Below are positions 1 through 64,000 of a stretch of DNA of 64,000 bases, one piece after another. Source of the stretch: an uncultured Winogradskyella sp. (GTDB taxonomy: Bacteria; Bacteroidota; Bacteroidia; Flavobacteriales; Flavobacteriaceae). The stretch lies in NCBI RefSeq assembly GCF_947496485.1, contig NZ_CANMCZ010000002.1, positions 434,001-498,000 of the forward strand, in the 5' to 3' direction. The notes beneath the pieces are model-generated. The model ran no database searches. It was not told where the DNA came from and was given only the letters and a program-made list of their open reading frames with translations. The translations under genes and the position numbers were made by a program. Numbering within the stretch: the first letter of the stretch is position 1; every line of letters starts with the position of its first letter.

Positions 1-42
1 TTAAAACTAATAAACTACATATTATAAGGCTATTAACTTGTC

Positions 43-1902
43 TTAGAATTTATAGAAATAATAATTATCAGTACTTATGACTTTCATTTGACTCTTAAAT
101 AAAACTTTTATTAGTATTGAGCTTTTAATTAATAATTCAGCTTCTTCTTTAGTAACTTCATACTCTTCATTTACTTTCCATTTTTCGTCATATTTGGAAA
201 GTTCATCATCAATGACTTCTTGTGTCAATTCTGTGACTTCAATCATTAATTCTTTCGCATACCATTTTTCATCTTGATATATGGTATAGCTTATAGAACT
301 TTCGAGATCAATTAGCAATAATGTATTATCATAAATTAAAGAATTATTAATTATTGGAATACCCTTATAATTGGCATATGAAAACTTATCCTCTGATTCT
401 TGCAAATATTCGATCTCCCGATTACTATTTAAAAGCTCTACCCCTTTCCAGTCTGTAAATATTGTGTATTTAGATTTATCCTCTATTGCATTGATCTTTA
501 AATCAATATCTTTTTTCAAATTCTTGTTTTCAATAAAATCTTTCTTACTGCCCAAAATAGAATAAAATTGTCTTTCAATATCTCTAGCTAATTTTGCACC
601 AACATCACTTGCCCCATAAACGAAATTATCTTTTCCTTCAATGAACATTGATTTCATCTTGTTATACAAATTAAAATAGCCTAAACCATCAATTTCTTTG
701 ATATTATCAAGATATTCAACACAATTATACCTCTTTAAAACTTCTGGAATAATATTATTGTTATTCCAATTTTTTAGAACAGACTCTTTAAATTCTTGAA
801 TTTTTATAGGTGATAATTCTTGATCAACTACATCAGCATAATAACTTAATTCTTGTTTCTTTTTTAATTCTTGAAGAGTATTGAGGATATCATTTTTACT
901 TGAATTAAATATTTCTTTAAGGTTTTTTTCTTGATGATTTTGATATAAAAATTGATTCCATATTTCTTCTAGATTAATTTCAATTCTATTAAGAATTTCT
1001 TTTATATCATTTATTAGAAATTTGAAAGAATCATTTAAATTAATCTCATTATTAAATCTTGAAATAACAAATCTTCTATTGTGCAAAAGTAAAATTGTAA
1101 ACCCAAAATTCAGCCAATCTCTGGATGAAAGAGCCATATAAGCTTTTCCAGATTTATGTTTTTTTAATTCCCAATTGTCTATTTCAAGAAAACCATTAAA
1201 AGCTCTTGTTTTTAATTCAACAAATACTTCAAAAAGCTTAATATTATTTTTAAATTTAAGCTCGTTTACGATATTCTCATTGAGTTTAAAATTTTCTAAT
1301 TCTGTTATAGATATCTTATTATTTGAGTAACTAAAGACTAACCAAGAATAAACAGAAATATAAAAACTTCTATGCATAAATCTAATTTCTTCTATTGCTT
1401 TTCTTTGGACGTCTGATTTAGACTCTCTTAAATCAAACCAAGATGATATTTGATTTACTTCTTCAAATAATTTGTTGAAGTTTTTATAATCCTTTGCGTC
1501 TATAATTACTTTTGTTAATTGAATTAAGGACCAATAGTTAATTTCAGCAAAGGTTGTTTCAATTTCGTAATTGTTTTTTTCATCATTATTAATATTCGAA
1601 ATACTGTAAAAATTTATGATTTCTCTATAACTAATTGCTAAATAATTAACTATAAGATTCTTGTGTTTTTGACTAACATTTGGATATAACCAAGTTGAAA
1701 GAATAATTAAATCTCTAAATGCTGAAATTGAATTTTGACTTCTTGAACTATAAATTTTCTTTCTGATAAATAAAATGATACTTACAAAAATCTCATCATT
1801 ATCTAATCTTGCAGAATCTCTTAATGAAATATAAAGGATATTTACCGCTTTGGGGAAATAAACTTTTGATTCATATTTACTATAGCTATGGCCTAAAAAC
1901 AT
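43..1902 (-). CDS. Hypothetical soluble protein, 619 aa, coupled to upstream membrane protein
   Basis: I do not recognise a family. The protein is rich in Lys, Asn, Glu and Ile, has no signal peptide or clear membrane segment, and appears mostly alpha-helical. Its start codon overlaps the stop of the upstream membrane-protein gene in a TAATG arrangement, so the two are probably translationally coupled and may act together. The N-terminal ~220 residues look like packed helices. The C-terminal ~150 residues include a charged segment around ELMIEVTELTQEVIDDELSK. The pair follows a STAND NTPase gene on the same strand, which suggests an accessory or defence setting, but that is inference from position only. 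The 42 bases beyond its stop hold no recognisable feature. Confidence 0.75.
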   Translation of the reverse strand: MFLGHSYSKYESKVYFPKAVNILYISLRDSARLDNDEIFVSIILFIRKKIYSSRSQNSISAFRDLIILSTWLYPNVSQKHKNLIVNYLAISYREIINFYSISNINNDEKNNYEIETTFAEINYWSLIQLTKVIIDAKDYKNFNKLFEEVNQISSWFDLRESKSDVQRKAIEEIRFMHRSFYISVYSWLVFSYSNNKISITELENFKLNENIVNELKFKNNIKLFEVFVELKTRAFNGFLEIDNWELKKHKSGKAYMALSSRDWLNFGFTILLLHNRRFVISRFNNEINLNDSFKFLINDIKEILNRIEINLEEIWNQFLYQNHQEKNLKEIFNSSKNDILNTLQELKKKQELSYYADVVDQELSPIKIQEFKESVLKNWNNNNIIPEVLKRYNCVEYLDNIKEIDGLGYFNLYNKMKSMFIEGKDNFVYGASDVGAKLARDIERQFYSILGSKKDFIENKNLKKDIDLKINAIEDKSKYTIFTDWKGVELLNSNREIEYLQESEDKFSYANYKGIPIINNSLIYDNTLLLIDLESSISYTIYQDEKWYAKELMIEVTELTQEVIDDELSKYDEKWKVNEEYEVTKEEAELLIKSSILIKVLFKSQMKVISTDNYYFYKF

Positions 1903-3077
1903 TATTCAAAATTTTGTGTATATAAATCAATTATTACTTCTAAGTCACTGAGTGTTTTTTTCACTCCTTTATGATTTCTTTTATATATACTATCATTAAA
2001 ATCATCACTAATAAACTCCAATTTCTCATCTAACTCGTCCTGGGCATGTGTTTTCTCTAATGTCTTTTTTGAAAATTTATATTCTTTAAGAATAAAGTTT
2101 TCCCTAATCTTACTAATTGAAATTCCTAATGATTTAAAGAACTTGTTATCCTTAAATTTTTCATTTTCTTTTTCAAAAGCTAATAGAAGATAGTCTGAGC
2201 CTGGAATGAAATACTGTCCAAGATGTAATGGAACAAATTGTTTTATTTGAAAGCCTTTAGTCTTTTTGAATAATTTTTTAAGATGAATATCCTTTAAATA
2301 CTTCCCTTTATTTTCATCTTGATTATAGATGTAATGTAAATCTTCTCTTGTATCATCAGCAAAGAAATGTGTTGCATTACTTATTTCTTGAAATTTTATT
2401 TCTTTAAAAGAGTCTTGCATAATTTTTTTGCTTTTAATTTCAAAAAGCTGATGAAAAATATTTAATGCACATATTCTTTTTGTGTCTTCTAAATAAACTT
2501 CTTTTAATTTACTTGGTTGGATAATTTCAAATATTCTAACATATAATGAAACTAAAAGAAATAAAAATATCAGAATCAAATAGAAGTCTAGAATTAATAG
2601 ATTTTGAAGTTTTTCAAAAGGTAAAGTAACACTTAATAGCTTTTGAACAATCAAGGAAACAACCAATCCAAAGCCATAATAAGCAACTATTTCGTAATTA
2701 ACATATCGGACTACTAATTTTATATTAGAGTCTATAAATTCTTTTAAAAAATTAAATAAGAATGTAGTTACAATTAGAGTTACAGAAATGAATGTTCCAA
2801 TATATAAAGTGTATTCGTGCAAAATTTTATCTGCATAGTTTTTATCTATTTCAATAAAATTAAGGTACTTTAAAAGGCTTATTTCATTAAAATTAAAAGA
2901 AAACATTACAGCCAAAACCCCTAATGTAAGATGTAATAAAAAATAATGATACCACTTTGTTCTGAGTAATATTTTATTTTTTAATAAAAACAGCTTGTTT
3001 TCTCTTTTTAATAATTTGTATAAATCATTATGTTCTTCTTTTATACTTTTATTAAATTTTGTTGATAGTTTGGACAT
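1902..3077 (-). CDS. Four-helix membrane protein with cytoplasmic C-terminal domain
   Basis: No family recognised. Four hydrophobic segments are visible at roughly residues 42-62 (HYFLLHLTLGVLAVMFSF), 90-110, 128-148 and 160-182. They are followed by a ~200-residue charged soluble region. There is no signal peptide, and the N-terminal ~40 residues are basic and helical. The stop overlaps the start of the 619-residue gene by one base, implying co-translation. A multi-helix membrane domain joined to a soluble domain, encoded beside a STAND ATPase, resembles the effector half of some anti-phage systems. This resemblance is architectural only. The 155 bases upstream contain no obvious consensus promoter. 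Confidence 0.72.
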   Translation of the reverse strand: MSKLSTKFNKSIKEEHNDLYKLLKRENKLFLLKNKILLRTKWYHYFLLHLTLGVLAVMFSFNFNEISLLKYLNFIEIDKNYADKILHEYTLYIGTFISVTLIVTTFLFNFLKEFIDSNIKLVVRYVNYEIVAYYGFGLVVSLIVQKLLSVTLPFEKLQNLLILDFYLILIFLFLLVSLYVRIFEIIQPSKLKEVYLEDTKRICALNIFHQLFEIKSKKIMQDSFKEIKFQEISNATHFFADDTREDLHYIYNQDENKGKYLKDIHLKKLFKKTKGFQIKQFVPLHLGQYFIPGSDYLLLAFEKENEKFKDNKFFKSLGISISKIRENFILKEYKFSKKTLEKTHAQDELDEKLEFISDDFNDSIYKRNHKGVKKTLSDLEVIIDLYTQNFE

Positions 3078-3232
3078 TGTTCTCGTTAAACTTTATATAT
3101 AAATATACTGCAATATGTTAAAGAAATTATAGATTATTCAAGAAACAAATGCATCATCTGTATCAGAGCTGCAATTCCTGAGATTTGTCCATAAAAATTT
3201 GATTACCATAAGACACATTTTTACAACATGTA

Positions 3233-6200
3233 TTAAATGCCCCAATCAGATAGGAACTCCCTTTTACGGGCAGTCTCAATACTTCTTAGATAGTAGTTAA
3301 CACGGTCATCTAATATTTGTATGTAGGGCAGCATCTTTATATCTCCTTTTGCTTGGAGATGATTAATATAGCCATTTAATTCCTCAATCCTACTTTGGTA
3401 CCTAGGGATGATACTACCTGAATAAGTTATGCTAGAAACAACAAAATCCAAATTTCTGAATGTATCAACATCAACTTCTTTATCCAATATTAAGTCTAAA
3501 AACTCGTAACGGTCATTTCTAAAAATTGAAACAACTACGTTAAAGACGGTAAAGATGGCGCTTTTATCAGTTTTTTCACTTAGGTAATCTCTCAAAAAAG
3601 TTAACTGTGTCTCATCATTTGATTGAAAAATCTTGGTTATGGAATCTGAACTGTCGGAAATTCTATGGAATTTATTGGTATAGTCCAGTATCCTCGTAAA
3701 AACCTCTGAATGTTTTTCCATTGTCCAAAGTTTCCGAAAATCATTCTCAAACAATGCGGAATTGGACAAGTAATGCAACTTATCAAAATGTGAATCCATT
3801 AGCTTAACAATGAAACCAGGTTCGATTTCCAATATTGACTTAAGTACCTCCAAAGAATAATCAAAGTGTCTTTCATAGCTATCTACAATAAGATATAAAT
3901 CACAGATTGTTTTGAACTCGCTTTTATATATTTCCGGATAATTCGAGCATATATATTCAAAGAATTCTTTTGGTATATAAACTCTAGATTTTTTAGCCCT
4001 TTTTGATATAGTGCTAAGTACTTTGACCACTACATCGTCAACGTCCTTAAAATATTTTTCAAATCTTTGGAGCAGTTTAGTGATAAACCAAAAGTTCTTA
4101 ATCTGATTGCTCCCCAAATACTTTAAAAAATGGTCAAAATCCTTTTCTCGAAGATTACTATTGGAAATATTTACATGGAGCGTTGGTAGGTCATAGATAA
4201 ACTCCCTCTTGTTTAGAACTGAGCGAAACTTTTCAACCTTATCAAAACCCATCCTTAACTTGGTAAAGAATTTTCTTGGTATATTCGATTCATATCTACT
4301 TCGAGCAAACTTTTGATATAGAATTAGAAATTGATCAAAATCTCTATTACCTAGAAAAACAAGTAGTCTAGAAACTGATTCTGTCACCCTATAAAAATCA
4401 TTAGAAATGAAGTCCTTATTCTCAAGAATGACACTATAATCATTGAAAATTTCAGTCAAATTTTCTAATTCCCATCCATTCAGAAGTGCTTTAAACTTAT
4501 TGTTGAGATAATTCTGGTATTTATCATATTCTAAACGAATCTCTTTCCTCGAAAAAGACCCATCAGTGACAGTATTGTATAGTTTAAAGGCAGAATTGTC
4601 AAGCATTTTCAAAAGTACTTTATCAACTGTAAGACCTAGCCATTCGAGTTTACCAATATATTTTTCAATTAGAACACAATCTATAAATTCATTTTTGTCT
4701 AATTCATTATCAAAAAAGTTTAATATCAAGTCTTTGTCATGAAGAATCACATCTTCATTTTTTTCGTGATAACTTAGGTTCTGCGTGTATTCTAGAATGC
4801 ACTTCTGAACACTAGATTTTAAAGAATCGTTCGAATACTTACTGAAAATGAATTCCCAAAGATTATTTCTGAGTTTTATTTGCTCTTCTGAAAGGAAAAC
4901 AGCATAAGTTCCAATGCTAATTTCTTTCCCGTAACTCGTTGTCGCTCTAAAAGTGTCTTTTAAAAAAGTAGGAGCAATAAACAGAATGAGTTTAGAGATA
5001 AAAATCTCATTTTCTTTAAGCTTTTTGAATAAGAACTTGAACAGTTCAGTCTGAGTTGAATAATCATGATAAAAGGAATTTTTTGACATGACAAAGCTCT
5101 GTACACATGCTTTCAGGAATTTTTGAAATCGCTGTTCACTTCTTAAACAATATTCAAGTAAAACATTCAGTGAAAGGTTAAAGTGTTCTTTTCTTAAATT
5201 TTGAAATTTAAGTAATAAGTCAATCTGTTTGTCACCATAGGAATTAAGATGGTTTTTATTCCAGATTTCGAAATTAAAACCATTATAATCTACTTTTGGC
5301 TCTTTTTCAATCATTTCCGAAATGAACGAAAGTGTCTCAATGGGAATAAAACAATAGAAATCTTTGATGAATGGTAAAGCAATTCTATTACCCCCTCTAT
5401 TTTTCCATGACTCCTTAATATCAGTTTGAACTAGACTGAAAACTTCTTTAAAATTGAAATTGTTTATTTGTTGAATTAAAATCCAACCCAAACCAAATCC
5501 AGCGTCTTTATGAAAGTAAATCTCTAATAACTTTGTGAATGGGATTGTTTTTTCCTTTAAGAAAATTAGAAAAATTAGGTATTCACCAAGAATTTGGTCT
5601 GCTATTTTATATGCATTAAACAATTCATCTGCTATCTCAATTTTGAATAAGGTCTTTAGATGAATTTGAAGTTTTTCTTTATCTATTCCGAAGTAATGTT
5701 CAATCTCCTTTATTTGGTCGGTATTAGAAAAATCTATTGTTCTAAAAAGGGATAAAATACCCATTACCTTTAATAATTCTTGGTCTTCAAATTTGTCAAC
5801 TGTTTCCCTAACAGAAGAAAAATACTCGTGCATTATCTGTGCAGGGTTATTAAGCTTTTCCAGCTCACCTTTGTTACCTGCTTCGGCAGCCATAACAGCA
5901 AGTCTAGGATTACCTTTAGAAATCTCCCAAATTCTGTCAGCCCAATAATCATTGATATTAAAATCATTGGATTGTAGGATTTTCTTAAGCTCTTCCCTCT
6001 GGAAGACCTCGAAGTATATGGTAGTAGGTTTGTCAAGTAAATGCCCTATTTCATGCAGCACGTAATTTCTTATTGTAAGAATTATTTTCAACTTTCCTTT
6101 ACCAGTTCTTTTATTTTTAAAGTTGATTAAGTAATCGAGGTTTGATTTTAATCTATTGGCATCATCTACTAATATAATGTAATCAACATCAGGCAAAAGG

Positions 6201-6943
6201 AAATTTTGTAAGTCGTCCCAAAGATTTAGCACACCATTTGCACGAATAACCTTTGGATGATAGTTGTCGTACTTAGCTAAAAAAATCCTTATTAATTCTA
6301 TAGCGAACTTAGTTTTTCCAGTTCCTGCTGCTCCCGTTAAAATTAGTATGTCCTTTGTATTCAGACTTTCTAGTCCTTCGGAAAGCTCCGTTTCTCTATT
6401 ATAAAATTTGTTTAAAAGAGTGGTAGCAAATTTTGATTTTTGATATTCTTCAATAAACTCAGGCATTTCAAGAATTTGCCATGTATCAATGGGCAATCCA
6501 AGCTTTCGAGCTAGTGAAGGATAGTTTTTGAATATTTGGTTTGCAAAATTTTTTATACTTAACACCTCAAGTTTAGTCTCTTTTGAATATGTGGATAGGT
6601 GCTTTTTTAAGTCATCATAATCAGAGACATCTATAACCGAATTACAAATCAAAATAATCTTTACAATACCATCTTTAGGAACATCTGTCTGTTTAAAGCA
6701 ATGACTGATGTCAGCCTTTAACTTTGATAATATATTATCAGTCTTAGTTGTAATCTCGTTATAAATATAGTAGTCGCCAATCGGAATAAAATTATCTGGT
6801 GTACCAATTTTGGACTTTTCCTTTCCTAATACAAAACCTGTTGGGAAAACGTGAGAATAACGATAAACAAGATATTGTCTACTAAGGTTAGCAAATACAT
6901 CTCCGTTACATTCTTTAAGAGCAGCTTCAATTCTAGTAATCAT
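3233..6943 (-). CDS. STAND-type P-loop NTPase with PD-(D/E)xK-like N-terminus
   Basis: This is a large signalling-type ATPase. Residues 1-150 contain GTPD followed by YYIYNEITTK, a pattern like the PD...ExK core of restriction-endonuclease-fold domains often placed in front of STAND modules. Residues ~185-370 form the NTPase: Walker A GAAGTGKT (about 204-211), Walker B ILVDDANR (about 257-264), a sensor-like LTIRNYV, and a winged-helix region after EISKGNPRLAVMAAE. The remaining ~850 residues are repetitive helical hairpins, as expected for the sensor arm of such proteins. It resembles the nSTAND3 type, many of which are suspected anti-phage proteins. The fold class is secure; the nuclease activity and defence role are inferred. 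No catalytic assignment beyond the P-loop is certain. Confidence 0.8.
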   Translation of the reverse strand: MITRIEAALKECNGDVFANLSRQYLVYRYSHVFPTGFVLGKEKSKIGTPDNFIPIGDYYIYNEITTKTDNILSKLKADISHCFKQTDVPKDGIVKIILICNSVIDVSDYDDLKKHLSTYSKETKLEVLSIKNFANQIFKNYPSLARKLGLPIDTWQILEMPEFIEEYQKSKFATTLLNKFYNRETELSEGLESLNTKDILILTGAAGTGKTKFAIELIRIFLAKYDNYHPKVIRANGVLNLWDDLQNFLLPDVDYIILVDDANRLKSNLDYLINFKNKRTGKGKLKIILTIRNYVLHEIGHLLDKPTTIYFEVFQREELKKILQSNDFNINDYWADRIWEISKGNPRLAVMAAEAGNKGELEKLNNPAQIMHEYFSSVRETVDKFEDQELLKVMGILSLFRTIDFSNTDQIKEIEHYFGIDKEKLQIHLKTLFKIEIADELFNAYKIADQILGEYLIFLIFLKEKTIPFTKLLEIYFHKDAGFGLGWILIQQINNFNFKEVFSLVQTDIKESWKNRGGNRIALPFIKDFYCFIPIETLSFISEMIEKEPKVDYNGFNFEIWNKNHLNSYGDKQIDLLLKFQNLRKEHFNLSLNVLLEYCLRSEQRFQKFLKACVQSFVMSKNSFYHDYSTQTELFKFLFKKLKENEIFISKLILFIAPTFLKDTFRATTSYGKEISIGTYAVFLSEEQIKLRNNLWEFIFSKYSNDSLKSSVQKCILEYTQNLSYHEKNEDVILHDKDLILNFFDNELDKNEFIDCVLIEKYIGKLEWLGLTVDKVLLKMLDNSAFKLYNTVTDGSFSRKEIRLEYDKYQNYLNNKFKALLNGWELENLTEIFNDYSVILENKDFISNDFYRVTESVSRLLVFLGNRDFDQFLILYQKFARSRYESNIPRKFFTKLRMGFDKVEKFRSVLNKREFIYDLPTLHVNISNSNLREKDFDHFLKYLGSNQIKNFWFITKLLQRFEKYFKDVDDVVVKVLSTISKRAKKSRVYIPKEFFEYICSNYPEIYKSEFKTICDLYLIVDSYERHFDYSLEVLKSILEIEPGFIVKLMDSHFDKLHYLSNSALFENDFRKLWTMEKHSEVFTRILDYTNKFHRISDSSDSITKIFQSNDETQLTFLRDYLSEKTDKSAIFTVFNVVVSIFRNDRYEFLDLILDKEVDVDTFRNLDFVVSSITYSGSIIPRYQSRIEELNGYINHLQAKGDIKMLPYIQILDDRVNYYLRSIETARKREFLSDWGI

Positions 6944-7149
6944 ATAAAAAACAGTTGGTAAAGTATACCATTTCTGGAATTAAATTAAAATCAAACTATA
7001 TTGAATAGTAGGTTCTTTATTTTTCCGAAGGACTACTTAAATATTTAATACTTAATTCAATAATATTAATTAATAAATAGAAGAATTTAAATATAACTAA
7101 TTTCAATAAGTATATAATTACAACTTTGCGTAGTTTTTAAACAAGTTAT

Positions 7150-7196
7150 TTACAAAACACATTTTCCACCACTCCTCTACCCTTTCAAAAAAAGAG
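7150..7196 (+). repeat. Partial copy of intergenic repeat, 5' segment only (R0)
   Basis: The stretch ACACATTTTCCACCACTCC, ending in a CTTTCAAAAAAAGAGCAC tail, matches the first ~50 bases of the longer repeats at about 9454, 18001 and 23246. The rest of the unit is absent here. It lies ~200 bases upstream of the STAND gene, in the same position relative to a leftward gene as the other copies. The surrounding 6944-7235 gap is otherwise AT-rich without a recognisable feature. Confidence 0.6.
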
Positions 7197-7235
7197 CACA
7201 AGGTTTGGTCATAAAGAAACTTATATTTGAAATAG

Positions 7236-8045
7236 TTAATTATTCTGTTCTTCTCTTTTACCTAGATTCACCTTAAAAACGCTAAAGCCAACTCCGAAAC
7301 CAATCCATTTATCACCATTACTTTGCCAATTAAACACGCTTTGATTATTAATATGATCCCATCCTAGGTATAGACCTACTTGAACTCTTTCATATTGTAG
7401 CATTAAACCCGTTAATATTGTTAAAGTTGAAACGTCTTGAGGTTGAATTGTTCCTTCACCTGTATATGAAGTATTAGATTCATTTAAACCAACAGTACCT
7501 ATACCAGCACCTAATTGTATATTAAATGAAGTTCCCAGAAAAGAACCTAACTTAAAGCTTACTGTAGAATTAAAGTTAAACTCTGTGTCAAACCCTAAAT
7601 TATCATCTGGACGAGCTTTAAAGGGCAACGATAAAATTCCGATAGATATTCTATCATTCTTTTTTGTTAAATCTAAACCTTCATAAAATCGATCAAAATT
7701 TACTCTAGATATAGTATATATTTTGCCATTATATTCTGAGATTTTTTTTTGATTTTCAGCATCACTACTGTCAGAACTAAACCAATTTGATGTATCATCA
7801 AAATTTATTGCTCTAAGTTCAACTATATTTGAGGTTATCCTTATTATCTTATACTTATAACCTGCTTCTAAATAAATTCTATTATTATTTGCAGTATCTA
7901 TATTTGTAGTAACTCCAATTATAGTAGCTCCAGAATCAACTGGAACATCTGCCGTTAATTTAATAATTTCCCCAGATTCTTGAGCGTTAAGAATTGATAA
8001 AAAGAATATTAAAAAAATTAAAGAAAGGTTTTTTTTTAAAATCAT
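7236..8045 (-). CDS. Exported protein, probable outer-membrane beta-barrel
   Basis: The N-terminus is a typical Bacteroidetes signal peptide (MILKKNLSLIFLIFFLSILNAQ, cleavage after NAQ). From about residue 120 to the end there are alternating amphipathic strands such as VSFKLGSFLGTSFNIQLG and VQVGLYLGWDHI, ending in VGFSVFKVNLGKRE, which suggests a small beta-barrel. The first ~100 mature residues look like a separate soluble beta domain. I cannot assign a family or substrate. It lies close to the OMPLA-like gene on the same strand with a ~95-base gap, so co-expression is possible. Confidence 0.7.
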   Translation of the reverse strand: MILKKNLSLIFLIFFLSILNAQESGEIIKLTADVPVDSGATIIGVTTNIDTANNNRIYLEAGYKYKIIRITSNIVELRAINFDDTSNWFSSDSSDAENQKKISEYNGKIYTISRVNFDRFYEGLDLTKKNDRISIGILSLPFKARPDDNLGFDTEFNFNSTVSFKLGSFLGTSFNIQLGAGIGTVGLNESNTSYTGEGTIQPQDVSTLTILTGLMLQYERVQVGLYLGWDHINNQSVFNWQSNGDKWIGFGVGFSVFKVNLGKREEQNN

Positions 8046-8140
8046 AATTCATAAGGTTTTATTGTTAATTTTTATATACGTACGTGTTTAGTTTAAATCG
8101 TTAAGAGATTCTTATGGTTTAGTAGAATGAGTAATGATTC

Positions 8141-9277
8141 TTAATTTAGTGTAGGCATAAAAAATTTATCTAAACTAAGAGTTATTCCAAATTGTGTTGA
8201 ATATATGATGTCATCATACCTTATGTTAAGATAATCTCTACCATAAAAAATTGAAACAAAATAACCCACTGTTCGATGGTTGTCTGGTGACAATTCAAAC
8301 AAACCCTTAATTCCCATGCGATATTTACTTCCACCATCATCATTAATGTTGGATAAGAAGCTATCTAAATTTCCTAATATATATACCAATTCTGTTCTTA
8401 AGTGTAGTGCTAACCTGCTTTTTGGCATTGCTTTTCTATAATCATATTTAAAAAGTAATCTATCCTTGCCATAAGATTTTTCCTGTTGTTCTGAAAACGC
8501 AAGTACAGATTCTTCAGTACCTAAATCTCTTCGGTATCCTAGACTAAACTGATGCAATGAACTTGCTTCTTTATTGTATCGTCCATAGGTAATCTCATTA
8601 TAAATATAATTAGTTGAAAAATCTCCATCTAAATAAGAGTTTCGTCTAACTTGAGGAATATTTTCATCAGGTATGAAAAAAAAACCAGGTGCTTGACCAT
8701 TACTGTAATGATGAAGCCTCACTAAATGATTTAAGAAGTGTATGTTAGTATCTTTACTATTAATTTTTTCAAAAGAGTCATTATTTTTCCAAATCCAGCC
8801 TGTATAATTATTATACAGAGAAAAATACCAACTAATACCAACTTTATGACTACTTGGAATTATAGGTTTGGAATCATCTAATGTCATTCTAAATGTTCCA
8901 TTATAATCAAAAGTTATCATTTGCCTTTTATTAACATCCCATGAGTCATTTTTGCCAAAAAAGAGAGGGAAACTTAAGTTCAAATTTGCCTCGATAAGAT
9001 TAAAATCACTATTAGTACCTTCTCCCTGTCTTAACGGAATTCTTCGCTCATCAATTGATGGAGAAAAAGGAAGAATTGATAGGTATGATGGTGATTGATT
9101 TGCTACCCATGACCTTTGAAGCAAATAGTAAATTGTCTTTTCGTGTTTAACTTGCAATGAATCTTGACGGTTTAACAAATAAGCATCATTTTGAGAATAA
9201 CAAAATATACTGCTAAAAAGTAGTATTATGCCTAAAAAATAATTAGCGTGGAAATATCTTATTAATCGTAGCTCCAT
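8141..9277 (-). CDS. Divergent outer-membrane phospholipase A-like protein
   Basis: A signal peptide of ~29 residues (ending FCYSQ) is followed by a long stretch of beta-barrel-like strands. At residues 190-194 it carries HYSNG, matching the HxSNG active-site signature of outer-membrane phospholipase A (His142/Ser144 in E. coli PldA). Downstream candidates for the third catalytic residue are N213 (RRNSY) or N223 (STNYIYNE), but spacing is longer than in PldA, suggesting a loop insertion. PldA-type enzymes hydrolyse phospholipids in the outer leaflet when the membrane is disturbed. At 378 residues it is longer than PldA (~290). The motif and barrel character are visible; the enzymatic role is inferred and the overall match is remote. 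Confidence 0.55.
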   Translation of the reverse strand: MELRLIRYFHANYFLGIILLFSSIFCYSQNDAYLLNRQDSLQVKHEKTIYYLLQRSWVANQSPSYLSILPFSPSIDERRIPLRQGEGTNSDFNLIEANLNLSFPLFFGKNDSWDVNKRQMITFDYNGTFRMTLDDSKPIIPSSHKVGISWYFSLYNNYTGWIWKNNDSFEKINSKDTNIHFLNHLVRLHHYSNGQAPGFFFIPDENIPQVRRNSYLDGDFSTNYIYNEITYGRYNKEASSLHQFSLGYRRDLGTEESVLAFSEQQEKSYGKDRLLFKYDYRKAMPKSRLALHLRTELVYILGNLDSFLSNINDDGGSKYRMGIKGLFELSPDNHRTVGYFVSIFYGRDYLNIRYDDIIYSTQFGITLSLDKFFMPTLN

Positions 9278-9453
9278 AATATCATCTATTTTGATTTTAT
9301 AATAAACAATGCTAAGGGTTTAATAAAAAAAACCATAACATACCCAACAGTGGGTAAATTAGATAATTAAAAAGAGCTATTAATTCTTAAAAGGGAGGAT
9401 TAATCACTAATAATTAAGTGATTACGTAAATATAAAAAAAATATTTCAAATTC

Positions 9454-9840
9454 ATTCCACACACATTTTTCGCCACTCTTCTGCCCTTTCAGAAAAAGAG
9501 TGTTTCATTAACTGAGTAAAGATGAATATAGATTAAATTTTTCTAGAATAAGATTACTAACATGCGCTTTTAACCACATCGAAGATTCATGAGTTCTTTA
9601 ATTTAAAATAGAAATCTGGCGAATAAAGCCCATCTTTACATAACGCAAGTACATTATAGGACAAATGCTATTATTGATTATTTAGTCAAAGTGTACCATT
9701 TGTCAACTATAATGATATTATGTAAAATATCCCAGAAGCTTTAGTATTATTGGTTTTAATGTGTCGTACTTGGGCATTAAACTAGAAATGGTTTGCTTCG
9801 CAGAGTTAAAAAAGCATTTGTCCTATAATTTGCCGTTATG
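9454..9840 (+). repeat. Intergenic repeat copy R1 with long inverted-repeat arms
   Basis: This copy starts at ATTCCACACACATTTTTCGC and shares, in order, AGAAAAAGAGTGTT, AACATGCGCTTTTAACCACAT, CATAACGCAAGTACATTATA, AAAATATCCCAGAAGCTTT and GGGCATTAAACTAGAAA with copies at 18 kb and 23 kb. Unlike those copies, the central hairpin is replaced. Instead the arm at 9639-9668 pairs with GCATTTGTCCTATAATTTGC...GTTATG at 9814-9840, and a second, shorter partner arm lies at 9697-9714. No ORF in it looks coding. It occupies much of the 1.17-kb gap between the OMPLA-like gene and the 290-residue gene. Confidence 0.75.
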
Positions 9841-10030
9841 TCAAATGTCCGCTGTCAACCGCATATTGCGTTGATAAAATCAAATTACTATTGTAATTTA
9901 TTTTATATGCAATTTCCAGCCGCTTGCCAGCCGCACAATAAAAGCTACGTTTTAGTAATCATTAAAATTTTGAGGTATTTGGATATTTGTACTGCATATT
10001 TTTTTCTACGCGATTCTCATGGCATTCCAT

Positions 10031-10069
10031 AAGAGCTAAAATTTTGAAAAGGCAAAATTCTTAGCACTT
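10031..10069. other. Stem-loop in the 9.3-10.4 kb intergenic gap
   Basis: AAGAGCTAAAATTTTG pairs with CAAAATTCTTAGCACTT across a six-base loop, with two imperfect positions. It is not followed by a clear T-run on the + strand, so it is not a standard terminator. Function unknown. Confidence 0.5.
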
Positions 10070-10086
10070 ATTATATTCTTTTGTTC

Positions 10087-10105
10087 TATTAGAACAGTTC
10101 TAATA
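10087..10105. other. Perfect 19-base palindrome
   Basis: TATTAGAAC-A-GTTCTAATA is a perfect inverted repeat around a single central base. It could be a protein-binding site or a tight hairpin. It sits ~350 bases from the nearest gene end, so it is not obviously an operator for either neighbour. The rest of this part of the gap contains repeated TATGTAAAATAGAA words. Confidence 0.5.
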
Positions 10106-10396
10106 AACTGCATTAATATTATGTAAAATAGAACTAGTAATTGTATTTTATAAATTGATACTCAATCAATTTCCAAAACAGTATGTAAAATAGAATTTGA
10201 ATCTTTAGAACTCACCAAGTTTTAGGTGATATCTTTTTTTCTTGTTAAAAAAAGAAACAAAAAAAACAAGACTGCATATAATTTTGGAAACAATTACGGC
10301 TCGTTACGCTACATTTTAGGAAACTTCAGAACTTGTTAAGATTGCTTTGAAATCCTATTTAAAATTATAATTCTTAAGAATATGCATTATTAACTC

Positions 10397-10451
10397 CCTA
10401 AAATCTTACGCTCCACTCACCTATTGTTTTAGCCAAAATTTTATGAGGTCG
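10397..10451 (+). repeat. Repeat segment B, copy 1
   Basis: CACCTATTGTTTT followed by CAAAATTTTATGAGG recurs at 18409-18443. Both copies are preceded by CTAAAAT...TACGCTC and lie just beyond the 3' end of a leftward gene. It therefore appears to be the right-hand end segment of the same compound intergenic repeat. Confidence 0.6.
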
Positions 10452-11324
10452 TTAAGCTTCTGGTTGATTTTGAAGTATTTCAATTTCTGATAATGCACTT
10501 GCAACATCTTGCGAATAAATTGTATTTTGAGAAGTTCCATTCCCAATGAATTCAAAGTTTAGTAAAATTGAGTACATCTTTCGTCTACCATTCCCTCCGT
10601 AGACATAAAACTCATGCTTTACTAATTTAAAATAGGTATTAGAAGAATTTCTAAATATTAGTTTAGTAAGTCCTATTATAGATAAATTATCATAATTTAA
10701 TTCCTCTAACTCATAGTTTTCTAAAAATCTATCTCTAAAACTTGTTGCACTAGGATCTTCTAAATTGTTAGCAATTGTTTGACGAAGTAATGCTTTGTAA
10801 TCTGCAGTATCTTCAGTTTCCGTTTCTGGCCAAGTTATAAACAAAGAAAAATTTTGGGTATGATAAGCTTGAAACTTAAAAATTAAATCTATTTTTTCTT
10901 GAATTGGGACTTTGTTTAAAGATAAATTTCCATCATAATCGAGATTAATTGCATTTACTGGAAACACTCCTTGATTTCCACTCATAATTCTGTGATGATT
11001 AATTCTTAAATATGCACCAATTTCTGTAGTTTCCACAACAGCACCAATCAATTTTGTGCGTAGTTTCATGAATATAGTTGTATTCTTCTCAAAACAAATA
11101 ACCTTTCCTTTTGTAATATTAAAACCACCTGTTTCTGTTTCTTCCCAATCTATTAATCCGGTTTCCTTAAATAATATTAAATCCTGCATCTCCTCTGCAG
11201 GAAATGTAATTATTCCTAACTCCTCATTTTCTGTTAAAACGTCTTGAATAAATTCTACCCATTTATTTCTTATGAAATTTTTATGAGCTGAATTATGCAG
11301 ATAATCTTGAATAATTTCACTCAT
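10452..11324 (-). CDS. Hypothetical protein, last gene of GHKL/methyltransferase locus
   Basis: I do not recognise a domain in these 290 residues. The protein is soluble, acidic and of mixed alpha/beta composition, with no signal peptide. Its start overlaps the end of the GHKL ATPase gene by eight bases, so the two are very likely translationally coupled and probably act as a pair. The segment IHNSAHKNFIRNKW-like N-terminus is basic, while the middle (FSLFITWPETETEDTADYKA) is acidic. Position as the closing gene of a methyltransferase-DGQHR-HEPN-like-ATPase operon suggests a structural or effector subunit, but no sequence motif proves it. Confidence 0.72.
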   Translation of the reverse strand: MSEIIQDYLHNSAHKNFIRNKWVEFIQDVLTENEELGIITFPAEEMQDLILFKETGLIDWEETETGGFNITKGKVICFEKNTTIFMKLRTKLIGAVVETTEIGAYLRINHHRIMSGNQGVFPVNAINLDYDGNLSLNKVPIQEKIDLIFKFQAYHTQNFSLFITWPETETEDTADYKALLRQTIANNLEDPSATSFRDRFLENYELEELNYDNLSIIGLTKLIFRNSSNTYFKLVKHEFYVYGGNGRRKMYSILLNFEFIGNGTSQNTIYSQDVASALSEIEILQNQPEA

Positions 11325-12975
11325 CTATCTCTTTCCAAATATTAATTTTTTTGTAAAATAAATCTCTTAATTTTTGTACATCACCTTCGGATTCTGCAAG
11401 AGAAGATTCAAATATTAAAAAAACACTTTCTAAGTAATCCCAATCCTTCTTTTTAAATTTTTTTGCAATTGACTGATTAACTTCAACTACTGTATTACTT
11501 TTTGTATTTTTTATTATCTTAATAGGAGATTCAACCCTTAAATCACCAGCTGTAACTTTATCTTCCTTGGTTTTTTTCGATACAGTTTTTGTTTTAAACT
11601 CTACTTTTTTTGTACTTAGAATTTTTCTGTCTTCTTTTTTCTTTTCTTCTTTCTTAGTATGATCTCTATCAGATTTTGCGTCTTGGTATAACTCTAATGT
11701 CTTTTTGAATACAATATCGTTTAAATATTTATGCAAAAAATTTTGTAAAGCCAGATAGTGTGGATGAGTAACTCTGAACGACTTCCGGTCAATATTCATT
11801 GCATCTTCTAATCCTTTCTCTATATATATTTCACCAGAAATCCAACTTCTAAATATCATATTTGTATAATATGGGTATTTCATAAAAGAATCATCAAAAC
11901 CATATTGTTCAGCAATAGGCACTTTTTTGATTTTTATTGAAATACCATTTAGTTCGACAGGAAATATAATACCCTTGTTAATATAAAAATATCCTTTTAA
12001 AATAATATCTTCTTCATCCTTTGTCTTAATTTTTTCTTTAAATGAAATACCTTCAAACACATTATCGTTATCTTCAAAGTAAATAGGCTTTTTTAGATAC
12101 ATACCATCTAAATCGACCTTAAAATCTAACAACTTATGTTCATTAATTATATTTGAAATTACTGGATTGCTGTAGCCTAAAATTGGTCCACCTTCTATAT
12201 ATTCAACCGGAATATATGAAGCTAAATCTATAATAAATTTAACATATGCATTGTCTTGGCTGAAAGATTTCAATTTCTTTTTTGTATGAAAAAGCATTAA
12301 ATCTTTCATACTTTTAAAAAATGTGTTGTCTTTGTTTTTTAGAAAAGAAGAGAGATATTGTTGATCATTCAATATGTCCTTTACCGAATCCTTTAATCCT
12401 ACTAATCTTATTATTGTGTAGTGTGCTTTCTCATCTTCTTCTTCATTAATTAAGCTGTATTCACCTTTAATTATTCCATTATCCTCATCTTCATCATCCT
12501 CATCAACACTTATTTTAATTTCTTCCTCAAAGTATTCTTTAAAATTAATATTAGCTGTAAATCGTCTAGCTTCCCCCATTTTTGAAGAAATAATTTCTAA
12601 CTCGTGGCAAATTTCATTTACAGCTATAAAGCCTATTCCTATTTTACCAATTAATGGACGATTTAATAATTCAGATGTTTCTGAATCTTTTCTTTTTGTA
12701 GAATGGCTAATCCAGGCAAATTTCTTGTCAAAGTCAATAGCATTCATTCCTTTGCCATCATCTATGATTGTAATTGTATCATTTACAGGTTTAACTCTAA
12801 TGATCACATTCTTTGCATCAGCGTCATAAGAATTATTTACCAATTCTTTAATACAACTAGCTGGGGAACTATAAATACCAGAACTCAAATCATTAATAAT
12901 TTGAGTATGAACTTTAATATTACCCTTTTGGAGTTTATTGAGTTCTAAATCTATTTCATTGGTACTTTTAGTCAT
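11317..12975 (-). CDS. GHKL (Hsp90/MutL/MORC-like) ATPase
   Basis: The N-terminal ~180 residues have the full GHKL ATP-binding set: CIKELVNNSYDADA (N-box, E44/N48/D52), IDDGKGM (71-77) and LIGKIGIGFIAV (108-119). An acidic run DEDDEDED follows near 155, then a transducer-like region including FRVTHPHY. The C-terminal third has a Lys-rich linker and ends in a domain beginning IAKKFKKKDWDYLESVF (503-519), which closely resembles residues 128-144 of the neighbouring 430-residue protein. MORC/MutL-like ATPases are known in prokaryotic restriction-modification-type operons (paraMORC group), fitting its place beside a DNA methyltransferase. ATP-driven dimer clamping on DNA is the expected role for the family; the specific function here is inferred. 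Confidence 0.85.
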   Translation of the reverse strand: MTKSTNEIDLELNKLQKGNIKVHTQIINDLSSGIYSSPASCIKELVNNSYDADAKNVIIRVKPVNDTITIIDDGKGMNAIDFDKKFAWISHSTKRKDSETSELLNRPLIGKIGIGFIAVNEICHELEIISSKMGEARRFTANINFKEYFEEEIKISVDEDDEDEDNGIIKGEYSLINEEEDEKAHYTIIRLVGLKDSVKDILNDQQYLSSFLKNKDNTFFKSMKDLMLFHTKKKLKSFSQDNAYVKFIIDLASYIPVEYIEGGPILGYSNPVISNIINEHKLLDFKVDLDGMYLKKPIYFEDNDNVFEGISFKEKIKTKDEEDIILKGYFYINKGIIFPVELNGISIKIKKVPIAEQYGFDDSFMKYPYYTNMIFRSWISGEIYIEKGLEDAMNIDRKSFRVTHPHYLALQNFLHKYLNDIVFKKTLELYQDAKSDRDHTKKEEKKKEDRKILSTKKVEFKTKTVSKKTKEDKVTAGDLRVESPIKIIKNTKSNTVVEVNQSIAKKFKKKDWDYLESVFLIFESSLAESEGDVQKLRDLFYKKINIWKEIDE

Positions 12976-13113
12976 TATTAGAATATCTAGTACTTTTTCA
13001 ACTTAAAGTGAAAGTCTAATTTAGTCATTTTTTTTAACTAAATAATTCATCATATAAATTGCGTCCGATTAGATAGTATTAAGTCAATAAATCTGCAAAG
13101 CATAATAATTAAT

Positions 13114-14406
13114 TTAGAAATTAGAAACATACATAGGATGTCTATCATAATCATATAGAAATTCATGAAGTAGTCTTTCTTCTTTTTGCAAATTATTGGT
13201 CAATTTTGATAAATCTTTAACCAATACAATACCCATCCTAAGTATCGCTAATGATAATGTTAGTGAGAAATCGCTTTTTAGTTCAAAATTATTTAATCCT
13301 TCATGTATATTGTCATATACGCCAAATTTCCTATCTATTCTATATTCGTGTAAATCATCAAATATCCACGAATTTCCCCAATAATGAATTGAATTTCTTT
13401 GCTGAGAAAAATTGCCAACATCTTGTTTTAAAATACTAGCCACAATTTCCTTATTCCAAGGATCAATTTTAAAAGATTTTAAAATTCTTTTAAATATTTC
13501 CCATGTTTCTCGATGTTTTACACCATAAGAGTATTCTATAATATCTAAACAAACTTCATTATCAGAAATTGATAGCCCGTTATTATTTACACCAAAAGAA
13601 TCAATGATATATGATTTCCCTTCATAATCAACAATTGAGATACCCATCAAACTAATTATTGATCTTGCAGCTAATAAAGCTCCTTGATATGAGCTTGATA
13701 AAGCCCAAGTTTTAAGACCTTGATGTGCATGTAATTCACCTGCACTAATGATATGAGAGGCTTTATTTAATAAAAACAAACCTTTCTTTACAGTGAGTGA
13801 TCTTATTTGCTTATTAAGTTTACCTTTTGTAACAATACTAACTGGCTTTCCTTCATTTAATAACTCCGCATTACTAAAACTAAGTTGTTTTATTAATTGT
13901 TCAAATCCGTATAACTCTGATATTTTTTCTTCCTCTTTTTGAATAGAAGAATCAATGAAAGGAATATGCTTAATCCATACTTCCCTTAATTTATTCCAAT
14001 CCCTCTTTTTTATTTTTTTAGCAATTTTTTCAAAAGATGATTTAGATTTCTTAACGCCTACAATTGATTCTGACTTTTTTATATTATTTGTTTCAGTTGC
14101 ATTGTTTTTATCTATTTTTTCTTTTAATTCTTCTTCTTTCTCAGATAAAATAGATTCATTTTTTTTTATTATGCTATTTATATCTTCTTCTTCGTCTTCT
14201 GTACAAGTTTTAATTAAGGATTTATAATCTTTAATTTCTACTTTAAGGCTATTAATTTGATTAACTAATATTACAATTGGTTTTAATATTGAATACTCTT
14301 TAAGTGTAACTGCATAAAGTCTAGTATCATTATATAAATTGGGATCTATAAATTTGTTATCAAGAACTTTATACCGATCTAAAAAATGCTGATATTCAAA
14401 TTCCAT
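13114..14406 (-). CDS. Coiled-coil protein with HEPN-like C-terminal domain
   Basis: Residues ~45-105 are a charged coiled coil (SEKEEELKEKIDK). Residues 128-144 (IAKKIKKRDWNKLREVW) match the C-terminal domain of the GHKL ATPase encoded next. The C-terminal half contains WALSSSYQGALLAARSIIS, typical of the first long helix of HEPN domains, and later QQRNSIHYWGN, which resembles the HEPN RNxxxH nuclease motif but is one residue short between Arg and His. HEPN proteins are common RNases in defence and toxin systems. The resemblance is by eye, so the domain call is tentative and catalysis is uncertain. The gene starts 13 bases after the DGQHR gene and is 138 bases before the ATPase. Confidence 0.7.
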   Translation of the reverse strand: MEFEYQHFLDRYKVLDNKFIDPNLYNDTRLYAVTLKEYSILKPIVILVNQINSLKVEIKDYKSLIKTCTEDEEEDINSIIKKNESILSEKEEELKEKIDKNNATETNNIKKSESIVGVKKSKSSFEKIAKKIKKRDWNKLREVWIKHIPFIDSSIQKEEEKISELYGFEQLIKQLSFSNAELLNEGKPVSIVTKGKLNKQIRSLTVKKGLFLLNKASHIISAGELHAHQGLKTWALSSSYQGALLAARSIISLMGISIVDYEGKSYIIDSFGVNNNGLSISDNEVCLDIIEYSYGVKHRETWEIFKRILKSFKIDPWNKEIVASILKQDVGNFSQQRNSIHYWGNSWIFDDLHEYRIDRKFGVYDNIHEGLNNFELKSDFSLTLSLAILRMGIVLVKDLSKLTNNLQKEERLLHEFLYDYDRHPMYVSNF

Positions 14407-14419
14407 AATGGTTTCCTAA

Positions 14420-15451
14420 TTAGATCAATTTTATACTTCCACTTCCATCTGTACTAATATCCATTAACCTAGCGTCTAAGGTAACTTTAAAATCATTACC
14501 TGCTTGAATTTCAGCAGCACTGCCTGAACCCAAATTTCTAAAATCATCAAAATCAAAATCTTCAACTACTTTTAAAATTTTATTTATATCCACTATCCTA
14601 AAAGCATTATGATTTTTCATAGTATAATCAAATACAGGGCCCAAAACATTGATCATAGCACCAAACCCAATTGTCATGAAAAAAATAGAATCAATTGGAT
14701 CACTTTCATTTGGATAAATTTGAAAAATAGATTTAAAATAATTATTTAAAATAAGATACTGCTCGTCAAAAGTATAAAGTCTAAACTTTCCTTTTTCTCT
14801 ATGTACGATAGGATGAATTTTTCTTATAAAATTTGTCAAAGAAACTTCTCCTTTTTTTGGTGAATTTACAATTGCGATTCTTCCATAAAATGGAGAGTCT
14901 TCGTCTTTTCTAAATTTTGTCGCTAAATCATATGCTCTTTCGGTAGCAATATCTTTTGCAGACATCTTTGGCGGTAAATAATTCAATAAATCATAAAGCA
15001 ATGATGTTGGGACACCTTTGCCTTCATTATTAATTGTTACGAACTGTCTTACTTGTTCTTTGATTGGTAGATTCAAAAAAGCAACTACAACCAACTCCAC
15101 ATCTTTTTTAGCTTCATTAGCACCAGCAAGTCTATGTTGTCCATCAATAACCCATCCTGATTTTTCATTTGGAATGATTATTTCAGAACTATCAGCAGAT
15201 AATTTTACTTTATCATCAAATGAAATTAAAATATTATTAGGTATAACATTACCATTATCAAAATAATCAGCAATAGATTTTGTTCTAGAAGGAGATAGAA
15301 CTCTTTGATAACCAATCTCTTTATCTGGATCTCTTTTAGCAATTTGAACCACTTTCCATAATTCCTTTGCACTTATTTTAAAACATACTAGTTGAGCTCC
15401 ATTTTGATTAGCAATTATACATTTGTAATTCTGTTTAGCTTTTGCACTCAT
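14420..15451 (-). CDS. DGQHR-motif (DndB-like) protein
   Basis: Residues 101-107 read VIDGQHR, the defining motif of the DGQHR family, which includes DndB, the regulator of DNA phosphorothioation operons. The preceding GYQRVLSPSRTKSIADYF is also typical of the family. Residues around FVTINNEGKGVPTSLLYDLL match the usual follow-on region. Many DGQHR proteins occur in DNA-modification or defence loci. There are no dnd sulfur-transfer genes here, so a phosphorothioate role is not supported. The gene sits 42 bases after the methyltransferase and 13 before the coiled-coil/HEPN-like gene, in a clear operon. Confidence 0.85.
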   Translation of the reverse strand: MSAKAKQNYKCIIANQNGAQLVCFKISAKELWKVVQIAKRDPDKEIGYQRVLSPSRTKSIADYFDNGNVIPNNILISFDDKVKLSADSSEIIIPNEKSGWVIDGQHRLAGANEAKKDVELVVVAFLNLPIKEQVRQFVTINNEGKGVPTSLLYDLLNYLPPKMSAKDIATERAYDLATKFRKDEDSPFYGRIAIVNSPKKGEVSLTNFIRKIHPIVHREKGKFRLYTFDEQYLILNNYFKSIFQIYPNESDPIDSIFFMTIGFGAMINVLGPVFDYTMKNHNAFRIVDINKILKVVEDFDFDDFRNLGSGSAAEIQAGNDFKVTLDARLMDISTDGSGSIKLI

Positions 15452-15493
15452 GGCTTATTTTATCTTTAGGTGTCTTCTTATTTATTTTATATA

Positions 15494-16774
15494 TTATTCG
15501 TAATCTTTTTCATTTAAATCAACCTTTATATTACTAATTATAATGGCTGTTGATGGCGATCCACTAAAGTTGCCTTTTTCTATTTTTTCAGAAAATTTAT
15601 GTGATCTCTTTTCTGTATAAATGTACACATATTTTTGCTTAACTCTTGATAAAAATGATTCGTAATTATCTGATATATAAAATATTGGCTCAATACCAAA
15701 ATTTGACAAAGGCTTTTTTCTAATTATTTCATTAATTAATTTTTGTATCGTAATTGAACTTTCCGAAGTTAGGTTTAGTATGTTGTATTCTGCTACAACT
15801 AGTGCATTTTTCTTAGTAGTTTTCCGTCTAGTTATAGTAGTACTTATTCTTATTTCTTTTATCCCATTATTCTTAGATAAATTCTTGTAGAGTAACCTAG
15901 CGTATTTAAGTACACGCAAATCAATAATCAACTTTTCAAATGCTTCTTGCTCAAATGTGTTTTTTTTAGAAAATAAAAAATCTTTTTTATTTTCCTTAAG
16001 TGTTTTCTTTTGATATTTTTTGAACATTTTAATATATTCCTTGTTCAATTCGAACCCAATATATTTTCTATTCATACTTTCTGCTTTGGCAAGAACTGCA
16101 CCAGATCCTGAGAAGCAATCTAATACAATGTCAGTCTCATTTGTAGTAATTTTTAGTATTTGTTCAATTAAGCCTTCAGGCAATGGGCAAAAATGATCAA
16201 TATATCCACTTCCCCAGGAACCTTGGACTGGAATTCCAAATTCCCAAATTGAGTCAGGACTTTTTCCTTTTGGATTATATCTTTCAGGATATTTAACCCA
16301 CCATCGCTTTAAAGATTTAAAATCCCTTACTCTATCTATATAAAAATTGAATGATTCGGATTTTGAAAATACGAGAATATATTCAAAAATACTCCTCATT
16401 TGTCCTGTGTTAGACCATGGCAGAGTTCTATCCTTTTTCCAAATAATTACTTCTTGCAGTTTCCAACCTACTTCTTTTATTTTACTAGAAAAATCGAATG
16501 GTAGTGGCACTACTTCACCATTCCTTTTATATGAATCTATTACAACCCATAGAGTTCCATCATCTTTTGTTATATCAAAAACGTTTTTAAAAACCTTCTT
16601 TAAATCTTCTAAATACTCATCATATTCTTGACCATATCCTATTTGAAGCTCAGAATCATAATCTTTCATGTCAAAATATGGAGGTGATGTGATTGTAACA
16701 TCTACTACTTTGTCCTTAACTACTTTATTTATTAGTCTAGAGTCTAGGTTGTGTACTTTAAATATATTTTTCAT
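15494..16774 (-). CDS. Site-specific DNA methyltransferase (TSPPY type)
   Basis: The catalytic motif TSPPY is at residues 29-33 and the SAM-binding motif DIVLDCFSGSGAVL at about 216-229, giving the permuted (catalytic-first) beta-class order used by N4-cytosine and N6-adenine methyltransferases. SPPY is most common in N4-cytosine enzymes, but the target base cannot be fixed from this. About 150 residues after the core form an extra C-terminal domain (IRISTTITRRKTTKKNALVV onward) that may recognise the target or bind partners. It is the first gene of the leftward operon and presumably marks self DNA or makes the modification the other proteins read. No adjacent classical restriction endonuclease was seen. 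Confidence 0.9.
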   Translation of the reverse strand: MKNIFKVHNLDSRLINKVVKDKVVDVTITSPPYFDMKDYDSELQIGYGQEYDEYLEDLKKVFKNVFDITKDDGTLWVVIDSYKRNGEVVPLPFDFSSKIKEVGWKLQEVIIWKKDRTLPWSNTGQMRSIFEYILVFSKSESFNFYIDRVRDFKSLKRWWVKYPERYNPKGKSPDSIWEFGIPVQGSWGSGYIDHFCPLPEGLIEQILKITTNETDIVLDCFSGSGAVLAKAESMNRKYIGFELNKEYIKMFKKYQKKTLKENKKDFLFSKKNTFEQEAFEKLIIDLRVLKYARLLYKNLSKNNGIKEIRISTTITRRKTTKKNALVVAEYNILNLTSESSITIQKLINEIIRKKPLSNFGIEPIFYISDNYESFLSRVKQKYVYIYTEKRSHKFSEKIEKGNFSGSPSTAIIISNIKVDLNEKDYE

Positions 16775-16837
16775 TAAATAAAAATGCCACCAATAATGAT
16801 GACAATTGCTAAATTTACTTTCTTTACCAAATCACTT

Positions 16838-16845
16838 CAAATATA
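16838..16845 (-). promoter_or_regulatory. Probable -7 element for methyltransferase operon
   Basis: Read on the minus strand, TATATTTG matches the Bacteroidetes TAnnTTTG consensus and lies ~63 bases upstream of the methyltransferase start. A matching -33 TTG is not clear at the expected distance, so this is a partial match. Confidence 0.4.
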
Positions 16846-16917
16846 CAAAAGGAATTTAATAATAAATTGACATATTAAAGAGTCTTTCTTTTATTTAAAT
16901 AATCACTATAAGAGTAA

Positions 16918-17640
16918 ATGGAATTTAATCCACACATAAGCAAATCAAAACCAGTACTAAAAGAATCTAGAATAATTCTAGGTAGTTTTCCGACTTGGTC
17001 ACTAAGCTATTCAGAGTTGAATCAAACAAATGAAAGCAAGGAGATTATAAGAACAAAAAACAATGATTTACAATTCTTCTTTGGAAGTTCAATTAATTTA
17101 TTTTGGGATTGGTATTCTACATATATTGACAATAAAGTCTCATCTAAAGATATTAATTCGATTCAGAAGAGCTTAAAATCAAAAGAGATAGGAATTACAG
17201 ATTTAATAATTAGCTGTGAGCGAAAAGGTGTTTCCTCTTTGGATAAACATTTAACCAAAAGAACATATAATCATGATTTTTTTCAGCATCCCAAAAAAGG
17301 AGAGTGTTTAAAAATTTTGTGTACTTCAAAAGGATTAATGAATGAGATGTTATTAAATAATAAGTTTTTTAAAATTCATCCTGAATTAAAAATTAATCAA
17401 AAAAACTCTTTTGAATTACAAAAAAGAATAATTAGAAAGACTAATGGTAATTCAAATAATGTCAAAAACCCGTTTTGCAAATCAATAGAAACCGAGTTTG
17501 GTGGTATAATTGAATGTATTTCAATACCTTCTCCTGGAAGTCCATACAGAAAGTTAGTAGATTTTGGTTTTGATTCAGAAAACTCAAATAAATTTTTAGA
17601 CAATTATTTAAACGTAGTTTTTGATTGGTTTATAAGTTAA
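16918..17640 (+). CDS. UDG-superfamily DNA glycosylase-like protein (family 6-like)
   Basis: The N-terminal IILGSFPTWSLS (19-30) and FFFGSSINLFWDW (53-65) match the pattern of family 6 enzymes (hypoxanthine-DNA glycosylase; typically ILGSFPS and YYxxxxNxFW). IGITDLIISCERKG matches the following conserved strand, and IPSPGSPYR near residue 210 occupies the place of the second active-site loop. These proteins excise altered bases from DNA. The gene is divergent from the methyltransferase operon with a 143-base gap. A glycosylase next to DNA-modification genes could be a restriction effector acting by base excision, as shown for the antiviral glycosylase Brig1, but no target can be predicted here. 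Ordinary base-excision repair remains possible. Confidence 0.7.
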   Translation: MEFNPHISKSKPVLKESRIILGSFPTWSLSYSELNQTNESKEIIRTKNNDLQFFFGSSINLFWDWYSTYIDNKVSSKDINSIQKSLKSKEIGITDLIISCERKGVSSLDKHLTKRTYNHDFFQHPKKGECLKILCTSKGLMNEMLLNNKFFKIHPELKINQKNSFELQKRIIRKTNGNSNNVKNPFCKSIETEFGGIIECISIPSPGSPYRKLVDFGFDSENSNKFLDNYLNVVFDWFIS

Positions 17641-17649
17641 AAGTCTAAA

Positions 17650-17946
17650 TCAGATAACTTTATTAATCTTAACTTTAATCTCTTCTAAAGGAACAACAAT
17701 ATCCTCTCTGTTTTTATTACCCTGAGCAACAGTTAATCCTTTGTACTCATATTTTTTTAAGAATGTAATATTTTCATTTATTACAGTTAGAATATTCTTC
17801 AACTCAGAATTGTTGAAGTCATTTTCTTCTGAAAGTTTTCCTGTAACATCAACTATTGGATCACTCGAAGAAAAATTTCCTTCTCTACCTCGATATTCTC
17901 TTATTGCATTTAGTAGAACTCTAGTTTCAATTTTATCAAATTTCAT
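17650..17946 (-). CDS. Small hypothetical protein, 98 aa
   Basis: Convergent with the glycosylase-like gene, with nine bases between the two stops. No family recognised. The protein is charged, probably helical at its N-terminus (FDKIETRVLLNAIREYRG), with a beta-rich end. It has no signal peptide or membrane segment. The convergent layout argues against an operon with the glycosylase. The reading frame is uninterrupted and has lysine/glutamate-rich codon use like its neighbours, so I treat it as real but with moderate confidence. Confidence 0.55.
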   Translation of the reverse strand: MKFDKIETRVLLNAIREYRGREGNFSSSDPIVDVTGKLSEENDFNNSELKNILTVINENITFLKKYEYKGLTVAQGNKNREDIVVPLEEIKVKINKVI

Positions 17947-18000
17947 AACATAGATTTTAAATTAATAACATTGCTATTAACGTAAAGATAATATAATTCC

Positions 18001-18354
18001 ATTCCACACACATTTTCCTCCACTACTCCGCCCTTTCAGAAAAAGAGTGTTCCATTAACAGAGTAGACAAAAATTAGAATAGAAAAAAATAAAGAAAAGT
18101 AATATTTAACATGCGCTTTTAACCAAAGCCCATGTTGTACATAACGCAAGTACATTATAGGACACTTTTAATATTTGATTATCCAGTGGATGATTAAATA
18201 TTAAAACGATTAGAAGTTCTTATAAACATATAACTTATAATTTGTTTTAAAATGAAAACATCCTCAGGATCTTCTCATTTTAAAAGTATGTAAAATATCC
18301 CAGAAGCTTTATAATTCCATTAGAATATGCAGTACTTGGGCATTAAACTAGAAA
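18001..18354 (+). repeat. Intergenic repeat copy R2 with two large hairpins
   Basis: This is a full unit running from ATTCCACACACATTTTCC to GGGCATTAAACTAGAAA. It contains hairpin 1 at 18166-18206 (TTTTAATATTTGATTATCCA around a central G, 20-base arms, both imperfect pairs being G-U type) and hairpin 2 at 18245-18285 (TTTTAAAATGAAAACATCCT arms, two mismatches). A smaller CAATCATCCTCAGGATAATTG hairpin follows at about 18360. It occupies most of the 556-base gap upstream of the 98-residue gene. No coding sequence is evident. Confidence 0.75.
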
Positions 18355-18389
18355 AGACAATCATCCTCAGGATAATTGCAATCGAATAG

Positions 18390-18448
18390 TCTAAAATATC
18401 TACGCTCATTTCACCTATTGTTTTCAACAAAATTTTATGAGGCCGAGC
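18390..18448 (+). repeat. Repeat segment B, copy 2
   Basis: CTAAAATATCTACGCTC, then CACCTATTGTTTTCAACAAAATTTTATGAGG, matches the segment at 10397-10451. It lies ~55 bases beyond the stop of the leftward VOC-family gene, the same relative position as copy 1. Confidence 0.6.
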
Positions 18449-18502
18449 TAAACATTGAGATTCTATTTTACATAATAATTGATACTCAAGACTACTTGGT
18501 TA

Positions 18503-18916
18503 TTAGAGATTAAATACTTGATTTGGTTCTTTAAAACTTTTAAATTCCAACATATAACCATTTGGATCTTTAACGAAGAACGATAAATGTTCGCCAGGCA
18601 TATTTTTTAAAAAAGTTGCTTGGTGTACTAATTCTAATTCTAGTTTGTTTAATGTAGAATACGTAATTCCCCATGTATCAATATCTAATATAATTCCAAA
18701 ATGAAAAGAAGGAAGAATCTTTCCTTCAAATACATAATTAGGGTTATTAAAATTAAATTTACCTGCTTGTGTAAAGGTAATTTGATGTCCGTATAGATTA
18801 ATATCTATCCAGTTATTAGAGTGTCTTCCTAAAACAGCTCCTATAGTTTCTATATAAAAGCTTTTGGTTTCTTCAATATCTGTACACGGTAATGAAAGGT
18901 GAAATAAGGTTTTCAT
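18503..18916 (-). CDS. VOC-superfamily (glyoxalase/dioxygenase fold) protein
   Basis: The 137 residues show the paired beta-alpha-beta-beta-beta modules of the vicinal oxygen chelate fold: FHLSLPCTDIEETKSFYIET at the start, HFGIILDIDTWGITY at the second module and FFVKDPNGYMLEFKSF at the end. His residues in FHLS and FHFG and the Glu in MLEF are in the usual metal-ligand positions. VOC proteins include glyoxalase I, fosfomycin-resistance enzymes and extradiol dioxygenases, and the substrate cannot be read from sequence. It is the last gene of the polyamine operon, 12 bases after the preceding small gene, so its link to polyamine metabolism may be only transcriptional. Confidence 0.85.
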   Translation of the reverse strand: MKTLFHLSLPCTDIEETKSFYIETIGAVLGRHSNNWIDINLYGHQITFTQAGKFNFNNPNYVFEGKILPSFHFGIILDIDTWGITYSTLNKLELELVHQATFLKNMPGEHLSFFVKDPNGYMLEFKSFKEPNQVFNL

Positions 18917-18928
18917 TTGATTATTTAT

Positions 18929-19189
18929 TTATATAAGTTTTAATTTCATTATTCTAAAAATCAAAAAATCTTCATCATCTAAATCATTTATAATTTCCTT
19001 ATAGGTAACTTCAAATGTATCACCTACATACTCATTGCTACGAAGATCAAACTCTTCTAAAACTGCGGTACTCACTTCTTCAAAAACAATGAGCTCGTCA
19101 TAAGACAATCTAAACGTAAAAAATCCATTGTGATGCTTTAAAAACACACCTTCTTCAGTTCTAATTTCTTCTGTATTATAGTAATTCAT
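18929..19189 (-). CDS. Small hypothetical protein, 86 aa
   Basis: No family recognised. It is an acidic protein without signal peptide or membrane segment, with a beta-rich first half (GVFLKHHNGFFTFRLSYDEL) and FEVTYKEIINDLDDEDFLIF near the end. It lies between the 99-residue acidic gene (47-base gap) and the VOC gene (12-base gap) on the same strand, so it is probably co-transcribed with the polyamine genes. Confidence 0.65.
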   Translation of the reverse strand: MNYYNTEEIRTEEGVFLKHHNGFFTFRLSYDELIVFEEVSTAVLEEFDLRSNEYVGDTFEVTYKEIINDLDDEDFLIFRIMKLKLI

Positions 19190-19236
19190 TATAAAATTAT
19201 TTTAAATTAAACACTCCTTATAATTCATAATAGATA

Positions 19237-19536
19237 TTAATTATCTTCCAAAAGATCATCGTTTAAAGTATCTAAATCTATATTTTCATCCTCTTCTTTA
19301 TCTTCATATACTTCATCATTGTCATCAAAATCCTCCATAGCTTGTATTAAGCGCTTACCTACCTTTACAAGATATATTGTATCCTCTGTTTTCACTTCAA
19401 CAGCTTCAATAAATTCATTTTGTGCATTTCTAAAGGCTATGATATCCTTATCAGCATATCCATCAGGAAATTTCTCTACTAAAAGATTTAAAATATCCTC
19501 ATTCAACTTTTGATAATCTACAATTTTACGTATCAT
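19237..19536 (-). CDS. Small acidic protein, 99 aa, in polyamine operon
   Basis: No family name assigned. The first ~70 residues look like a compact alpha/beta domain (VDYQKLNEDILNLLVEKFPD, then VEAVEVKTEDTIYLVKVGKR). The last ~28 residues are almost entirely Asp, Glu and Asn (DKEEDENIDLDTLNDD). It starts 11 bases after the deoxyhypusine-synthase-like gene. An acidic tail could bind a polyamine or basic partner, but this is speculation from charge alone. Confidence 0.7.
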   Translation of the reverse strand: MIRKIVDYQKLNEDILNLLVEKFPDGYADKDIIAFRNAQNEFIEAVEVKTEDTIYLVKVGKRLIQAMEDFDDNDEVYEDKEEDENIDLDTLNDDLLEDN

Positions 19537-19547
19537 TTTATTTTTTA

Positions 19548-20522
19548 TTACATGCCTAACAAATAAGCAAAGATTAGCGGAGCAACAATCGTAGCATCAC
19601 TCTCAATTATAAATTTTGGTGTATTAATATCTAATTTCCCCCAAGTGATTTTTTCGTTAGGAACTGCTCCAGAGTACGACCCATAGCTGGTTGTAGAATC
19701 ACTTATTTGGCAGAAATAACTCCAAAAAGGTGTATCTGTTCGCTCCATATCTTGATATAGCATTGGTACAACACATATTGGAAAATCACCAGCTATACCT
19801 CCACCGATTTGAAAAAATCCTATTCCATTTGTAGAATTATCAGAATACCAATCCGCAAGAAAGGTCATATACTCAATTCCAGATTTCATAGTACTGGCTT
19901 TAAGTTCTCCTTTAAGTACATAACTTGCAAAAATATTTCCCATAGTACTATCTTCCCATCCTGGGCAAATTATAGGTAGATTCTTTTCTGCTGCTGCATA
20001 CATCCATGAATCTTTTAAGTCTATTTCATAGTATTCTTCTAATACACCAGACAATAGCATTTTATACATATACTCATGTGGTAGATAACGTTCTCCTTTA
20101 TCATTTGCATCTTTCCATATTTTATAAATATGCTGTTGTAATCTTCTAAATGCTTCTTCTTCAGGAATGCAAGTATCTGTAACACGATTAAGCCCTTGTT
20201 CTAATAAATCCCATTCTTGTTGCGGAGTTAAATCACGATAATTAGGAATTCGTTTATAATGAGAATGTGCCACCAAGTTCATAATATCCTCTTCTAAATT
20301 TGCTCCTGTACAAGAAATGATTTGCACTTTATCTTGTCGTATCATCTCGGCAAAAATTTTCCCTATTTCTGCTGTACTCATTGCACCTGCCAAAGACACT
20401 AACATTTTTGAGCCATTATTTATTTGAGTTTCATAAGCTTTTGCAGCATCAACAACTGTAGCAGCATTAAAATGCAGAAAGTACTCTTCTATAAAGTTTG
20501 TAATTGCACCTTTAGTAATCAT
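19548..20522 (-). CDS. Deoxyhypusine synthase-family enzyme (probable polyamine aminobutyl transferase)
   Basis: The sequence follows deoxyhypusine synthase throughout: an NAD-binding region with MLVSLAGAMSTAEIGKIFAE, then CPGWEDSTMGN, FFQIGGGIAGDFP and, near the C-terminus, KITWGKLD, where the Lys corresponds to the catalytic lysine of the family (WGK). Bacteria lack the eIF5A target, and bacterial members are thought to move the aminobutyl group of spermidine to another amine, for example making homospermidine. Its gene overlaps agmatinase by 11 bases, which in turn overlaps arginine decarboxylase, so a polyamine role is well supported. The exact acceptor is not known. Length (324 aa) is near the family norm. 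Confidence 0.9.
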   Translation of the reverse strand: MITKGAITNFIEEYFLHFNAATVVDAAKAYETQINNGSKMLVSLAGAMSTAEIGKIFAEMIRQDKVQIISCTGANLEEDIMNLVAHSHYKRIPNYRDLTPQQEWDLLEQGLNRVTDTCIPEEEAFRRLQQHIYKIWKDANDKGERYLPHEYMYKMLLSGVLEEYYEIDLKDSWMYAAAEKNLPIICPGWEDSTMGNIFASYVLKGELKASTMKSGIEYMTFLADWYSDNSTNGIGFFQIGGGIAGDFPICVVPMLYQDMERTDTPFWSYFCQISDSTTSYGSYSGAVPNEKITWGKLDINTPKFIIESDATIVAPLIFAYLLGM

Positions 20523-21450
20523 CGTCTTTATTGAATTTTGAAAAATTATTAGTTATGGTATTGTCCTGATAAGCGTTTTCATACTCATCTTCTAAAACAT
20601 CATCTTGAAACTTATAGCTTAACATTTTGTAATAAAGCTTAGCAGCAAGGAAGTCAGAAGACTTATCAATGCCATTTGGGCATAATTCAACGATATCAAA
20701 ACCAACAACATTCTTTTCTGTAAAAACTTGCTTTAAAAAATCTAATGTTTCGTACCAAAGTAAACCGCCAGGTTCAGGAGTCCCAGTGCTTGGCATAATT
20801 GAAGGATCAAATGCATCTAAATCGAATGTTATAAATACATCATCTGTCATCTGATCTATTGCTGAATCCATCCAAGAATCATCTACCGCCATTTCATGTG
20901 CAAAATAGGTTTTGTCTAAATTCATAATAGATTTCTCTTTTATATCCATAGACCGAATACCTACTTGAATTAAATTAGTATTCTGACTCGCTTCATAAAC
21001 AGCGCAGGCATGATTGCAAGAACTACCAGCATAACTTTTTCGTAAATCTGCATGCGCATCTATGTGCAACACTGTTAAGCTTGGAAACATCTCATTAAAT
21101 GCTCTAATTGTACCAATAGATATTGAATGTTCACCACCAAAAATGGTAACAAACTTGTTTTTTTTGATATATCTTTTAGTCTCTCTATGCACAACATCTA
21201 CCATAGCTTCTGGTGTAGCATTCATCGTTATAGATTCTGCCAGATATATACCGTTTTTATAAACTTCAGAGTCAGTTTCAATATCATATAATTCCATATT
21301 CTCAGAAGCTTCCAAAAATGCTTTAGGCCCTTTATCTGCACCTTTTTGCCACGTGCTTGTTCCATCATAAGGGACAGGTATTAATACAATCTTAGCATGC
21401 TCTAATTTTGCTAATTCTTCGGGTATTCCAGCGTAAGTTTTAATTTCCAT
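20512..21450 (-). CDS. speB: Agmatinase
   Basis: A ureohydrolase of 312 residues with the manganese-binding motifs of the arginase/agmatinase family: FGGEHS, LHIDAHADLR and FITFDLDAFDPSIMPSTGTP. The enzyme hydrolyses agmatine to putrescine and urea in the cytoplasm. It overlaps the arginine decarboxylase gene upstream by 11 bases and the deoxyhypusine-synthase-like gene downstream by 11 bases, giving the sequence arginine to agmatine to putrescine to a larger polyamine. The C-terminal tail (DNTITNNFSKFNKDDDY) is longer and more acidic than usual. The assignment as agmatinase rather than arginase rests mainly on the operon context. Confidence 0.92.
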   Translation of the reverse strand: MEIKTYAGIPEELAKLEHAKIVLIPVPYDGTSTWQKGADKGPKAFLEASENMELYDIETDSEVYKNGIYLAESITMNATPEAMVDVVHRETKRYIKKNKFVTIFGGEHSISIGTIRAFNEMFPSLTVLHIDAHADLRKSYAGSSCNHACAVYEASQNTNLIQVGIRSMDIKEKSIMNLDKTYFAHEMAVDDSWMDSAIDQMTDDVFITFDLDAFDPSIMPSTGTPEPGGLLWYETLDFLKQVFTEKNVVGFDIVELCPNGIDKSSDFLAAKLYYKMLSYKFQDDVLEDEYENAYQDNTITNNFSKFNKDDDY

Positions 21451-22906
21451 TTAATTTATGTGCTAATTGAAATTCAATATTTGAGTTTTGGAATATATTT
21501 TCGTTAGGTTTTTTATCATACCCTAAAATTTTAAGCAACTCTTCGCTTTTTTGTTGCTCTTTAAATAATCGTGTTGTGATAATACCGTGTTCATCTTTAT
21601 CAATTATAATATGTTTTGGAGCAGGAATTAAACAGTGTTGCAGACCTCCATAACCTCCAATAGTTTCTTGATAAGCACCAGTATTAAAAAATCCGATATA
21701 TAAGGGTTTTTCTTTATGGTATTTTGGTAAATAGATAGCATTCATATGTTGCTCACTATTATAATAATCATCACTGTCACAGGTTAAACCTCCGAGAAGA
21801 ACACGCTCATAAGAATCATTCCAACGGTTTATTGGCAACATGATAAAACGTTTGTTAATAGCCCAAGTATCTGGAAGTGTTGTGATAAATGAAGAATTTA
21901 TCATATTCCATTTCTCCCTATCGTTTTGTTGCTTTTGATATAGCACTTCATAAATTGCTCCACCACTTTCCCCAACTGTAAAACTTCCAAATTCTGTGAA
22001 TATATTAGGAACATCTACACCTTCTTCTTCACAAGTCAATTTAATTTGATTGATGATTTCATCAATAATGTATTCATAATCAAAATCAAATGCTAATGAG
22101 TTTTTAATAGGGAATCCACCTCCAATATTTAAACTGTTTAACGATGGACAAATCTTTTTTAAACTTGTATAAACTTTAAGGCATTTTAAAAGCTCATTCC
22201 AATAGTAAGCATTATCTCTAATGCCTGTGTTAATAAAGAAATGAAGCATTTTAAGCTGTACTTTCGGATTATCTTTAATCTGCTTTTTATAAAAAGGCAC
22301 TATATTTTTATAACCTATTCCTAATCTAGAGGTGTAAAACTCAAATTTGGGTTCTTCTTCTGCAGCAATACGAATGCCTATATTATAGTTTCCTTGGATC
22401 TCATTTGAGAGTAAATCAATCTCTTCGTAATTATCAATAATTGGAATACAATTTTGATGACCACTATTTATTAGTCTTGCAATATTAGTTACATATTGTG
22501 CTCGCTTAAAACCATTACTAATAATAAAGGTATTGTTGTTTATTTTGCCTTCTTCTTTTAAATTCTCAACGATATCTATATCAAAAGCAGAGGACGTTTC
22601 AATATGAATATCATTTTTTAAAGCTTCGTTCAAAACATGCTTAAAATGAGAGCTTTTTGTGCAATAACAATAATTATAGTTCCCATTATAATTATGCTTC
22701 TTGATGGCGTTCTCAAACCACGCTTTCGATTTATTTATATTATCAGAAATCTTAGGTAAGAATGTAAATTTTAAAGGTGTTCCATAAGTCTCAACCAATT
22801 TGTTTAGGTCAATATCATGAAAGCGTAAGTGATCTTTTTCAAGAATAAATTCTTCTTGAGGAAAATCAAAAGTTTGATTGATTAAATCAATGTATTTTGT
22901 ATTCAT
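21440..22906 (-). CDS. speA: Arginine decarboxylase (PLP, alanine-racemase fold)
   Basis: This is a fold-III PLP decarboxylase of 488 residues, the shorter form usual in Bacteroidetes. Visible elements are the PLP-lysine region YNYCYCTKSSHFKHVL, IGGGFP (phosphate-binding loop), TEFGSFTVGESGG and GLTCDSDDYY, which has the catalytic Cys-Asp pair at the dimer interface. It converts arginine to agmatine, which the downstream agmatinase would use. It is the first gene of a six-gene leftward operon. An inverted repeat and a plausible -7 element lie ~70-85 bases upstream. Related ornithine or lysine decarboxylases share the fold, but the agmatinase neighbour makes arginine by far the most likely substrate. 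Confidence 0.9.
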   Translation of the reverse strand: MNTKYIDLINQTFDFPQEEFILEKDHLRFHDIDLNKLVETYGTPLKFTFLPKISDNINKSKAWFENAIKKHNYNGNYNYCYCTKSSHFKHVLNEALKNDIHIETSSAFDIDIVENLKEEGKINNNTFIISNGFKRAQYVTNIARLINSGHQNCIPIIDNYEEIDLLSNEIQGNYNIGIRIAAEEEPKFEFYTSRLGIGYKNIVPFYKKQIKDNPKVQLKMLHFFINTGIRDNAYYWNELLKCLKVYTSLKKICPSLNSLNIGGGFPIKNSLAFDFDYEYIIDEIINQIKLTCEEEGVDVPNIFTEFGSFTVGESGGAIYEVLYQKQQNDREKWNMINSSFITTLPDTWAINKRFIMLPINRWNDSYERVLLGGLTCDSDDYYNSEQHMNAIYLPKYHKEKPLYIGFFNTGAYQETIGGYGGLQHCLIPAPKHIIIDKDEHGIITTRLFKEQQKSEELLKILGYDKKPNENIFQNSNIEFQLAHKLNGN

Positions 22907-22976
22907 TATAATGTGATAAAAAGTTATTAAAACATGAAAGCAGACATGCCTTCCTAAATAGAATTAATAACTTAAA

Positions 22977-22994
22977 ATCAAATCATAATTTGAT
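22977..22994 (-). promoter_or_regulatory. Inverted repeat overlapping possible -7 element of speA operon
   Basis: ATCAAAT-CATA-ATTTGAT is a perfect 7-base inverted repeat with a 4-base spacer. On the minus strand the TATGATTTG inside it is close to the -7 consensus (one base longer in the spacer), and a TTTTG lies ~22 bases upstream. It could be an operator for the polyamine operon. The rest of 22907-23245 shows nothing recognisable. Confidence 0.35.
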
Positions 22995-23245
22995 ATTGCA
23001 TTTTGGGGACAAAACACAATTTATAAAGTGTAGATATATTTTTTACTACGGAAGTTAGCTTTAAATTTCGGTTACTTACACCATAAGCTTCTTTTGAATA
23101 TGACTTCCTAATTTTCAAAAGACCGAACTTATAAACATGTTTCAATTTGTTCAGCTAAAAGCTCCTATGATAAAAGCTTTTGTAAAACTAAATTAAGTAC
23201 AATTATTTAATATTTCGCTTTTTTTTATTTTTTTATAACATTTCC

Positions 23246-23653
23246 ATTCCACACACATTTTTATCCACTCCTCTACCATTTCGAAAAAGAGTGTTCCATT
23301 AACAGAGTAAAGAAACTTATAGATTAAATTTTTCTACAATAAGATTACTAACATGCGCTTTTAACCACATCGAGGTACGAAGATTCATGAACTCAATAAT
23401 TTAAAATAGAAATCTTGTGAATAAAGCCCATGTTGTACATAACGCAAGTACATTATAGGACACTTTTAATATTTGATTATCCAGTGGATGATTAAATATT
23501 AAAACAATAAGAAGTTCTTTATATGATGTAACCTATAATTTGTTTTAAAATGAAAACATCCTCTGGATCTTCTCATTTTAAAAGTATGTAAAATATCCCA
23601 GAAGCTTTAATACTATTGGTTTAGTGTGCAGAACTTGGGCATTAAACTAGAAA
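23246..23653 (+). repeat. Intergenic repeat copy R3 with two large hairpins
   Basis: This full copy is closest in sequence to R1 in its first half (ACATGCGCTTTTAACCACAT, TTTAAAATAGAAATCT) and to R2 in its second half. Hairpin 1 is at 23464-23504 and hairpin 2 at 23543-23583, with the loop changed from CTCAG to CTCTG. It ends at GGGCATTAAACTAGAAA. It lies upstream of the polyamine operon and beyond the end of the 141-residue gene. Confidence 0.75.
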
Positions 23654-23704
23654 TCGATCTGCTATGCGGCTTTAATGTAATGTTCCTATTAGACTAAATA
23701 TAAT

Positions 23705-24130
23705 TTAGCGTTTTTTATGTTTAGTAGCCATTACAGCTATTGCTGGTAAAAGGTCAATAAGTCCTTCAAGAATTTCTGGCAGAATTTCTTCTATAGCATC
23801 GCCAACTCCTTCTGCTGCATCCATCGCTTCCTGAAATGCCATCCGAAGTTCGCCTTCAACTTGCTCTACATCATCTTCAACTCCTTGTTCTATTCGATTT
23901 ATTAGACGCCTAACTTGTCCTTGCAATCTCTGTAAAATTGGATCAATTTCATTTGCTACTTCTTCTTCAAGATTACCAACATTATTTTCTATTTGATCAA
24001 TGATGTGTTGTACTCTTCCTCCTATATTATTTAATACGGGATCAATGTCTTGCTCTACTTGAGCAGGTAAATTTCCTATGTTTTCAAAAAAATTAATGAG
24101 ATCTTGAAAAGGACCTTCTGGATTTGCCAT
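23705..24130 (-). CDS. Small amphipathic helical protein with internal duplication
   Basis: No family recognised. Residues ~22-55 (QVEQDIDPVLNNIGGRVQHI) and ~56-90 (EVANEIDPILQRLQGQVRRL) are clearly two copies of one helical unit. A third acidic helix follows, then a hydrophobic segment (ILEGLIDLLPAIAVMATK) and a basic tail KHKKR. There is no signal peptide. The heptad-like spacing suggests an amphipathic or apolipoprotein-like helix bundle that could bind membranes. It is isolated between two copies of the intergenic repeat, so it may be a mobile or accessory gene. Confidence 0.7.
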   Translation of the reverse strand: MANPEGPFQDLINFFENIGNLPAQVEQDIDPVLNNIGGRVQHIIDQIENNVGNLEEEVANEIDPILQRLQGQVRRLINRIEQGVEDDVEQVEGELRMAFQEAMDAAEGVGDAIEEILPEILEGLIDLLPAIAVMATKHKKR

Positions 24131-24320
24131 ATCGCTTAATTTTAGTTTTACATCTGTTTACAAAGAACTAAAGGCAATTTGAAATAATAAAATTAATAAA
24201 TTATAATCAATTGATTACCATAAAAATAGCAAATATATTTTAATTCTACTACACGCAAATTCCAATCACTCAAGCTATCTATCAAATAAATAGATCTTCG
24301 TGAATCTCGTACCTCTCGAT

Positions 24321-24495
24321 TTCAAAAAAAAGTGTTCCGTTAACTAATTAGAAGAAATTTTTAGGGATAAAATTTTTCAAAGACTCTAGAACTAACATGA
24401 GTTTTTAACAAAAATCCATGTTGTACATCACGCAAGTACATTATAGGACGCTTTTAATATTTGATGATCCATTGGATGGTTAAGTATTAAAATAA
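24321..24495 (+). repeat. Diverged partial copy of intergenic repeat (R4)
   Basis: AGTGTTCCGTTAAC, AACATGAGTTTTTAAC, TTGTACATCACGCAAGTACATT and a hairpin at 24452-24492 match the other copies, but everything after hairpin 1 is missing. The 3' hairpin arm differs from R2/R3 at A-to-G positions that keep pairing with T/U. The flanking 24131-24320 is AT-rich with nothing else recognised. Confidence 0.65.
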
Positions 24496-24527
24496 TAATA
24501 ATTTCTAACTATAAATAATACTTACAA

Positions 24528-26867
24528 TTACTTTTTAATCAGCTTTTTAGTGATATGTCTATTTCCGGAATACACTTTGATAAAATAAACTCCGTTAGAT
24601 AATGCGTCAAGATTAATGGTGTCAAAACCATTTATAAGTTCAATTACTTTTTGACCGAACAATGAATATATTTCTATTTTAGTTAAATCAATGGTACTCG
24701 ATTTTATATGCAATGTACTCGTCACTGGATTCGGATACATAATTATATCATTGGCGTTAAGGTCCGCAATTGCTAATGAAGCTGTCTGCCGGACATCATC
24801 AAAATAAAAAGTTGATGTTGTAGAACCATCTCCTGTATTGCCAAAGTCGAACATAAATACAACTCTATCAAATACGGTTGCTCCTAAGAATGAAAAGTCC
24901 CAATTTAAGGTTTCCCACTCTCCCGATTTTTGAGTTTGTACATCGAGCTCAGCAAAGTTGCCTGGATTGGTGTCTTGTTCTAGTTTCATACGCACAGTAG
25001 TATTAATTGGTGCATTGGTCCAAAGTTTTAGTGTCATATAATTCTCTGCACTAAAATCTAGACCACCATCTAAGGTAAGGTATGCACCTGCCCAAACATC
25101 ACCACCATTTCTGACCAATTTAGCCAGATTGTTGCTGCTATTCCCTGTGTTTTGAGGTGCCGCCACAGACTCTACTATTGCTGTTCCACCATTAAAATTG
25201 AAAAAATCTGAAGTGACAGGCGAAGTTTCAAAATCAAATGGCAAACCTATCTCTGCTGCAGGAGAACATCCTGTAGTGTTGTACGAAAATGTTATTCTGC
25301 CAATGTTAAATTCACCATTAGTTACAAATAATCTCAAAACATGAATGCCTTGCGTTAATTCAATTGTACTTACTTTAGAATTCCAATTTCCCCAATTACC
25401 AGTAGAGGCTAAGCCAATATCTGGACTTACTTTTTGCCCATCAATTTCAAAATAAAAAGGTCCTCCTCCATTGTTATTACCTGATGCGTACCGCAAATTA
25501 AGATCGTAACATCCTGTATTTGCAACATCAATTGTATATTCTAACCATTCTCCCGACGTAATCCAACCTACTGTTGCACCTTCATTCGCAACAGTAATAG
25601 CATCAACATATTCAGTTGGTCTAAAACCACCTTGATTATCTTGTGATGAGTCATAATAGGCAATATTTTGCCCTTTTCCTCCTTCAAAATTATCATAATG
25701 TCCTGCCTCAATAATTCCTGGTATCGGATTAGGAGTACCTGAATATGGCACCTGATCTCCCACTTGAATGGTAATAATATTGGTAATATTAAAAGCTGTG
25801 CCAACATAGACCTTAGCATACATACTATAGATACCTAATGCAATATTAGATTCGGTAAATTCATAAGGTGCTGATGTATCTTCACCTAATAAGGTTTCTC
25901 CATTATAAAATTCTACTTTGGTTATGCCGTTTCCAGCGGTTGTTGCGGTAAGATTAACGTTATCATTTTCATTGGCTTGGTATGTATCTGCTGTTAATAC
26001 ACCAGAAACATTAATATCTCTATTTGTTACCAATTTATTTGCTGGGACATCTAAAATAAAACCATCCGAAAAAGTGACAGTTATTGGTGCATCGGAATAG
26101 TTATGAGCTGCATAAGTCATTTCTCCATTATTATTAAAAGCGACAGCAATTGGATGATTTGAAGTGATCGTAGCATCAACAGTTCCCATGGCATTCATAG
26201 CATGCAGCCAATGATAGGTTTGAGCATCTGAAATACCAAATTTTAAATTACGGTCTGGATAGGAATCATATAAATCTATAGCTGATTGTGCATCAATCAA
26301 AGACAGATATTTCCAATAAGTATCATGCCATAAATTAGGATTTTCTTCATTGCTTAAAATTCCAGTATTTGATGTAATTTCTGTCCATAAAGATTGAGCA
26401 TAAGTTTGGTTGTGTGCTAAATAGAATGAACCTGCATGAATAGGATACATCTCAATTCCGTATGATGCAGCAATATCATTAGTCCAAAATGTCCCATTAT
26501 CGTAAGAGTTTCCCCAAATTCTAGAGACTAAACTATATTGCTGTGATGGTTGAAAATTACGTTGATAGATATCGAACCAATATTCTTCAACAGCAGTTTG
26601 TTCTGTAGTATAAATATAAATACCTAAATCTCTAATGGCATCATTTTCAGTTACTGATCCCCAATGAATTAATGACGAAGCAAATTGCATACTTTCTGAA
26701 GTAGATTCTTGATCGTTTCCTTGAGGAAACGTAGCAAATCCATTAGCCCAACTATGGCCTGCATATGGGCTGAAATTTCTTAAATATGGAAATTGTGTAT
26801 CATTTCTATCATCTGAAGCAGCATCTCTTACCAATAAATTTATCAATCTCCCCATTGATTCACCCAA
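24528..26867 (-). CDS. GH81 beta-1,3-glucanase, C-terminal part, with CBM6 and T9SS type A domain
   Basis: This is the downstream part of a frameshifted gene; the listed start is a TTG inside the overlap and is probably not used. It begins within the GH81 catalytic domain (YAGHSWANGFATFPQG, then NDQESTSESM with the expected catalytic glutamates). An Ig-like module (ITKVEFYNGETLLGED) follows, then a CBM6-like carbohydrate-binding module around residues 385-535 (GWITSGEWLEYTIDV) and a second beta-sandwich module at ~540-695. It ends with a T9SS type A sorting domain (IIMYPNPVTSTLHIKS ... GVYFIKVYSG). The intact enzyme would be secreted by T9SS and cleave beta-1,3-glucan such as laminarin or callose. 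Confidence 0.85.
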   Translation of the reverse strand: MGESMGRLINLLVRDAASDDRNDTQFPYLRNFSPYAGHSWANGFATFPQGNDQESTSESMQFASSLIHWGSVTENDAIRDLGIYIYTTEQTAVEEYWFDIYQRNFQPSQQYSLVSRIWGNSYDNGTFWTNDIAASYGIEMYPIHAGSFYLAHNQTYAQSLWTEITSNTGILSNEENPNLWHDTYWKYLSLIDAQSAIDLYDSYPDRNLKFGISDAQTYHWLHAMNAMGTVDATITSNHPIAVAFNNNGEMTYAAHNYSDAPITVTFSDGFILDVPANKLVTNRDINVSGVLTADTYQANENDNVNLTATTAGNGITKVEFYNGETLLGEDTSAPYEFTESNIALGIYSMYAKVYVGTAFNITNIITIQVGDQVPYSGTPNPIPGIIEAGHYDNFEGGKGQNIAYYDSSQDNQGGFRPTEYVDAITVANEGATVGWITSGEWLEYTIDVANTGCYDLNLRYASGNNNGGGPFYFEIDGQKVSPDIGLASTGNWGNWNSKVSTIELTQGIHVLRLFVTNGEFNIGRITFSYNTTGCSPAAEIGLPFDFETSPVTSDFFNFNGGTAIVESVAAPQNTGNSSNNLAKLVRNGGDVWAGAYLTLDGGLDFSAENYMTLKLWTNAPINTTVRMKLEQDTNPGNFAELDVQTQKSGEWETLNWDFSFLGATVFDRVVFMFDFGNTGDGSTTSTFYFDDVRQTASLAIADLNANDIIMYPNPVTSTLHIKSSTIDLTKIEIYSLFGQKVIELINGFDTINLDALSNGVYFIKVYSGNRHITKKLIKK

Positions 26868-28246
26868 CCTGGTTCAAATTGCTCTATAAATGCTGCTGCA
26901 TGTATAAAATAACCCCAATGAAAATGATGATCATTAATATTATTATCTTGTCCATGACCCGAAGGGTAACCTAACATTGCAGACCACGTGCTATTGTAAT
27001 AAAATAAAAACGCCACTTCACCAGACTGATAGGTTAACCAATCTTCTAAGCGCTCTTTAATGGTTAAGATTATTTTATCTCTTGCTTCAATGTTTCCAGT
27101 TTCATCAGCTATACGCGCAGTTTGGATAAGTCTATTCATAACTTGACCTTCATTGTAAGAGTCTGTCCAAGTCGCTAAAGCATCATTTTCTATTTGAGAA
27201 ATTTTATTATCTAATGCAGCAGGACTATAACTTGGACTATAATGTCCTAAATTTGGTAGAGTTGGTAGAATTCCTTTAAAAGTATTTTGGACAGAAAAAC
27301 TATTACCATCTAAGGTTTTTAACTGTCCTCTTGCGGTCTCGTAGATATGCTCAATAGGCACCGGAGAACCAGATGCTAAATTACTCCATTGATGAGGCAA
27401 TAATCCTAAAAGCATATTTGTATGAGTTACTGACCCATCTTTTACATCTACTGTTGCTGTAAACGTTGAACTTACTACAGAAGTACTTTCGTTAAAACTC
27501 CAAGATACTTCAGTATTAGTAGGAAAAACGTATGCATATTTTTTGTATTCATTAGCCACTGTAGCTACATTGGATGCAGTTAATGGTATCATAGCCATTG
27601 ACCAATAGTTATTACCATTAAGAGATGATGTATAAGTGTTTCCATTTTGAATCCAAACACTCCCGATAGGTGCATAGATGGCAAAATCACCACCATTTCT
27701 GGCATCTGTAACCGTAATCATTTCGTTTGTAACACTTACTGTACCGGAATTTATAGTAATAGATGCTGTTTCTGAAGCTGCTTTTTCAAAATAGATAAAA
27801 GGCATACCTATACCTGAGGTGGCATTAAATTGATTTCCCCAATTCATGGTTACCGTCCAATCTGAATAATCGGAAACAGTTGCTTGCGATTGATTAAGGC
27901 TTCCTACACCAACAATAATGGGTTGAATATCGTCAATAACTCCCCAAGGAATATAGGTTACTACTAAACCTGAATTCACTGTTTTCATAGTCATAGGATA
28001 ATTGAACAAATTATCAGCATGATTTTCTTTAATTAATTTAGACCACCAATCGTTAGTAGGTACAGGTTTCCCTATGGCATTTCCACTTAATTGAGGAGTA
28101 CCAGAAGGAAATCCATTTCGACCTGCAGAATCAGTTCCTGGGAATGTAGTAGTATAACTTCCGTTTCCAACTGTAACTTGAGCTGAGATAAAAAATGAAT
28201 TTAAGATTACAAGGAAGACTAAAAGTGTCTTTAACGAAAGTTGCAT
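26843..28246 (-). CDS. GH81 beta-1,3-glucanase, N-terminal part (frameshifted)
   Basis: Signal peptide ~MQLSLKTLLVFLVILNSFFISAQ, then GH81 sequence (PVPTNDWWSKLI, NLFNYPMTMKTVNSGLVVTY) up to NDHHFHWGYFIHAAAFIEQF, which carries the acidic/His active-site strand. The frame stops a few codons later at GDTGA while the family continues in the next frame. The catalytic Asp region is therefore in this half and the catalytic Glu region in the other, so neither half should be active alone. It is either a pseudogene, a sequencing error or, less likely, programmed frameshifting. Confidence 0.85.
   Translation of the reverse strand: MQLSLKTLLVFLVILNSFFISAQVTVGNGSYTTTFPGTDSAGRNGFPSGTPQLSGNAIGKPVPTNDWWSKLIKENHADNLFNYPMTMKTVNSGLVVTYIPWGVIDDIQPIIVGVGSLNQSQATVSDYSDWTVTMNWGNQFNATSGIGMPFIYFEKAASETASITINSGTVSVTNEMITVTDARNGGDFAIYAPIGSVWIQNGNTYTSSLNGNNYWSMAMIPLTASNVATVANEYKKYAYVFPTNTEVSWSFNESTSVVSSTFTATVDVKDGSVTHTNMLLGLLPHQWSNLASGSPVPIEHIYETARGQLKTLDGNSFSVQNTFKGILPTLPNLGHYSPSYSPAALDNKISQIENDALATWTDSYNEGQVMNRLIQTARIADETGNIEARDKIILTIKERLEDWLTYQSGEVAFLFYYNSTWSAMLGYPSGHGQDNNINDHHFHWGYFIHAAAFIEQFEPGWVNQWGD
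26846..26867 (-). other. Frameshift site in GH81 gene
   Basis: On the minus strand the first frame reads GTG AAT CAA TGG GGA GAT TGA. The conserved continuation INLLVRDA is read as ATA AAT TTA TTG GTA AGA GAT in the other frame. One base appears to be missing around GGGGAGATTGATAA. A GGGG run is present, but there is no classic slippery heptamer. Confidence 0.8.
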
Positions 28247-28354
28247 AAATTTAGTTTAGTATGAATTGCTAAATATAAATTAATCAAAGAAGTCATGAAA
28301 TATTATCACCTATACAAAAACCAAACACCTCATATTATTCTAGATAGGATTTAG

Positions 28355-28585
28355 AGCGTTGACACTTATATTTCAAAAGTTCGCTTAAAGAAAGCTAGAG
28401 AGCATATAGAGACAACTGATATGACTATCTCGGAGATATTGTATTCTTCTGGTCTCAGTAGTAGAAGATATTTCTCAGAATATTTTTTGAGCGTTTTAAT
28501 ACTCCTATCCCAGTATAGATATTCATTACTTCAAAAAAATGATTTTATAGTTTGTTTTAGCCAAATAGTGGAACGAGATTTATGA
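28355..28585 (+). pseudogene. Decayed AraC-family regulator, C-terminal HTH only
   Basis: Not in the ORF track. Reading from GTTGACACT gives YISKVRLKKAREHIETTDMT followed by ISEILYSSGLSSRRYFSEYF, a clear second helix-turn-helix of an AraC regulator (RLxxA, IsEIAyxxGFxxxxYFsxxF). After SEYF the frame is lost in a T-run. The next frame continues FERFNTP, and the first frame then resumes with SQYR, the usual end of the domain, implying a one-base deletion and a later one-base insertion. No start or N-terminal region is present, so this is a fragment rather than an expressed gene. It fills much of the 412-base gap beside the frameshifted GH81 gene. Confidence 0.75.
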
Positions 28586-28658
28586 GTTTTTTTATTGAAA
28601 TAAGAAAGCTTTTGAGCAAAACCTATCATTACACAACATAAGACAATCAAATATTAGT

Positions 28659-29234
28659 TTATCTAGTGTTAAAACTAATTCTGAAAGCAACTGCATAATG
28701 GGTTTCATTCAATGAATGATTTCTGCTGAGTATGGTAATACCATCGACGCAAAAATTATTTTCATAAATCATTTTGTTATAATAATCTCTGCATTTACCA
28801 TATACTTTTTTTGAAATATCACTCGCAATTGTAATATGTGGCTTACTAATAGCTTGTGTAAATTTCTTAGCAATCTTAATTCTTTGTCTTAACACAGTCC
28901 TTAAATGATTTTGTAATTTAATAATCTCATAGTCAGAAGGATTCAAAAAAATTGTTCTTGATTCTGAAAACTCACCAAACCCGGAGATGCTAACATTAAA
29001 TTTCTTCCAGTTTGAAAAGTAGTTTTTTAATTCTTTATGAATTGTTATTTCTGGGACACTCTCAATTAAAAAATGACTTAAACTGATATGGGCTTCAGAT
29101 TTGAGGTATTTTGCTTCTCCAAATTGATGGTGAAATTCCTTCTTACACTTTTTAACATCTTCTTTGATAAACTCAGGGATGTTAAGAGTGATTAGGTATT
29201 CTCTAAATCCTATTTGGCGATTTAATTCTATCAT
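28659..29234 (-). CDS. 2H phosphoesterase (2'-5' RNA ligase-like)
   Basis: Two HxS/T-type motifs typical of the 2H phosphoesterase superfamily are present: HISLSHF (about residue 49) and PHITIAS (about residue 133), on a 191-residue alpha/beta protein. The family includes RNA 2'-5' ligase/cyclic phosphodiesterases such as ThpR and eukaryotic CPDases. It is cytoplasmic, with no signal peptide. The RNA substrate is unknown. The gene stands alone, divergent from the hibernation factor gene. Confidence 0.85.
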   Translation of the reverse strand: MIELNRQIGFREYLITLNIPEFIKEDVKKCKKEFHHQFGEAKYLKSEAHISLSHFLIESVPEITIHKELKNYFSNWKKFNVSISGFGEFSESRTIFLNPSDYEIIKLQNHLRTVLRQRIKIAKKFTQAISKPHITIASDISKKVYGKCRDYYNKMIYENNFCVDGITILSRNHSLNETHYAVAFRISFNTR

Positions 29235-29379
29235 TAATAATTCTTACTTCTATTTAAATGTAATAAAAATCAACTATTGCTAAATTGATTGTTGCTAACA
29301 AATACTGAATTAAGCTCGGTTTTTATCAAATAAGTAAATTATTAAAGCATATCAGTCAACAATATCATTAAGACTGAAT

Positions 29380-29387
29380 TAGATTTG
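29380..29387 (+). promoter_or_regulatory. Probable -7 element for hpf-like gene
   Basis: TAGATTTG is an exact match to the Bacteroidetes TAnnTTTG element, 22 bases before the ATG. A -33 TTG is not visible at 19-21 bases upstream, so the promoter is only half supported. Confidence 0.4.
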
Positions 29388-29409
29388 AAGAACTTAAAAA
29401 ATTAAAAAC

Positions 29410-29724
29410 ATGGAAAATAATAAACAAGTCATTTTTGAATATCATGATGTTACAGCAAGTGACACGTTAAAAAACTTTACGAAAGAGAAATTAGAATCAC
29501 TTTTTATAAAATTTGATTTTGTAATTCGTGCCGATGTATTCTTTAAAATTGAAAACACATCTTCAGTAGAAACAGGTATGAAGTGCGGTATTCGTTTGAG
29601 TGCTCCAGGTCCTCGCCTATTTGCTGAATCGTCTCATAATACTTTTCAGGACGCCGTAACTGAAACTGTCAGCGAATTAAAACGTCAGCTAAAGAAGCGT
29701 AAAGAATCTATGAAAAATTATTAA
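29410..29724 (+). CDS. hpf: Ribosome hibernation-promoting factor, short type (HPF/YfiA family)
   Basis: The 104-residue protein has the beta-alpha-beta-beta-beta-alpha layout of the HPF/RaiA family: VIFEYHDVTASDTLKNFTKE (first strand and helix), RADVFFKIEN, and the C-terminal basic helix TETVSELKRQLKKRKES that lies in the 30S decoding region in known structures. It lacks the long-form dimerisation domain, so it resembles the short form. It inhibits translation and protects ribosomes in stationary phase. It is followed two bases later by an ArsC-like gene, an arrangement that looks like an operon. Confidence 0.85.
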   Translation: MENNKQVIFEYHDVTASDTLKNFTKEKLESLFIKFDFVIRADVFFKIENTSSVETGMKCGIRLSAPGPRLFAESSHNTFQDAVTETVSELKRQLKKRKESMKNY

Positions 29725-29726
29725 TT

Positions 29727-30182
29727 ATGGCAATTACACTAACAAACACCGATGATAATCTTATAAATTGTATTTATAGAGGTGGTACTCAATTTGGTGA
29801 TCAATTAGAGGCTTTTTTAAAAGCTTCTGATAAAGATATATTACCAATAGACATTACAAAGACAATGCCCACTGATACACAGTGGCATGATATTGCTAAA
29901 CAACTCAATGTGAGTTTAAAGTCCTTCATAAATACAGATAAAGTGAAAGATTTTAATGAGCATACTCAATATTCTGAAGAAGGTTTAGTAAAGATTTTAG
30001 CTAATAATCCAAATGCTTTTAAAGGTGCAGTGATTATGGAAGGTGATCGAATTGCTCATATCACAAAATATACAGATTTGCTAAGATTTTATGATGTTGA
30101 CTCAGCTGGTTTGGAAAAAACTTTACATACCGAAAAGCCTATTATCAAAAGCAAAACTGGAGACGACAATTATATAAATTAA
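29727..30182 (+). CDS. ArsC-like thioredoxin-fold protein lacking active-site cysteine
   Basis: The layout matches ArsC/Spx-family proteins: DNLINCIYRGGTQFGDQLEAF where ArsC has its CxxC or CxxS loop, KDILPIDITKTMPTDTQWHD, then LVKILANNPNAFKGAVIMEG matching the LLaxNPxLikRPiv element. The catalytic Cys position reads GGTQFG, with no cysteine in the loop, so arsenate reduction is unlikely. It is probably a regulatory or structural relative. It starts two bases after the hibernation factor stop, which suggests a shared role in stress or stationary phase. Confidence 0.75.
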   Translation: MAITLTNTDDNLINCIYRGGTQFGDQLEAFLKASDKDILPIDITKTMPTDTQWHDIAKQLNVSLKSFINTDKVKDFNEHTQYSEEGLVKILANNPNAFKGAVIMEGDRIAHITKYTDLLRFYDVDSAGLEKTLHTEKPIIKSKTGDDNYIN

Positions 30183-30264
30183 TGAGGTTTTAGAAGATAA
30201 TAAAGAATTTAATAATCCTTATCTTGCTTGGCACTTTTGGTGATGTAAAATGTAATTTACATAG

Positions 30265-31314
30265 CTACTTATTTTCATTAATAAATGCAATCACTTTTTC
30301 AGCAAATAAAGCAGGTTCTGTTGACATAGGAGAATGGCCAGAATTTTCAAAAATCACCAATTCTTTTTCACTAGATCCTAAATTATCAAAAGAATCTTGT
30401 GCAAATTGTATAGGAACCACCATATCATATCTGCCCCAAAGCACTAATGACGGTATTGTAATTTCTGAAAGCCTATCCTTATAATCTATATTTTGAAACA
30501 AATCTGTATCTAAAATAGATTGCGTATTATTTGCATTCCAAATTATTGTTAATGGGGTATATTTAAAGATAGTATTGTCATCACTATCTGCATCAGCATT
30601 TATAATACCTCTATCTTGTAGTACATTTTCAGCTTCAAAAGCCTCATTGTTCAATTTTGATATATCATCTCTATTATATTGCGGAGCAACATTATTGACT
30701 AAATCGATAACACTTTCCCAGTAATTAATATCATTTTCGGCTTCAATCTGTTCTGCCGCTACTGTATTAAAATTAGCAATATATTCGGCATAGATACCTT
30801 TAGGATTGTGAGCTCCATCTACATCTATCCAACCTAGAAAATCACTTTGATCTTTTAATAAGGTTGCAGGTCCTAATGTACCGCCCCAACTATGACCCAT
30901 TAAGAAAAACCGCGAATCATTTCCATATTTATATTTAATAACTTTTACTAGTGCTAAAATATCTTCTGCCATAATATCAATGTTTATTCCGCTTTCTGAA
31001 TAACTACCTTGGGCCATTCCAGACCCTCTTTGATCAAAATACACTACAGCACATTCTTTTTCAATGCCACTTTTAATGGTATTAGAACGATAGGCTAATC
31101 CAATACCACCAGGACCACCATGCAATATGATAAGAAATATTTTTTCAGAGCCATTGCCATGAATGTAAGCTGGCATATCTGCGTTTCTATGACGGACGAA
31201 AATGGTGTCGTTTAAATCGCTAAAGTTTATGTCTTTAGAACATGAAAAAACAGTAAACAAAGCAATTATTAATACTATTTTTTTTGAGTAATTATTAATT
31301 ATTTTTCGCATCAT
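30265..31314 (-). CDS. Alpha/beta-hydrolase lipoprotein (proline iminopeptidase-like)
   Basis: I place the start at the ATGATG at 31314, not at the ORF-track start, because it gives a good lipoprotein signal: MMRKIINNYSKKIVLIIALF then TVFSCSKD, with the Cys as lipidation site. The mature enzyme has ILHGGPGG (oxyanion hole), GHSWGG (nucleophile Ser), WGRYDMVVP (Asp) and ENSGHSPM (His), the set typical of prolyl aminopeptidase-like hydrolases (S33 family). It is probably anchored in the outer or inner membrane, facing the periplasm or outside. The start overlaps the stop of the upstream 220-residue gene by 20 bases, implying translational coupling. Substrate unknown. Confidence 0.85.
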   Translation of the reverse strand: MMRKIINNYSKKIVLIIALFTVFSCSKDINFSDLNDTIFVRHRNADMPAYIHGNGSEKIFLIILHGGPGGIGLAYRSNTIKSGIEKECAVVYFDQRGSGMAQGSYSESGINIDIMAEDILALVKVIKYKYGNDSRFFLMGHSWGGTLGPATLLKDQSDFLGWIDVDGAHNPKGIYAEYIANFNTVAAEQIEAENDINYWESVIDLVNNVAPQYNRDDISKLNNEAFEAENVLQDRGIINADADSDDNTIFKYTPLTIIWNANNTQSILDTDLFQNIDYKDRLSEITIPSLVLWGRYDMVVPIQFAQDSFDNLGSSEKELVIFENSGHSPMSTEPALFAEKVIAFINENK

Positions 31315-31957
31315 TTCTTTTCTTTTTAAATTTAAAACGGAAGCCATATTGAAGGTTAATAGCAGGCAAAGTGCCCGCATTATAAGGAGTACGTAACAAA
31401 AGGTTTACATTAAAAAAGCGTCCTGTTATCTTTTTACCTAGTCGTTGTTTTCCTATACCTATCGAGATAGATGGCGCATAGTAGCCTCTACCTGGCAGAA
31501 AAATTTTTTCAACATTATCGTTATTTACTTCATAAGTTTCAGGTAAAAAAGAACGATAATAGCCTATAGGATTGAAGGCAATACTCAATTGTTTTCCTTT
31601 CTTATTAGTTCTTCTCCATGTAATACCATAGTTGGTAATGATACCTGTATCTGTTTTAGTTGAAAAATTAGTTGTAAAACCTAAAGTACCATTTAAAAGA
31701 AACTGATGAGTGTTGGTTCTTTGTCCACGCTTTCTGTTTTTAACTTTTTTATACTCTTTCAGAATGTATTCAGCTCCAAAGTTTAATCCATTATTCCAAA
31801 ATATATTACCAGAGTAACTAACCTTAAATTCCGTTCGGTCTAAAAAAGATGATTCTGAGATGTCTGTTGAACTGATTACGACTTTTGAGTCTTGGGAAAA
31901 TCCTATATTTAGAAATAAAATGACTAAAGGAATGAGCAAGCGTGTTTTTAATGTCAT
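31295..31957 (-). CDS. Exported protein, probable outer-membrane beta-barrel
   Basis: A signal peptide (MTLKTRLLIPLVILFLNIGFSQ) precedes alternating strands such as NIFWNNGLNFGAEYILKEYK, HQFLLNGTLGFTTNF and PAINLQYGFRFKFKKKRN. The end resembles a barrel with a C-terminal aromatic strand. It is similar in style to short Bacteroidetes outer-membrane proteins of unknown function. It overlaps the downstream hydrolase lipoprotein gene by 20 bases, so the two likely work together in the envelope. Confidence 0.7.
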   Translation of the reverse strand: MTLKTRLLIPLVILFLNIGFSQDSKVVISSTDISESSFLDRTEFKVSYSGNIFWNNGLNFGAEYILKEYKKVKNRKRGQRTNTHQFLLNGTLGFTTNFSTKTDTGIITNYGITWRRTNKKGKQLSIAFNPIGYYRSFLPETYEVNNDNVEKIFLPGRGYYAPSISIGIGKQRLGKKITGRFFNVNLLLRTPYNAGTLPAINLQYGFRFKFKKKRNDAKNN

Positions 31958-32155
31958 ATAAGTTTAGCTATTGATTGATGGTTGTAAACCTATCTTAATA
32001 ACTTATAAAACTGAGTTAAAGTATATGTAATAAAAACTTAATGAATTATTAAAATATTTGCAAGACTGCTGATCTATCTTCATTGCCAGAAAATAAAAGC
32101 ATATATATTTATTTGTTTGACGTTATAGAAATGAGATTTTTAGATCTTAGTTTTC

Positions 32156-32773
32156 TTAATTCTGTTTCAATGCTTTTACATGAGCAAATATTGCCACACC
32201 ATTTATGAGCGTTTCTACAGTGGTTTTAAGCATTTTCACACCTTTTACATCATTAACTTGCCCTTTTGGAGATATCGCAAAAACATTATAAAATGCCGAA
32301 TCTTCGCCGATAGCTCTTATATGAACAATCATTCCAGATTGCCCTACTCCTTTTATAGGCAATAGCTCTCCTTCTTCAGTTATGGCCTTAATATCTAGTA
32401 AAGTGCCATCACTCGATATAGCCTTTAATGGATAATACATATCGTCGTCCTTTACAATTAATTTTATTGGTAAATACTCTCCGTTGACAATAGCCTTGAC
32501 ATTAAGAATACTAGTGTCATCAAAACTTTGTACAGCTTTAACATTATAAATTGTACCGTTCTTATCAATGGCTTTAATTTTAATAAGTTTGGCGTCAGGT
32601 AGATACGCCTTAACATCCCAAAGTATTTCTGGATGTAATTCGGTTTCGGGTTTATTTGGATTTGATTTTTCATCATCTATTACTTGTGCATTTGCACTGG
32701 TAAACCCAAAGACCAATAGAATGAATAGACTAATAAAATTTGAAGGTTTGAGTAATTGTTTTAGAGCTTTCAT
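32156..32773 (-). CDS. Exported repeat protein with short [I/V]KA[I/V] units
   Basis: The signal peptide ends at TSANAQ. The mature protein is built from about nine short units with a repeating [IVL]-K-[AG]-[IV] strand followed by a turn, for example LLDIKAITEEGELLPIKGVG and IVHIRAIGEDSAFYNVFAIS. This suggests a regular beta-solenoid or beta-sheet stack. It ends in VKALKQN without a T9SS sorting domain. Single gene with no clear partners; function unknown. It is divergent from the exonuclease/GIY-YIG gene. Confidence 0.75.
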   Translation of the reverse strand: MKALKQLLKPSNFISLFILLVFGFTSANAQVIDDEKSNPNKPETELHPEILWDVKAYLPDAKLIKIKAIDKNGTIYNVKAVQSFDDTSILNVKAIVNGEYLPIKLIVKDDDMYYPLKAISSDGTLLDIKAITEEGELLPIKGVGQSGMIVHIRAIGEDSAFYNVFAISPKGQVNDVKGVKMLKTTVETLINGVAIFAHVKALKQN

Positions 32774-32945
32774 AGGTTGAAATTTTACATACTAAAAGTA
32801 GTACAATTTCCTTGAGATAAACATGATAAAAATCACCTCGCATAGCTTTTCAATTTTCATGATTATGTATTTCAAAACCTATCAAAAGTGAGTATCTTGC
32901 ATACAGAATAAAATTATACTTTAATACGAATTTGAGATTACCAAA

Positions 32946-34283
32946 ATGACTTATACCATCATAGATGTTGAAACAACAGGAGAAGGCAATCGTATGACTG
33001 AGATTTCTATTTTTAAGTATGATGGTAACATAGTCATAGATGAGTTTACATCACTGATTAATCCTGAAACCTTTATTCCAGAATACATTACAGCACTCAC
33101 AGGAATTGATAATGCTTTGGTCGCTGATGCACCACGATTTGAAGACGTTGCACAAGACATATTAAATATTACTGAAGGTGCTATATTTGTAGCACACAGC
33201 GTCAATTTTGATTATAATGTTATTAATGGTGAATTTAAACGCTTGGGTATAGAATTTAGCAGAAAAAAACTCTGTACAGTACGTTTATCGAGACGCTTAT
33301 TACCAGGACATCAATCCTATAGTTTAGGAAAACTATGCAAGGCGTTAGATATTAATTTAGTGGATAGACATAGAGCCAGAGGTGATGCTGAGGCCACAGT
33401 AACTCTATTTGAATTGCTCTTGCAACAACCTACAGCTGCAGAAGTATTTGCAGCATTTTTGAACAAGACCTCTAGAGAAGCCACCTTGCCTCCTCATCTA
33501 CCCAAAGCTACGTTTGAAGCCTTACCGAATGCAGCAGGTATCTACTATTTTAAGGATAAAAAAGGAAAAATTATTTACGTAGGTAAAGCCAAGAATATTA
33601 AAAAAAGAGTATTAAGTCATTTTTACAGCAAGACTAAAAAGTCCTTGGAAATGGTAAGAGAAACACGTGATATCGATTTTGAAATATCAGGCAGTGAATT
33701 AATAGCTTTATTGATGGAAGATGCAGCTATTAAACATCACTTTCCGGTTTATAATGTTGTTGCAAAACGTACTATTCAATCGTTCGCCATTTTCTCTTAT
33801 CAAGATAGAAAAGGAATTCTGCATTTAGCAAGTAACAAAGGACGTTTAGTTCCTAATCCTATTATTACTTTTTTTAATATTAGAGACGTACGTGCTTACC
33901 TAGAAAAAATATGTTCAACCTATAATCTTTGTCCAAAATACTGCCATTTGCAGGAAGCGGTTTCTGAATGTTCGCATTACAGCATCAAGAACTGCAATGG
34001 TATTTGCAGAGACGAAGAATCAGTAGAAACTTATAACAACAGAGTCCTTGAAGGGATACAAGACATGTCTAATCAAAACAATGATATTATTGTTAGGGAA
34101 AAAGGCAGACATACTAATGAAGAAGCCTTTGTAATGATTAAGGCTGGTGAATATTTAGGCTATGGATTTGTAGATAAAGAGGAACAGATTAACCATATTG
34201 ATGATTTAAATGCGTTTCTCATTCCACAGAAAAATAGTGTTGATATACAGAAGATTTTAAGACCACGATTATTAAAAATCTAG
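32946..34283 (+). CDS. DnaQ-type exonuclease fused to UvrC/Cho-like GIY-YIG nuclease
   Basis: Residues 1-165 are a DEDDh 3'-5' exonuclease: ExoI DVETTG, ExoII AHSVNFDYN and ExoIII HRARGDAEAT. Residues ~195-275 are a GIY-YIG nuclease (AAGIYYFKDKKGK, IIYVGKAKNIKKRVLSHF), followed by a Cys-rich segment (CPKYCHLQEAVSECSHYS) like that of UvrC relatives. This domain order is a known fusion in Bacteroidetes, usually named DNA polymerase III epsilon-like or Cho-like. The likely role is in DNA repair or trimming of damaged strands. The length of 445 residues is normal for the fusion. Confidence 0.9.
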   Translation: MTYTIIDVETTGEGNRMTEISIFKYDGNIVIDEFTSLINPETFIPEYITALTGIDNALVADAPRFEDVAQDILNITEGAIFVAHSVNFDYNVINGEFKRLGIEFSRKKLCTVRLSRRLLPGHQSYSLGKLCKALDINLVDRHRARGDAEATVTLFELLLQQPTAAEVFAAFLNKTSREATLPPHLPKATFEALPNAAGIYYFKDKKGKIIYVGKAKNIKKRVLSHFYSKTKKSLEMVRETRDIDFEISGSELIALLMEDAAIKHHFPVYNVVAKRTIQSFAIFSYQDRKGILHLASNKGRLVPNPIITFFNIRDVRAYLEKICSTYNLCPKYCHLQEAVSECSHYSIKNCNGICRDEESVETYNNRVLEGIQDMSNQNNDIIVREKGRHTNEEAFVMIKAGEYLGYGFVDKEEQINHIDDLNAFLIPQKNSVDIQKILRPRLLKI

Positions 34284-34322
34284 TTATTAATTTTAGTTGA
34301 CAGTAAAACTTCTAAGATGACA

Positions 34323-36848
34323 TTAACCTTCTCGACGCAAAACTTCTAAAGGTGAACTTCTTAGCACTGTTTGAATATTACTTAAACCAATTCCCAAAAC
34401 CAATAATGTAATACCTGGTAAAAACACCAGAAAAGGAATTAAGGAAGGTGCAAAAGGTTCATTAAATAAAAACAACGCTAAACAAAGACTGCTCACCAAG
34501 GCCAATAGAATTCCAACTAAACTGCCAAGCAAGCCTAAAAACAAATATTCAAAAGCAGAAATCTTTAATATTTGAGTATTCTTAGCGCCAAGTGTACGCA
34601 GCAGTACACTTTCTTTTATACGTTGATATTTACTTGTCCTAACAGAGCCAATTAATACAATGATGCCTGTAAATATGCTAAAGAAAGCCATAAAATTAAT
34701 AATCCAAGAGACTTTATCTAAGATGTCTTCAATAATGGTATAGACTTGTCGTAAATCTATAACAGATACATTAGGGAATTGCGCTACCAAATCGCGTTGC
34801 AAGTTTGCAGAACTCATTTCATCTACTGCTGAAGTTGTAAATACATTAAACTGTGGCGCTTCCTCTAAAACACCTTCAGGAAATACAATTGAAAAGTTAA
34901 GTTGTAATCGTCCCCAATCTACCTTCCGAATACTTCCTACTTTAGTTTCCATAAGCACACCTTGGACATTAAAAACAATAGGGTCACCAACAACTACTTT
35001 GGCATCTTCAGCAAGATTATCAGAAATAGAAATTAAAATAGGCTCACCCGTTTTTACTTCTGACTTCCATTTTCCTTCCAGAAGTTCTTCTGAAGCAATC
35101 AATTCATTGCGATAAGTTGTTCTGAATTCATGATTTAAAATCCAGCCACGTACCTGTCGTGTTGTATCTTGAAGTAAATCGTTCACCAATTGATCTTTTA
35201 TGCGATACATACGCATAGTAACTAATGGAATATTATCAAGAATTGGTAAATCTTTGGCTTTAATAAGCTGAGCAACTTTATCACGCTGATCACTTTGTAC
35301 ATCCAAAATAATCATATTGGCATTTTCAGCGGTCTTCGCTACTTCCGTTTTTGATAATAAAATATCCTTTGTGAAATATAAGGTGCTAATTAGAAACGTG
35401 CCTAAGCCAATAGCGACTACCAATACTACTGTTTGATTATTTGGTCTGAATAAGTTGAGTAAACTTTGACGTGCCGTAAATCCCCATCGTTTTGGGAAAA
35501 ATTTCCGAATTACTTTGATACAAAGCAGAGCGATACCTGCTAAAATGGTAAATGTAATCAACGTGGCTATAACAAAACCTAAGGCATAAGTAACATTATT
35601 AAGTAACCAATATGAAAACAAAAATAGAAATACTAATATCCCTATAAATACTGTTAGTCTTACTTTTTTAGGTTCTTGAATGCCATTTTCATTTACTCTA
35701 AGAACTTCTAAAGGAGATACATACAAAGTTCTAAGCAATGGTAAAAGGGCAAATAATATGGACATAAATAAACCTAGAAAAACACCCATTATAATAGGTT
35801 GTGCAGTAATACTGACCTCTACTGTAAAAGGTAAAAATTCTTCTAAGATATATGGAAATAACTCTTGAAGCGCAACACCAATTAATGAACCAAGCAAACC
35901 ACCAATTATTCCTATTCCTGCAATCTGAATCAGAAAAATAAGGAAGCTCTGTAATCTTGAAGCTCCCATGCATTTGAGAATGGCTACTGCTTTCAATTTT
36001 TCTTTAATGTAAATATGTACAGAACTCGCAATACCAATACAACCTAGTAATAATGCTATAAACGCTACTAAATTCAAGAATTTACTAACATTATCATAGC
36101 GTTGACCTAAACGTCTGCTTGTAGCGGAATGTGTGTCTAAATCTGCTTTTTCAGCATCTAGCATTGGGTCTATTATTTCCTCAAAACGCTCTAAATTTAG
36201 AGTGTCTGATGCTTTATAGAAGTATTGGTATTCCTTTCGACTTCCGAATTGTAACAATTCTGTGTCTTCAATAAAACGATATGGAATCACAATTGGAGGC
36301 GCAACAGATGTTGAAATCGCTGTACTACCAGGAATTGCTTTTAATGCTCCAACAATAGGAAGCGTTAACTCACCTACTTTTATAGAATCACCTGGTTTTA
36401 TATTAAATTGAAGTAGTAATGTTGCATCAACTAAAGCTCCACCTGTATCTTGATAAGTATCTGCTGCTGAGTCTGGTTGTGTATTAATACTTCCGTAAAA
36501 TGGAAAATCACCATTCATACCACGAACACGAACTAATTTAGTGCCACCATTCTTTGGAAATGCAATCATGGACACAAAATTGACCTCTGAAGCATCAGGC
36601 TTTAAGGAATCTATTATCGCTTTTGCACGTTCGGTAGGCTCTTGCCTAGAGTCAATAATGTAGTCGGCACCCATTAAGGCCTTAGACTGACGCTTAATAT
36701 TATCTTTAAGATTTATGCTAAATAATTGTATGGATACTACTGCAGCAATTCCTAAGATAATAGAAGCCATAAATAACAGAAGGCGCACTTTACTTGCCTT
36801 GGCATCTCTCCAAGCCATTTTAAAAAGCCAGATTGTTTTTTTATTCAT
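34323..36848 (-). CDS. ybbP: ABC transporter permease, YbbP family (FtsX-like domains)
   Basis: The 841-residue inner-membrane protein has an N-terminal anchor (VRLLLFMASIILGIAAVVSI), a large periplasmic domain, and two FtsX-type transmembrane blocks (around residues 265-385 and 715-840) separated by a second periplasmic domain. This is the layout of the YbbP/macrolide-export permeases. The ATPase gene is 18 bases upstream on the same strand and an arylesterase gene is divergent beyond that, reproducing the E. coli tesA-ybbA-ybbP locus. The complex probably extracts or exports a hydrophobic substrate from the membrane; the substrate is not known. Confidence 0.9.
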   Translation of the reverse strand: MNKKTIWLFKMAWRDAKASKVRLLLFMASIILGIAAVVSIQLFSINLKDNIKRQSKALMGADYIIDSRQEPTERAKAIIDSLKPDASEVNFVSMIAFPKNGGTKLVRVRGMNGDFPFYGSINTQPDSAADTYQDTGGALVDATLLLQFNIKPGDSIKVGELTLPIVGALKAIPGSTAISTSVAPPIVIPYRFIEDTELLQFGSRKEYQYFYKASDTLNLERFEEIIDPMLDAEKADLDTHSATSRRLGQRYDNVSKFLNLVAFIALLLGCIGIASSVHIYIKEKLKAVAILKCMGASRLQSFLIFLIQIAGIGIIGGLLGSLIGVALQELFPYILEEFLPFTVEVSITAQPIIMGVFLGLFMSILFALLPLLRTLYVSPLEVLRVNENGIQEPKKVRLTVFIGILVFLFLFSYWLLNNVTYALGFVIATLITFTILAGIALLCIKVIRKFFPKRWGFTARQSLLNLFRPNNQTVVLVVAIGLGTFLISTLYFTKDILLSKTEVAKTAENANMIILDVQSDQRDKVAQLIKAKDLPILDNIPLVTMRMYRIKDQLVNDLLQDTTRQVRGWILNHEFRTTYRNELIASEELLEGKWKSEVKTGEPILISISDNLAEDAKVVVGDPIVFNVQGVLMETKVGSIRKVDWGRLQLNFSIVFPEGVLEEAPQFNVFTTSAVDEMSSANLQRDLVAQFPNVSVIDLRQVYTIIEDILDKVSWIINFMAFFSIFTGIIVLIGSVRTSKYQRIKESVLLRTLGAKNTQILKISAFEYLFLGLLGSLVGILLALVSSLCLALFLFNEPFAPSLIPFLVFLPGITLLVLGIGLSNIQTVLRSSPLEVLRREG

Positions 36849-36866
36849 ATTTGGCTGTGAATGATT

Positions 36867-37556
36867 TTAGAGTACTGCTGTACGCTCGTTGGTTAATATT
36901 TGACCTCCTTTAAGTCTTAGGATTTGCTGCGTACGATTGGCCAAATCTAAATCGTGAGAAATGATTACCAAAGTTGTTCCGGCTTCTTTATTTAAATCGA
37001 ATAATAATTTTATCACTTTTTCACCAGTGTCTTCATCTAAATTTCCTGTTGGTTCATCTGCAAATAAAATAGAAGGCGAATTAGAAAAGGCTCTAGCTAA
37101 AGCCACACGTTGCTGTTCTCCGCCTGAAAGCTGCGAAGGATAATGATGAAAACGATCGGCTAGGCCTACTTTATCTAATAATACCATACCTGTTTTTACA
37201 GCATCTTTATTGCCTTGTAGTTCTAAAGGTACACTCACATTTTCTAAAGCAGTTAGAGTTGGTAGCAATTGAAAATTTTGAAATATAAAACCCACTTCTT
37301 TATTCCGCAACTGTGCACGTTGGTCTTCGTTCAAACTTTTTAAATCATGCCCACATAATTCTACACTGCCTGCATTTGGCTCATCTAAGCCTGCACATAA
37401 GCCTAATAAAGTAGTTTTTCCACTTCCTGAAGGACCTACAATAGAAAACGTCTGACCTTTCTCTACATCAAAAGTGATATTTTGTAAGACAGTTAGTTGT
37501 TTATTACCACTAGAATATATCTTTTCTAACCCAGTAATCTTTAATATCTTTGACAT
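36867..37556 (-). CDS. ybbA: ABC transporter ATP-binding protein, YbbA/LolD family
   Basis: The 229 residues contain Walker A GPSGSGKTTLL, Q-loop FIFQNFQLLPTLTALENV, signature LSGGEQQRVALARA, Walker B ILFADEPTGNLD and the H-loop ISHDLDLA. The close match to the LolD/YbbA/MacB class, together with the 18-base gap to the FtsX-like permease, indicates the ATPase half of a YbbAP exporter. It is divergent from the TesA-like esterase with only 27 bases between start codons. Confidence 0.93.
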   Translation of the reverse strand: MSKILKITGLEKIYSSGNKQLTVLQNITFDVEKGQTFSIVGPSGSGKTTLLGLCAGLDEPNAGSVELCGHDLKSLNEDQRAQLRNKEVGFIFQNFQLLPTLTALENVSVPLELQGNKDAVKTGMVLLDKVGLADRFHHYPSQLSGGEQQRVALARAFSNSPSILFADEPTGNLDEDTGEKVIKLLFDLNKEAGTTLVIISHDLDLANRTQQILRLKGGQILTNERTAVL

Positions 37557-37583
37557 ACTAATTTTTTAATTTAAGGACAATTT

Positions 37584-38330
37584 ATGTCGAAGGCTGAAAT
37601 TAAACATTTGAATTCAAATTCACCAATTTCAAATGCTCATAAACTATTAAAGTTTTGTTATTTTATTATGGTGCTTTTGCTCGCAGCATGTGGTAATGAT
37701 AAGAACAATAAATCAACTCAAGAAACAAAATCTAATGAGCGAATAGAAGAACCAGTGACAGAAACAGCAAAAGTCAAAACTATATTATGCTTCGGTGATA
37801 GTATTACTGCAGGTTATGGACTTGATGATGTTAATGAAGCTTTTCCTGCTATTTTACAAAAAAGAATAGACTCTTTAGGATATGATTATACTGTAATTAA
37901 TTCGGGCTTAAGTGGTGAAACTACCTCAGGAGGCAAAGGTCGAATCAATTGGATTTTAAATCAAGATATTGAAATTTTTATTTTAGAACTTGGAGCAAAT
38001 GATGGTTTACGTGGTGTACCTCTATCAGAAATGCGTTTAAATTTGCAAGCTATTGTAGATGCTGTAAAACAGAAGAATTCAAAAACTACCATAATTCTTG
38101 CTGGTATGGAATTACCTCCTAATATGGGACAAGATTATACGACTGACTTCAGACAAATTTTTGCTGACATAGCCAGAAAAAATAATTTAGAATTTATTCC
38201 TTTTATATTAGATAATGTTGGTGGTATTGCAGAACTTAATCAAAGTGATGGTATTCATCCTACAGCAGAAGGTCATAGAATACTAGCAAACACTGTTTGG
38301 GAAACCTTAGAACCACTGCTGAAAAAGTGA
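37584..38330 (+). CDS. tesA: TesA-like GDSL arylesterase/lysophospholipase lipoprotein
   Basis: The SGNH hydrolase blocks are clear: FGDSITAGYGL (block I, Ser), SGLSGETTSGG (block II, Gly), ELGANDGLRG (block III, Asn) and DGIHPTAEGH (block V, Asp/His). The N-terminus FIMVLLLAACGND contains a lipobox, so the protein is probably a periplasmic or outer-membrane lipoprotein rather than the soluble periplasmic form of E. coli. The listed start gives a long N-terminal extension of ~22 residues before the hydrophobic core, so an internal start is possible. It hydrolyses acyl esters or lysophospholipids. The divergent ybbAP neighbours support a shared role in lipid handling. Confidence 0.88.
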   Translation: MSKAEIKHLNSNSPISNAHKLLKFCYFIMVLLLAACGNDKNNKSTQETKSNERIEEPVTETAKVKTILCFGDSITAGYGLDDVNEAFPAILQKRIDSLGYDYTVINSGLSGETTSGGKGRINWILNQDIEIFILELGANDGLRGVPLSEMRLNLQAIVDAVKQKNSKTTIILAGMELPPNMGQDYTTDFRQIFADIARKNNLEFIPFILDNVGGIAELNQSDGIHPTAEGHRILANTVWETLEPLLKK

Positions 38331-38343
38331 TAGATTAGCGATA

Positions 38344-38386
38344 CGAAATTATTAATTTTAAGTTTCTAGTTTTAATTAATAATTCG
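38344..38386. other. Stem-loop downstream of tesA
   Basis: CGAAATTATTAATTTT pairs with TTTTAATTAATAATTCG across an ~10-base loop with one bulge. There is no T-run immediately after, so it is not a canonical terminator, but it could stabilise or end the tesA transcript. Confidence 0.4.
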
Positions 38387-38458
38387 TCACCAATGCGTTT
38401 ACATTAAATTACCAAATAATTAGTAACTTCATTGTTTGATTTATACTAAACTAACCAA

Positions 38459-40654
38459 ATGAGTAGTACAGTTAAAAACATTAAAAAGTTTGGCACCTTT
38501 GGAGGCGTCTTTACACCAACTTTGCTTACTATACTTGGTGTTATTATGTACCTGAGATTGGGTTGGGTAGTTGGTAATGCTGGTCTTTTAGGTGCTTGGC
38601 TGATTATTCTTATTTCGTTTATAATTACACTTTGTACTGCTTTGTCAATGTCTGCAATAACCACTAATATTCGCATAGGTGCTGGTGGAGCTTATGCAAT
38701 TGTTTCTCAAGCTTTGGGTCTTGAAGTTGGTGGTAGTTTAGGAATCCCTAGATATATTTCGCAAGGCTTAGCAGTGACCATGTATATTTTTGGTTTTAGA
38801 GAAGGTTGGTTGGGTATTTTTCCAGAACACAATGCCTTCCTTGTTGATATTATTGTTTTTGCATCATTGTTTACAATCGCTTACATAAGCGCCAATCTGG
38901 CTATTAAGACTCAGTTTTTGATAATGGGAGTTATAGTACTCTCGTTAGTATCTATTGTTGTCGCTGCCTATAATGGTTCGATGGTACAACCACTAAGTGA
39001 TTCTCTTAGTTGGGGAACTTTTAAAGGCTCTTCTGAAAATGATTTTGGAGGGAGTAGTTTTTGGATTGTTTTTGCCGTCTTTTTCCCAGCAGCAACTGGC
39101 ATCATGGCTGGAGCAAATATGTCTGGTGAGCTTAAAGATCCTAAACGCAGTATTCCTAGAGGTACACTCTGGGCAATTGGAGTGAGTTTTGTTATTTATA
39201 TGCTCCTTGCCTTTTGGATATCACGCAGCGCATCTGAAGAAGAATTGCTTACCAATTATTACGTCATGGTAGATAAAGCCTATTTCGGGCCACTAATTAT
39301 TGCTGGTGTATTAGGTGCTACATTTTCTTCAGCATTAGCATCTATAATAGGTTCATCACGTATTTTATATGCTATGGGAGAACATAAAGTTCTTCCCTAC
39401 TCTAATGTATTGGCAGGAACAAGTAACAATGGTCAGCCTAGGAATGCGATGCTGGTTACAGGTGTTTTAATCTTTTTTACTCTATTGCTGCGTAACCTTA
39501 ATGCGGTCGCACCTTTAGTTACATTATTTTTCCTTATCACTTATGCCATGATAAATATTGTAGTGATTATTGAGCAGCGACTGGGCCTCATTAGCTATCG
39601 TCCTATTTTTAAGATTCATAAATGGGTGCCATGGTTTGGATTAATCTCGTCCATTTTCGCCATGTTTATTATCAACCCTTCTGTGAGTTTAATATCTATC
39701 GCTATTGTACTTATGGTCTATTGGTATTTATCTCGTCAAAATTTGGAAACTCCTTTTGAAGATGTACGTTCTGGCCTTTTTGTTTCATTTGCTGAATGGG
39801 CTGCCAAACATACTTGGGGAATGAAAAAAATGCAACAACGTGCTTGGAAAGCCAATTTAATGGTTCCTGTGCGCGATGTTAATGGGCTTAAGGGAAGTTT
39901 TGAGTTTTTAAGAAATATAGCTAAGCCAAAAGGATCTATAAAGCTTTTAGGAATTGAACCTTATTCTGAGGATGGTAACTTGGCTGACCAATTAGAAAAC
40001 ATTTCGTCATCTTTTAGAACTAAAGGTGTGTTTTCGTCTTCAACCGTCATTCATACTGAGCAATTCGCAAATGGTATAAATTATGGAAGTCAGGCATTGC
40101 AAGGTGCTTTTTTTAGGCCAAACATTATGTTTTTGAATTTACAAGATCATGATGATTACGATAATGAGCTAAAACCAGTAATGAAGGAGTCTATGCGATT
40201 AGAAATAGGTATTCTACTCTTTAATCTTCATACGACTGCATTATTAGGTCAACGAAATACAATCAACGTTTGGGTAAGTGATAGAAAAGGTGATTGGGAA
40301 TTCGGTGGATTGGATATTGGTAATTTAGATCTCTCGATTTTGGTAGCTTACAAGCTAAAAATGAATTGGAAAGCTCGGATACGTCTTATAACTGTAGTGT
40401 CAGACCCAAAAGAAGAAAATAACGCCAAAACATTTTTAAAGTCTTTAACTCAATTAGCACGTTTACCACAGACATTAACAGAAGTCTATATTGGTAACTT
40501 TAATGATATTGTTACTAACGCACCATCTGCAGATTTAAATATCTTTGGGATGCAGGATACTTTACCTTATAATTTTATTAAAGACATGACCAAAAAAACG
40601 AGTAGTAGTTGCTTATTTGTTCGTGATTCTGGTCATGAAAGTATTTTAGCCTAA
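38459..40654 (+). CDS. APC-superfamily permease, cation-chloride cotransporter-like
   Basis: The N-terminal ~440 residues contain about 12 membrane segments beginning FGTFGGVFTPTLLTILGVIM, with the SLC12-like pattern (GVIMYLRLGWVVGNAGL, GAGGAYAIVSQALG, GIMAGANMSGELKDP). A ~290-residue soluble C-terminal domain follows, as in bacterial CCC proteins. Eukaryotic members move Na+, K+ and Cl- together, while several bacterial homologues carry amino acids or remain uncharacterised. Ion specificity here is inferred only. It stands alone between tesA and the patatin gene. Confidence 0.88.
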   Translation: MSSTVKNIKKFGTFGGVFTPTLLTILGVIMYLRLGWVVGNAGLLGAWLIILISFIITLCTALSMSAITTNIRIGAGGAYAIVSQALGLEVGGSLGIPRYISQGLAVTMYIFGFREGWLGIFPEHNAFLVDIIVFASLFTIAYISANLAIKTQFLIMGVIVLSLVSIVVAAYNGSMVQPLSDSLSWGTFKGSSENDFGGSSFWIVFAVFFPAATGIMAGANMSGELKDPKRSIPRGTLWAIGVSFVIYMLLAFWISRSASEEELLTNYYVMVDKAYFGPLIIAGVLGATFSSALASIIGSSRILYAMGEHKVLPYSNVLAGTSNNGQPRNAMLVTGVLIFFTLLLRNLNAVAPLVTLFFLITYAMINIVVIIEQRLGLISYRPIFKIHKWVPWFGLISSIFAMFIINPSVSLISIAIVLMVYWYLSRQNLETPFEDVRSGLFVSFAEWAAKHTWGMKKMQQRAWKANLMVPVRDVNGLKGSFEFLRNIAKPKGSIKLLGIEPYSEDGNLADQLENISSSFRTKGVFSSSTVIHTEQFANGINYGSQALQGAFFRPNIMFLNLQDHDDYDNELKPVMKESMRLEIGILLFNLHTTALLGQRNTINVWVSDRKGDWEFGGLDIGNLDLSILVAYKLKMNWKARIRLITVVSDPKEENNAKTFLKSLTQLARLPQTLTEVYIGNFNDIVTNAPSADLNIFGMQDTLPYNFIKDMTKKTSSSCLFVRDSGHESILA

Positions 40655-40692
40655 TTATTTTATTAAAAAACTAAAACTTGTAATACAAAGAG

Positions 40693-42423
40693 TTACATCT
40701 TTCGTTCTTTAAAATCGGCTTCAATATGTTCCATTGCCCATTTTGTAATTTTTTTGGCAATAGTTCCTCTAAACATACCGACAACTGGCCTCAACCACCA
40801 ACTTTTTATTTTGCCTTTTAATTCAGCTTTTATAATCGCCTTAACTCTATTCTTTATAGGTTTTTCAAGCTTTTTAAATGCGTCAGTATTAAATTTTGGG
40901 AAGTCGTCAACTTCATACTTAGATGGATTTGTATCACCATTAATTTTGCTAATATCTGGAATGATTGGCATATAGATTTTCTCACTTCCATCATCTTGCT
41001 CAATCTTCCTTTGGAAAGTCTTTAATGCCTCATCACTAGTTCCATGGAAAAGATTATTAGGATCTTCTTTATCATACTCTAGAAAAAGAAAACCTCTTAG
41101 AAAATTTCTGGCATTATCTCTACCAAGAAAAAAGTCGTGTTGTCTAAATTTTATATCAAGAAATCCACCAAAACCTCCTACTCCACCTGTTGCTAATGGT
41201 GGATGATCTCTCAGCGCTTGGGCGCCTGGTTTTAACTTCCTTGGGAACGAAATTAGCTTAAACAAACCTACACCATAAGTGTCATTTTGCTTGTTTCTTG
41301 CCTGATTTAGAATTGTTGGTACTAGACCTCCAAGAATACCAAAAATACTTGATATGTTATAATTTGGAACAGTAGTTATTTTGTCTTCAAAGAAATTAGG
41401 AAATGGGTCTATTAGTATTGTTCCATAACTTGGATTCTTTTTGTTAGGTTTACCATGTTTCTCAATAAGCTGGCGCAAGACTTCATCAAAAGGTTCGTTG
41501 TTAATAGTACCACCATCTATTGCCGTAAATTGAAATTTTGATGCCTCTTCCGGATTAATAATCACATCCATTTCTGTATTAAAAGATTTTCTAGCTTTTA
41601 GACTATATTTTAAATAATCTGAAGAAAACTCATCATCAAAATAACGCGGTTGCAATCCAAAAGGGAATGCTCCTGTAGCTTTGGTCACTTTAGCTAAAAA
41701 ATCTCTCGATAACTTTTTATGCGGTTGAAAAGGTAAATACTTTCCCTTGTCATTAGCTTCATTATAATTGAGCTTAAAATGGGCAACCACATCATGACTA
41801 TTTACATGATGTCCTGGAGTCTCATCCAAAAACTTAGACTGTAATCGACTCATTTTAAGATTATATCCTAAGGGTCTAAGGCTAGTCAATGTAATTAATA
41901 ATCTAAAATCCTTTGAAACATATTTCGGTAATTTATTGATATTAGCATCAGTTGGTAGTTCATTAAAAACACGTTCAGCTATGGTGTCTATGGGCTTAGA
42001 ATTTAATAAAGATGGAGCTCCTTTAGCAGTTATGTCTGAGGTTTCTAGCATTTTTTCAAATGTTGTTTTGCCTTTTTTCGTGCCATCATAAAGATTCATA
42101 TCATCATCTAAAAACACCCAACTGTCGTAAAGAATATTTCCTGTTTTTACATTAGATACTTTTTTTACAGGTTTCCAATTTCCTGAATACATTGCTAAAG
42201 TTGCAATCATACCTACCATACCTCCAGCTGAAGCTCCACCAATGGCATCAATAATAAGGTCGTGTTTTGGTATATTACTTTCCGGATTATTAGCTTGCTC
42301 TTTTTTAGCATTTTCCCATTCTGAAAGTGCTTCTAATATATAATCCATAAAACCAGCAGTATATGCACCTGCAGAAACTGCTCCTGCCATAGATAACCCA
42401 AGATGAAATGTTTGTTTACTCAT
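40693..42423 (-). CDS. Patatin-like phospholipase
   Basis: The N-terminus reads LSMAGAVSAGAYTAGFMDYI, taking the place of the patatin oxyanion loop. The nucleophile elbow is GGASAGGMVG (GxSxG, Ser near residue 66), and the catalytic Asp lies in AIDGGTINNEPFDE. No signal peptide is present, so it is cytoplasmic. The 576-residue length and the C-terminal helical region (KAIIKAELKGKIKSWWLRPV) resemble the large patatin subgroup annotated with DUF3376. It hydrolyses acyl chains from lipids; the substrate is unknown. Convergent with the permease gene. Confidence 0.87.
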   Translation of the reverse strand: MSKQTFHLGLSMAGAVSAGAYTAGFMDYILEALSEWENAKKEQANNPESNIPKHDLIIDAIGGASAGGMVGMIATLAMYSGNWKPVKKVSNVKTGNILYDSWVFLDDDMNLYDGTKKGKTTFEKMLETSDITAKGAPSLLNSKPIDTIAERVFNELPTDANINKLPKYVSKDFRLLITLTSLRPLGYNLKMSRLQSKFLDETPGHHVNSHDVVAHFKLNYNEANDKGKYLPFQPHKKLSRDFLAKVTKATGAFPFGLQPRYFDDEFSSDYLKYSLKARKSFNTEMDVIINPEEASKFQFTAIDGGTINNEPFDEVLRQLIEKHGKPNKKNPSYGTILIDPFPNFFEDKITTVPNYNISSIFGILGGLVPTILNQARNKQNDTYGVGLFKLISFPRKLKPGAQALRDHPPLATGGVGGFGGFLDIKFRQHDFFLGRDNARNFLRGFLFLEYDKEDPNNLFHGTSDEALKTFQRKIEQDDGSEKIYMPIIPDISKINGDTNPSKYEVDDFPKFNTDAFKKLEKPIKNRVKAIIKAELKGKIKSWWLRPVVGMFRGTIAKKITKWAMEHIEADFKERKM

Positions 42424-42612
42424 AATACTTATCGTTTAAAGCTAGCATTTCTGATAACCTCATAATTTAACAAGATAATTTTAGTAAGCCAATAACAAGA
42501 AATTAGTAAGGGAATACCTAAAGGTATGACTTTTTGATGAATACTATTGTTTTAAATAAGGTTAATGCCCTCACCTTTTATTAGTATAAGTTTGAGAAAT
42601 AGTAATTTTATT

Positions 42613-42644
42613 AGTTGTATATACAACTTTATTTATTACCTTTA
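42613..42644 (+). promoter_or_regulatory. MarR promoter with 16-base palindromic operator
   Basis: AGTTGTATATACAACT (42613-42628) is a perfect palindrome of the type bound by MarR dimers. The TTG at 42615-42617 is 19 bases from TACCTTTA at 42637-42644, a near match to the -33/-7 promoter. The operator therefore covers the -33 element, which fits autorepression. Confidence 0.65.
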
Positions 42645-42648
42645 TAGA

Positions 42649-43071
42649 ATGAATACTGATTTTCCCTTATTAGAAAGTTGCAATCCTTTAATATGTTATT
42701 CAGGGAGAATTATGCATGTTGAAAGAATTATCTCAAATATTTTTAGAAATCATATATCTCCTTTTGGTTTAACAAATAGTCAATTAAGTATTTTATTTTT
42801 TACATCTAAGAAAGGCATTGTAACTCAAAACTTATTATCTGAGATGTTGTTTTTAGAAAAGTCTTCTGTTAGCCGAAATATGAAACGTCTATTAGATACT
42901 CAATTACTTCAAAAGAAAAACAAAAGGCAGATAGAAATTACACTTAAGGGTAAAAGACTGCTAGAAGAAGTTATACCAGAATGGAACAAGGCCATGGAAA
43001 AGATCAATTCAATTATAGAACCCGAAGGCCAGAAAGCATTCGATTTTATATACAACAAGTTCACTAAATAG
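42649..43071 (+). CDS. MarR-family transcriptional regulator
   Basis: I start it at the ATG at 42649 (MNTDFPLLESCNPL), since the longer ORF-track form would read through the promoter and operator. It is a 140-residue winged helix protein: HVERIISNIFRNHISPFGLT (dimer helix), NLLSEMLFLEKSSVSRNMKR (recognition helix), LLQKKNKRQIEITLKGKRLL (wing). A Cys near residue 11 in LESCNPL could be redox-sensitive, though this is a guess. It precedes a membrane-protein gene by six bases and so probably controls it. Confidence 0.87.
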   Translation: MNTDFPLLESCNPLICYSGRIMHVERIISNIFRNHISPFGLTNSQLSILFFTSKKGIVTQNLLSEMLFLEKSSVSRNMKRLLDTQLLQKKNKRQIEITLKGKRLLEEVIPEWNKAMEKINSIIEPEGQKAFDFIYNKFTK

Positions 43072-43077
43072 TATATT

Positions 43078-43809
43078 ATGATAGAAGCAGGATACATTTT
43101 GTTAACATTATTCATGTCAATTATAGTTTTGTATATTTTCAAATATGCCTTAAAGAAAATTGGTAAGGATTCTAAAACAACAAGTAAAAATGTTACCTAT
43201 TTGGCATTAGGTCTTATAATTTGGCTAGTATATGTATACTTGATATCTATGTCTGGACTGCTTGAAAACTTTAGCCTTCCTCCAAGATTTCCAATTTTTG
43301 TGATTTTCCCGCTCTTTATCTTTACTGGTATTGTGTTATATAAGAATAGAAATAGTATGATTTTCACTGTTATTCCTGAATCATGGGCTATATATCTTCA
43401 AACTTTTAGAATTTTTGTAGAACTGCTTTTTGTAGCGACAGTCGGTATAGGATTCTTACATCCCGAAGTTACTATTGAAGGTTATAATTATGATATGGTT
43501 TTTGCTTTTACCGCACCAATAATTGGTTATTTAGTTTTTAATTCAAAGAAATTAAATAGAAAGGTCGCCTTATTATGGAACTATATAGGCTTAGCAGTTC
43601 TGGCATCAATAATTGCTTTATTTGTCACTACAATATTCATCCCTTCTCTTTGGGGAAGTCAAACGTCTTTAGCGCCCATAGCGATAGTTAAATTTCCCTA
43701 CTTGTTAGTTGCAGGATTCTTAATGCCTTTAGCAGTATTTGTACATGTGTTTTCAATTATTCAACTATCAAGAACGAATAACACAAAAAACAAAAGTCCT
43801 GAATTTTAA
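43078..43809 (+). CDS. Seven-helix membrane protein, probable MarR target
   Basis: No family identified. Seven hydrophobic segments are seen, starting at GYILLTLFMSIIVLYIFKYA and ending at PYLLVAGFLMPLAVFVHVFS. Only short polar loops join them, and there is no signal peptide. It begins six bases after the MarR stop and should be co-transcribed with it from the promoter with the palindromic operator. Such pairs often involve a membrane protein whose level the regulator adjusts. Confidence 0.75.
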   Translation: MIEAGYILLTLFMSIIVLYIFKYALKKIGKDSKTTSKNVTYLALGLIIWLVYVYLISMSGLLENFSLPPRFPIFVIFPLFIFTGIVLYKNRNSMIFTVIPESWAIYLQTFRIFVELLFVATVGIGFLHPEVTIEGYNYDMVFAFTAPIIGYLVFNSKKLNRKVALLWNYIGLAVLASIIALFVTTIFIPSLWGSQTSLAPIAIVKFPYLLVAGFLMPLAVFVHVFSIIQLSRTNNTKNKSPEF

Positions 43810-43843
43810 TTCAAGACTTTAATATAATTTTTTATTAAAAATA

Positions 43844-44452
43844 TTATTTAGAAGCTACAGTATTAGCATTCAAAACTATATCGTGTTGCGCCACCAATAT
43901 TCCATCTTCTTCTTTTGGAGTCAAAATTCTAGAAGTATCACTTTTCTTAGCAATTCTTTTACGACAACGCTTTGTTAATAATGGATCTTCATCAAAAAGA
44001 AATGTTTCTAATTGATATACTGGTTGAGATGGTTCTTTCACTAACGGAAATATTTGTTGAAGTTGATTATACCTTCTGTCATTTCCTGGAACAAAAGTGT
44101 AAATCGTATATTTTCCGTCTGCATCAGTCTTTACCCAACTTCTGTGTAAAACGTAACGCTCATCACCTGTATTTCTTAACTCAAAATCACCATTTTCATT
44201 TGGTTGCTCTATAAATAAGATAACATTACTCGCTGGTGTTGTACCATCGGCTTGATAAATAGTACCAGTTAATTTTAACTTATTTGTTTTAGATCTAAAA
44301 TCAGGAATGGTATCTGTGTTAGTTAAAAGTTCTTCTGAACGATCGTAAATCGGACTATCAAAATCTGAATTTGAAGGTAACTCTTGTGCTACAACAGTAT
44401 TAATTGCGCTGTAGAAACATATAATGCAAAATAAAGTAATAAGATTTTTCAT
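43844..44452 (-). CDS. Exported intradiol-dioxygenase-fold protein without histidine ligands
   Basis: The start is placed at 44452, where MKNLITLFCIICFYSAINTV begins a good signal peptide. The longer ORF-track start adds 12 residues in front of it. The mature part shows the intradiol dioxygenase core: LKLTGTIYQADGTTPASNVI, KTDADGKYTIYTFVPG and LETFLFDEDPLLTKR, matching tgtVy..dGkPa, G.Y.f.ti.PG and TQlYf.gDPll. The HxH iron ligands expected between the last two blocks are replaced by FPLVKEPSQP, with no His. It probably does not cleave catechols and may be a binding or structural relative. Confidence 0.7.
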   Translation of the reverse strand: MKNLITLFCIICFYSAINTVVAQELPSNSDFDSPIYDRSEELLTNTDTIPDFRSKTNKLKLTGTIYQADGTTPASNVILFIEQPNENGDFELRNTGDERYVLHRSWVKTDADGKYTIYTFVPGNDRRYNQLQQIFPLVKEPSQPVYQLETFLFDEDPLLTKRCRKRIAKKSDTSRILTPKEEDGILVAQHDIVLNANTVASK

Positions 44453-44488
44453 GAGGTTAAGCGTTTGATGGTTACAAATTTCAACCAT

Positions 44489-44919
44489 TTATATTGTAAT
44501 CTCTTAAAAATCATGCCAATGCTTAATATTTACGATAAAATGAAAATTGACTCAAATAATAACGATGAAATACATAAATGTAATAATCATATTATAAGCA
44601 TAAGGACTGTAATTAGACTATATATTTAGAATATTTGCTTTTACTTGAAATCGAAGAGAATTTAACAGCGTCAGAACTCATTATATTTTTATTATAATCG
44701 ATTCTAAAAGTTTCAAAAAAAGAATTACATGTGGTTTTTCTTAGTACTGTTTTAGACCAAATTTCATGAAATTTTATTCTCAAAGTTGACAAAACTATTG
44801 GAATTTACACAAAAGTATTTCATCGATTAAAAATGTATTTTATCCAGTAAATACGCAGTTTATCCGTTATATTTGCATTTTATACTAAAAATAGTTTTAC
44901 AAAAAATGCCCAAATAAAG
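44489..44919. other. Intergenic stretch without recognised gene
   Basis: Very AT-rich. Three TTTATCC-type words occur near 44837-44867, and there are no ORFs with coding character. Its right-hand end carries the promoter of the next gene. Confidence 0.6.
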
Positions 44920-44949
44920 TTGCTTTTTTTAAATAATTGTATAGATTTG
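44920..44949 (+). promoter_or_regulatory. Bacteroidetes promoter for 150-aa exported protein
   Basis: TTG at 44920-44922, a 19-base spacer, and TAGATTTG at 44942-44949 match TTG-N19-TAnnTTTG exactly. Transcription should start ~7 bases further on, leaving a ~25-base leader before the ATG at 44980. Confidence 0.7.
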
Positions 44950-44979
44950 CTCCATTATGATTAATTAAAAATCCTAAAA

Positions 44980-45432
44980 ATGAAAACCAAATTTACCGTA
45001 TTTAGTGCCATTTTTTTCCTAATGATAAGTATGAGTTATGCTCAAAAAAAAGAGGCGTCTCAAAGTATCATTAGTGGTAAAGTAAACATATCTAAATACC
45101 ATAGTCGAGAAGAATTAGAAAAGATGCCTAAAGGTGACTTACTCACATTATACATTGAACGCATCGAAGTTATTGTAAATATACTACCAAATATTGCTTT
45201 CGCTACCAAACCTGGAATCACTATGGAATCTTTAGGAATTCCTGAAACAAAAGATAATAAGAAAGCATTAGAAGAAAATATTGAAGCTTCAGACACTTAT
45301 TTTGAGAGTACTATTGAGTTTCAAAAAAAGATATTACCTTATTCTGATACTACAGATTTAATAGCGGCTATTCTATTTTATGAGTCCACTCTTAAAGCAT
45401 TGCATACCTATGACGATTTTAAAAAGGATTAG
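44980..45432 (+). CDS. Small exported protein, 150 aa
   Basis: Signal peptide MKTKFTVFSAIFFLMISMSYAQ, then a helical soluble domain (KYHSREELEKMPKGDLLTLY, SDTYFESTIEFQKKILPYSD). No family recognised. It is a single-gene unit with its own promoter and a terminator 30 bases after the stop. Lack of a T9SS domain suggests a periplasmic location. Confidence 0.78.
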   Translation: MKTKFTVFSAIFFLMISMSYAQKKEASQSIISGKVNISKYHSREELEKMPKGDLLTLYIERIEVIVNILPNIAFATKPGITMESLGIPETKDNKKALEENIEASDTYFESTIEFQKKILPYSDTTDLIAAILFYESTLKALHTYDDFKKD

Positions 45433-45457
45433 TGAATCTTGTTGCTTATGTATTGTT

Positions 45458-45495
45458 AAAAAACCTTGATGTATTGTGCATCAAGGTTTTTTTTT
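45458..45495 (+). terminator. Rho-independent terminator
   Basis: AAACCTTGATG and CATCAAGGTTT form an 11-base perfect stem with a 7-base loop (TATTGTG), followed by a run of T. It ends the transcript of the 150-residue gene and isolates the adhesin cluster. Confidence 0.88.
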
Positions 45496-45623
45496 GAATT
45501 GTTATTTTGCATACTTATGTTAATAGTAAAGATTTTTAAAAATATAATTTATCCGACAAACGGTATTTCTGTGTAAGAAAAATTAAATAAACAATATTTA
45601 ATCATGCATTTCATCGATATTTT

Positions 45624-45654
45624 TTGTATTTAATAGGTATTGTTCATATGTTTG
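45624..45654 (+). promoter_or_regulatory. Promoter of the SprB-like adhesin cluster
   Basis: TTG at 45624-45626, a 20-base spacer and TATGTTTG at 45647-45654 fit the Bacteroidetes consensus. The ATG of the beta-helix protein is 50 bases downstream. It could drive all five cluster genes, since no terminator is seen between them. Confidence 0.65.
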
Positions 45655-45703
45655 GTCTTATAGATTAAGAGCCCATTATCTAAACGAACGAAAATAAGCT
45701 ACT

Positions 45704-47020
45704 ATGAAAAAAATTACTTTAACTACACTTTTACTTTTTTTAGTATTTGGTAACCTGATTGCACAACAAGAAAAAGGAATTACTGGCTACAATAATTGGC
45801 TAGATTCTTGGACAGATTTTAAACCCAATAAAGCTGATTACAGCGAACCCACTCAAATACTAAGTGGAAATATTTCATCTAATACAACATTGTCCAAAAG
45901 AAACACCTATCTTTTATTGGGTGATGTCTTTGTAACGGACAGTACAACACTAACTATTGAACCAGGAACTGTTATCATTGGTGATTATAAAACCAAAGGT
46001 TCTTTAACTATCAGCAGAGGTTCTAAGATAATAGCAGAAGGAACAGAAACTGATCCAATCATTTTTACATCTAGTAGACCCGACAAAAAACAGGGTGATT
46101 GGGGAGGAATTTTCATACTTGGTAGTGCTCCAATCAATTCATTCGGAAAGGTTTCATCATTAAACTATGGGTTAAACCCTTCATCTACTGAAACTATAAG
46201 TTATGGTGGTGACGATGTATATAGTAACTCTGGTATCTTAAAGTATGTTAGAGTAGAGTTTGCTGGTAAGAAAACAAAAGAATTCGGAAATTTTAGTGGA
46301 ATTACTTTAGCTGGTGTCGGTCTTAAAACTACTATATTAAATGTAATGGTAAGTTATAGTGAAGGAAATTCCTTTAATATTCTTGGAGGAGAAGTTGTTA
46401 TTGAAAAAGCTGTTTCATACAGATCTCAAGAGAACGATTATAAGTTTAATTATGGTGCACAATGTAATATAGTAAATTCTTTGGCGGTAAGATCACCATA
46501 TATTTCTAGTGCGGAAGGATCTAGATGTATGTTCATTAGCTCTTATGACCTAAAAGAAGACGCAGATACTTCAAAAAAAGAAACATTTGTTAATGCAGAA
46601 AACCTAACACTTATTAATGTCAGTAATGATCTAAAAGGAGACATTAGCGTTGGCTTGGTACAAGAAGCTATTTATGTTGGTCCAGATGTGTCTGTTACAA
46701 TTCACAAAAGTGTTATCTCTGGTTTTAAGCCTGCTGTAATTTTCGATAGCAGAATTCCTATAAACAATGAAAATTTAGAAAAGATAAAATTTACGCGTTC
46801 GTACTTTAACAATTGTGAAGGGAATATTTTTAGAAAAGGTTATACTAATAACGACGATTTAGAAAGTTGGTATGGTAGTAGAGCTTTTGACAATGTATAT
46901 TCTAAAGGACCAGATTCCGAAACTTTTATTGAATCTGAAAATAGTAGACAACCAGATTTTAGATTACGTATCAATAGAATCATTGCTTCTAATGACAATT
47001 TTGATGATGACGACAACTAA
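45704..47020 (+). CDS. Exported beta-helix-like surface protein
   Basis: Signal peptide ending LIAQ. The body has repeated short beta strands (TLTIEPGTVIIGDYKTKGS, LTISRGSKIIAEGTETDPII, FTSSRPDKKQGDWGGIFILG) typical of right-handed parallel beta-helix proteins that in Bacteroidetes are often annotated as T9SS-associated hypothetical proteins. The C-terminus ends in DDDDN without a recognised sorting domain. It is the first gene of the adhesin cluster, so it may form part of the surface structure or fix carbohydrate, but no active site is seen. Confidence 0.75.
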   Translation: MKKITLTTLLLFLVFGNLIAQQEKGITGYNNWLDSWTDFKPNKADYSEPTQILSGNISSNTTLSKRNTYLLLGDVFVTDSTTLTIEPGTVIIGDYKTKGSLTISRGSKIIAEGTETDPIIFTSSRPDKKQGDWGGIFILGSAPINSFGKVSSLNYGLNPSSTETISYGGDDVYSNSGILKYVRVEFAGKKTKEFGNFSGITLAGVGLKTTILNVMVSYSEGNSFNILGGEVVIEKAVSYRSQENDYKFNYGAQCNIVNSLAVRSPYISSAEGSRCMFISSYDLKEDADTSKKETFVNAENLTLINVSNDLKGDISVGLVQEAIYVGPDVSVTIHKSVISGFKPAVIFDSRIPINNENLEKIKFTRSYFNNCEGNIFRKGYTNNDDLESWYGSRAFDNVYSKGPDSETFIESENSRQPDFRLRINRIIASNDNFDDDDN

Positions 47021-47154
47021 GATTAAATCCCAAATCTTTTATAAAAACACAAAACACAAACAAAATTCATAGCTAAATCAAGAATTTAACTTGCAAGCTG
47101 TGAATCTTATTAAACCCCAAAAGCTTATAGAATAAATAATACAAACCCTACTAA

Positions 47155-48618
47155 ATGCTTAAACCTACTATCGTAAATAAATTGTTTTTTGGAATTTATT
47201 TGTTAACTTTTGCTATACTATATAAAGCAAATGCGCAAATAGTTATTGGCACACCTAATCTTGGTTTTAGCCAAGCTTGCGCTAATGACTCTTTTAATAC
47301 GTATAGTACAACGTTTATATTTTCGCCAGAGTCTAGTGTAAACGCTTCAAACCAATTTAGTATAGAGCTATCTGATGCTGATGGTGATTTTTCTAATCCA
47401 ACGGTGATCTATACAACTTCTGCTGGTTCTGTAACAACTTCACCAGCGACACTAGATTTCTCTATACCAGAGGATACAGCCGGAGAAAATTATCGTATAA
47501 GGATCAAAAGTAGTGCACCTGTTGCCACAAGTTCTAATTCAGTACCATTTGCTGCTTATTTTAAAAGTCAGGATTCGCCGTTTACAATAAACCGTTTAGT
47601 ATCTACTGGTGCATATTGTACTGGTGGAAGTTATTTGTTAACAATAGATAATCCAGGGTCAGGATCTAACGACTCACCTCTACTCTACCCAAACCTTACC
47701 TTTAAATGGTATAAAGAAACAAGCCCGACAACATCAGTTTTTGTTGCAGATGGCCCATCATTAGCTGTTAGTAGTGAAGGGACTTATTTTGTAGAAACAA
47801 ATTATGGTAGTTGTACATCAGATTCGTTTTCTAATCGTGTAACTATTAGTGAGGCGGTTGCTGGTGAAGCCAATGCAACCATAGCATCTAGCTTGGGGAA
47901 TCCATTTTGTCCAGAACAAGGTGCAACGACTTTAAATACCATTGGTGGAAACTCTTATCAATGGTATAAAGATGGAGTCATTATTCCAGACGCTACAGAC
48001 CAAATGTATCAAGCAATCGAATCAGGAACCTATTCAGTACAAGTAGATTTAGGAGATTGCTCTGCTTCTGGTTCAATAGATTTAGAAAGTGAAATATTTG
48101 ATAGTTCAATAAATGTATCTGAAGTTAACCAGATATTCCCAGATGAATCATTAATGATATCTGTGACTACCACAGCCAATAGTCCAGAATTTATTTGGTA
48201 TATAGACAATGTATTAATTGACACTGCAACTGATGGCTTTTTTGAAGCTACAGAGTTCGGAAACTATAAGGTAATAATAAATGAAACTGTCGGATGTCAA
48301 GCTTCAATGGAATACAATTTTATTATAGAAGAAGCTCAAGATCCTTTTCCTGATGTAGAAAATATTCCTAATGTTATTAGTCCTAATGGGGATGGAATTA
48401 ATGATACTTGGGTAATTCCTTTAGAATATACAACTGGCACAAATACAGAGGTAAGGATCCTAGATGAGCGCGGAAAGCTAGTATTCCAAACTATTGCTTA
48501 TGAAAATAATTGGCCAGAAAATCAATTAGGATTAACTAACATCAATGTGATATACTATTATATAATTATTACAGCGGATTCAAAAACTAAAAAAGGTTCA
48601 ATAACCATAGTAAAGTAA
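47155..48618 (+). CDS. Ig-like surface protein with T9SS type B (CHU_C) domain
   Basis: After a signal peptide (TFAILYKANAQ) come several Ig-like or PKD-like modules with paired Cys (CPEQGATTLNTIGGNSYQWY, CSASGSIDLESE). The last ~90 residues are a gliding-motility-associated CHU_C domain: NVISPNGDGINDTWVIPLEY, VRILDERGKLVFQ and a C-terminal KKGSITIVK. Such type B proteins usually need a co-encoded PorP/SprF protein for export or anchoring, and one follows one base after the stop (48618/48620). Confidence 0.9.
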   Translation: MLKPTIVNKLFFGIYLLTFAILYKANAQIVIGTPNLGFSQACANDSFNTYSTTFIFSPESSVNASNQFSIELSDADGDFSNPTVIYTTSAGSVTTSPATLDFSIPEDTAGENYRIRIKSSAPVATSSNSVPFAAYFKSQDSPFTINRLVSTGAYCTGGSYLLTIDNPGSGSNDSPLLYPNLTFKWYKETSPTTSVFVADGPSLAVSSEGTYFVETNYGSCTSDSFSNRVTISEAVAGEANATIASSLGNPFCPEQGATTLNTIGGNSYQWYKDGVIIPDATDQMYQAIESGTYSVQVDLGDCSASGSIDLESEIFDSSINVSEVNQIFPDESLMISVTTTANSPEFIWYIDNVLIDTATDGFFEATEFGNYKVIINETVGCQASMEYNFIIEEAQDPFPDVENIPNVISPNGDGINDTWVIPLEYTTGTNTEVRILDERGKLVFQTIAYENNWPENQLGLTNINVIYYYIIITADSKTKKGSITIVK

Positions 48619-48619
48619 A

Positions 48620-51193
48620 ATGAAAGCACATCTTTTAGTCATATTAGTAGTACTCTGTTTTTTACAGATGAGCTTTTCGCAAGAAGATGACGGTGTGGTT
48701 TCTTTAGATTTACCTATAAGAAATTCTTTGGTTTTTAATCGCTATGCTATTAACCCAACATTTAGTTTCGTTAGAGAACAACATAAATACGCTAGTATAA
48801 GTAATAAACGTGAATGGGTTCAATTTGATAATGCACCAGAAACTTATTTAGCAAGTTATTCTGGGCGTTTTTCAGAAAATATTGGAGCTGGTTTGGCTCT
48901 ATTTCAACAGAATTATGGTGTGTTAACCACTTTTGGCGGATTACTAAACTTTGCCTATAATGCTCAACTAAGCACAGATAACAACCTAACCTTTGGACTT
49001 AATATTGGAGCATACAAAAGTGGTGTTAATACCGCTAATGTTGTTACTAATTTTGATGACCCATCATTGCAAAATGTACCATCAAACTTCTTACTGACTG
49101 TAAATCCTGGAATTAACTTTGGTACAGAGTTTTTAGATTTTGGTATTTCTGTAAACAATGTGGTTTTATACAATTTTGAATCCTCAACACTTATAGAAGA
49201 TGATCCAAAACAAGGCATACAAGCTCATGTGATGCACACAGGTTATTTTAATGGTCGAGGATTCTTTACCGATACAAAAGTCTCTGCCTTATTAAAATCA
49301 GAATTCAGAAAAGATGAAACTATTATTTCTGGATTAGCAATGATAAATGTACCTAAAGGATTATGGTTTCAAATTGGCTATAATAATGTATATGGTGTTT
49401 CGGGAGGTATAGGTCTTAATATTACATCTCAAATTGCTTTAGAATATAATGTTGAAAGAGCCATAGGAGATATGGTAGATTTTGGACCTTCACACGATTT
49501 TACTTTAGCTTACAGATTTAAATCTGAGAAGAAGTATAAATATAGTGGAGATGATGAAGTGAGTGGCCTTTTCTCCAAAAAACAAAAGGTAATAGTTAAA
49601 GCATCAGAATCTGAGCTTGCAGGCATAAGGTCTAGAGCTGCAGAAAGAAAAGCACAAGAAAAATTAGATTTAGAAGCCAAAAAGATAACGGAAGCAGAAG
49701 CTAAGGCAAAATTAGTTGCAGAAGCAAAGGCCAAAAAAGAAGCTGAAGCAAAAGCTAAGGAAGATTCTAAAGTGCAAGCCAAATTATTAAAAGAACAAAG
49801 AGAGAAAGAAGAAGCAGAAGCAAAAGCAAAATTAGATGAAGAGGAAAAGGCTAGACAAAGAGAGGTGCTAAGAGCAAAAATAGCAGCGAATCAAAAAGCA
49901 AAGCGAGAAGCCGAGGCAAAATTAAAAGCTGAGCAAGAAGCTAAACTTGCCGTAGAGCAGAAAGCAGCAGCTGATGCACAAGCTAAACTATTGGCAGAGC
50001 AAGAGGCAAAATTAGAAGCTGAAAAGCAAGTTCGATTATTAGCAGAACAAAAAATTAAGGAAGAGGCTGAAGCCCAAGCCAAACTAAAAGCTGAACAAGA
50101 GGCGAAAGCAGAAGCTGAAAAGCAGTCTAGATTATTAGCAGAACAAAAAGCTAAGGAAGAGGCTGAATTACAGGCCAAACTGCAAGCAGAGCAAGAGGCA
50201 AAATTAGAAGCTGAAAAGCAAGCTAGACTATTGGCAGATCAAAAAGCTAAGGAAGAAGCCGAAGCACAAGCTAAATTATTGGCTGAGCAAAAAGTAGCGG
50301 AAGACTTAATTGCTAATCCTAAAGATGAGCTTGGTAAATCCATGAAGACCTTAGAGGATCAAACTGATGATGCAAAGACTACTCAGGTAAAATTATTAAA
50401 ACAGTTTGATGAAATAGTAGCTACGAAAGACCAAGATCTTAAAGATTTAAAAGAAGAAAATGATTTAAGTGATCAGGGTATCGTAGTGCAACCAAAACCC
50501 TTTAAAAGTGTAACAGCTGAAAATAATGCCCTAAGAGCTATTAAATCTAATTTAGATGATGTTATTAAAACACGTTCAGATAAGATTGAAGAATTACAAA
50601 CACTTTATGAGCAACGCACAAGGATAAGGAACACTGAATTAGATGAGGTTAATATTTATTACAAAAAGAAGATAAAGCGTTTAACTGAGGAACAGGCAAA
50701 AGCTGTACAAACCAGAGCACAATTAGATTCGAGATTAGAAACTATTAGAGTTGCTACAGAGTTTGAAAAAAGACGACGTATCAAACGTGCAGCGTTCGAT
50801 AATGAAGAAGATAGATACTCTCAAGATAGAACAGCGTTAACAAACATTAAGAATACAACTACGATCAGTAAAGTACCTCTAAAAACTGAAGATTTCGATT
50901 TTGGAGAAGAGCAAGGTAATAATATCAATATTCTTAAAAACATTAAAAATGTTGAAAGTGGTTACTATGTTGTAATTGCTGTACACAGTAATGTTGAAAA
51001 GCGCAATGATTTTGTAACTAAAGTTGTTGCATCAGGAAGAACTAATGTAGATTTCTTCTATGATGTTAATACAAGTAAATATTATATATACTATGATAAA
51101 TTTGATAGCATTCAGAATGCAAACAAAGCCTTAGAGTCTAAAGGTGATAGACCTTATAATCAAAAAATGTCAATAGTGAAAATTGAAAATTAA
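48620..51193 (+). CDS. PorP/SprF outer-membrane protein with long coiled coil and SPOR-like end
   Basis: Residues 22-310 are a PorP/SprF barrel (signal MKAHLLVILVVLCFLQMSFS; PTFSFVREQHKYASISNKRE; GIGLNITSQIALEYNVERAI). Unlike ordinary SprF (~330 residues), it continues with an Ala/Lys/Glu-rich region (~335-565) containing tandem units of AEQEAK..EAEKQ.RLL, a second coiled coil (~600-720), and a final ~77 residues (GYYVVIAVHSNVEKRNDFVT ... YYIYYDKFDSIQNANKALES) that look like a SPOR or SPOR-like peptidoglycan-binding domain. The plausible design is an outer-membrane adhesin partner tied across the periplasm to the cell wall, as TolA/Pal-type proteins are. SPOR identification is by pattern only. 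Confidence 0.85.
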   Translation: MKAHLLVILVVLCFLQMSFSQEDDGVVSLDLPIRNSLVFNRYAINPTFSFVREQHKYASISNKREWVQFDNAPETYLASYSGRFSENIGAGLALFQQNYGVLTTFGGLLNFAYNAQLSTDNNLTFGLNIGAYKSGVNTANVVTNFDDPSLQNVPSNFLLTVNPGINFGTEFLDFGISVNNVVLYNFESSTLIEDDPKQGIQAHVMHTGYFNGRGFFTDTKVSALLKSEFRKDETIISGLAMINVPKGLWFQIGYNNVYGVSGGIGLNITSQIALEYNVERAIGDMVDFGPSHDFTLAYRFKSEKKYKYSGDDEVSGLFSKKQKVIVKASESELAGIRSRAAERKAQEKLDLEAKKITEAEAKAKLVAEAKAKKEAEAKAKEDSKVQAKLLKEQREKEEAEAKAKLDEEEKARQREVLRAKIAANQKAKREAEAKLKAEQEAKLAVEQKAAADAQAKLLAEQEAKLEAEKQVRLLAEQKIKEEAEAQAKLKAEQEAKAEAEKQSRLLAEQKAKEEAELQAKLQAEQEAKLEAEKQARLLADQKAKEEAEAQAKLLAEQKVAEDLIANPKDELGKSMKTLEDQTDDAKTTQVKLLKQFDEIVATKDQDLKDLKEENDLSDQGIVVQPKPFKSVTAENNALRAIKSNLDDVIKTRSDKIEELQTLYEQRTRIRNTELDEVNIYYKKKIKRLTEEQAKAVQTRAQLDSRLETIRVATEFEKRRRIKRAAFDNEEDRYSQDRTALTNIKNTTTISKVPLKTEDFDFGEEQGNNINILKNIKNVESGYYVVIAVHSNVEKRNDFVTKVVASGRTNVDFFYDVNTSKYYIYYDKFDSIQNANKALESKGDRPYNQKMSIVKIEN
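49994..50281 (+). repeat. Three tandem 96-base coding repeats
   Basis: Units starting at 49994, 50090 and 50186 each encode a 32-residue block AEQEAKxEAEKQxRLL followed by AEQKxKEEAExQAKL. The units are nearly identical at the DNA level, pointing to recent in-frame duplication and a likely length-variable coiled coil. Confidence 0.8.
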
Positions 51194-51261
51194 ATAGAAG
51201 TTAAGCCCCTTCGCATCTTTATATGCCCCAATTAAAAATGCGAAAACCAAAAACTAATACC

Positions 51262-54200
51262 ATGAAAAAACCTACTTTTTCTAGAATTGCAATTGTTGTT
51301 ATATTACTTATTTTGGGACAACAAATGTTTGCACAAAACCTTGTCCCTTTTTCGCCAAGATACGATCAGGCCATTAAGGGAGATATCCTTTTAATTGGAA
51401 ACAGTAATGTAGGGCTACATGTTTCTGATCCATATAATGGAAACGATACCAATGACCAAGTTGATGCAGCTGTATATGTAGATATTGATGGTGATGCTAG
51501 TACTTTTAATTCAAGTACGGCAGATTTAGATGTTCCAAGTGACCAAAGTTGTTATCAAATTGTATATGCTGGCTTATATTGGAGTGCTGTTGTTAATGGT
51601 GACGAACCCATATCGGAGGTGAAATTTAAAGTTCCTGGTAGTCCATATATGGATATTACTGGTACTGAAATTTACTATCAAAACGCAGCAAACAATAGCC
51701 AGTCAAATACATATGCTTATTATCACGATGTAACAGATATTCTAACAGCATTACCAAATCCAGAAGGTACATATGGTGTTGCAAACATTTCAACATTAGT
51801 TGGTCCAAAACCAAATTCAGAAGGACTTTCAGCTGGTTGGTCGCTTTTTGTAGTTTATGAAGATCCGCTTTTACCAAGCAAATACATCACTTCATTTGAT
51901 GGATTTACAAAAATCACAAGTACTATAAACGAAACATTTCCTGTTTCAGGATTTAATACTATACCAACTGGACCTGTACGTGCTAAATTCGCTTTCAATA
52001 CTATTGAAGGTGATAGAGGTTATACTGGGGATTATCTAGAACTTAATGGTACTGCAATTAGTGCTACTAACAATGCAGGAACTGTTATTCGTCCAACAAA
52101 CAACTTTTTTAATAGTTCGGTTTCTGATATAGACCCTGTAACCAATACATCTGAGTTATTTAACAACAAAAATCCTAATAGTTCTAACACATTAGGTTTT
52201 GATTCAGGAATTATAAATATTCCAAATCCAGGAAATACTCTTATACCTAATAATGCAACTTCGGCTGATATAAGCTTAGGAAGTAATCTAGATATCTATT
52301 ACTATTACTTTAGTGCTTTTGCCATTGAGATTATTGCTCCAAATATTGTGTTAACAAAAATTGTTGAAGACGATTTAGGAAATGATATTGGTGGACAACT
52401 TGTAGGTTTGGGTTCTTCTCTAAACTATGTTATTGGTTTTCAGAACACTGGAAATGACGACGCAACAAACTTTACAATTAGAGATATTCTTCCTATTAAC
52501 ATTATTTACAATCATCCGACAGACTTAGTTTTACCAACTGGTGTTACAGTCGTAAGTTATAATCCTACAACAAGAGAGCTGGTTTTAAGTGTTGATGATT
52601 CTCTTGTTGAAGAAAATGATCCTGTTTATGAAATTCGAATAGAAGTTCAAGTTGTTGATGATTGTGGTCAGTTAGCAGATGCATGTTCTAATATTATTAA
52701 CAATCAAGCTTATGCTACTTATCAAGGTACCATAAATCCTGATTTCACTATTACAGACGACCCTAGTTACAGCAGTAATACAGGCTGTTTAATTTCGCCA
52801 CAGGCAACTAATTTCTTAGCTGATCTTGATTGTACTTTTGAACAGGATGAAATTCTTTGTGGTGATAGTATAGAATTAACTGCTGCAAATGGTTATGATT
52901 CTTATGCCTGGTCAACTAGTCCAACAGGAACACCAGTTATTGGAACTACACAAACCATAACGGCTACAGCAACTGGCACTTATTATTCATATAATACGGC
53001 AATTGCACCATGTCAATCAATTGTTCAGCAATTTAATGTTGAGCTTTTTGGTAGTAACACTACAAATCCTGTAATTCCTTATGCGGATGAGGTGGTTACT
53101 TGTCCTAATGATGGAAAACCATTGCCAAACATATTTTTATGTGGTGCAAATGATTCACGACTCATTGAAACCAATATATCAAGCTCTACTTCTATTATAT
53201 GGGAAAAGCTTGATGAATCGAGTTGTGCTGCAGTTGCCGATGAAGACTGTGCAAATGAAGATGCGGCCTGTACTTGGAATGAAGTTGGTAATGGGCCTAA
53301 CTTTTTAGCTGATACATCTGGTCAATATCGAATAACGATTAATTATCCAGGAGGTTGTTTTGTTCAATTCTATTTCAACGTCTATGAGAATTTGTTAGAC
53401 GCGACAGTAGTATCTACTGATATAATTTGTACAACAGATGGTAGTATTACCGTAAATGGAGTTCCTAGTGGTTATGAATACAGTATAGATAATACAAATT
53501 TTCAAACTAGCAATGTGTTTTCAGTCAGTACCGCTGGTACATACACTGTATACATAAGACAGACAGGTGTGCCTACTAACCCTTGTGTATTCACAGTTCC
53601 AGACGTTCAAATTACGGATAGAGATTTTACAGGCGCAAATACAGTAACTCAACCTCTATGTTACGGAGATAAAGGAAGTATTCACTTAGCCGCAAATGAT
53701 GCTGATCCGCAATATACCTTTACATTATATAATGGAGCAACATTAGTTAATAGTGTCGGGCCAATTATTGAGAACAATTATACATTCGATAATTTAAATC
53801 CAGGAACATACACAGCAACTTTAGAAACTGAAAATGGCTGTATATTCACTGAGGATATTACAATTATCGAACCTCCGTTACTAACAGTTACTGCTGCAAT
53901 CACTGCACCATTAACTTGTAATGATGGTGAGATTACGGTTTACCCAGTTGGAGGAACACCACCGTACTTCTATTTTGTAAATAGTGCAACAGTTTTTCAA
54001 TCTGTACCAGAAATTGCAGTTACAACTGCTGGTGTTTATAATATAACAGTTGTTGATTCTAATAACTGTAGTGCTAATACGAGTATAACTGTAGATGCAA
54101 TTCCTGCTCCAGACTTTACTGTTTCTACTACTAATATTTTATGTGGCGATTCTAGTGATAGTGGAGCTCTAACCATAAATGTTACAAATGCTAATGGTAA

Positions 54201-57200
54201 TAGTTTAGCTTACAGTATTGATGGAGGCACAACATTTGTAAGTTCAAATGTTTTTACAGGACTTGGCGTAGGTAATTACGATATCATAGTTCAATATACT
54301 TCAGGAACATCAGTATGTATTACAAATCCTCAAACCGCGACAATTAATTCGAACATAGCTATTTCAGGCACAGCAGAATTAACGACACCATTAAGTTGTA
54401 TTGGAGATGGCGTAATTACGGTTACAGCTGTTACAGGTGGTGATGCACCATATACATATAGTATTGATGGAGTTACATTTCAAACTAGTAATGTATTTAC
54501 AGGTTTAACTCAAGGCACATATACTATAACCGTTAAAGATGATAATGATTGTACTTCAGTAACAAATGATATTACTATTGATGCTTTAAACCCACCAACA
54601 GATTTAGAGTTCGATAACCCATCAATAACATGTCCAACAAATGCCACAACTGTTTCCATTACTGGAACAACTGGTGGAACAGGAATACTAGAATATCAAA
54701 TTATTGCACCTGCTTCAGCAGCGACAGTTTATCAAACATCTGCAGCATTTTCTGGTTTAGAACCTGGAACTTATACTTTCCAAGTTAGAGATGAAAATGA
54801 TTGTACTTATAGTGAATCTCATACAATTGATCCTATTCCAACACCAACATTAAATGTGGTACTAACTGAAGATTTAGATTGTACAGCTACACCAGATGCA
54901 GTGCTCACAGGAACCATATCAGGACCTGCACCATATACTTATGCTGTATCAATAAATGGAAGCCCATATTCATCTTTAGGAGCAACAGGAACACCATTTA
55001 TATATTCTACACCTAATGCTGGAGACTATCAGTTTGAAATTACTGATGCCAATGGTTGTACTGCTGAATCAGCGATTATAAATGTAGAACCTCTATCTCT
55101 ACCAGCATTGACTTTGGTAGCACAAAGTCAGCCTATATTATGTAATGGAGATTCCAATGGAGCCATAGATGTAACAATTGATAGTACAGTTGGTACACCT
55201 CCTTTTACGATTAATGTAAACAATGATACTACGAGTACCGATTACGGAACACAAACCTCTGGATTGCCAGCAGGAACTTATACAGTAACACTTACAGATT
55301 CTAAATCTTGTACAGCTACTGAAACAGTAACTATTAATGAACCAGACCCAATTGTAATAGATTATAATGCTATAGACATTACATGTGATGCAAGTGGATT
55401 ATCGCAAGGATCAATAATTATAAATTCTGTTACAGGTGGAACAGCACCTTATGACTATATGGTAACTGGTACAAATGGATATTCAAATTCAGAATCGAAT
55501 ATGACTGGATCAACTTCTGTAAACTTTGATGTAGTTGACTTTGGTCTATACCAAATTAATGTAGTCGATGCCAACGGCTGTTCTGTATTAGTACAAGATG
55601 TACTTGTCGCTTCTCCTCCAACGGACTTAGATATAAATATTAATACTTCTGTAGATTGTTCTACCGGTGGAACTGCTGAAGTAAGCGTAGGTTCTACATT
55701 AGCAAGTGCTGGTCCATTTTGGTTCAGTATATACCAAGGACCATCTTCAGTTTATCCACTTCCTGCGGGTACATGGATCCCAGAAGATGCTGTTGGTAGT
55801 CAATCTGCTACATTTAACAACTTAACACCTGGTGTGGTTTATACCTTTATAGTTTATGATGAATCTACACTCTGTAGTTATTATGAACCTGCAACAGCAC
55901 CAATCCCAACCTCATCAACATTAACTGCAACAGCAGTTAGTGCGAACAATATAACTTGTACCGGAAGTGCTGATGGTAATGTTTCTTTTACTGTAAATAG
56001 CATTTATGGTTCAGCTGTAAATATAGATTATGAAATATTTGATTCTTTATCTTTAAATAGTACAGGTGTTAGTAACTCTGGTACTGTGCCAGCTAATGGA
56101 TCATTAACAATATCTGACTTGGGACCTTTACCATTTGGTAATTATTATGTCAATATAGTTGAGACCTCTGGACCAAATTCTGGTTGTGGTGTGGTAACAA
56201 TACCTTTCAATATTACAGAATCTGCTATATTATTAGAACTTTCTACCTCATTAAATCAAAATGCAAATTGTAATGCCAACTCTGGAGTAATAAGTGCTAT
56301 TGCTCAAAATGGAACAGCACCTTATCAATATCAGATTACCACTACTCCAACTGCACCATTGGCTTCAGATACTTCTTGGGCTTCAGCAAGTGTATTTAAT
56401 GTTGATACTGGTGATTATTATGTTCATGTTTTAGATGCATATGGTTGTATCATTTCGAGTCCAATCATAGTTGTGCCATTAGATCCTTCGCCTGTAATTT
56501 CAGCAGTTGTAAATAATCAATGTACAGTTACCGAAGGTAGTTTTGACATAGATGTAACTCTAGATACAGCCGGCACAGCTCCTTATCGATACAGTATTGA
56601 CGGTGGTACTTTTCAAGCATTAACAGCACCATTCACGCTCTCTAATTTATATTCAGGAACTCATACTGTAGAAATACGTGACGCTAATGGTTGTGGAAAT
56701 TTAGTGTCTTTAGATATTGAAGCTCCAATTACAATATCACCTGAAGTTACAGCAATACCATCTTGTAATAACGATGATGGTGAGATAACAATGACAACGA
56801 CTGGTGGTTCCGGTACTTATACGTACAGTATTTTACCAAATCCAGCATCGATTAGTATAACTGGTGATGTTATTTCTGGGTTACCGGCAGGTTTATATAC
56901 TATAACTATTACCGATACAGTAACACTCTGTACTGAAGAAGTTACAGTTAATTTGTCTGAAGCAGTAATTCCAATGTTTACTTTAACACCAACTCCAATA
57001 ACTTGTTTTAGTGATAATAGTGGATCTTTTGATATAGACATTACAAATTACACAGGTACTTATACTTATGAAGTATTTGATGCTTTAGGAACTTCAGTAA
57101 CTGGTATTGTAAGTGCAAATACGTCTACAAATCCACAAACTGTATCAGGAATGGATGCTGGATTGTTCTCAGTAGTGATTACTGAAACTGCTTTTCCATT

Positions 57201-59481
57201 CTGTTCTAATACATCTAATGTGGTTATAGAGTCACCTACAGAAGCTTTAACTCTTGTGATTTCTGAAACTTCTGATGTTACCTGTAATAACAATCAGGGA
57301 ACAATCACTGCAATTGCAGCTGGTGGTTGGGGAGATTTTGAATATGAATTGACTGGTGACGCAACCGTTGCCTATTCGTCAAATAATATATTTACAGATT
57401 TATCAGCTGGAACTTATACTGTAAATGTAAGAGATGCTGGAGGTTGTATAGTGTCTGAAATTATCACTTTAGACGAACCTTCACCAATTACAGCAACATT
57501 TACACCAAGTACAACGGCTTTAGCGTGTTTTGGAGATCAAGATGCTAGTATAACAATTACAAATGTAACTGGTGGACAAGGTGCAAACTACACCTATACA
57601 CTTAACACTATTTTACCAACACCAAGTACTTCTGGTCCGCAAACCTCAAATGTATTTGACAACTTAGGTCCAGGAACTTATTCTGTTAGAATTACAGATG
57701 GTTTTGATTGTGAATTAACATCTATTGATATTGTTATTGCTGAGCCTACTCCAATTGAAGCAAGTTTAGTACGAGCAACAACACAAAGTTGTTTAGTTGA
57801 ATCTACTCTAACTTTAAGCGCTACAGGAGGAACAGGAACGTATTCCTACAGTGATAATCCAAGTTTTTCAACTATACTTGGTTCTTTTAGCTCATCTACT
57901 ACATTCAGTGTTCCACCAGGGACTTACTCATATTATGTTAGAGATGTAAATGGTTGTGTAGCAAATGTATCTAACGAAATTGCTGTAGATCCTTTACCTG
58001 ACCTTACATTGACGCTTGAGGCTTCTAATTTAACTATTAATTGTAATGGTGATAATAACGGATCAATTTCTGCAACAGCACAAGGAGGGCTAGGTAATTA
58101 TGTGTACACTTTACAAGATGGTTCAGGAACCGCAATTACAGCAACCCAAAATAGTTCTGGATATTTCACAGAGCTATTTGCCGGAACTTACATTGTCGTT
58201 GTAGAAAGTGGTGATTGTATAACAACTTCCGCACCAATTAGTATTACTGAACCAAGTGCACCAATTGAAGCAACCATAGCAGTTAACAACGTTACTTGTG
58301 CAGGTAATAATAATGGATCAGTTGAAATTACAGCATCAGGTGGAACAGGAATTATTAAATATGCGATTTCACCTCAATTAAATCAATTCTTTGATACAAA
58401 TACATTTGAAAACTTAGCACCTGGTGATTATGATATCATTGTTCAAGATGTTTTGGGTTGTTACTTAACCTTCAATTTCACAATTTCTGAACCAACGCCT
58501 GTTATTCTTAGTATCGTTGCTGATTCTATTTTCCCAGAGTTGTGTCAAGATGATGCCAATGGCGAATTTAGTATCGATATTTCTGGTGGAAATTTACCAT
58601 ATAGTGTAAGTCTGGATGATTATGAAGGTATTTATACCACAGGTAGCGCAACACAAACAGAATTCGACTTTACTAACTTATCCGGCGGAGACCACATAGT
58701 ATTTGTTAGAGATGCACTAGGTTGTGAGTCGGAATGGAATATCACTTTTCCAGAATCAGTAATCATAGATCCACAAGTAGTGGTTGAAAATATTTGTGAA
58801 AATAATACACAGGGTAATGTTGTAAAGGTTACTGTTGATGACTCTATTACTGATCCAATAGATTTAGATTATTCGTTAGATGGTGGTCCATATCAAGCAA
58901 GTAATGTGTTTATGAATGTCCCAGTAGGAACAAATCATTATATCGATGTAAGACATACCAATGGCTGTATTCAAACTACAGAATTCTTTGAAATTGAAGA
59001 TTATGAACCTGTTGCCTTAACCTTTACAGAAGGTCAACTCAATGAATTTATTGCAAATGCTTCAGGTGGAACTGGTGATTATCAGTTTACCATGAATGGT
59101 GAGGACTACGGTAGTGTTAATAACTACATCATAACTGAGTCAGGATTATATACTGTTACCGTTACAGATAGTAGTGGTTGTTTTGCAACTGCCCAAATTG
59201 AATTAGAGTTTATTGATCTCTGTATCCCTAATTGGTTTACGCCAAATGGTGATGGCGAATACGATACTTGGGCACCTGGTTGTTCAGAAAACTATCCGAA
59301 TCTTACTTTCGACATTTTTGATAGATATGGACGTAAGGTCGCTGAGTATAATGTAGGTCAGGTTTGGGATGGAAGATATAACGGAACAGAATTACCAACT
59401 GGTGATTATTGGTATGTCGTTAAAACTAATGACGTCAATGTAGATAAAGAATTTGTTGGACACTTTACCCTTTACAGATAA
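51262..59481 (+). CDS. Giant SprB-like adhesin with T9SS type B domain
   Basis: The start is placed at the ATG at 51262 (MKKPTFSRIAIVVILLILGQ), giving a clean signal peptide; the track start adds 13 residues. Residues ~35-370 are an N-terminal beta domain seen in other Flavobacteriaceae adhesins. Residues ~375-500 form a DUF11-like module (IVLTKIVEDDLGND). From ~790 to ~2660 there are about twenty SprB-type repeats of 80-90 residues, each with a pattern like GGTxPYxYS...GTYxVTVxDxxGC. The last ~85 residues are CHU_C (NWFTPNGDGEYDTWAPGCSE, GRYNGTELPTGDYWYVV). SprB is the mobile adhesin of flavobacterial gliding. Here the flanking PorP/SprF genes support T9SS export and surface display. Confidence 0.92.
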   Translation: MKKPTFSRIAIVVILLILGQQMFAQNLVPFSPRYDQAIKGDILLIGNSNVGLHVSDPYNGNDTNDQVDAAVYVDIDGDASTFNSSTADLDVPSDQSCYQIVYAGLYWSAVVNGDEPISEVKFKVPGSPYMDITGTEIYYQNAANNSQSNTYAYYHDVTDILTALPNPEGTYGVANISTLVGPKPNSEGLSAGWSLFVVYEDPLLPSKYITSFDGFTKITSTINETFPVSGFNTIPTGPVRAKFAFNTIEGDRGYTGDYLELNGTAISATNNAGTVIRPTNNFFNSSVSDIDPVTNTSELFNNKNPNSSNTLGFDSGIINIPNPGNTLIPNNATSADISLGSNLDIYYYYFSAFAIEIIAPNIVLTKIVEDDLGNDIGGQLVGLGSSLNYVIGFQNTGNDDATNFTIRDILPINIIYNHPTDLVLPTGVTVVSYNPTTRELVLSVDDSLVEENDPVYEIRIEVQVVDDCGQLADACSNIINNQAYATYQGTINPDFTITDDPSYSSNTGCLISPQATNFLADLDCTFEQDEILCGDSIELTAANGYDSYAWSTSPTGTPVIGTTQTITATATGTYYSYNTAIAPCQSIVQQFNVELFGSNTTNPVIPYADEVVTCPNDGKPLPNIFLCGANDSRLIETNISSSTSIIWEKLDESSCAAVADEDCANEDAACTWNEVGNGPNFLADTSGQYRITINYPGGCFVQFYFNVYENLLDATVVSTDIICTTDGSITVNGVPSGYEYSIDNTNFQTSNVFSVSTAGTYTVYIRQTGVPTNPCVFTVPDVQITDRDFTGANTVTQPLCYGDKGSIHLAANDADPQYTFTLYNGATLVNSVGPIIENNYTFDNLNPGTYTATLETENGCIFTEDITIIEPPLLTVTAAITAPLTCNDGEITVYPVGGTPPYFYFVNSATVFQSVPEIAVTTAGVYNITVVDSNNCSANTSITVDAIPAPDFTVSTTNILCGDSSDSGALTINVTNANGNSLAYSIDGGTTFVSSNVFTGLGVGNYDIIVQYTSGTSVCITNPQTATINSNIAISGTAELTTPLSCIGDGVITVTAVTGGDAPYTYSIDGVTFQTSNVFTGLTQGTYTITVKDDNDCTSVTNDITIDALNPPTDLEFDNPSITCPTNATTVSITGTTGGTGILEYQIIAPASAATVYQTSAAFSGLEPGTYTFQVRDENDCTYSESHTIDPIPTPTLNVVLTEDLDCTATPDAVLTGTISGPAPYTYAVSINGSPYSSLGATGTPFIYSTPNAGDYQFEITDANGCTAESAIINVEPLSLPALTLVAQSQPILCNGDSNGAIDVTIDSTVGTPPFTINVNNDTTSTDYGTQTSGLPAGTYTVTLTDSKSCTATETVTINEPDPIVIDYNAIDITCDASGLSQGSIIINSVTGGTAPYDYMVTGTNGYSNSESNMTGSTSVNFDVVDFGLYQINVVDANGCSVLVQDVLVASPPTDLDININTSVDCSTGGTAEVSVGSTLASAGPFWFSIYQGPSSVYPLPAGTWIPEDAVGSQSATFNNLTPGVVYTFIVYDESTLCSYYEPATAPIPTSSTLTATAVSANNITCTGSADGNVSFTVNSIYGSAVNIDYEIFDSLSLNSTGVSNSGTVPANGSLTISDLGPLPFGNYYVNIVETSGPNSGCGVVTIPFNITESAILLELSTSLNQNANCNANSGVISAIAQNGTAPYQYQITTTPTAPLASDTSWASASVFNVDTGDYYVHVLDAYGCIISSPIIVVPLDPSPVISAVVNNQCTVTEGSFDIDVTLDTAGTAPYRYSIDGGTFQALTAPFTLSNLYSGTHTVEIRDANGCGNLVSLDIEAPITISPEVTAIPSCNNDDGEITMTTTGGSGTYTYSILPNPASISITGDVISGLPAGLYTITITDTVTLCTEEVTVNLSEAVIPMFTLTPTPITCFSDNSGSFDIDITNYTGTYTYEVFDALGTSVTGIVSANTSTNPQTVSGMDAGLFSVVITETAFPFCSNTSNVVIESPTEALTLVISETSDVTCNNNQGTITAIAAGGWGDFEYELTGDATVAYSSNNIFTDLSAGTYTVNVRDAGGCIVSEIITLDEPSPITATFTPSTTALACFGDQDASITITNVTGGQGANYTYTLNTILPTPSTSGPQTSNVFDNLGPGTYSVRITDGFDCELTSIDIVIAEPTPIEASLVRATTQSCLVESTLTLSATGGTGTYSYSDNPSFSTILGSFSSSTTFSVPPGTYSYYVRDVNGCVANVSNEIAVDPLPDLTLTLEASNLTINCNGDNNGSISATAQGGLGNYVYTLQDGSGTAITATQNSSGYFTELFAGTYIVVVESGDCITTSAPISITEPSAPIEATIAVNNVTCAGNNNGSVEITASGGTGIIKYAISPQLNQFFDTNTFENLAPGDYDIIVQDVLGCYLTFNFTISEPTPVILSIVADSIFPELCQDDANGEFSIDISGGNLPYSVSLDDYEGIYTTGSATQTEFDFTNLSGGDHIVFVRDALGCESEWNITFPESVIIDPQVVVENICENNTQGNVVKVTVDDSITDPIDLDYSLDGGPYQASNVFMNVPVGTNHYIDVRHTNGCIQTTEFFEIEDYEPVALTFTEGQLNEFIANASGGTGDYQFTMNGEDYGSVNNYIITESGLYTVTVTDSSGCFATAQIELEFIDLCIPNWFTPNGDGEYDTWAPGCSENYPNLTFDIFDRYGRKVAEYNVGQVWDGRYNGTELPTGDYWYVVKTNDVNVDKEFVGHFTLYR

Positions 59482-59498
59482 AACTAAAAGATACTAAG

Positions 59499-60482
59499 AT
59501 GAAAAAAATAACACTATATATACTACTTTTGGTTATGTCTTATGGCTATAGTCAAGAGTTAAACTTGCCAGTATTCACGCAATATTTAGCAGATAATGAT
59601 TTTGTCATTTCACCAACCTATGCAGGTATTGGGGATAACTTAAAAATTAGAGCCAATGGATTAACACAATGGGTTGGAATAAAAAATGCGCCAGATAATC
59701 AATCCCTATATGCAGATTTTAGAATAGCCGATCGCTCTGGTGTTGGTATCTCTGCTTACAATGATAAGAATGGTAACACACGACAAAAAGGTGTAAAATT
59801 TTCATTTGCACATCATTTGACCTTAGATTATAAATCGAAACAGTTCCTGTCTTTTGGGTTATCTTATAATATTAATAGTTTTAGAATAGATATTGAAAAT
59901 TTTAATACTACCTATGAAACACCCATCATTGACCCGAGCATAACTGATGATAGATCTATTTCTAATAATAATTTTGATTTTGGATTTTTATACCGTTGGA
60001 AGGCATTTTATCTGAGTATGAATGCTAATAACATAATGAAAAAGGATATTGATGTTGAAAGAGGTGCAGAACCAAACCAACTTTTAAATTATCAAATCTA
60101 TACTGGTCTTGTTTTAAAGAGTAATAGCAACAAGGATGTAGAGTTTGAACCTTCCATATTTTTCCAAATGTTTGATAGTGACAATCGCTCTAGTACAGAT
60201 GTAAATTTTAAATACCGGAAATTTAATAGAAAAGGAGATTATTATTTTTTAGGAGGATCATACCGTTTTCTTAATGATCAATTTTTTAAACCTCTAAATG
60301 TTGGACCAATAGCAGGTATTACGTTTGATAAGCTGTTCTTTGCGTATTCGTATCAGTTTACTATAAATGACTTAGCTGGCTTTAATTCAGGGACACATAT
60401 GGTTACTATTGGGTTGGACTTTCTACAAGGAGCAAGTAATTGTGCTTGTACTAAAGGAACTAGTCAGAGTTATTATAGGTAG
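59499..60482 (+). CDS. sprF: PorP/SprF family outer-membrane protein
   Basis: A 327-residue protein of the standard SprF type: signal peptide MKKITLYILLLVMSYGYSQE, then LPVFTQYLADNDFVISPTYA, NGLTQWVGIKNAPDNQSLYA and GVGISAYNDKNGNTRQKGVK, the conserved early segments of the family, with a C-terminal barrel. SprF is required for export or surface attachment of SprB. It begins 17 bases after the giant adhesin stop, so it is almost certainly its dedicated partner. The symbol follows the family; orthology to F. johnsoniae sprF was not tested. Confidence 0.9.
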   Translation: MKKITLYILLLVMSYGYSQELNLPVFTQYLADNDFVISPTYAGIGDNLKIRANGLTQWVGIKNAPDNQSLYADFRIADRSGVGISAYNDKNGNTRQKGVKFSFAHHLTLDYKSKQFLSFGLSYNINSFRIDIENFNTTYETPIIDPSITDDRSISNNNFDFGFLYRWKAFYLSMNANNIMKKDIDVERGAEPNQLLNYQIYTGLVLKSNSNKDVEFEPSIFFQMFDSDNRSSTDVNFKYRKFNRKGDYYFLGGSYRFLNDQFFKPLNVGPIAGITFDKLFFAYSYQFTINDLAGFNSGTHMVTIGLDFLQGASNCACTKGTSQSYYR

Positions 60483-60506
60483 GCAATAATATTTAGTTTA
60501 GGCTAA

Positions 60507-61373
60507 TTAATCAACCTCCAATTTATAGCCGACTCCATGGACATTAGTCAATTTTATAGAGGTATCTGACTTTAATTTCTTGCGTAGTTTAGAAATATAA
60601 GTATCTAGGCTTCGACCTACAAAAACACCATTGTCCTCCCAAACACGCTTAGTCAGTTCATCGCGTTTTATAATTTGATTTGGATTAGCTACAAAAAGAG
60701 CTAAGAGTTCACATTCTTTTTTAGATAATGCAATTTCTTGGGCCTCCTTAACAAGCTTATTCTGCTCAGGATAAAAGTAGAAACTGCCTAGTTTTTCACT
60801 AGCTCCATTTTTTAAATTTACTTTTTTGGATTTTGTTACCTTATTTTTCAAAAGAAATGCAATTGAGATAAGAATTAAAAGTATGATTGTTTTAATTATA
60901 GCATCCTTAACTGAAGTTGTTTCAGCTTTATTTATAAACTTTAATTCAATGATATAACAAGCTTCAGGTAAATATCTGCCACCACAGGGTACAATAGTAC
61001 TTTCTTCTTCCGCACTCATTTGATAACTGTACGCCACTTCCCTATCGCTACATTGCAATACTTCTACCCTATAATACTCTGACAACCGAGATGCTTTAAT
61101 ACTTTCCTGTATAATAGAAACCAAATTACTTGGTTCAAAGGACAATGTATTATTAAAAGTGATTTGATATTTATTAGCTTCTAATTCTAGAACAGGCAAT
61201 ATTAAAGATGTGGAATCTTGGTTAGATAGTAAAAGTTTATTACCAACAGCTCTCAAAGCAATTTTAGTACGCTCAGAAAAGTCATCATCATATTCACTAG
61301 AACATGATGAAGCCATGACTATAAAAACAATAATTAATAATTGGTTAAGTATATAAAAAGTAATTCGATTCAT
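60507..61373 (-). CDS. Membrane-spanning winged-helix regulator (ToxR-like topology)
   Basis: The start is placed at 61373 (MNRITFYILNQLLIIVFIVM), since it yields a good signal/lipobox-like N-terminus ending ASSCSS. Residues ~25-165 are probably periplasmic. A transmembrane helix (IIKTIILLILISIAFLLKNK) follows, then an OmpR-type DNA-binding domain (LSKKECELLALFVANPNQII, VGRSLDTYISKLRKKLK, HGVGYKLEVD). There is no receiver domain, so this is a one-component sensor that would act directly at promoters. It is divergent from the YceI gene. Three TTGACA(CT) repeats lie in the shared region, a candidate binding site. The periplasmic signal is unknown. Confidence 0.85.
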   Translation of the reverse strand: MNRITFYILNQLLIIVFIVMASSCSSEYDDDFSERTKIALRAVGNKLLLSNQDSTSLILPVLELEANKYQITFNNTLSFEPSNLVSIIQESIKASRLSEYYRVEVLQCSDREVAYSYQMSAEEESTIVPCGGRYLPEACYIIELKFINKAETTSVKDAIIKTIILLILISIAFLLKNKVTKSKKVNLKNGASEKLGSFYFYPEQNKLVKEAQEIALSKKECELLALFVANPNQIIKRDELTKRVWEDNGVFVGRSLDTYISKLRKKLKSDTSIKLTNVHGVGYKLEVD

Positions 61374-61399
61374 AATTAATGTAAATAACATACAATTCT

Positions 61400-61446
61400 T
61401 TGACATTTTACAAGTGTTGACACTTCTTTTACATTTTTTTGACACT
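61400..61446. promoter_or_regulatory. Candidate operator: three TTGACA(CT) repeats
   Basis: TTGACATT (61400-61407), TTGACACT (61417-61424) and TTGACACT (61439-61446) lie in direct order, 17 and 22 bases apart. The middle one is also part of AGTGT-TG-ACACT. Direct repeats ~two helical turns apart are typical of OmpR-type winged-helix binding. They sit between the regulator and the yceI-like gene. The likely yceI -7 element is TAGTTTTA at 61465-61472. Confidence 0.5.
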
Positions 61447-61506
61447 CTTTGATTTTGATCACTCTAGTTTTATCCAAACAAATATTAATCATAAAAAATT
61501 ATTACA

Positions 61507-62082
61507 ATGAAAAAACGAATAGTATTAATCGCATGCACAACCTTATCAATTGTATATTCTTATGCTCAAAATGAAATTAGTAAAACTCTAGAAATTGATA
61601 CTAAGAAAAGTGAACTCAAATGGTCTGGGGAATATGCGTTTTATTTTGGTGGACATAATGGCACTATCAGTTTTGAAGAAGGTTATTTTATAAAAAATGA
61701 CGATGTCATTTCTGGAGGCGAATTTATCATTGATATGACTTCTATAGTTTGTAATGACATAGATGATGAAGAAGCGAACGAAGGACTTATAGATCATTTA
61801 AAGAACGAGGATTTTTTTAATGTAGAAAAGTTTAAAACGGCTAAACTTGTTATTACTAGTGTTGAGTATCATGACAATACTCGTATAAAAGTTTACGCAA
61901 ATCTTACCATAAAAAATATAACTTTACCTATTAATTTTCAAGCAGAAGTCGATTATGAAAAACAACAAATGACTACAAAATTTAAAATAGACAGACAACG
62001 TTGGGGAATTGACTACAACAGTAAATTAAGAGACGGAGCCATTGCAGATGGAATTGGGTTTGAAGTTACACTAAGTTTATAA
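61507..62082 (+). CDS. YceI family periplasmic lipid-binding protein
   Basis: A signal peptide (ending SYAQNE) precedes a 170-residue YceI lipocalin-like domain: IDTKKSELKWSGEYAFYFGG, GGEFIIDMTSIVCNDIDDEE, LIDHLKNEDFFNVEKFKTAK and the end FKIDRQRWGIDYNSKLRDGA. Members bind isoprenoid quinones or other long lipids in the periplasm. Control by the divergent membrane regulator is likely from the shared intergenic repeats. It is followed after three bases by an exported protein of unknown function. Confidence 0.92.
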   Translation: MKKRIVLIACTTLSIVYSYAQNEISKTLEIDTKKSELKWSGEYAFYFGGHNGTISFEEGYFIKNDDVISGGEFIIDMTSIVCNDIDDEEANEGLIDHLKNEDFFNVEKFKTAKLVITSVEYHDNTRIKVYANLTIKNITLPINFQAEVDYEKQQMTTKFKIDRQRWGIDYNSKLRDGAIADGIGFEVTLSL

Positions 62083-62085
62083 ATA

Positions 62086-62676
62086 ATGATAAAGAAAACA
62101 GTAATGCTAACAATACTACTATTCTATACTATAGCAGCATTTCCACAAGATGAAAATCATTTAGAAATTTTAGAAGCAGATAGTACATGGGTAAAAGAAA
62201 TTATAAAGTTCCCTCTCAGTTTCGCTCCAGAAATTAACTATGAAGGCTATGAAGATCTAAGATTTGCTAAGAATTGGAGAAAACCTGAAAGTCCTGAGTT
62301 TTGGACATATGTTATCGCTTGGAATATTAATTTACAATCACCACCAACCGTTGAGATGTTAGAAGCGAATCTAAAACTATATTACGACGGTTTAATGACT
62401 GCAGTAAATAAGGATAAAGACTTCATTATTCCTAAAACTATAATAAGTATTAATGGAATTAAAGATAAATCACTAAGCTATAGAGGTAACATGAAAGTTT
62501 ATGATTCCTTTTTTACAAAAGAAGTTATTAATCTAAATATTGACATAGAAACTAACTATTGTGAAGAACAAAATAAATATGTTATGCTCTTTAGGGTCTC
62601 TTCATTAGGTTTTGAAAATAGCATTTGGAAAATTCTAAAAGAAGTAAGATTGATTCAAAACCATTGCGATAAGTAA
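62086..62676 (+). CDS. Exported protein, 196 aa, downstream of YceI
   Basis: Signal peptide MIKKTVMLTILLFYTIAAFP, then an alpha/beta soluble region with DSTWVKEIIKFPLSFAPEIN and PEFWTYVIAWNINLQSPPTV. I do not recognise a domain. The three-base gap to the YceI gene indicates an operon, so it may share that gene's lipid or stress role. It has no T9SS sorting domain or lipobox, suggesting a periplasmic location. Confidence 0.75.
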   Translation: MIKKTVMLTILLFYTIAAFPQDENHLEILEADSTWVKEIIKFPLSFAPEINYEGYEDLRFAKNWRKPESPEFWTYVIAWNINLQSPPTVEMLEANLKLYYDGLMTAVNKDKDFIIPKTIISINGIKDKSLSYRGNMKVYDSFFTKEVINLNIDIETNYCEEQNKYVMLFRVSSLGFENSIWKILKEVRLIQNHCDK

Positions 62677-63072
62677 TATTATATAACACAATATTTATCA
62701 GTATATTACATTTTTATAAAATTTATAACTTGCATAGATAGTTTTTAGCAATATGGCACTAATTATATTAAGTCTTTATATGACCATATTTAATAATATT
62801 TTTATCAATTACTGTGTTAATCGCTGAAATATGCATTTCAACAAATATCTCCCTTTTTCTTATCCTTGAATGTGACGAAGTTCTAGTTTCTGGCTCTAAC
62901 AGTTGTGCATTGATAATCTTTTAGTTAAGGGTTCAATGCGTCATAATTCAATTGATTTATAGAGTTTTAAAGACTTAAACATTGCTAAGTACATCAATTC
63001 AAAGGATTTATATTCAATTAGTCGATAATTAGATTCATTTGATACTGAAATGGTTAATTTTAGGTGCTCTAA
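62677..63072. other. Intergenic stretch, nothing recognised
   Basis: Nearly 400 AT-rich bases without coding character, repeat or clear terminator. No matching -33/-7 pair was found close to the next gene. Confidence 0.5.
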
Positions 63073-63951
63073 ATGAATAAACTTAAAATAATATCGCTTA
63101 TAAAAATATGCGCCTTCACTGTATTTCTGGGAAGAGCCTATCAGTTATATTTTTTTGGTGCACCGTTTAGAGCTATACTTTGGGACGAAAGTCTATTGAC
63201 ACCAATAGTAGAAGGAATTTTCAACTATCCTTGGTATGAATATGCCACAAGTCCAAAAGTAAATGCATGGATTGAAGGATTTACAAAAGCTTGTAGTCTT
63301 ATATTTTTTGCAGCAGCATTTATATGCTTATTCTGGGATAGAATAAAGCTAAAAAAGGTTAAATCATTTATTGTGGGTTTAGCTTTACTATTGCTTCTAT
63401 TTATTGGGATATGCATGGTGAAAGACAAAAATTATGAATACTTATTGTTTTTTGAATTATTCATACAATTTGCCGCACCAATTATGTTATTATTTAATGT
63501 CAAGTTAGATATAACTAAAGATAAAAAAATTGTTAATGGTTTAAAATTGGCTATTGCATGCACATTTATTGCACATGGTCTTTTTGCTATGGGACTGATA
63601 TATTTGCCAGGTCATTTTGTAGATATGACTATAATTATACTTGGTGTCACTGAACCGCAGGCAACTACGTTATTGTATGTTGTTGGTGTTTTAGATATTA
63701 TAACTTCAGTTTTATTGTTTGTACCAAAATTATCTAAATATGCATTAATGTATATGATTTTTTGGGGTTTCACTACCGCTTTTGCAAGGTTAGTTGCGGG
63801 CTTTAGTTCTAACTTTATTTTCATGTCATTGCATAACAGTGTGTTTTTAGTTATTTATAGATTATCACATGGAATTTTACCATTCATAGTCCTTGTGATG
63901 GAGGAAAAATTTAAAATGAAAATTATTAAAATACCTACTAATGAAAACTAA
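63073..63951 (+). CDS. Eight-helix membrane protein
   Basis: About eight hydrophobic segments, e.g. FIVGLALLLLLFIGICMV, LLFFELFIQFAAPIMLLF, LYVVGVLDIITSVLLFVP and VFLVIYRLSHGILPFIVLVM, with no signal peptide and short loops. The arrangement is reminiscent of DoxX-like or other small redox-linked membrane proteins, but no diagnostic motif is present. Its end overlaps the start of a further gene that runs off the window, so it is the first gene of an operon. Confidence 0.72.
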   Translation: MNKLKIISLIKICAFTVFLGRAYQLYFFGAPFRAILWDESLLTPIVEGIFNYPWYEYATSPKVNAWIEGFTKACSLIFFAAAFICLFWDRIKLKKVKSFIVGLALLLLLFIGICMVKDKNYEYLLFFELFIQFAAPIMLLFNVKLDITKDKKIVNGLKLAIACTFIAHGLFAMGLIYLPGHFVDMTIIILGVTEPQATTLLYVVGVLDIITSVLLFVPKLSKYALMYMIFWGFTTAFARLVAGFSSNFIFMSLHNSVFLVIYRLSHGILPFIVLVMEEKFKMKIIKIPTNEN

Positions 63952-64000
63952 GTTATTAATAGTATTTCTGTTTATCTTAAGTGTTTTTTATGTTAATGCT
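63941..64000 (+). CDS. Start of an exported-protein gene cut by window end
   Basis: Too short for the ORF track. ATG at 63941 begins MKTKLLIVFLFILSVFYVNA, a typical signal peptide, and the frame is still open at the window edge. It overlaps the stop of the previous membrane-protein gene by 11 bases, a translational-coupling arrangement. The function cannot be read from 20 residues. Confidence 0.7.
   Translation, partial: MKTKLLIVFLFILSVFYVNA

Follow-up and report, generated by a model that had tools for sequence, protein, structure and literature searches.

A restriction-modification-like operon with a DGQHR protein and a HEPN-like partner in an uncultured Winogradskyella

Five minus-strand genes at positions 10452-16774 of the 64,000-nucleotide stretch of Winogradskyella DNA analysed here (the window) form a real operon of restriction-modification (R-M)-like type and of unusual composition. 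Its first three genes, encoding a DNA methyltransferase (P0001), a DGQHR protein (P0002) and a HEPN-like protein (P0003), are a real unit, beyond chance, which occurs in the same order in other records; a GHKL ATPase (P0004) and a protein of unrecognised function (P0005) are local additions to this trio. Our preferred reading, which we hold tentatively, is an acquired R-M-like defence operon built on a modification-associated DGQHR-HEPN module, and we infer defence to be its most likely function. A sequence-only reading had proposed an undescribed system of these five genes and a divergent glycosylase. It was right to the extent that the operon has no match among the named systems of PADLOC and NCBIfam or in the literature searched and that three of the genes co-occur elsewhere. 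The full set was found in this window only; as a single instance, the five-gene set does not establish a new system.

The operon and its genes

All six open reading frames proposed earlier are present where they had been placed, and the gaps within the five-gene operon, when recomputed, are again 42, 13, 138 and -8 bases. The features are as follows.

10452..11324, minus strand: P0005, function not recognised, 290 aa; overlaps P0004 by 8 bases; partial match to NF047698
11317..12975, minus strand: P0004, GHKL (MutL/MORC/HgiDII-like) ATPase, 552 aa; PF13589, E=4.5e-18
13114..14406, minus strand: P0003, DGQHR-partner protein, HEPN-like; family profile and alignment, signature over 41 sequences, AlphaFold
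14420..15451, minus strand: P0002, DGQHR protein, DndB/DpdB relative, 343 aa; TIGR03187, E=1.9e-40; PF14072, E=5.9e-14
15494..16774, minus strand: P0001, beta-class N6/N4 DNA methyltransferase, 426 aa; PF01555, E=2e-45; motifs
16775..16917, no strand: divergent intergenic region of 143 bases, likely the operon promoter region; no DndB-type operator (TACG-N10-CGTA) here or elsewhere in the window
16918..17640, plus strand: P0006, divergent UDG-superfamily-like protein, 240 aa; TIGR04274, E=4.5e-4; motifs

The methyltransferase, DGQHR and GHKL assignments of the sequence-only reading are borne out by family profiles and intact motifs. P0001 provides the DNA methyltransferase gene of an R-M operon, and its motif IV (TSPPY, residue 29) precedes motif I (FSGSG, residue 221), an order that makes it beta-class. 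It carries a C-terminal extension of approximately residues 275-426. P0002 scores above the curated cut-offs of both TIGR03187 (139.4 vs 58.85 bits) and the DndB family PF14072 (52.3 vs 29.1 bits), its motifs QR, DGQHR and FxxxN are intact at residues 49, 103 and 137, and its fold is expected to be ParB/sulfiredoxin-like. Its nearest PADLOC model is DpdB (E=2.6e-32). P0004 reaches 66 bits against a PF13589 cut-off of 25, and its boxes N, G1 and G2 are intact (ELVNNSYDA, DDGKG and GKIGIG), which places it among the MORC/paraMORC GHKL ATPases in the broad sense. A regular-expression search of P0004 for the MORC S5 motif GhXhhpXXRhl returned nothing, the paraMORC2 ExxxH was not found, and the score against the MzaB equivalog is 14.4 bits (cut-off 850), which sets the operon apart from the MZA system.

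P0003 comprises an N-terminal helical hairpin (~28-115) and a HEPN-like domain (~124-430); in an AlphaFold model built from 11 sequences (mean pLDDT 71) the hairpin at 28-115 is followed by a mostly helical domain. Its family signature is Y240, G255, H298, W302, R337-N338-x3-Y342 and W347. In P0003 and 40 ORFs downstream of DGQHR genes (n=41), Y240 is found in 41 sequences, G255 in 39, H298 and W302 in 37 each, R337 in 38, N338 in 31 and Y342 in 41. A multiple alignment tends to align like residues, and some distant partners fall below profile significance on their own, so among these the reach of the family rests on position, length and motif. HEPN-like is the weaker call among our assignments. 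The Pfam HEPN models do not match P0003 itself; PF05168 matches the family weakly (best E=0.0021, with 3 of 11 members at E<=1), and Foldseek on the P0003 model gave nothing significant; among the matches listed, TM0613 (1o3u), a HEPN protein, had the top probability (0.72, E=0.63). We call the domain HEPN-like. The catalytic Rx4-6H motif is absent, being replaced throughout the family by RNxxxY, with Tyr in place of His in 41/41 members, and P0003 itself has R-x3-H only; the usual RNase activity, and with it a classical toxin, is therefore unlikely, and a role of the HEPN-like protein as RNase effector is not supported. The conserved His298 could possibly serve a chemistry other than that of an RNase. 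We also considered a docking stretch shared by P0003 and the C-terminus of P0004; it was set aside, as the family profile scores P0004 no higher than shuffles, and is kept as a lead only.

P0005 has a single family match, a partial one, to NF047698 (PP_RS20740; E=3.3e-5, residues 122-263). That family had no match in 198 genomes or in the controls. The one paper found that names PP_RS20740 deals with furfural tolerance. Relatives of P0005 were absent from plasmids, phages, 197 genomes of the phylum and 68 of the genus, PADLOC matched neither P0003 nor P0005, and the single-sequence fold model of P0005 (pLDDT 34.5) is unusable. No nuclease domain was recognised by profile in P0003, P0004 or P0005. 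P0005 is a candidate effector or adaptor, and the only effector candidate in the operon.

The divergent P0006 had been called a family-6-like glycosylase. UDG-type motifs are present (GSFP at 22, PSPGS at 204), but its score against UDG family 6 (TIGR04274, residues 54-119) is 20.4 bits where the family cut-off is 80. No relatives were found in plasmids or viral contigs, and 59 other genomes gave one weak match in a stop-filled frame. In the absence of conserved linkage in these three sets, we rejected the glycosylase as a part of the operon's system.

The trio and the DGQHR-HEPN pair in phages and plasmids

Pattern scans with single sequences (P0002 and P0003 against genome contigs, P0002-P0006 against viral contigs) were empty, the patterns lying in unconserved stretches. 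With the DGQHR alignment (A1) as query, 55 viral loci were found. Methyltransferase, DGQHR and HEPN-like genes occur in the same order as in the window in 14 phage or prophage records, namely 12 of the 55 viral loci (L054-L065) and two phage-labelled Acinetobacter records (L050 and L051); since L050, L051 and L060-L062 contain the same genes, these amount to 10 distinct loci. In each, a TSPPY-type methyltransferase gene lies 5′ of the DGQHR gene and a relative of P0003 (290-330 aa) lies 3′ of it, with a spacing of a few bases. Identity to the phage-trio proteins is 40-49% for P0002, 25-33% for P0001 and 16-26% for P0003, whose relatives are united by profile. The phage methyltransferases (285-310 aa) have no counterpart of the C-terminal extension of P0001; with its different methyltransferase, the window operon is another combination.

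The association of the DGQHR gene with its partner extends beyond the trio. An ORF of ~290-345 aa directly follows the DGQHR gene in 42 of the 44 loci with a DGQHR score >150 bits, including L063, which was added manually since its partner overlapped the filter. In L118, a Dnd phosphorothioation locus, the pair lies downstream of dndC, dndD and a fusion of dndE with an ATPase gene; on the plasmid L047, a methyltransferase and a NotI-family endonuclease precede the DGQHR gene and its partner; and several pairs on plasmids or phages do not adjoin a methyltransferase. As it is attached to Dnd, NotI-type and methyltransferase-free loci, the pair is a unit common to different modification systems. 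The two proteins also vary together. Over 11 loci including the window, the identity matrices of DGQHR and HEPN-like proteins correlate with r=0.90 (0 of 2000 permutations), compared with r=0.47-0.49 for the methyltransferase against either. In the phage trios, the pair diverges far more than the methyltransferase. The loci L060 and L064 illustrate this, as their methyltransferases are 90% identical, their DGQHR proteins 41% and their HEPN-like proteins 24%, and their DNA similarity of 80% runs from ~70 bases 5′ of the methyltransferase gene to its end. Such variation of the pair while the methyltransferase stays constant suggests either cassette exchange or very fast evolution.

We entertain, with some hesitation, the possibility that the DGQHR-HEPN pair is a mobile two-gene module for which the kind of DNA mark does not matter and which would act as a common NTP-gated reader or switch of methyltransferase, phosphorothioation and NotI-type systems; the window operon would then be a version extended by a GHKL ATPase and a new effector. 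The module is apparently unnamed, and we found no description of the pair or of the operon in the literature searched, which leaves out most subscription journals.

Probable acquisition and likely function

The operon is probably horizontally acquired, as inferred from its variable segment, its absence from relatives and its low G+C. In a genus mate (G163) and a family mate (G095), synteny with the window is seen over a polyamine-type block (18503-22906), mostly at 48-91% identity; immediately left of 18503, gene content differs between the window and these two genomes, and the operon thus sits in a variable segment. Searches by DGQHR and by P0005 placed the operon in none of the 68 other genomes of the genus, where P0002 has no relatives, and P0003 relatives were absent from 397 other genomes of the order. 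G+C content is ~0.27-0.28 in the operon and ~0.32-0.36 in much of the remaining window. Neither an integrase nor an insertion boundary was identified. A gene for an nSTAND3 protein of 1236 aa lies 3.5 kb from the operon.

On our preferred reading, self DNA would be marked by the methyltransferase. The DGQHR-HEPN pair, in which a dedicated helical protein accompanies an NTP-binding ParB-fold protein, would be the gate or reader that couples NTP state and DNA-modification state to a response. The restriction arm would have been gained here: the GHKL ATPase would close on unmodified DNA, as is thought for MutL/HgiDII-type enzymes, and would switch on P0005, the candidate effector. In favour of this reading we count the recurrence of the trio and of the pair, the co-variation of DGQHR and HEPN-like proteins, the m5C methyltransferase neighbours of GHKL relatives, the signs of acquisition, the nSTAND3 gene nearby, and the nucleotide binding and ATPase character described for DndB-like proteins and DpdB. 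Several observations speak against it, namely that P0004 and P0005 carry no recognisable nuclease motif, that P0005 is without an informative homologue, that the five-gene set was seen once, that the phage trios have no restriction gene close by and that the 138-base gap would accommodate two separate systems side by side. Experimental defence data for this gene combination were not found in the literature searched.

The two-system alternative would pair a phage-derived modification trio with an independent GHKL-P0005 system, brought together as same-strand neighbours by chance. The spacing fits it, with 138 bases between genes 3 and 4 as against 13 and 42 inside the trio and an 8-base overlap inside the second pair. 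It also agrees with the neighbourhoods seen elsewhere, since no GHKL gene accompanies the other trios, no trio accompanies the other GHKL relatives, and P0004 and P0005 were not seen together elsewhere in the searches made. Nevertheless, we consider it somewhat unlikely. The genes share a strand, and no terminator-like site was found in the 138-base gap. Elsewhere, in Bacteroidota and on plasmids, the neighbour of a P0004 relative is mostly an m5C methyltransferase gene, sometimes with a Vsr-like gene (part of these neighbours being identified from ORF starts instead of a profile scan); the GHKL gene here is without this usual cytosine methyltransferase, and that of the trio could replace it. 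P0003 and P0004 are also weakly similar (E=0.005, a level reached by 8 of 1000 local shuffles), though this is without support from the family profile.

A second alternative, modification without restriction, we think improbable. The DGQHR-HEPN pair would set the amount or placement of methylation, and the cassette would serve epigenetic control or protect an incoming element from host restriction. DndB, which is reported to repress dnd transcription (that of dndCDE in PMC4507180; also PMC10853773), has an analogous role for phosphorothioation. No restriction or nuclease gene was found near the phage trios, some of which adjoin a phage repressor, and the core may therefore only modify DNA. Set against this are the pairs without an adjacent methyltransferase on many plasmids and phages, the chromosomal location of the window copy, and the GHKL ATPase and further gene, which would be superfluous for regulation. 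Finally, an RNase toxin acting by abortive infection, with the HEPN-like protein restrained by the methyltransferase and DGQHR protein as PrrC is by PrrI, would suit the HEPN-like domain and the frequency of HEPN RNases as R-M companions (PMC3710099), but the loss of Rx4-6H described above makes it very improbable.

Relation to known systems

The GHKL half of the operon is most comparable to HgiDII/BbrUII R-M systems and paraMORC operons, in which a GHKL ATPase beside a methyltransferase is a known setting (PMC2292703, Iyer et al., 2008). Both encode, within one operon, a GHKL ATPase with intact boxes and a DNA methyltransferase; the window operon differs in having an N6/N4 instead of an m5C methyltransferase, no helicase and no known nuclease. 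Against the BbrUII/HgiDII model NF050001, P0004 scores 91 bits (cut-off 550) over positions 3-173 only of a full model of 659. The phage-defence protein VcSduA (GHKL-Shedu) also has a GHKL ATPase, with a proposed role in controlling a nuclease (PMC12137116), but there the nuclease is fused and no methyltransferase is involved, and neither P0004 nor P0005 matches DUF4263. As an R-M-like defence operon, the locus would add a new effector combination, GHKL ATPase and P0005, to those described.

An association of HEPN, ParB and methylase genes was tabulated in 2013 for the MAE_28990 HEPN family, which is listed as sharing an operon with genes for a ParB nuclease and a DNA methylase (PMC3710099). 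These are the same three kinds of gene as in the trio, and this type of association is therefore not wholly new. The MAE_28990 family retains Rx4-6H as listed there, whereas the P0003 family is without it, and none of its members matches a MAE_28990 Pfam model at E<=1.

The closest relatives of P0002 in characterised systems are DndB, of phosphorothioation systems, and DpdB, of 7-deazaguanine DNA modification. They likewise have a DGQHR domain with QR, DGQHR and FxxxN motifs and share their operons with genes for DNA-modification enzymes. P0002 is below the curated scores of DpdB (NF041060; 103.9 vs 300 bits) and of DGQHR_dnd_1 (106 of 450 bits), the operon has no dpd genes, and DndC, DndD and DndE families were absent from the window proteins scanned. 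The role of DndB and DpdB has been puzzling so far, having been given as regulator, NTPase or nuclease. Binding of ATP and GTP is reported for a DndB-like protein (PMC12704722), DpdB is described as an ATPase of ParB-like type that takes part in DNA modification (PMC12839542), and GmrS/DUF262, which has the same motifs as DGQHR proteins, is a proposed sensor of modified DNA (PMC4619093, PMC12137116). A conserved partner with a near-invariant signature across modification chemistries would provide a direct handle on the function of DGQHR proteins. Compared with the DndB and DpdB systems, the window operon adds such a HEPN-like partner, and its modification gene is a methyltransferase.

Divergence within the phage trios and the P0003 hairpin

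In the phage trios L060, L064 and L065, which share the gene order methyltransferase, DGQHR protein and HEPN-like protein, the methyltransferases are 90-93% identical, whereas the DGQHR proteins behind them share 41-61% identity and the HEPN proteins 24-44%. Between L060 and L064, DNA similarity stops at the methyltransferase stop. The N-terminal helical hairpin of the HEPN-like protein of the operon (P0003, window 13114-14406), at residues 10-100, weakly matches the release-factor PCRF domain (E=1.8e-4), a match that probably reflects coiled-coil similarity.

Other genes in the window

3233-6943, minus strand, nSTAND3 NTPase of 1236 aa (PF20720, 1.5e-8)
24528-28246, minus strand, a pair of ORFs that overlap; the start of the upstream ORF resembles a signal peptide, and the C-terminus of the downstream ORF is T9SS-like
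51223-60482, plus strand, secreted repeat protein of 2752 aa, then a PorP/SprF-like protein (judged by eye)

The nSTAND3 NTPase lies close to the operon and is a candidate STAND-type defence protein. The overlapping ORFs look like a single secreted glycanase split by a frameshift. By eye only, the repeat protein and its PorP/SprF-like partner resemble the adhesin arrangement of gliding-type T9SS.

Other DGQHR and dnd arrangements

At L123, L121 and L146, the gene for a D12-type (Dam) methyltransferase precedes that for a 780-aa protein, whose DGQHR domain is internal; at L123 these genes are close to a cytosine methyltransferase and GHKL pair. The dnd phosphorothioation locus L118 encodes the following fusion:

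L118 4379-5932, DndE domain (PF08870, 3.4e-22) fused to an AAA/HerA-like ATPase (AAA_10, 5.2e-11)
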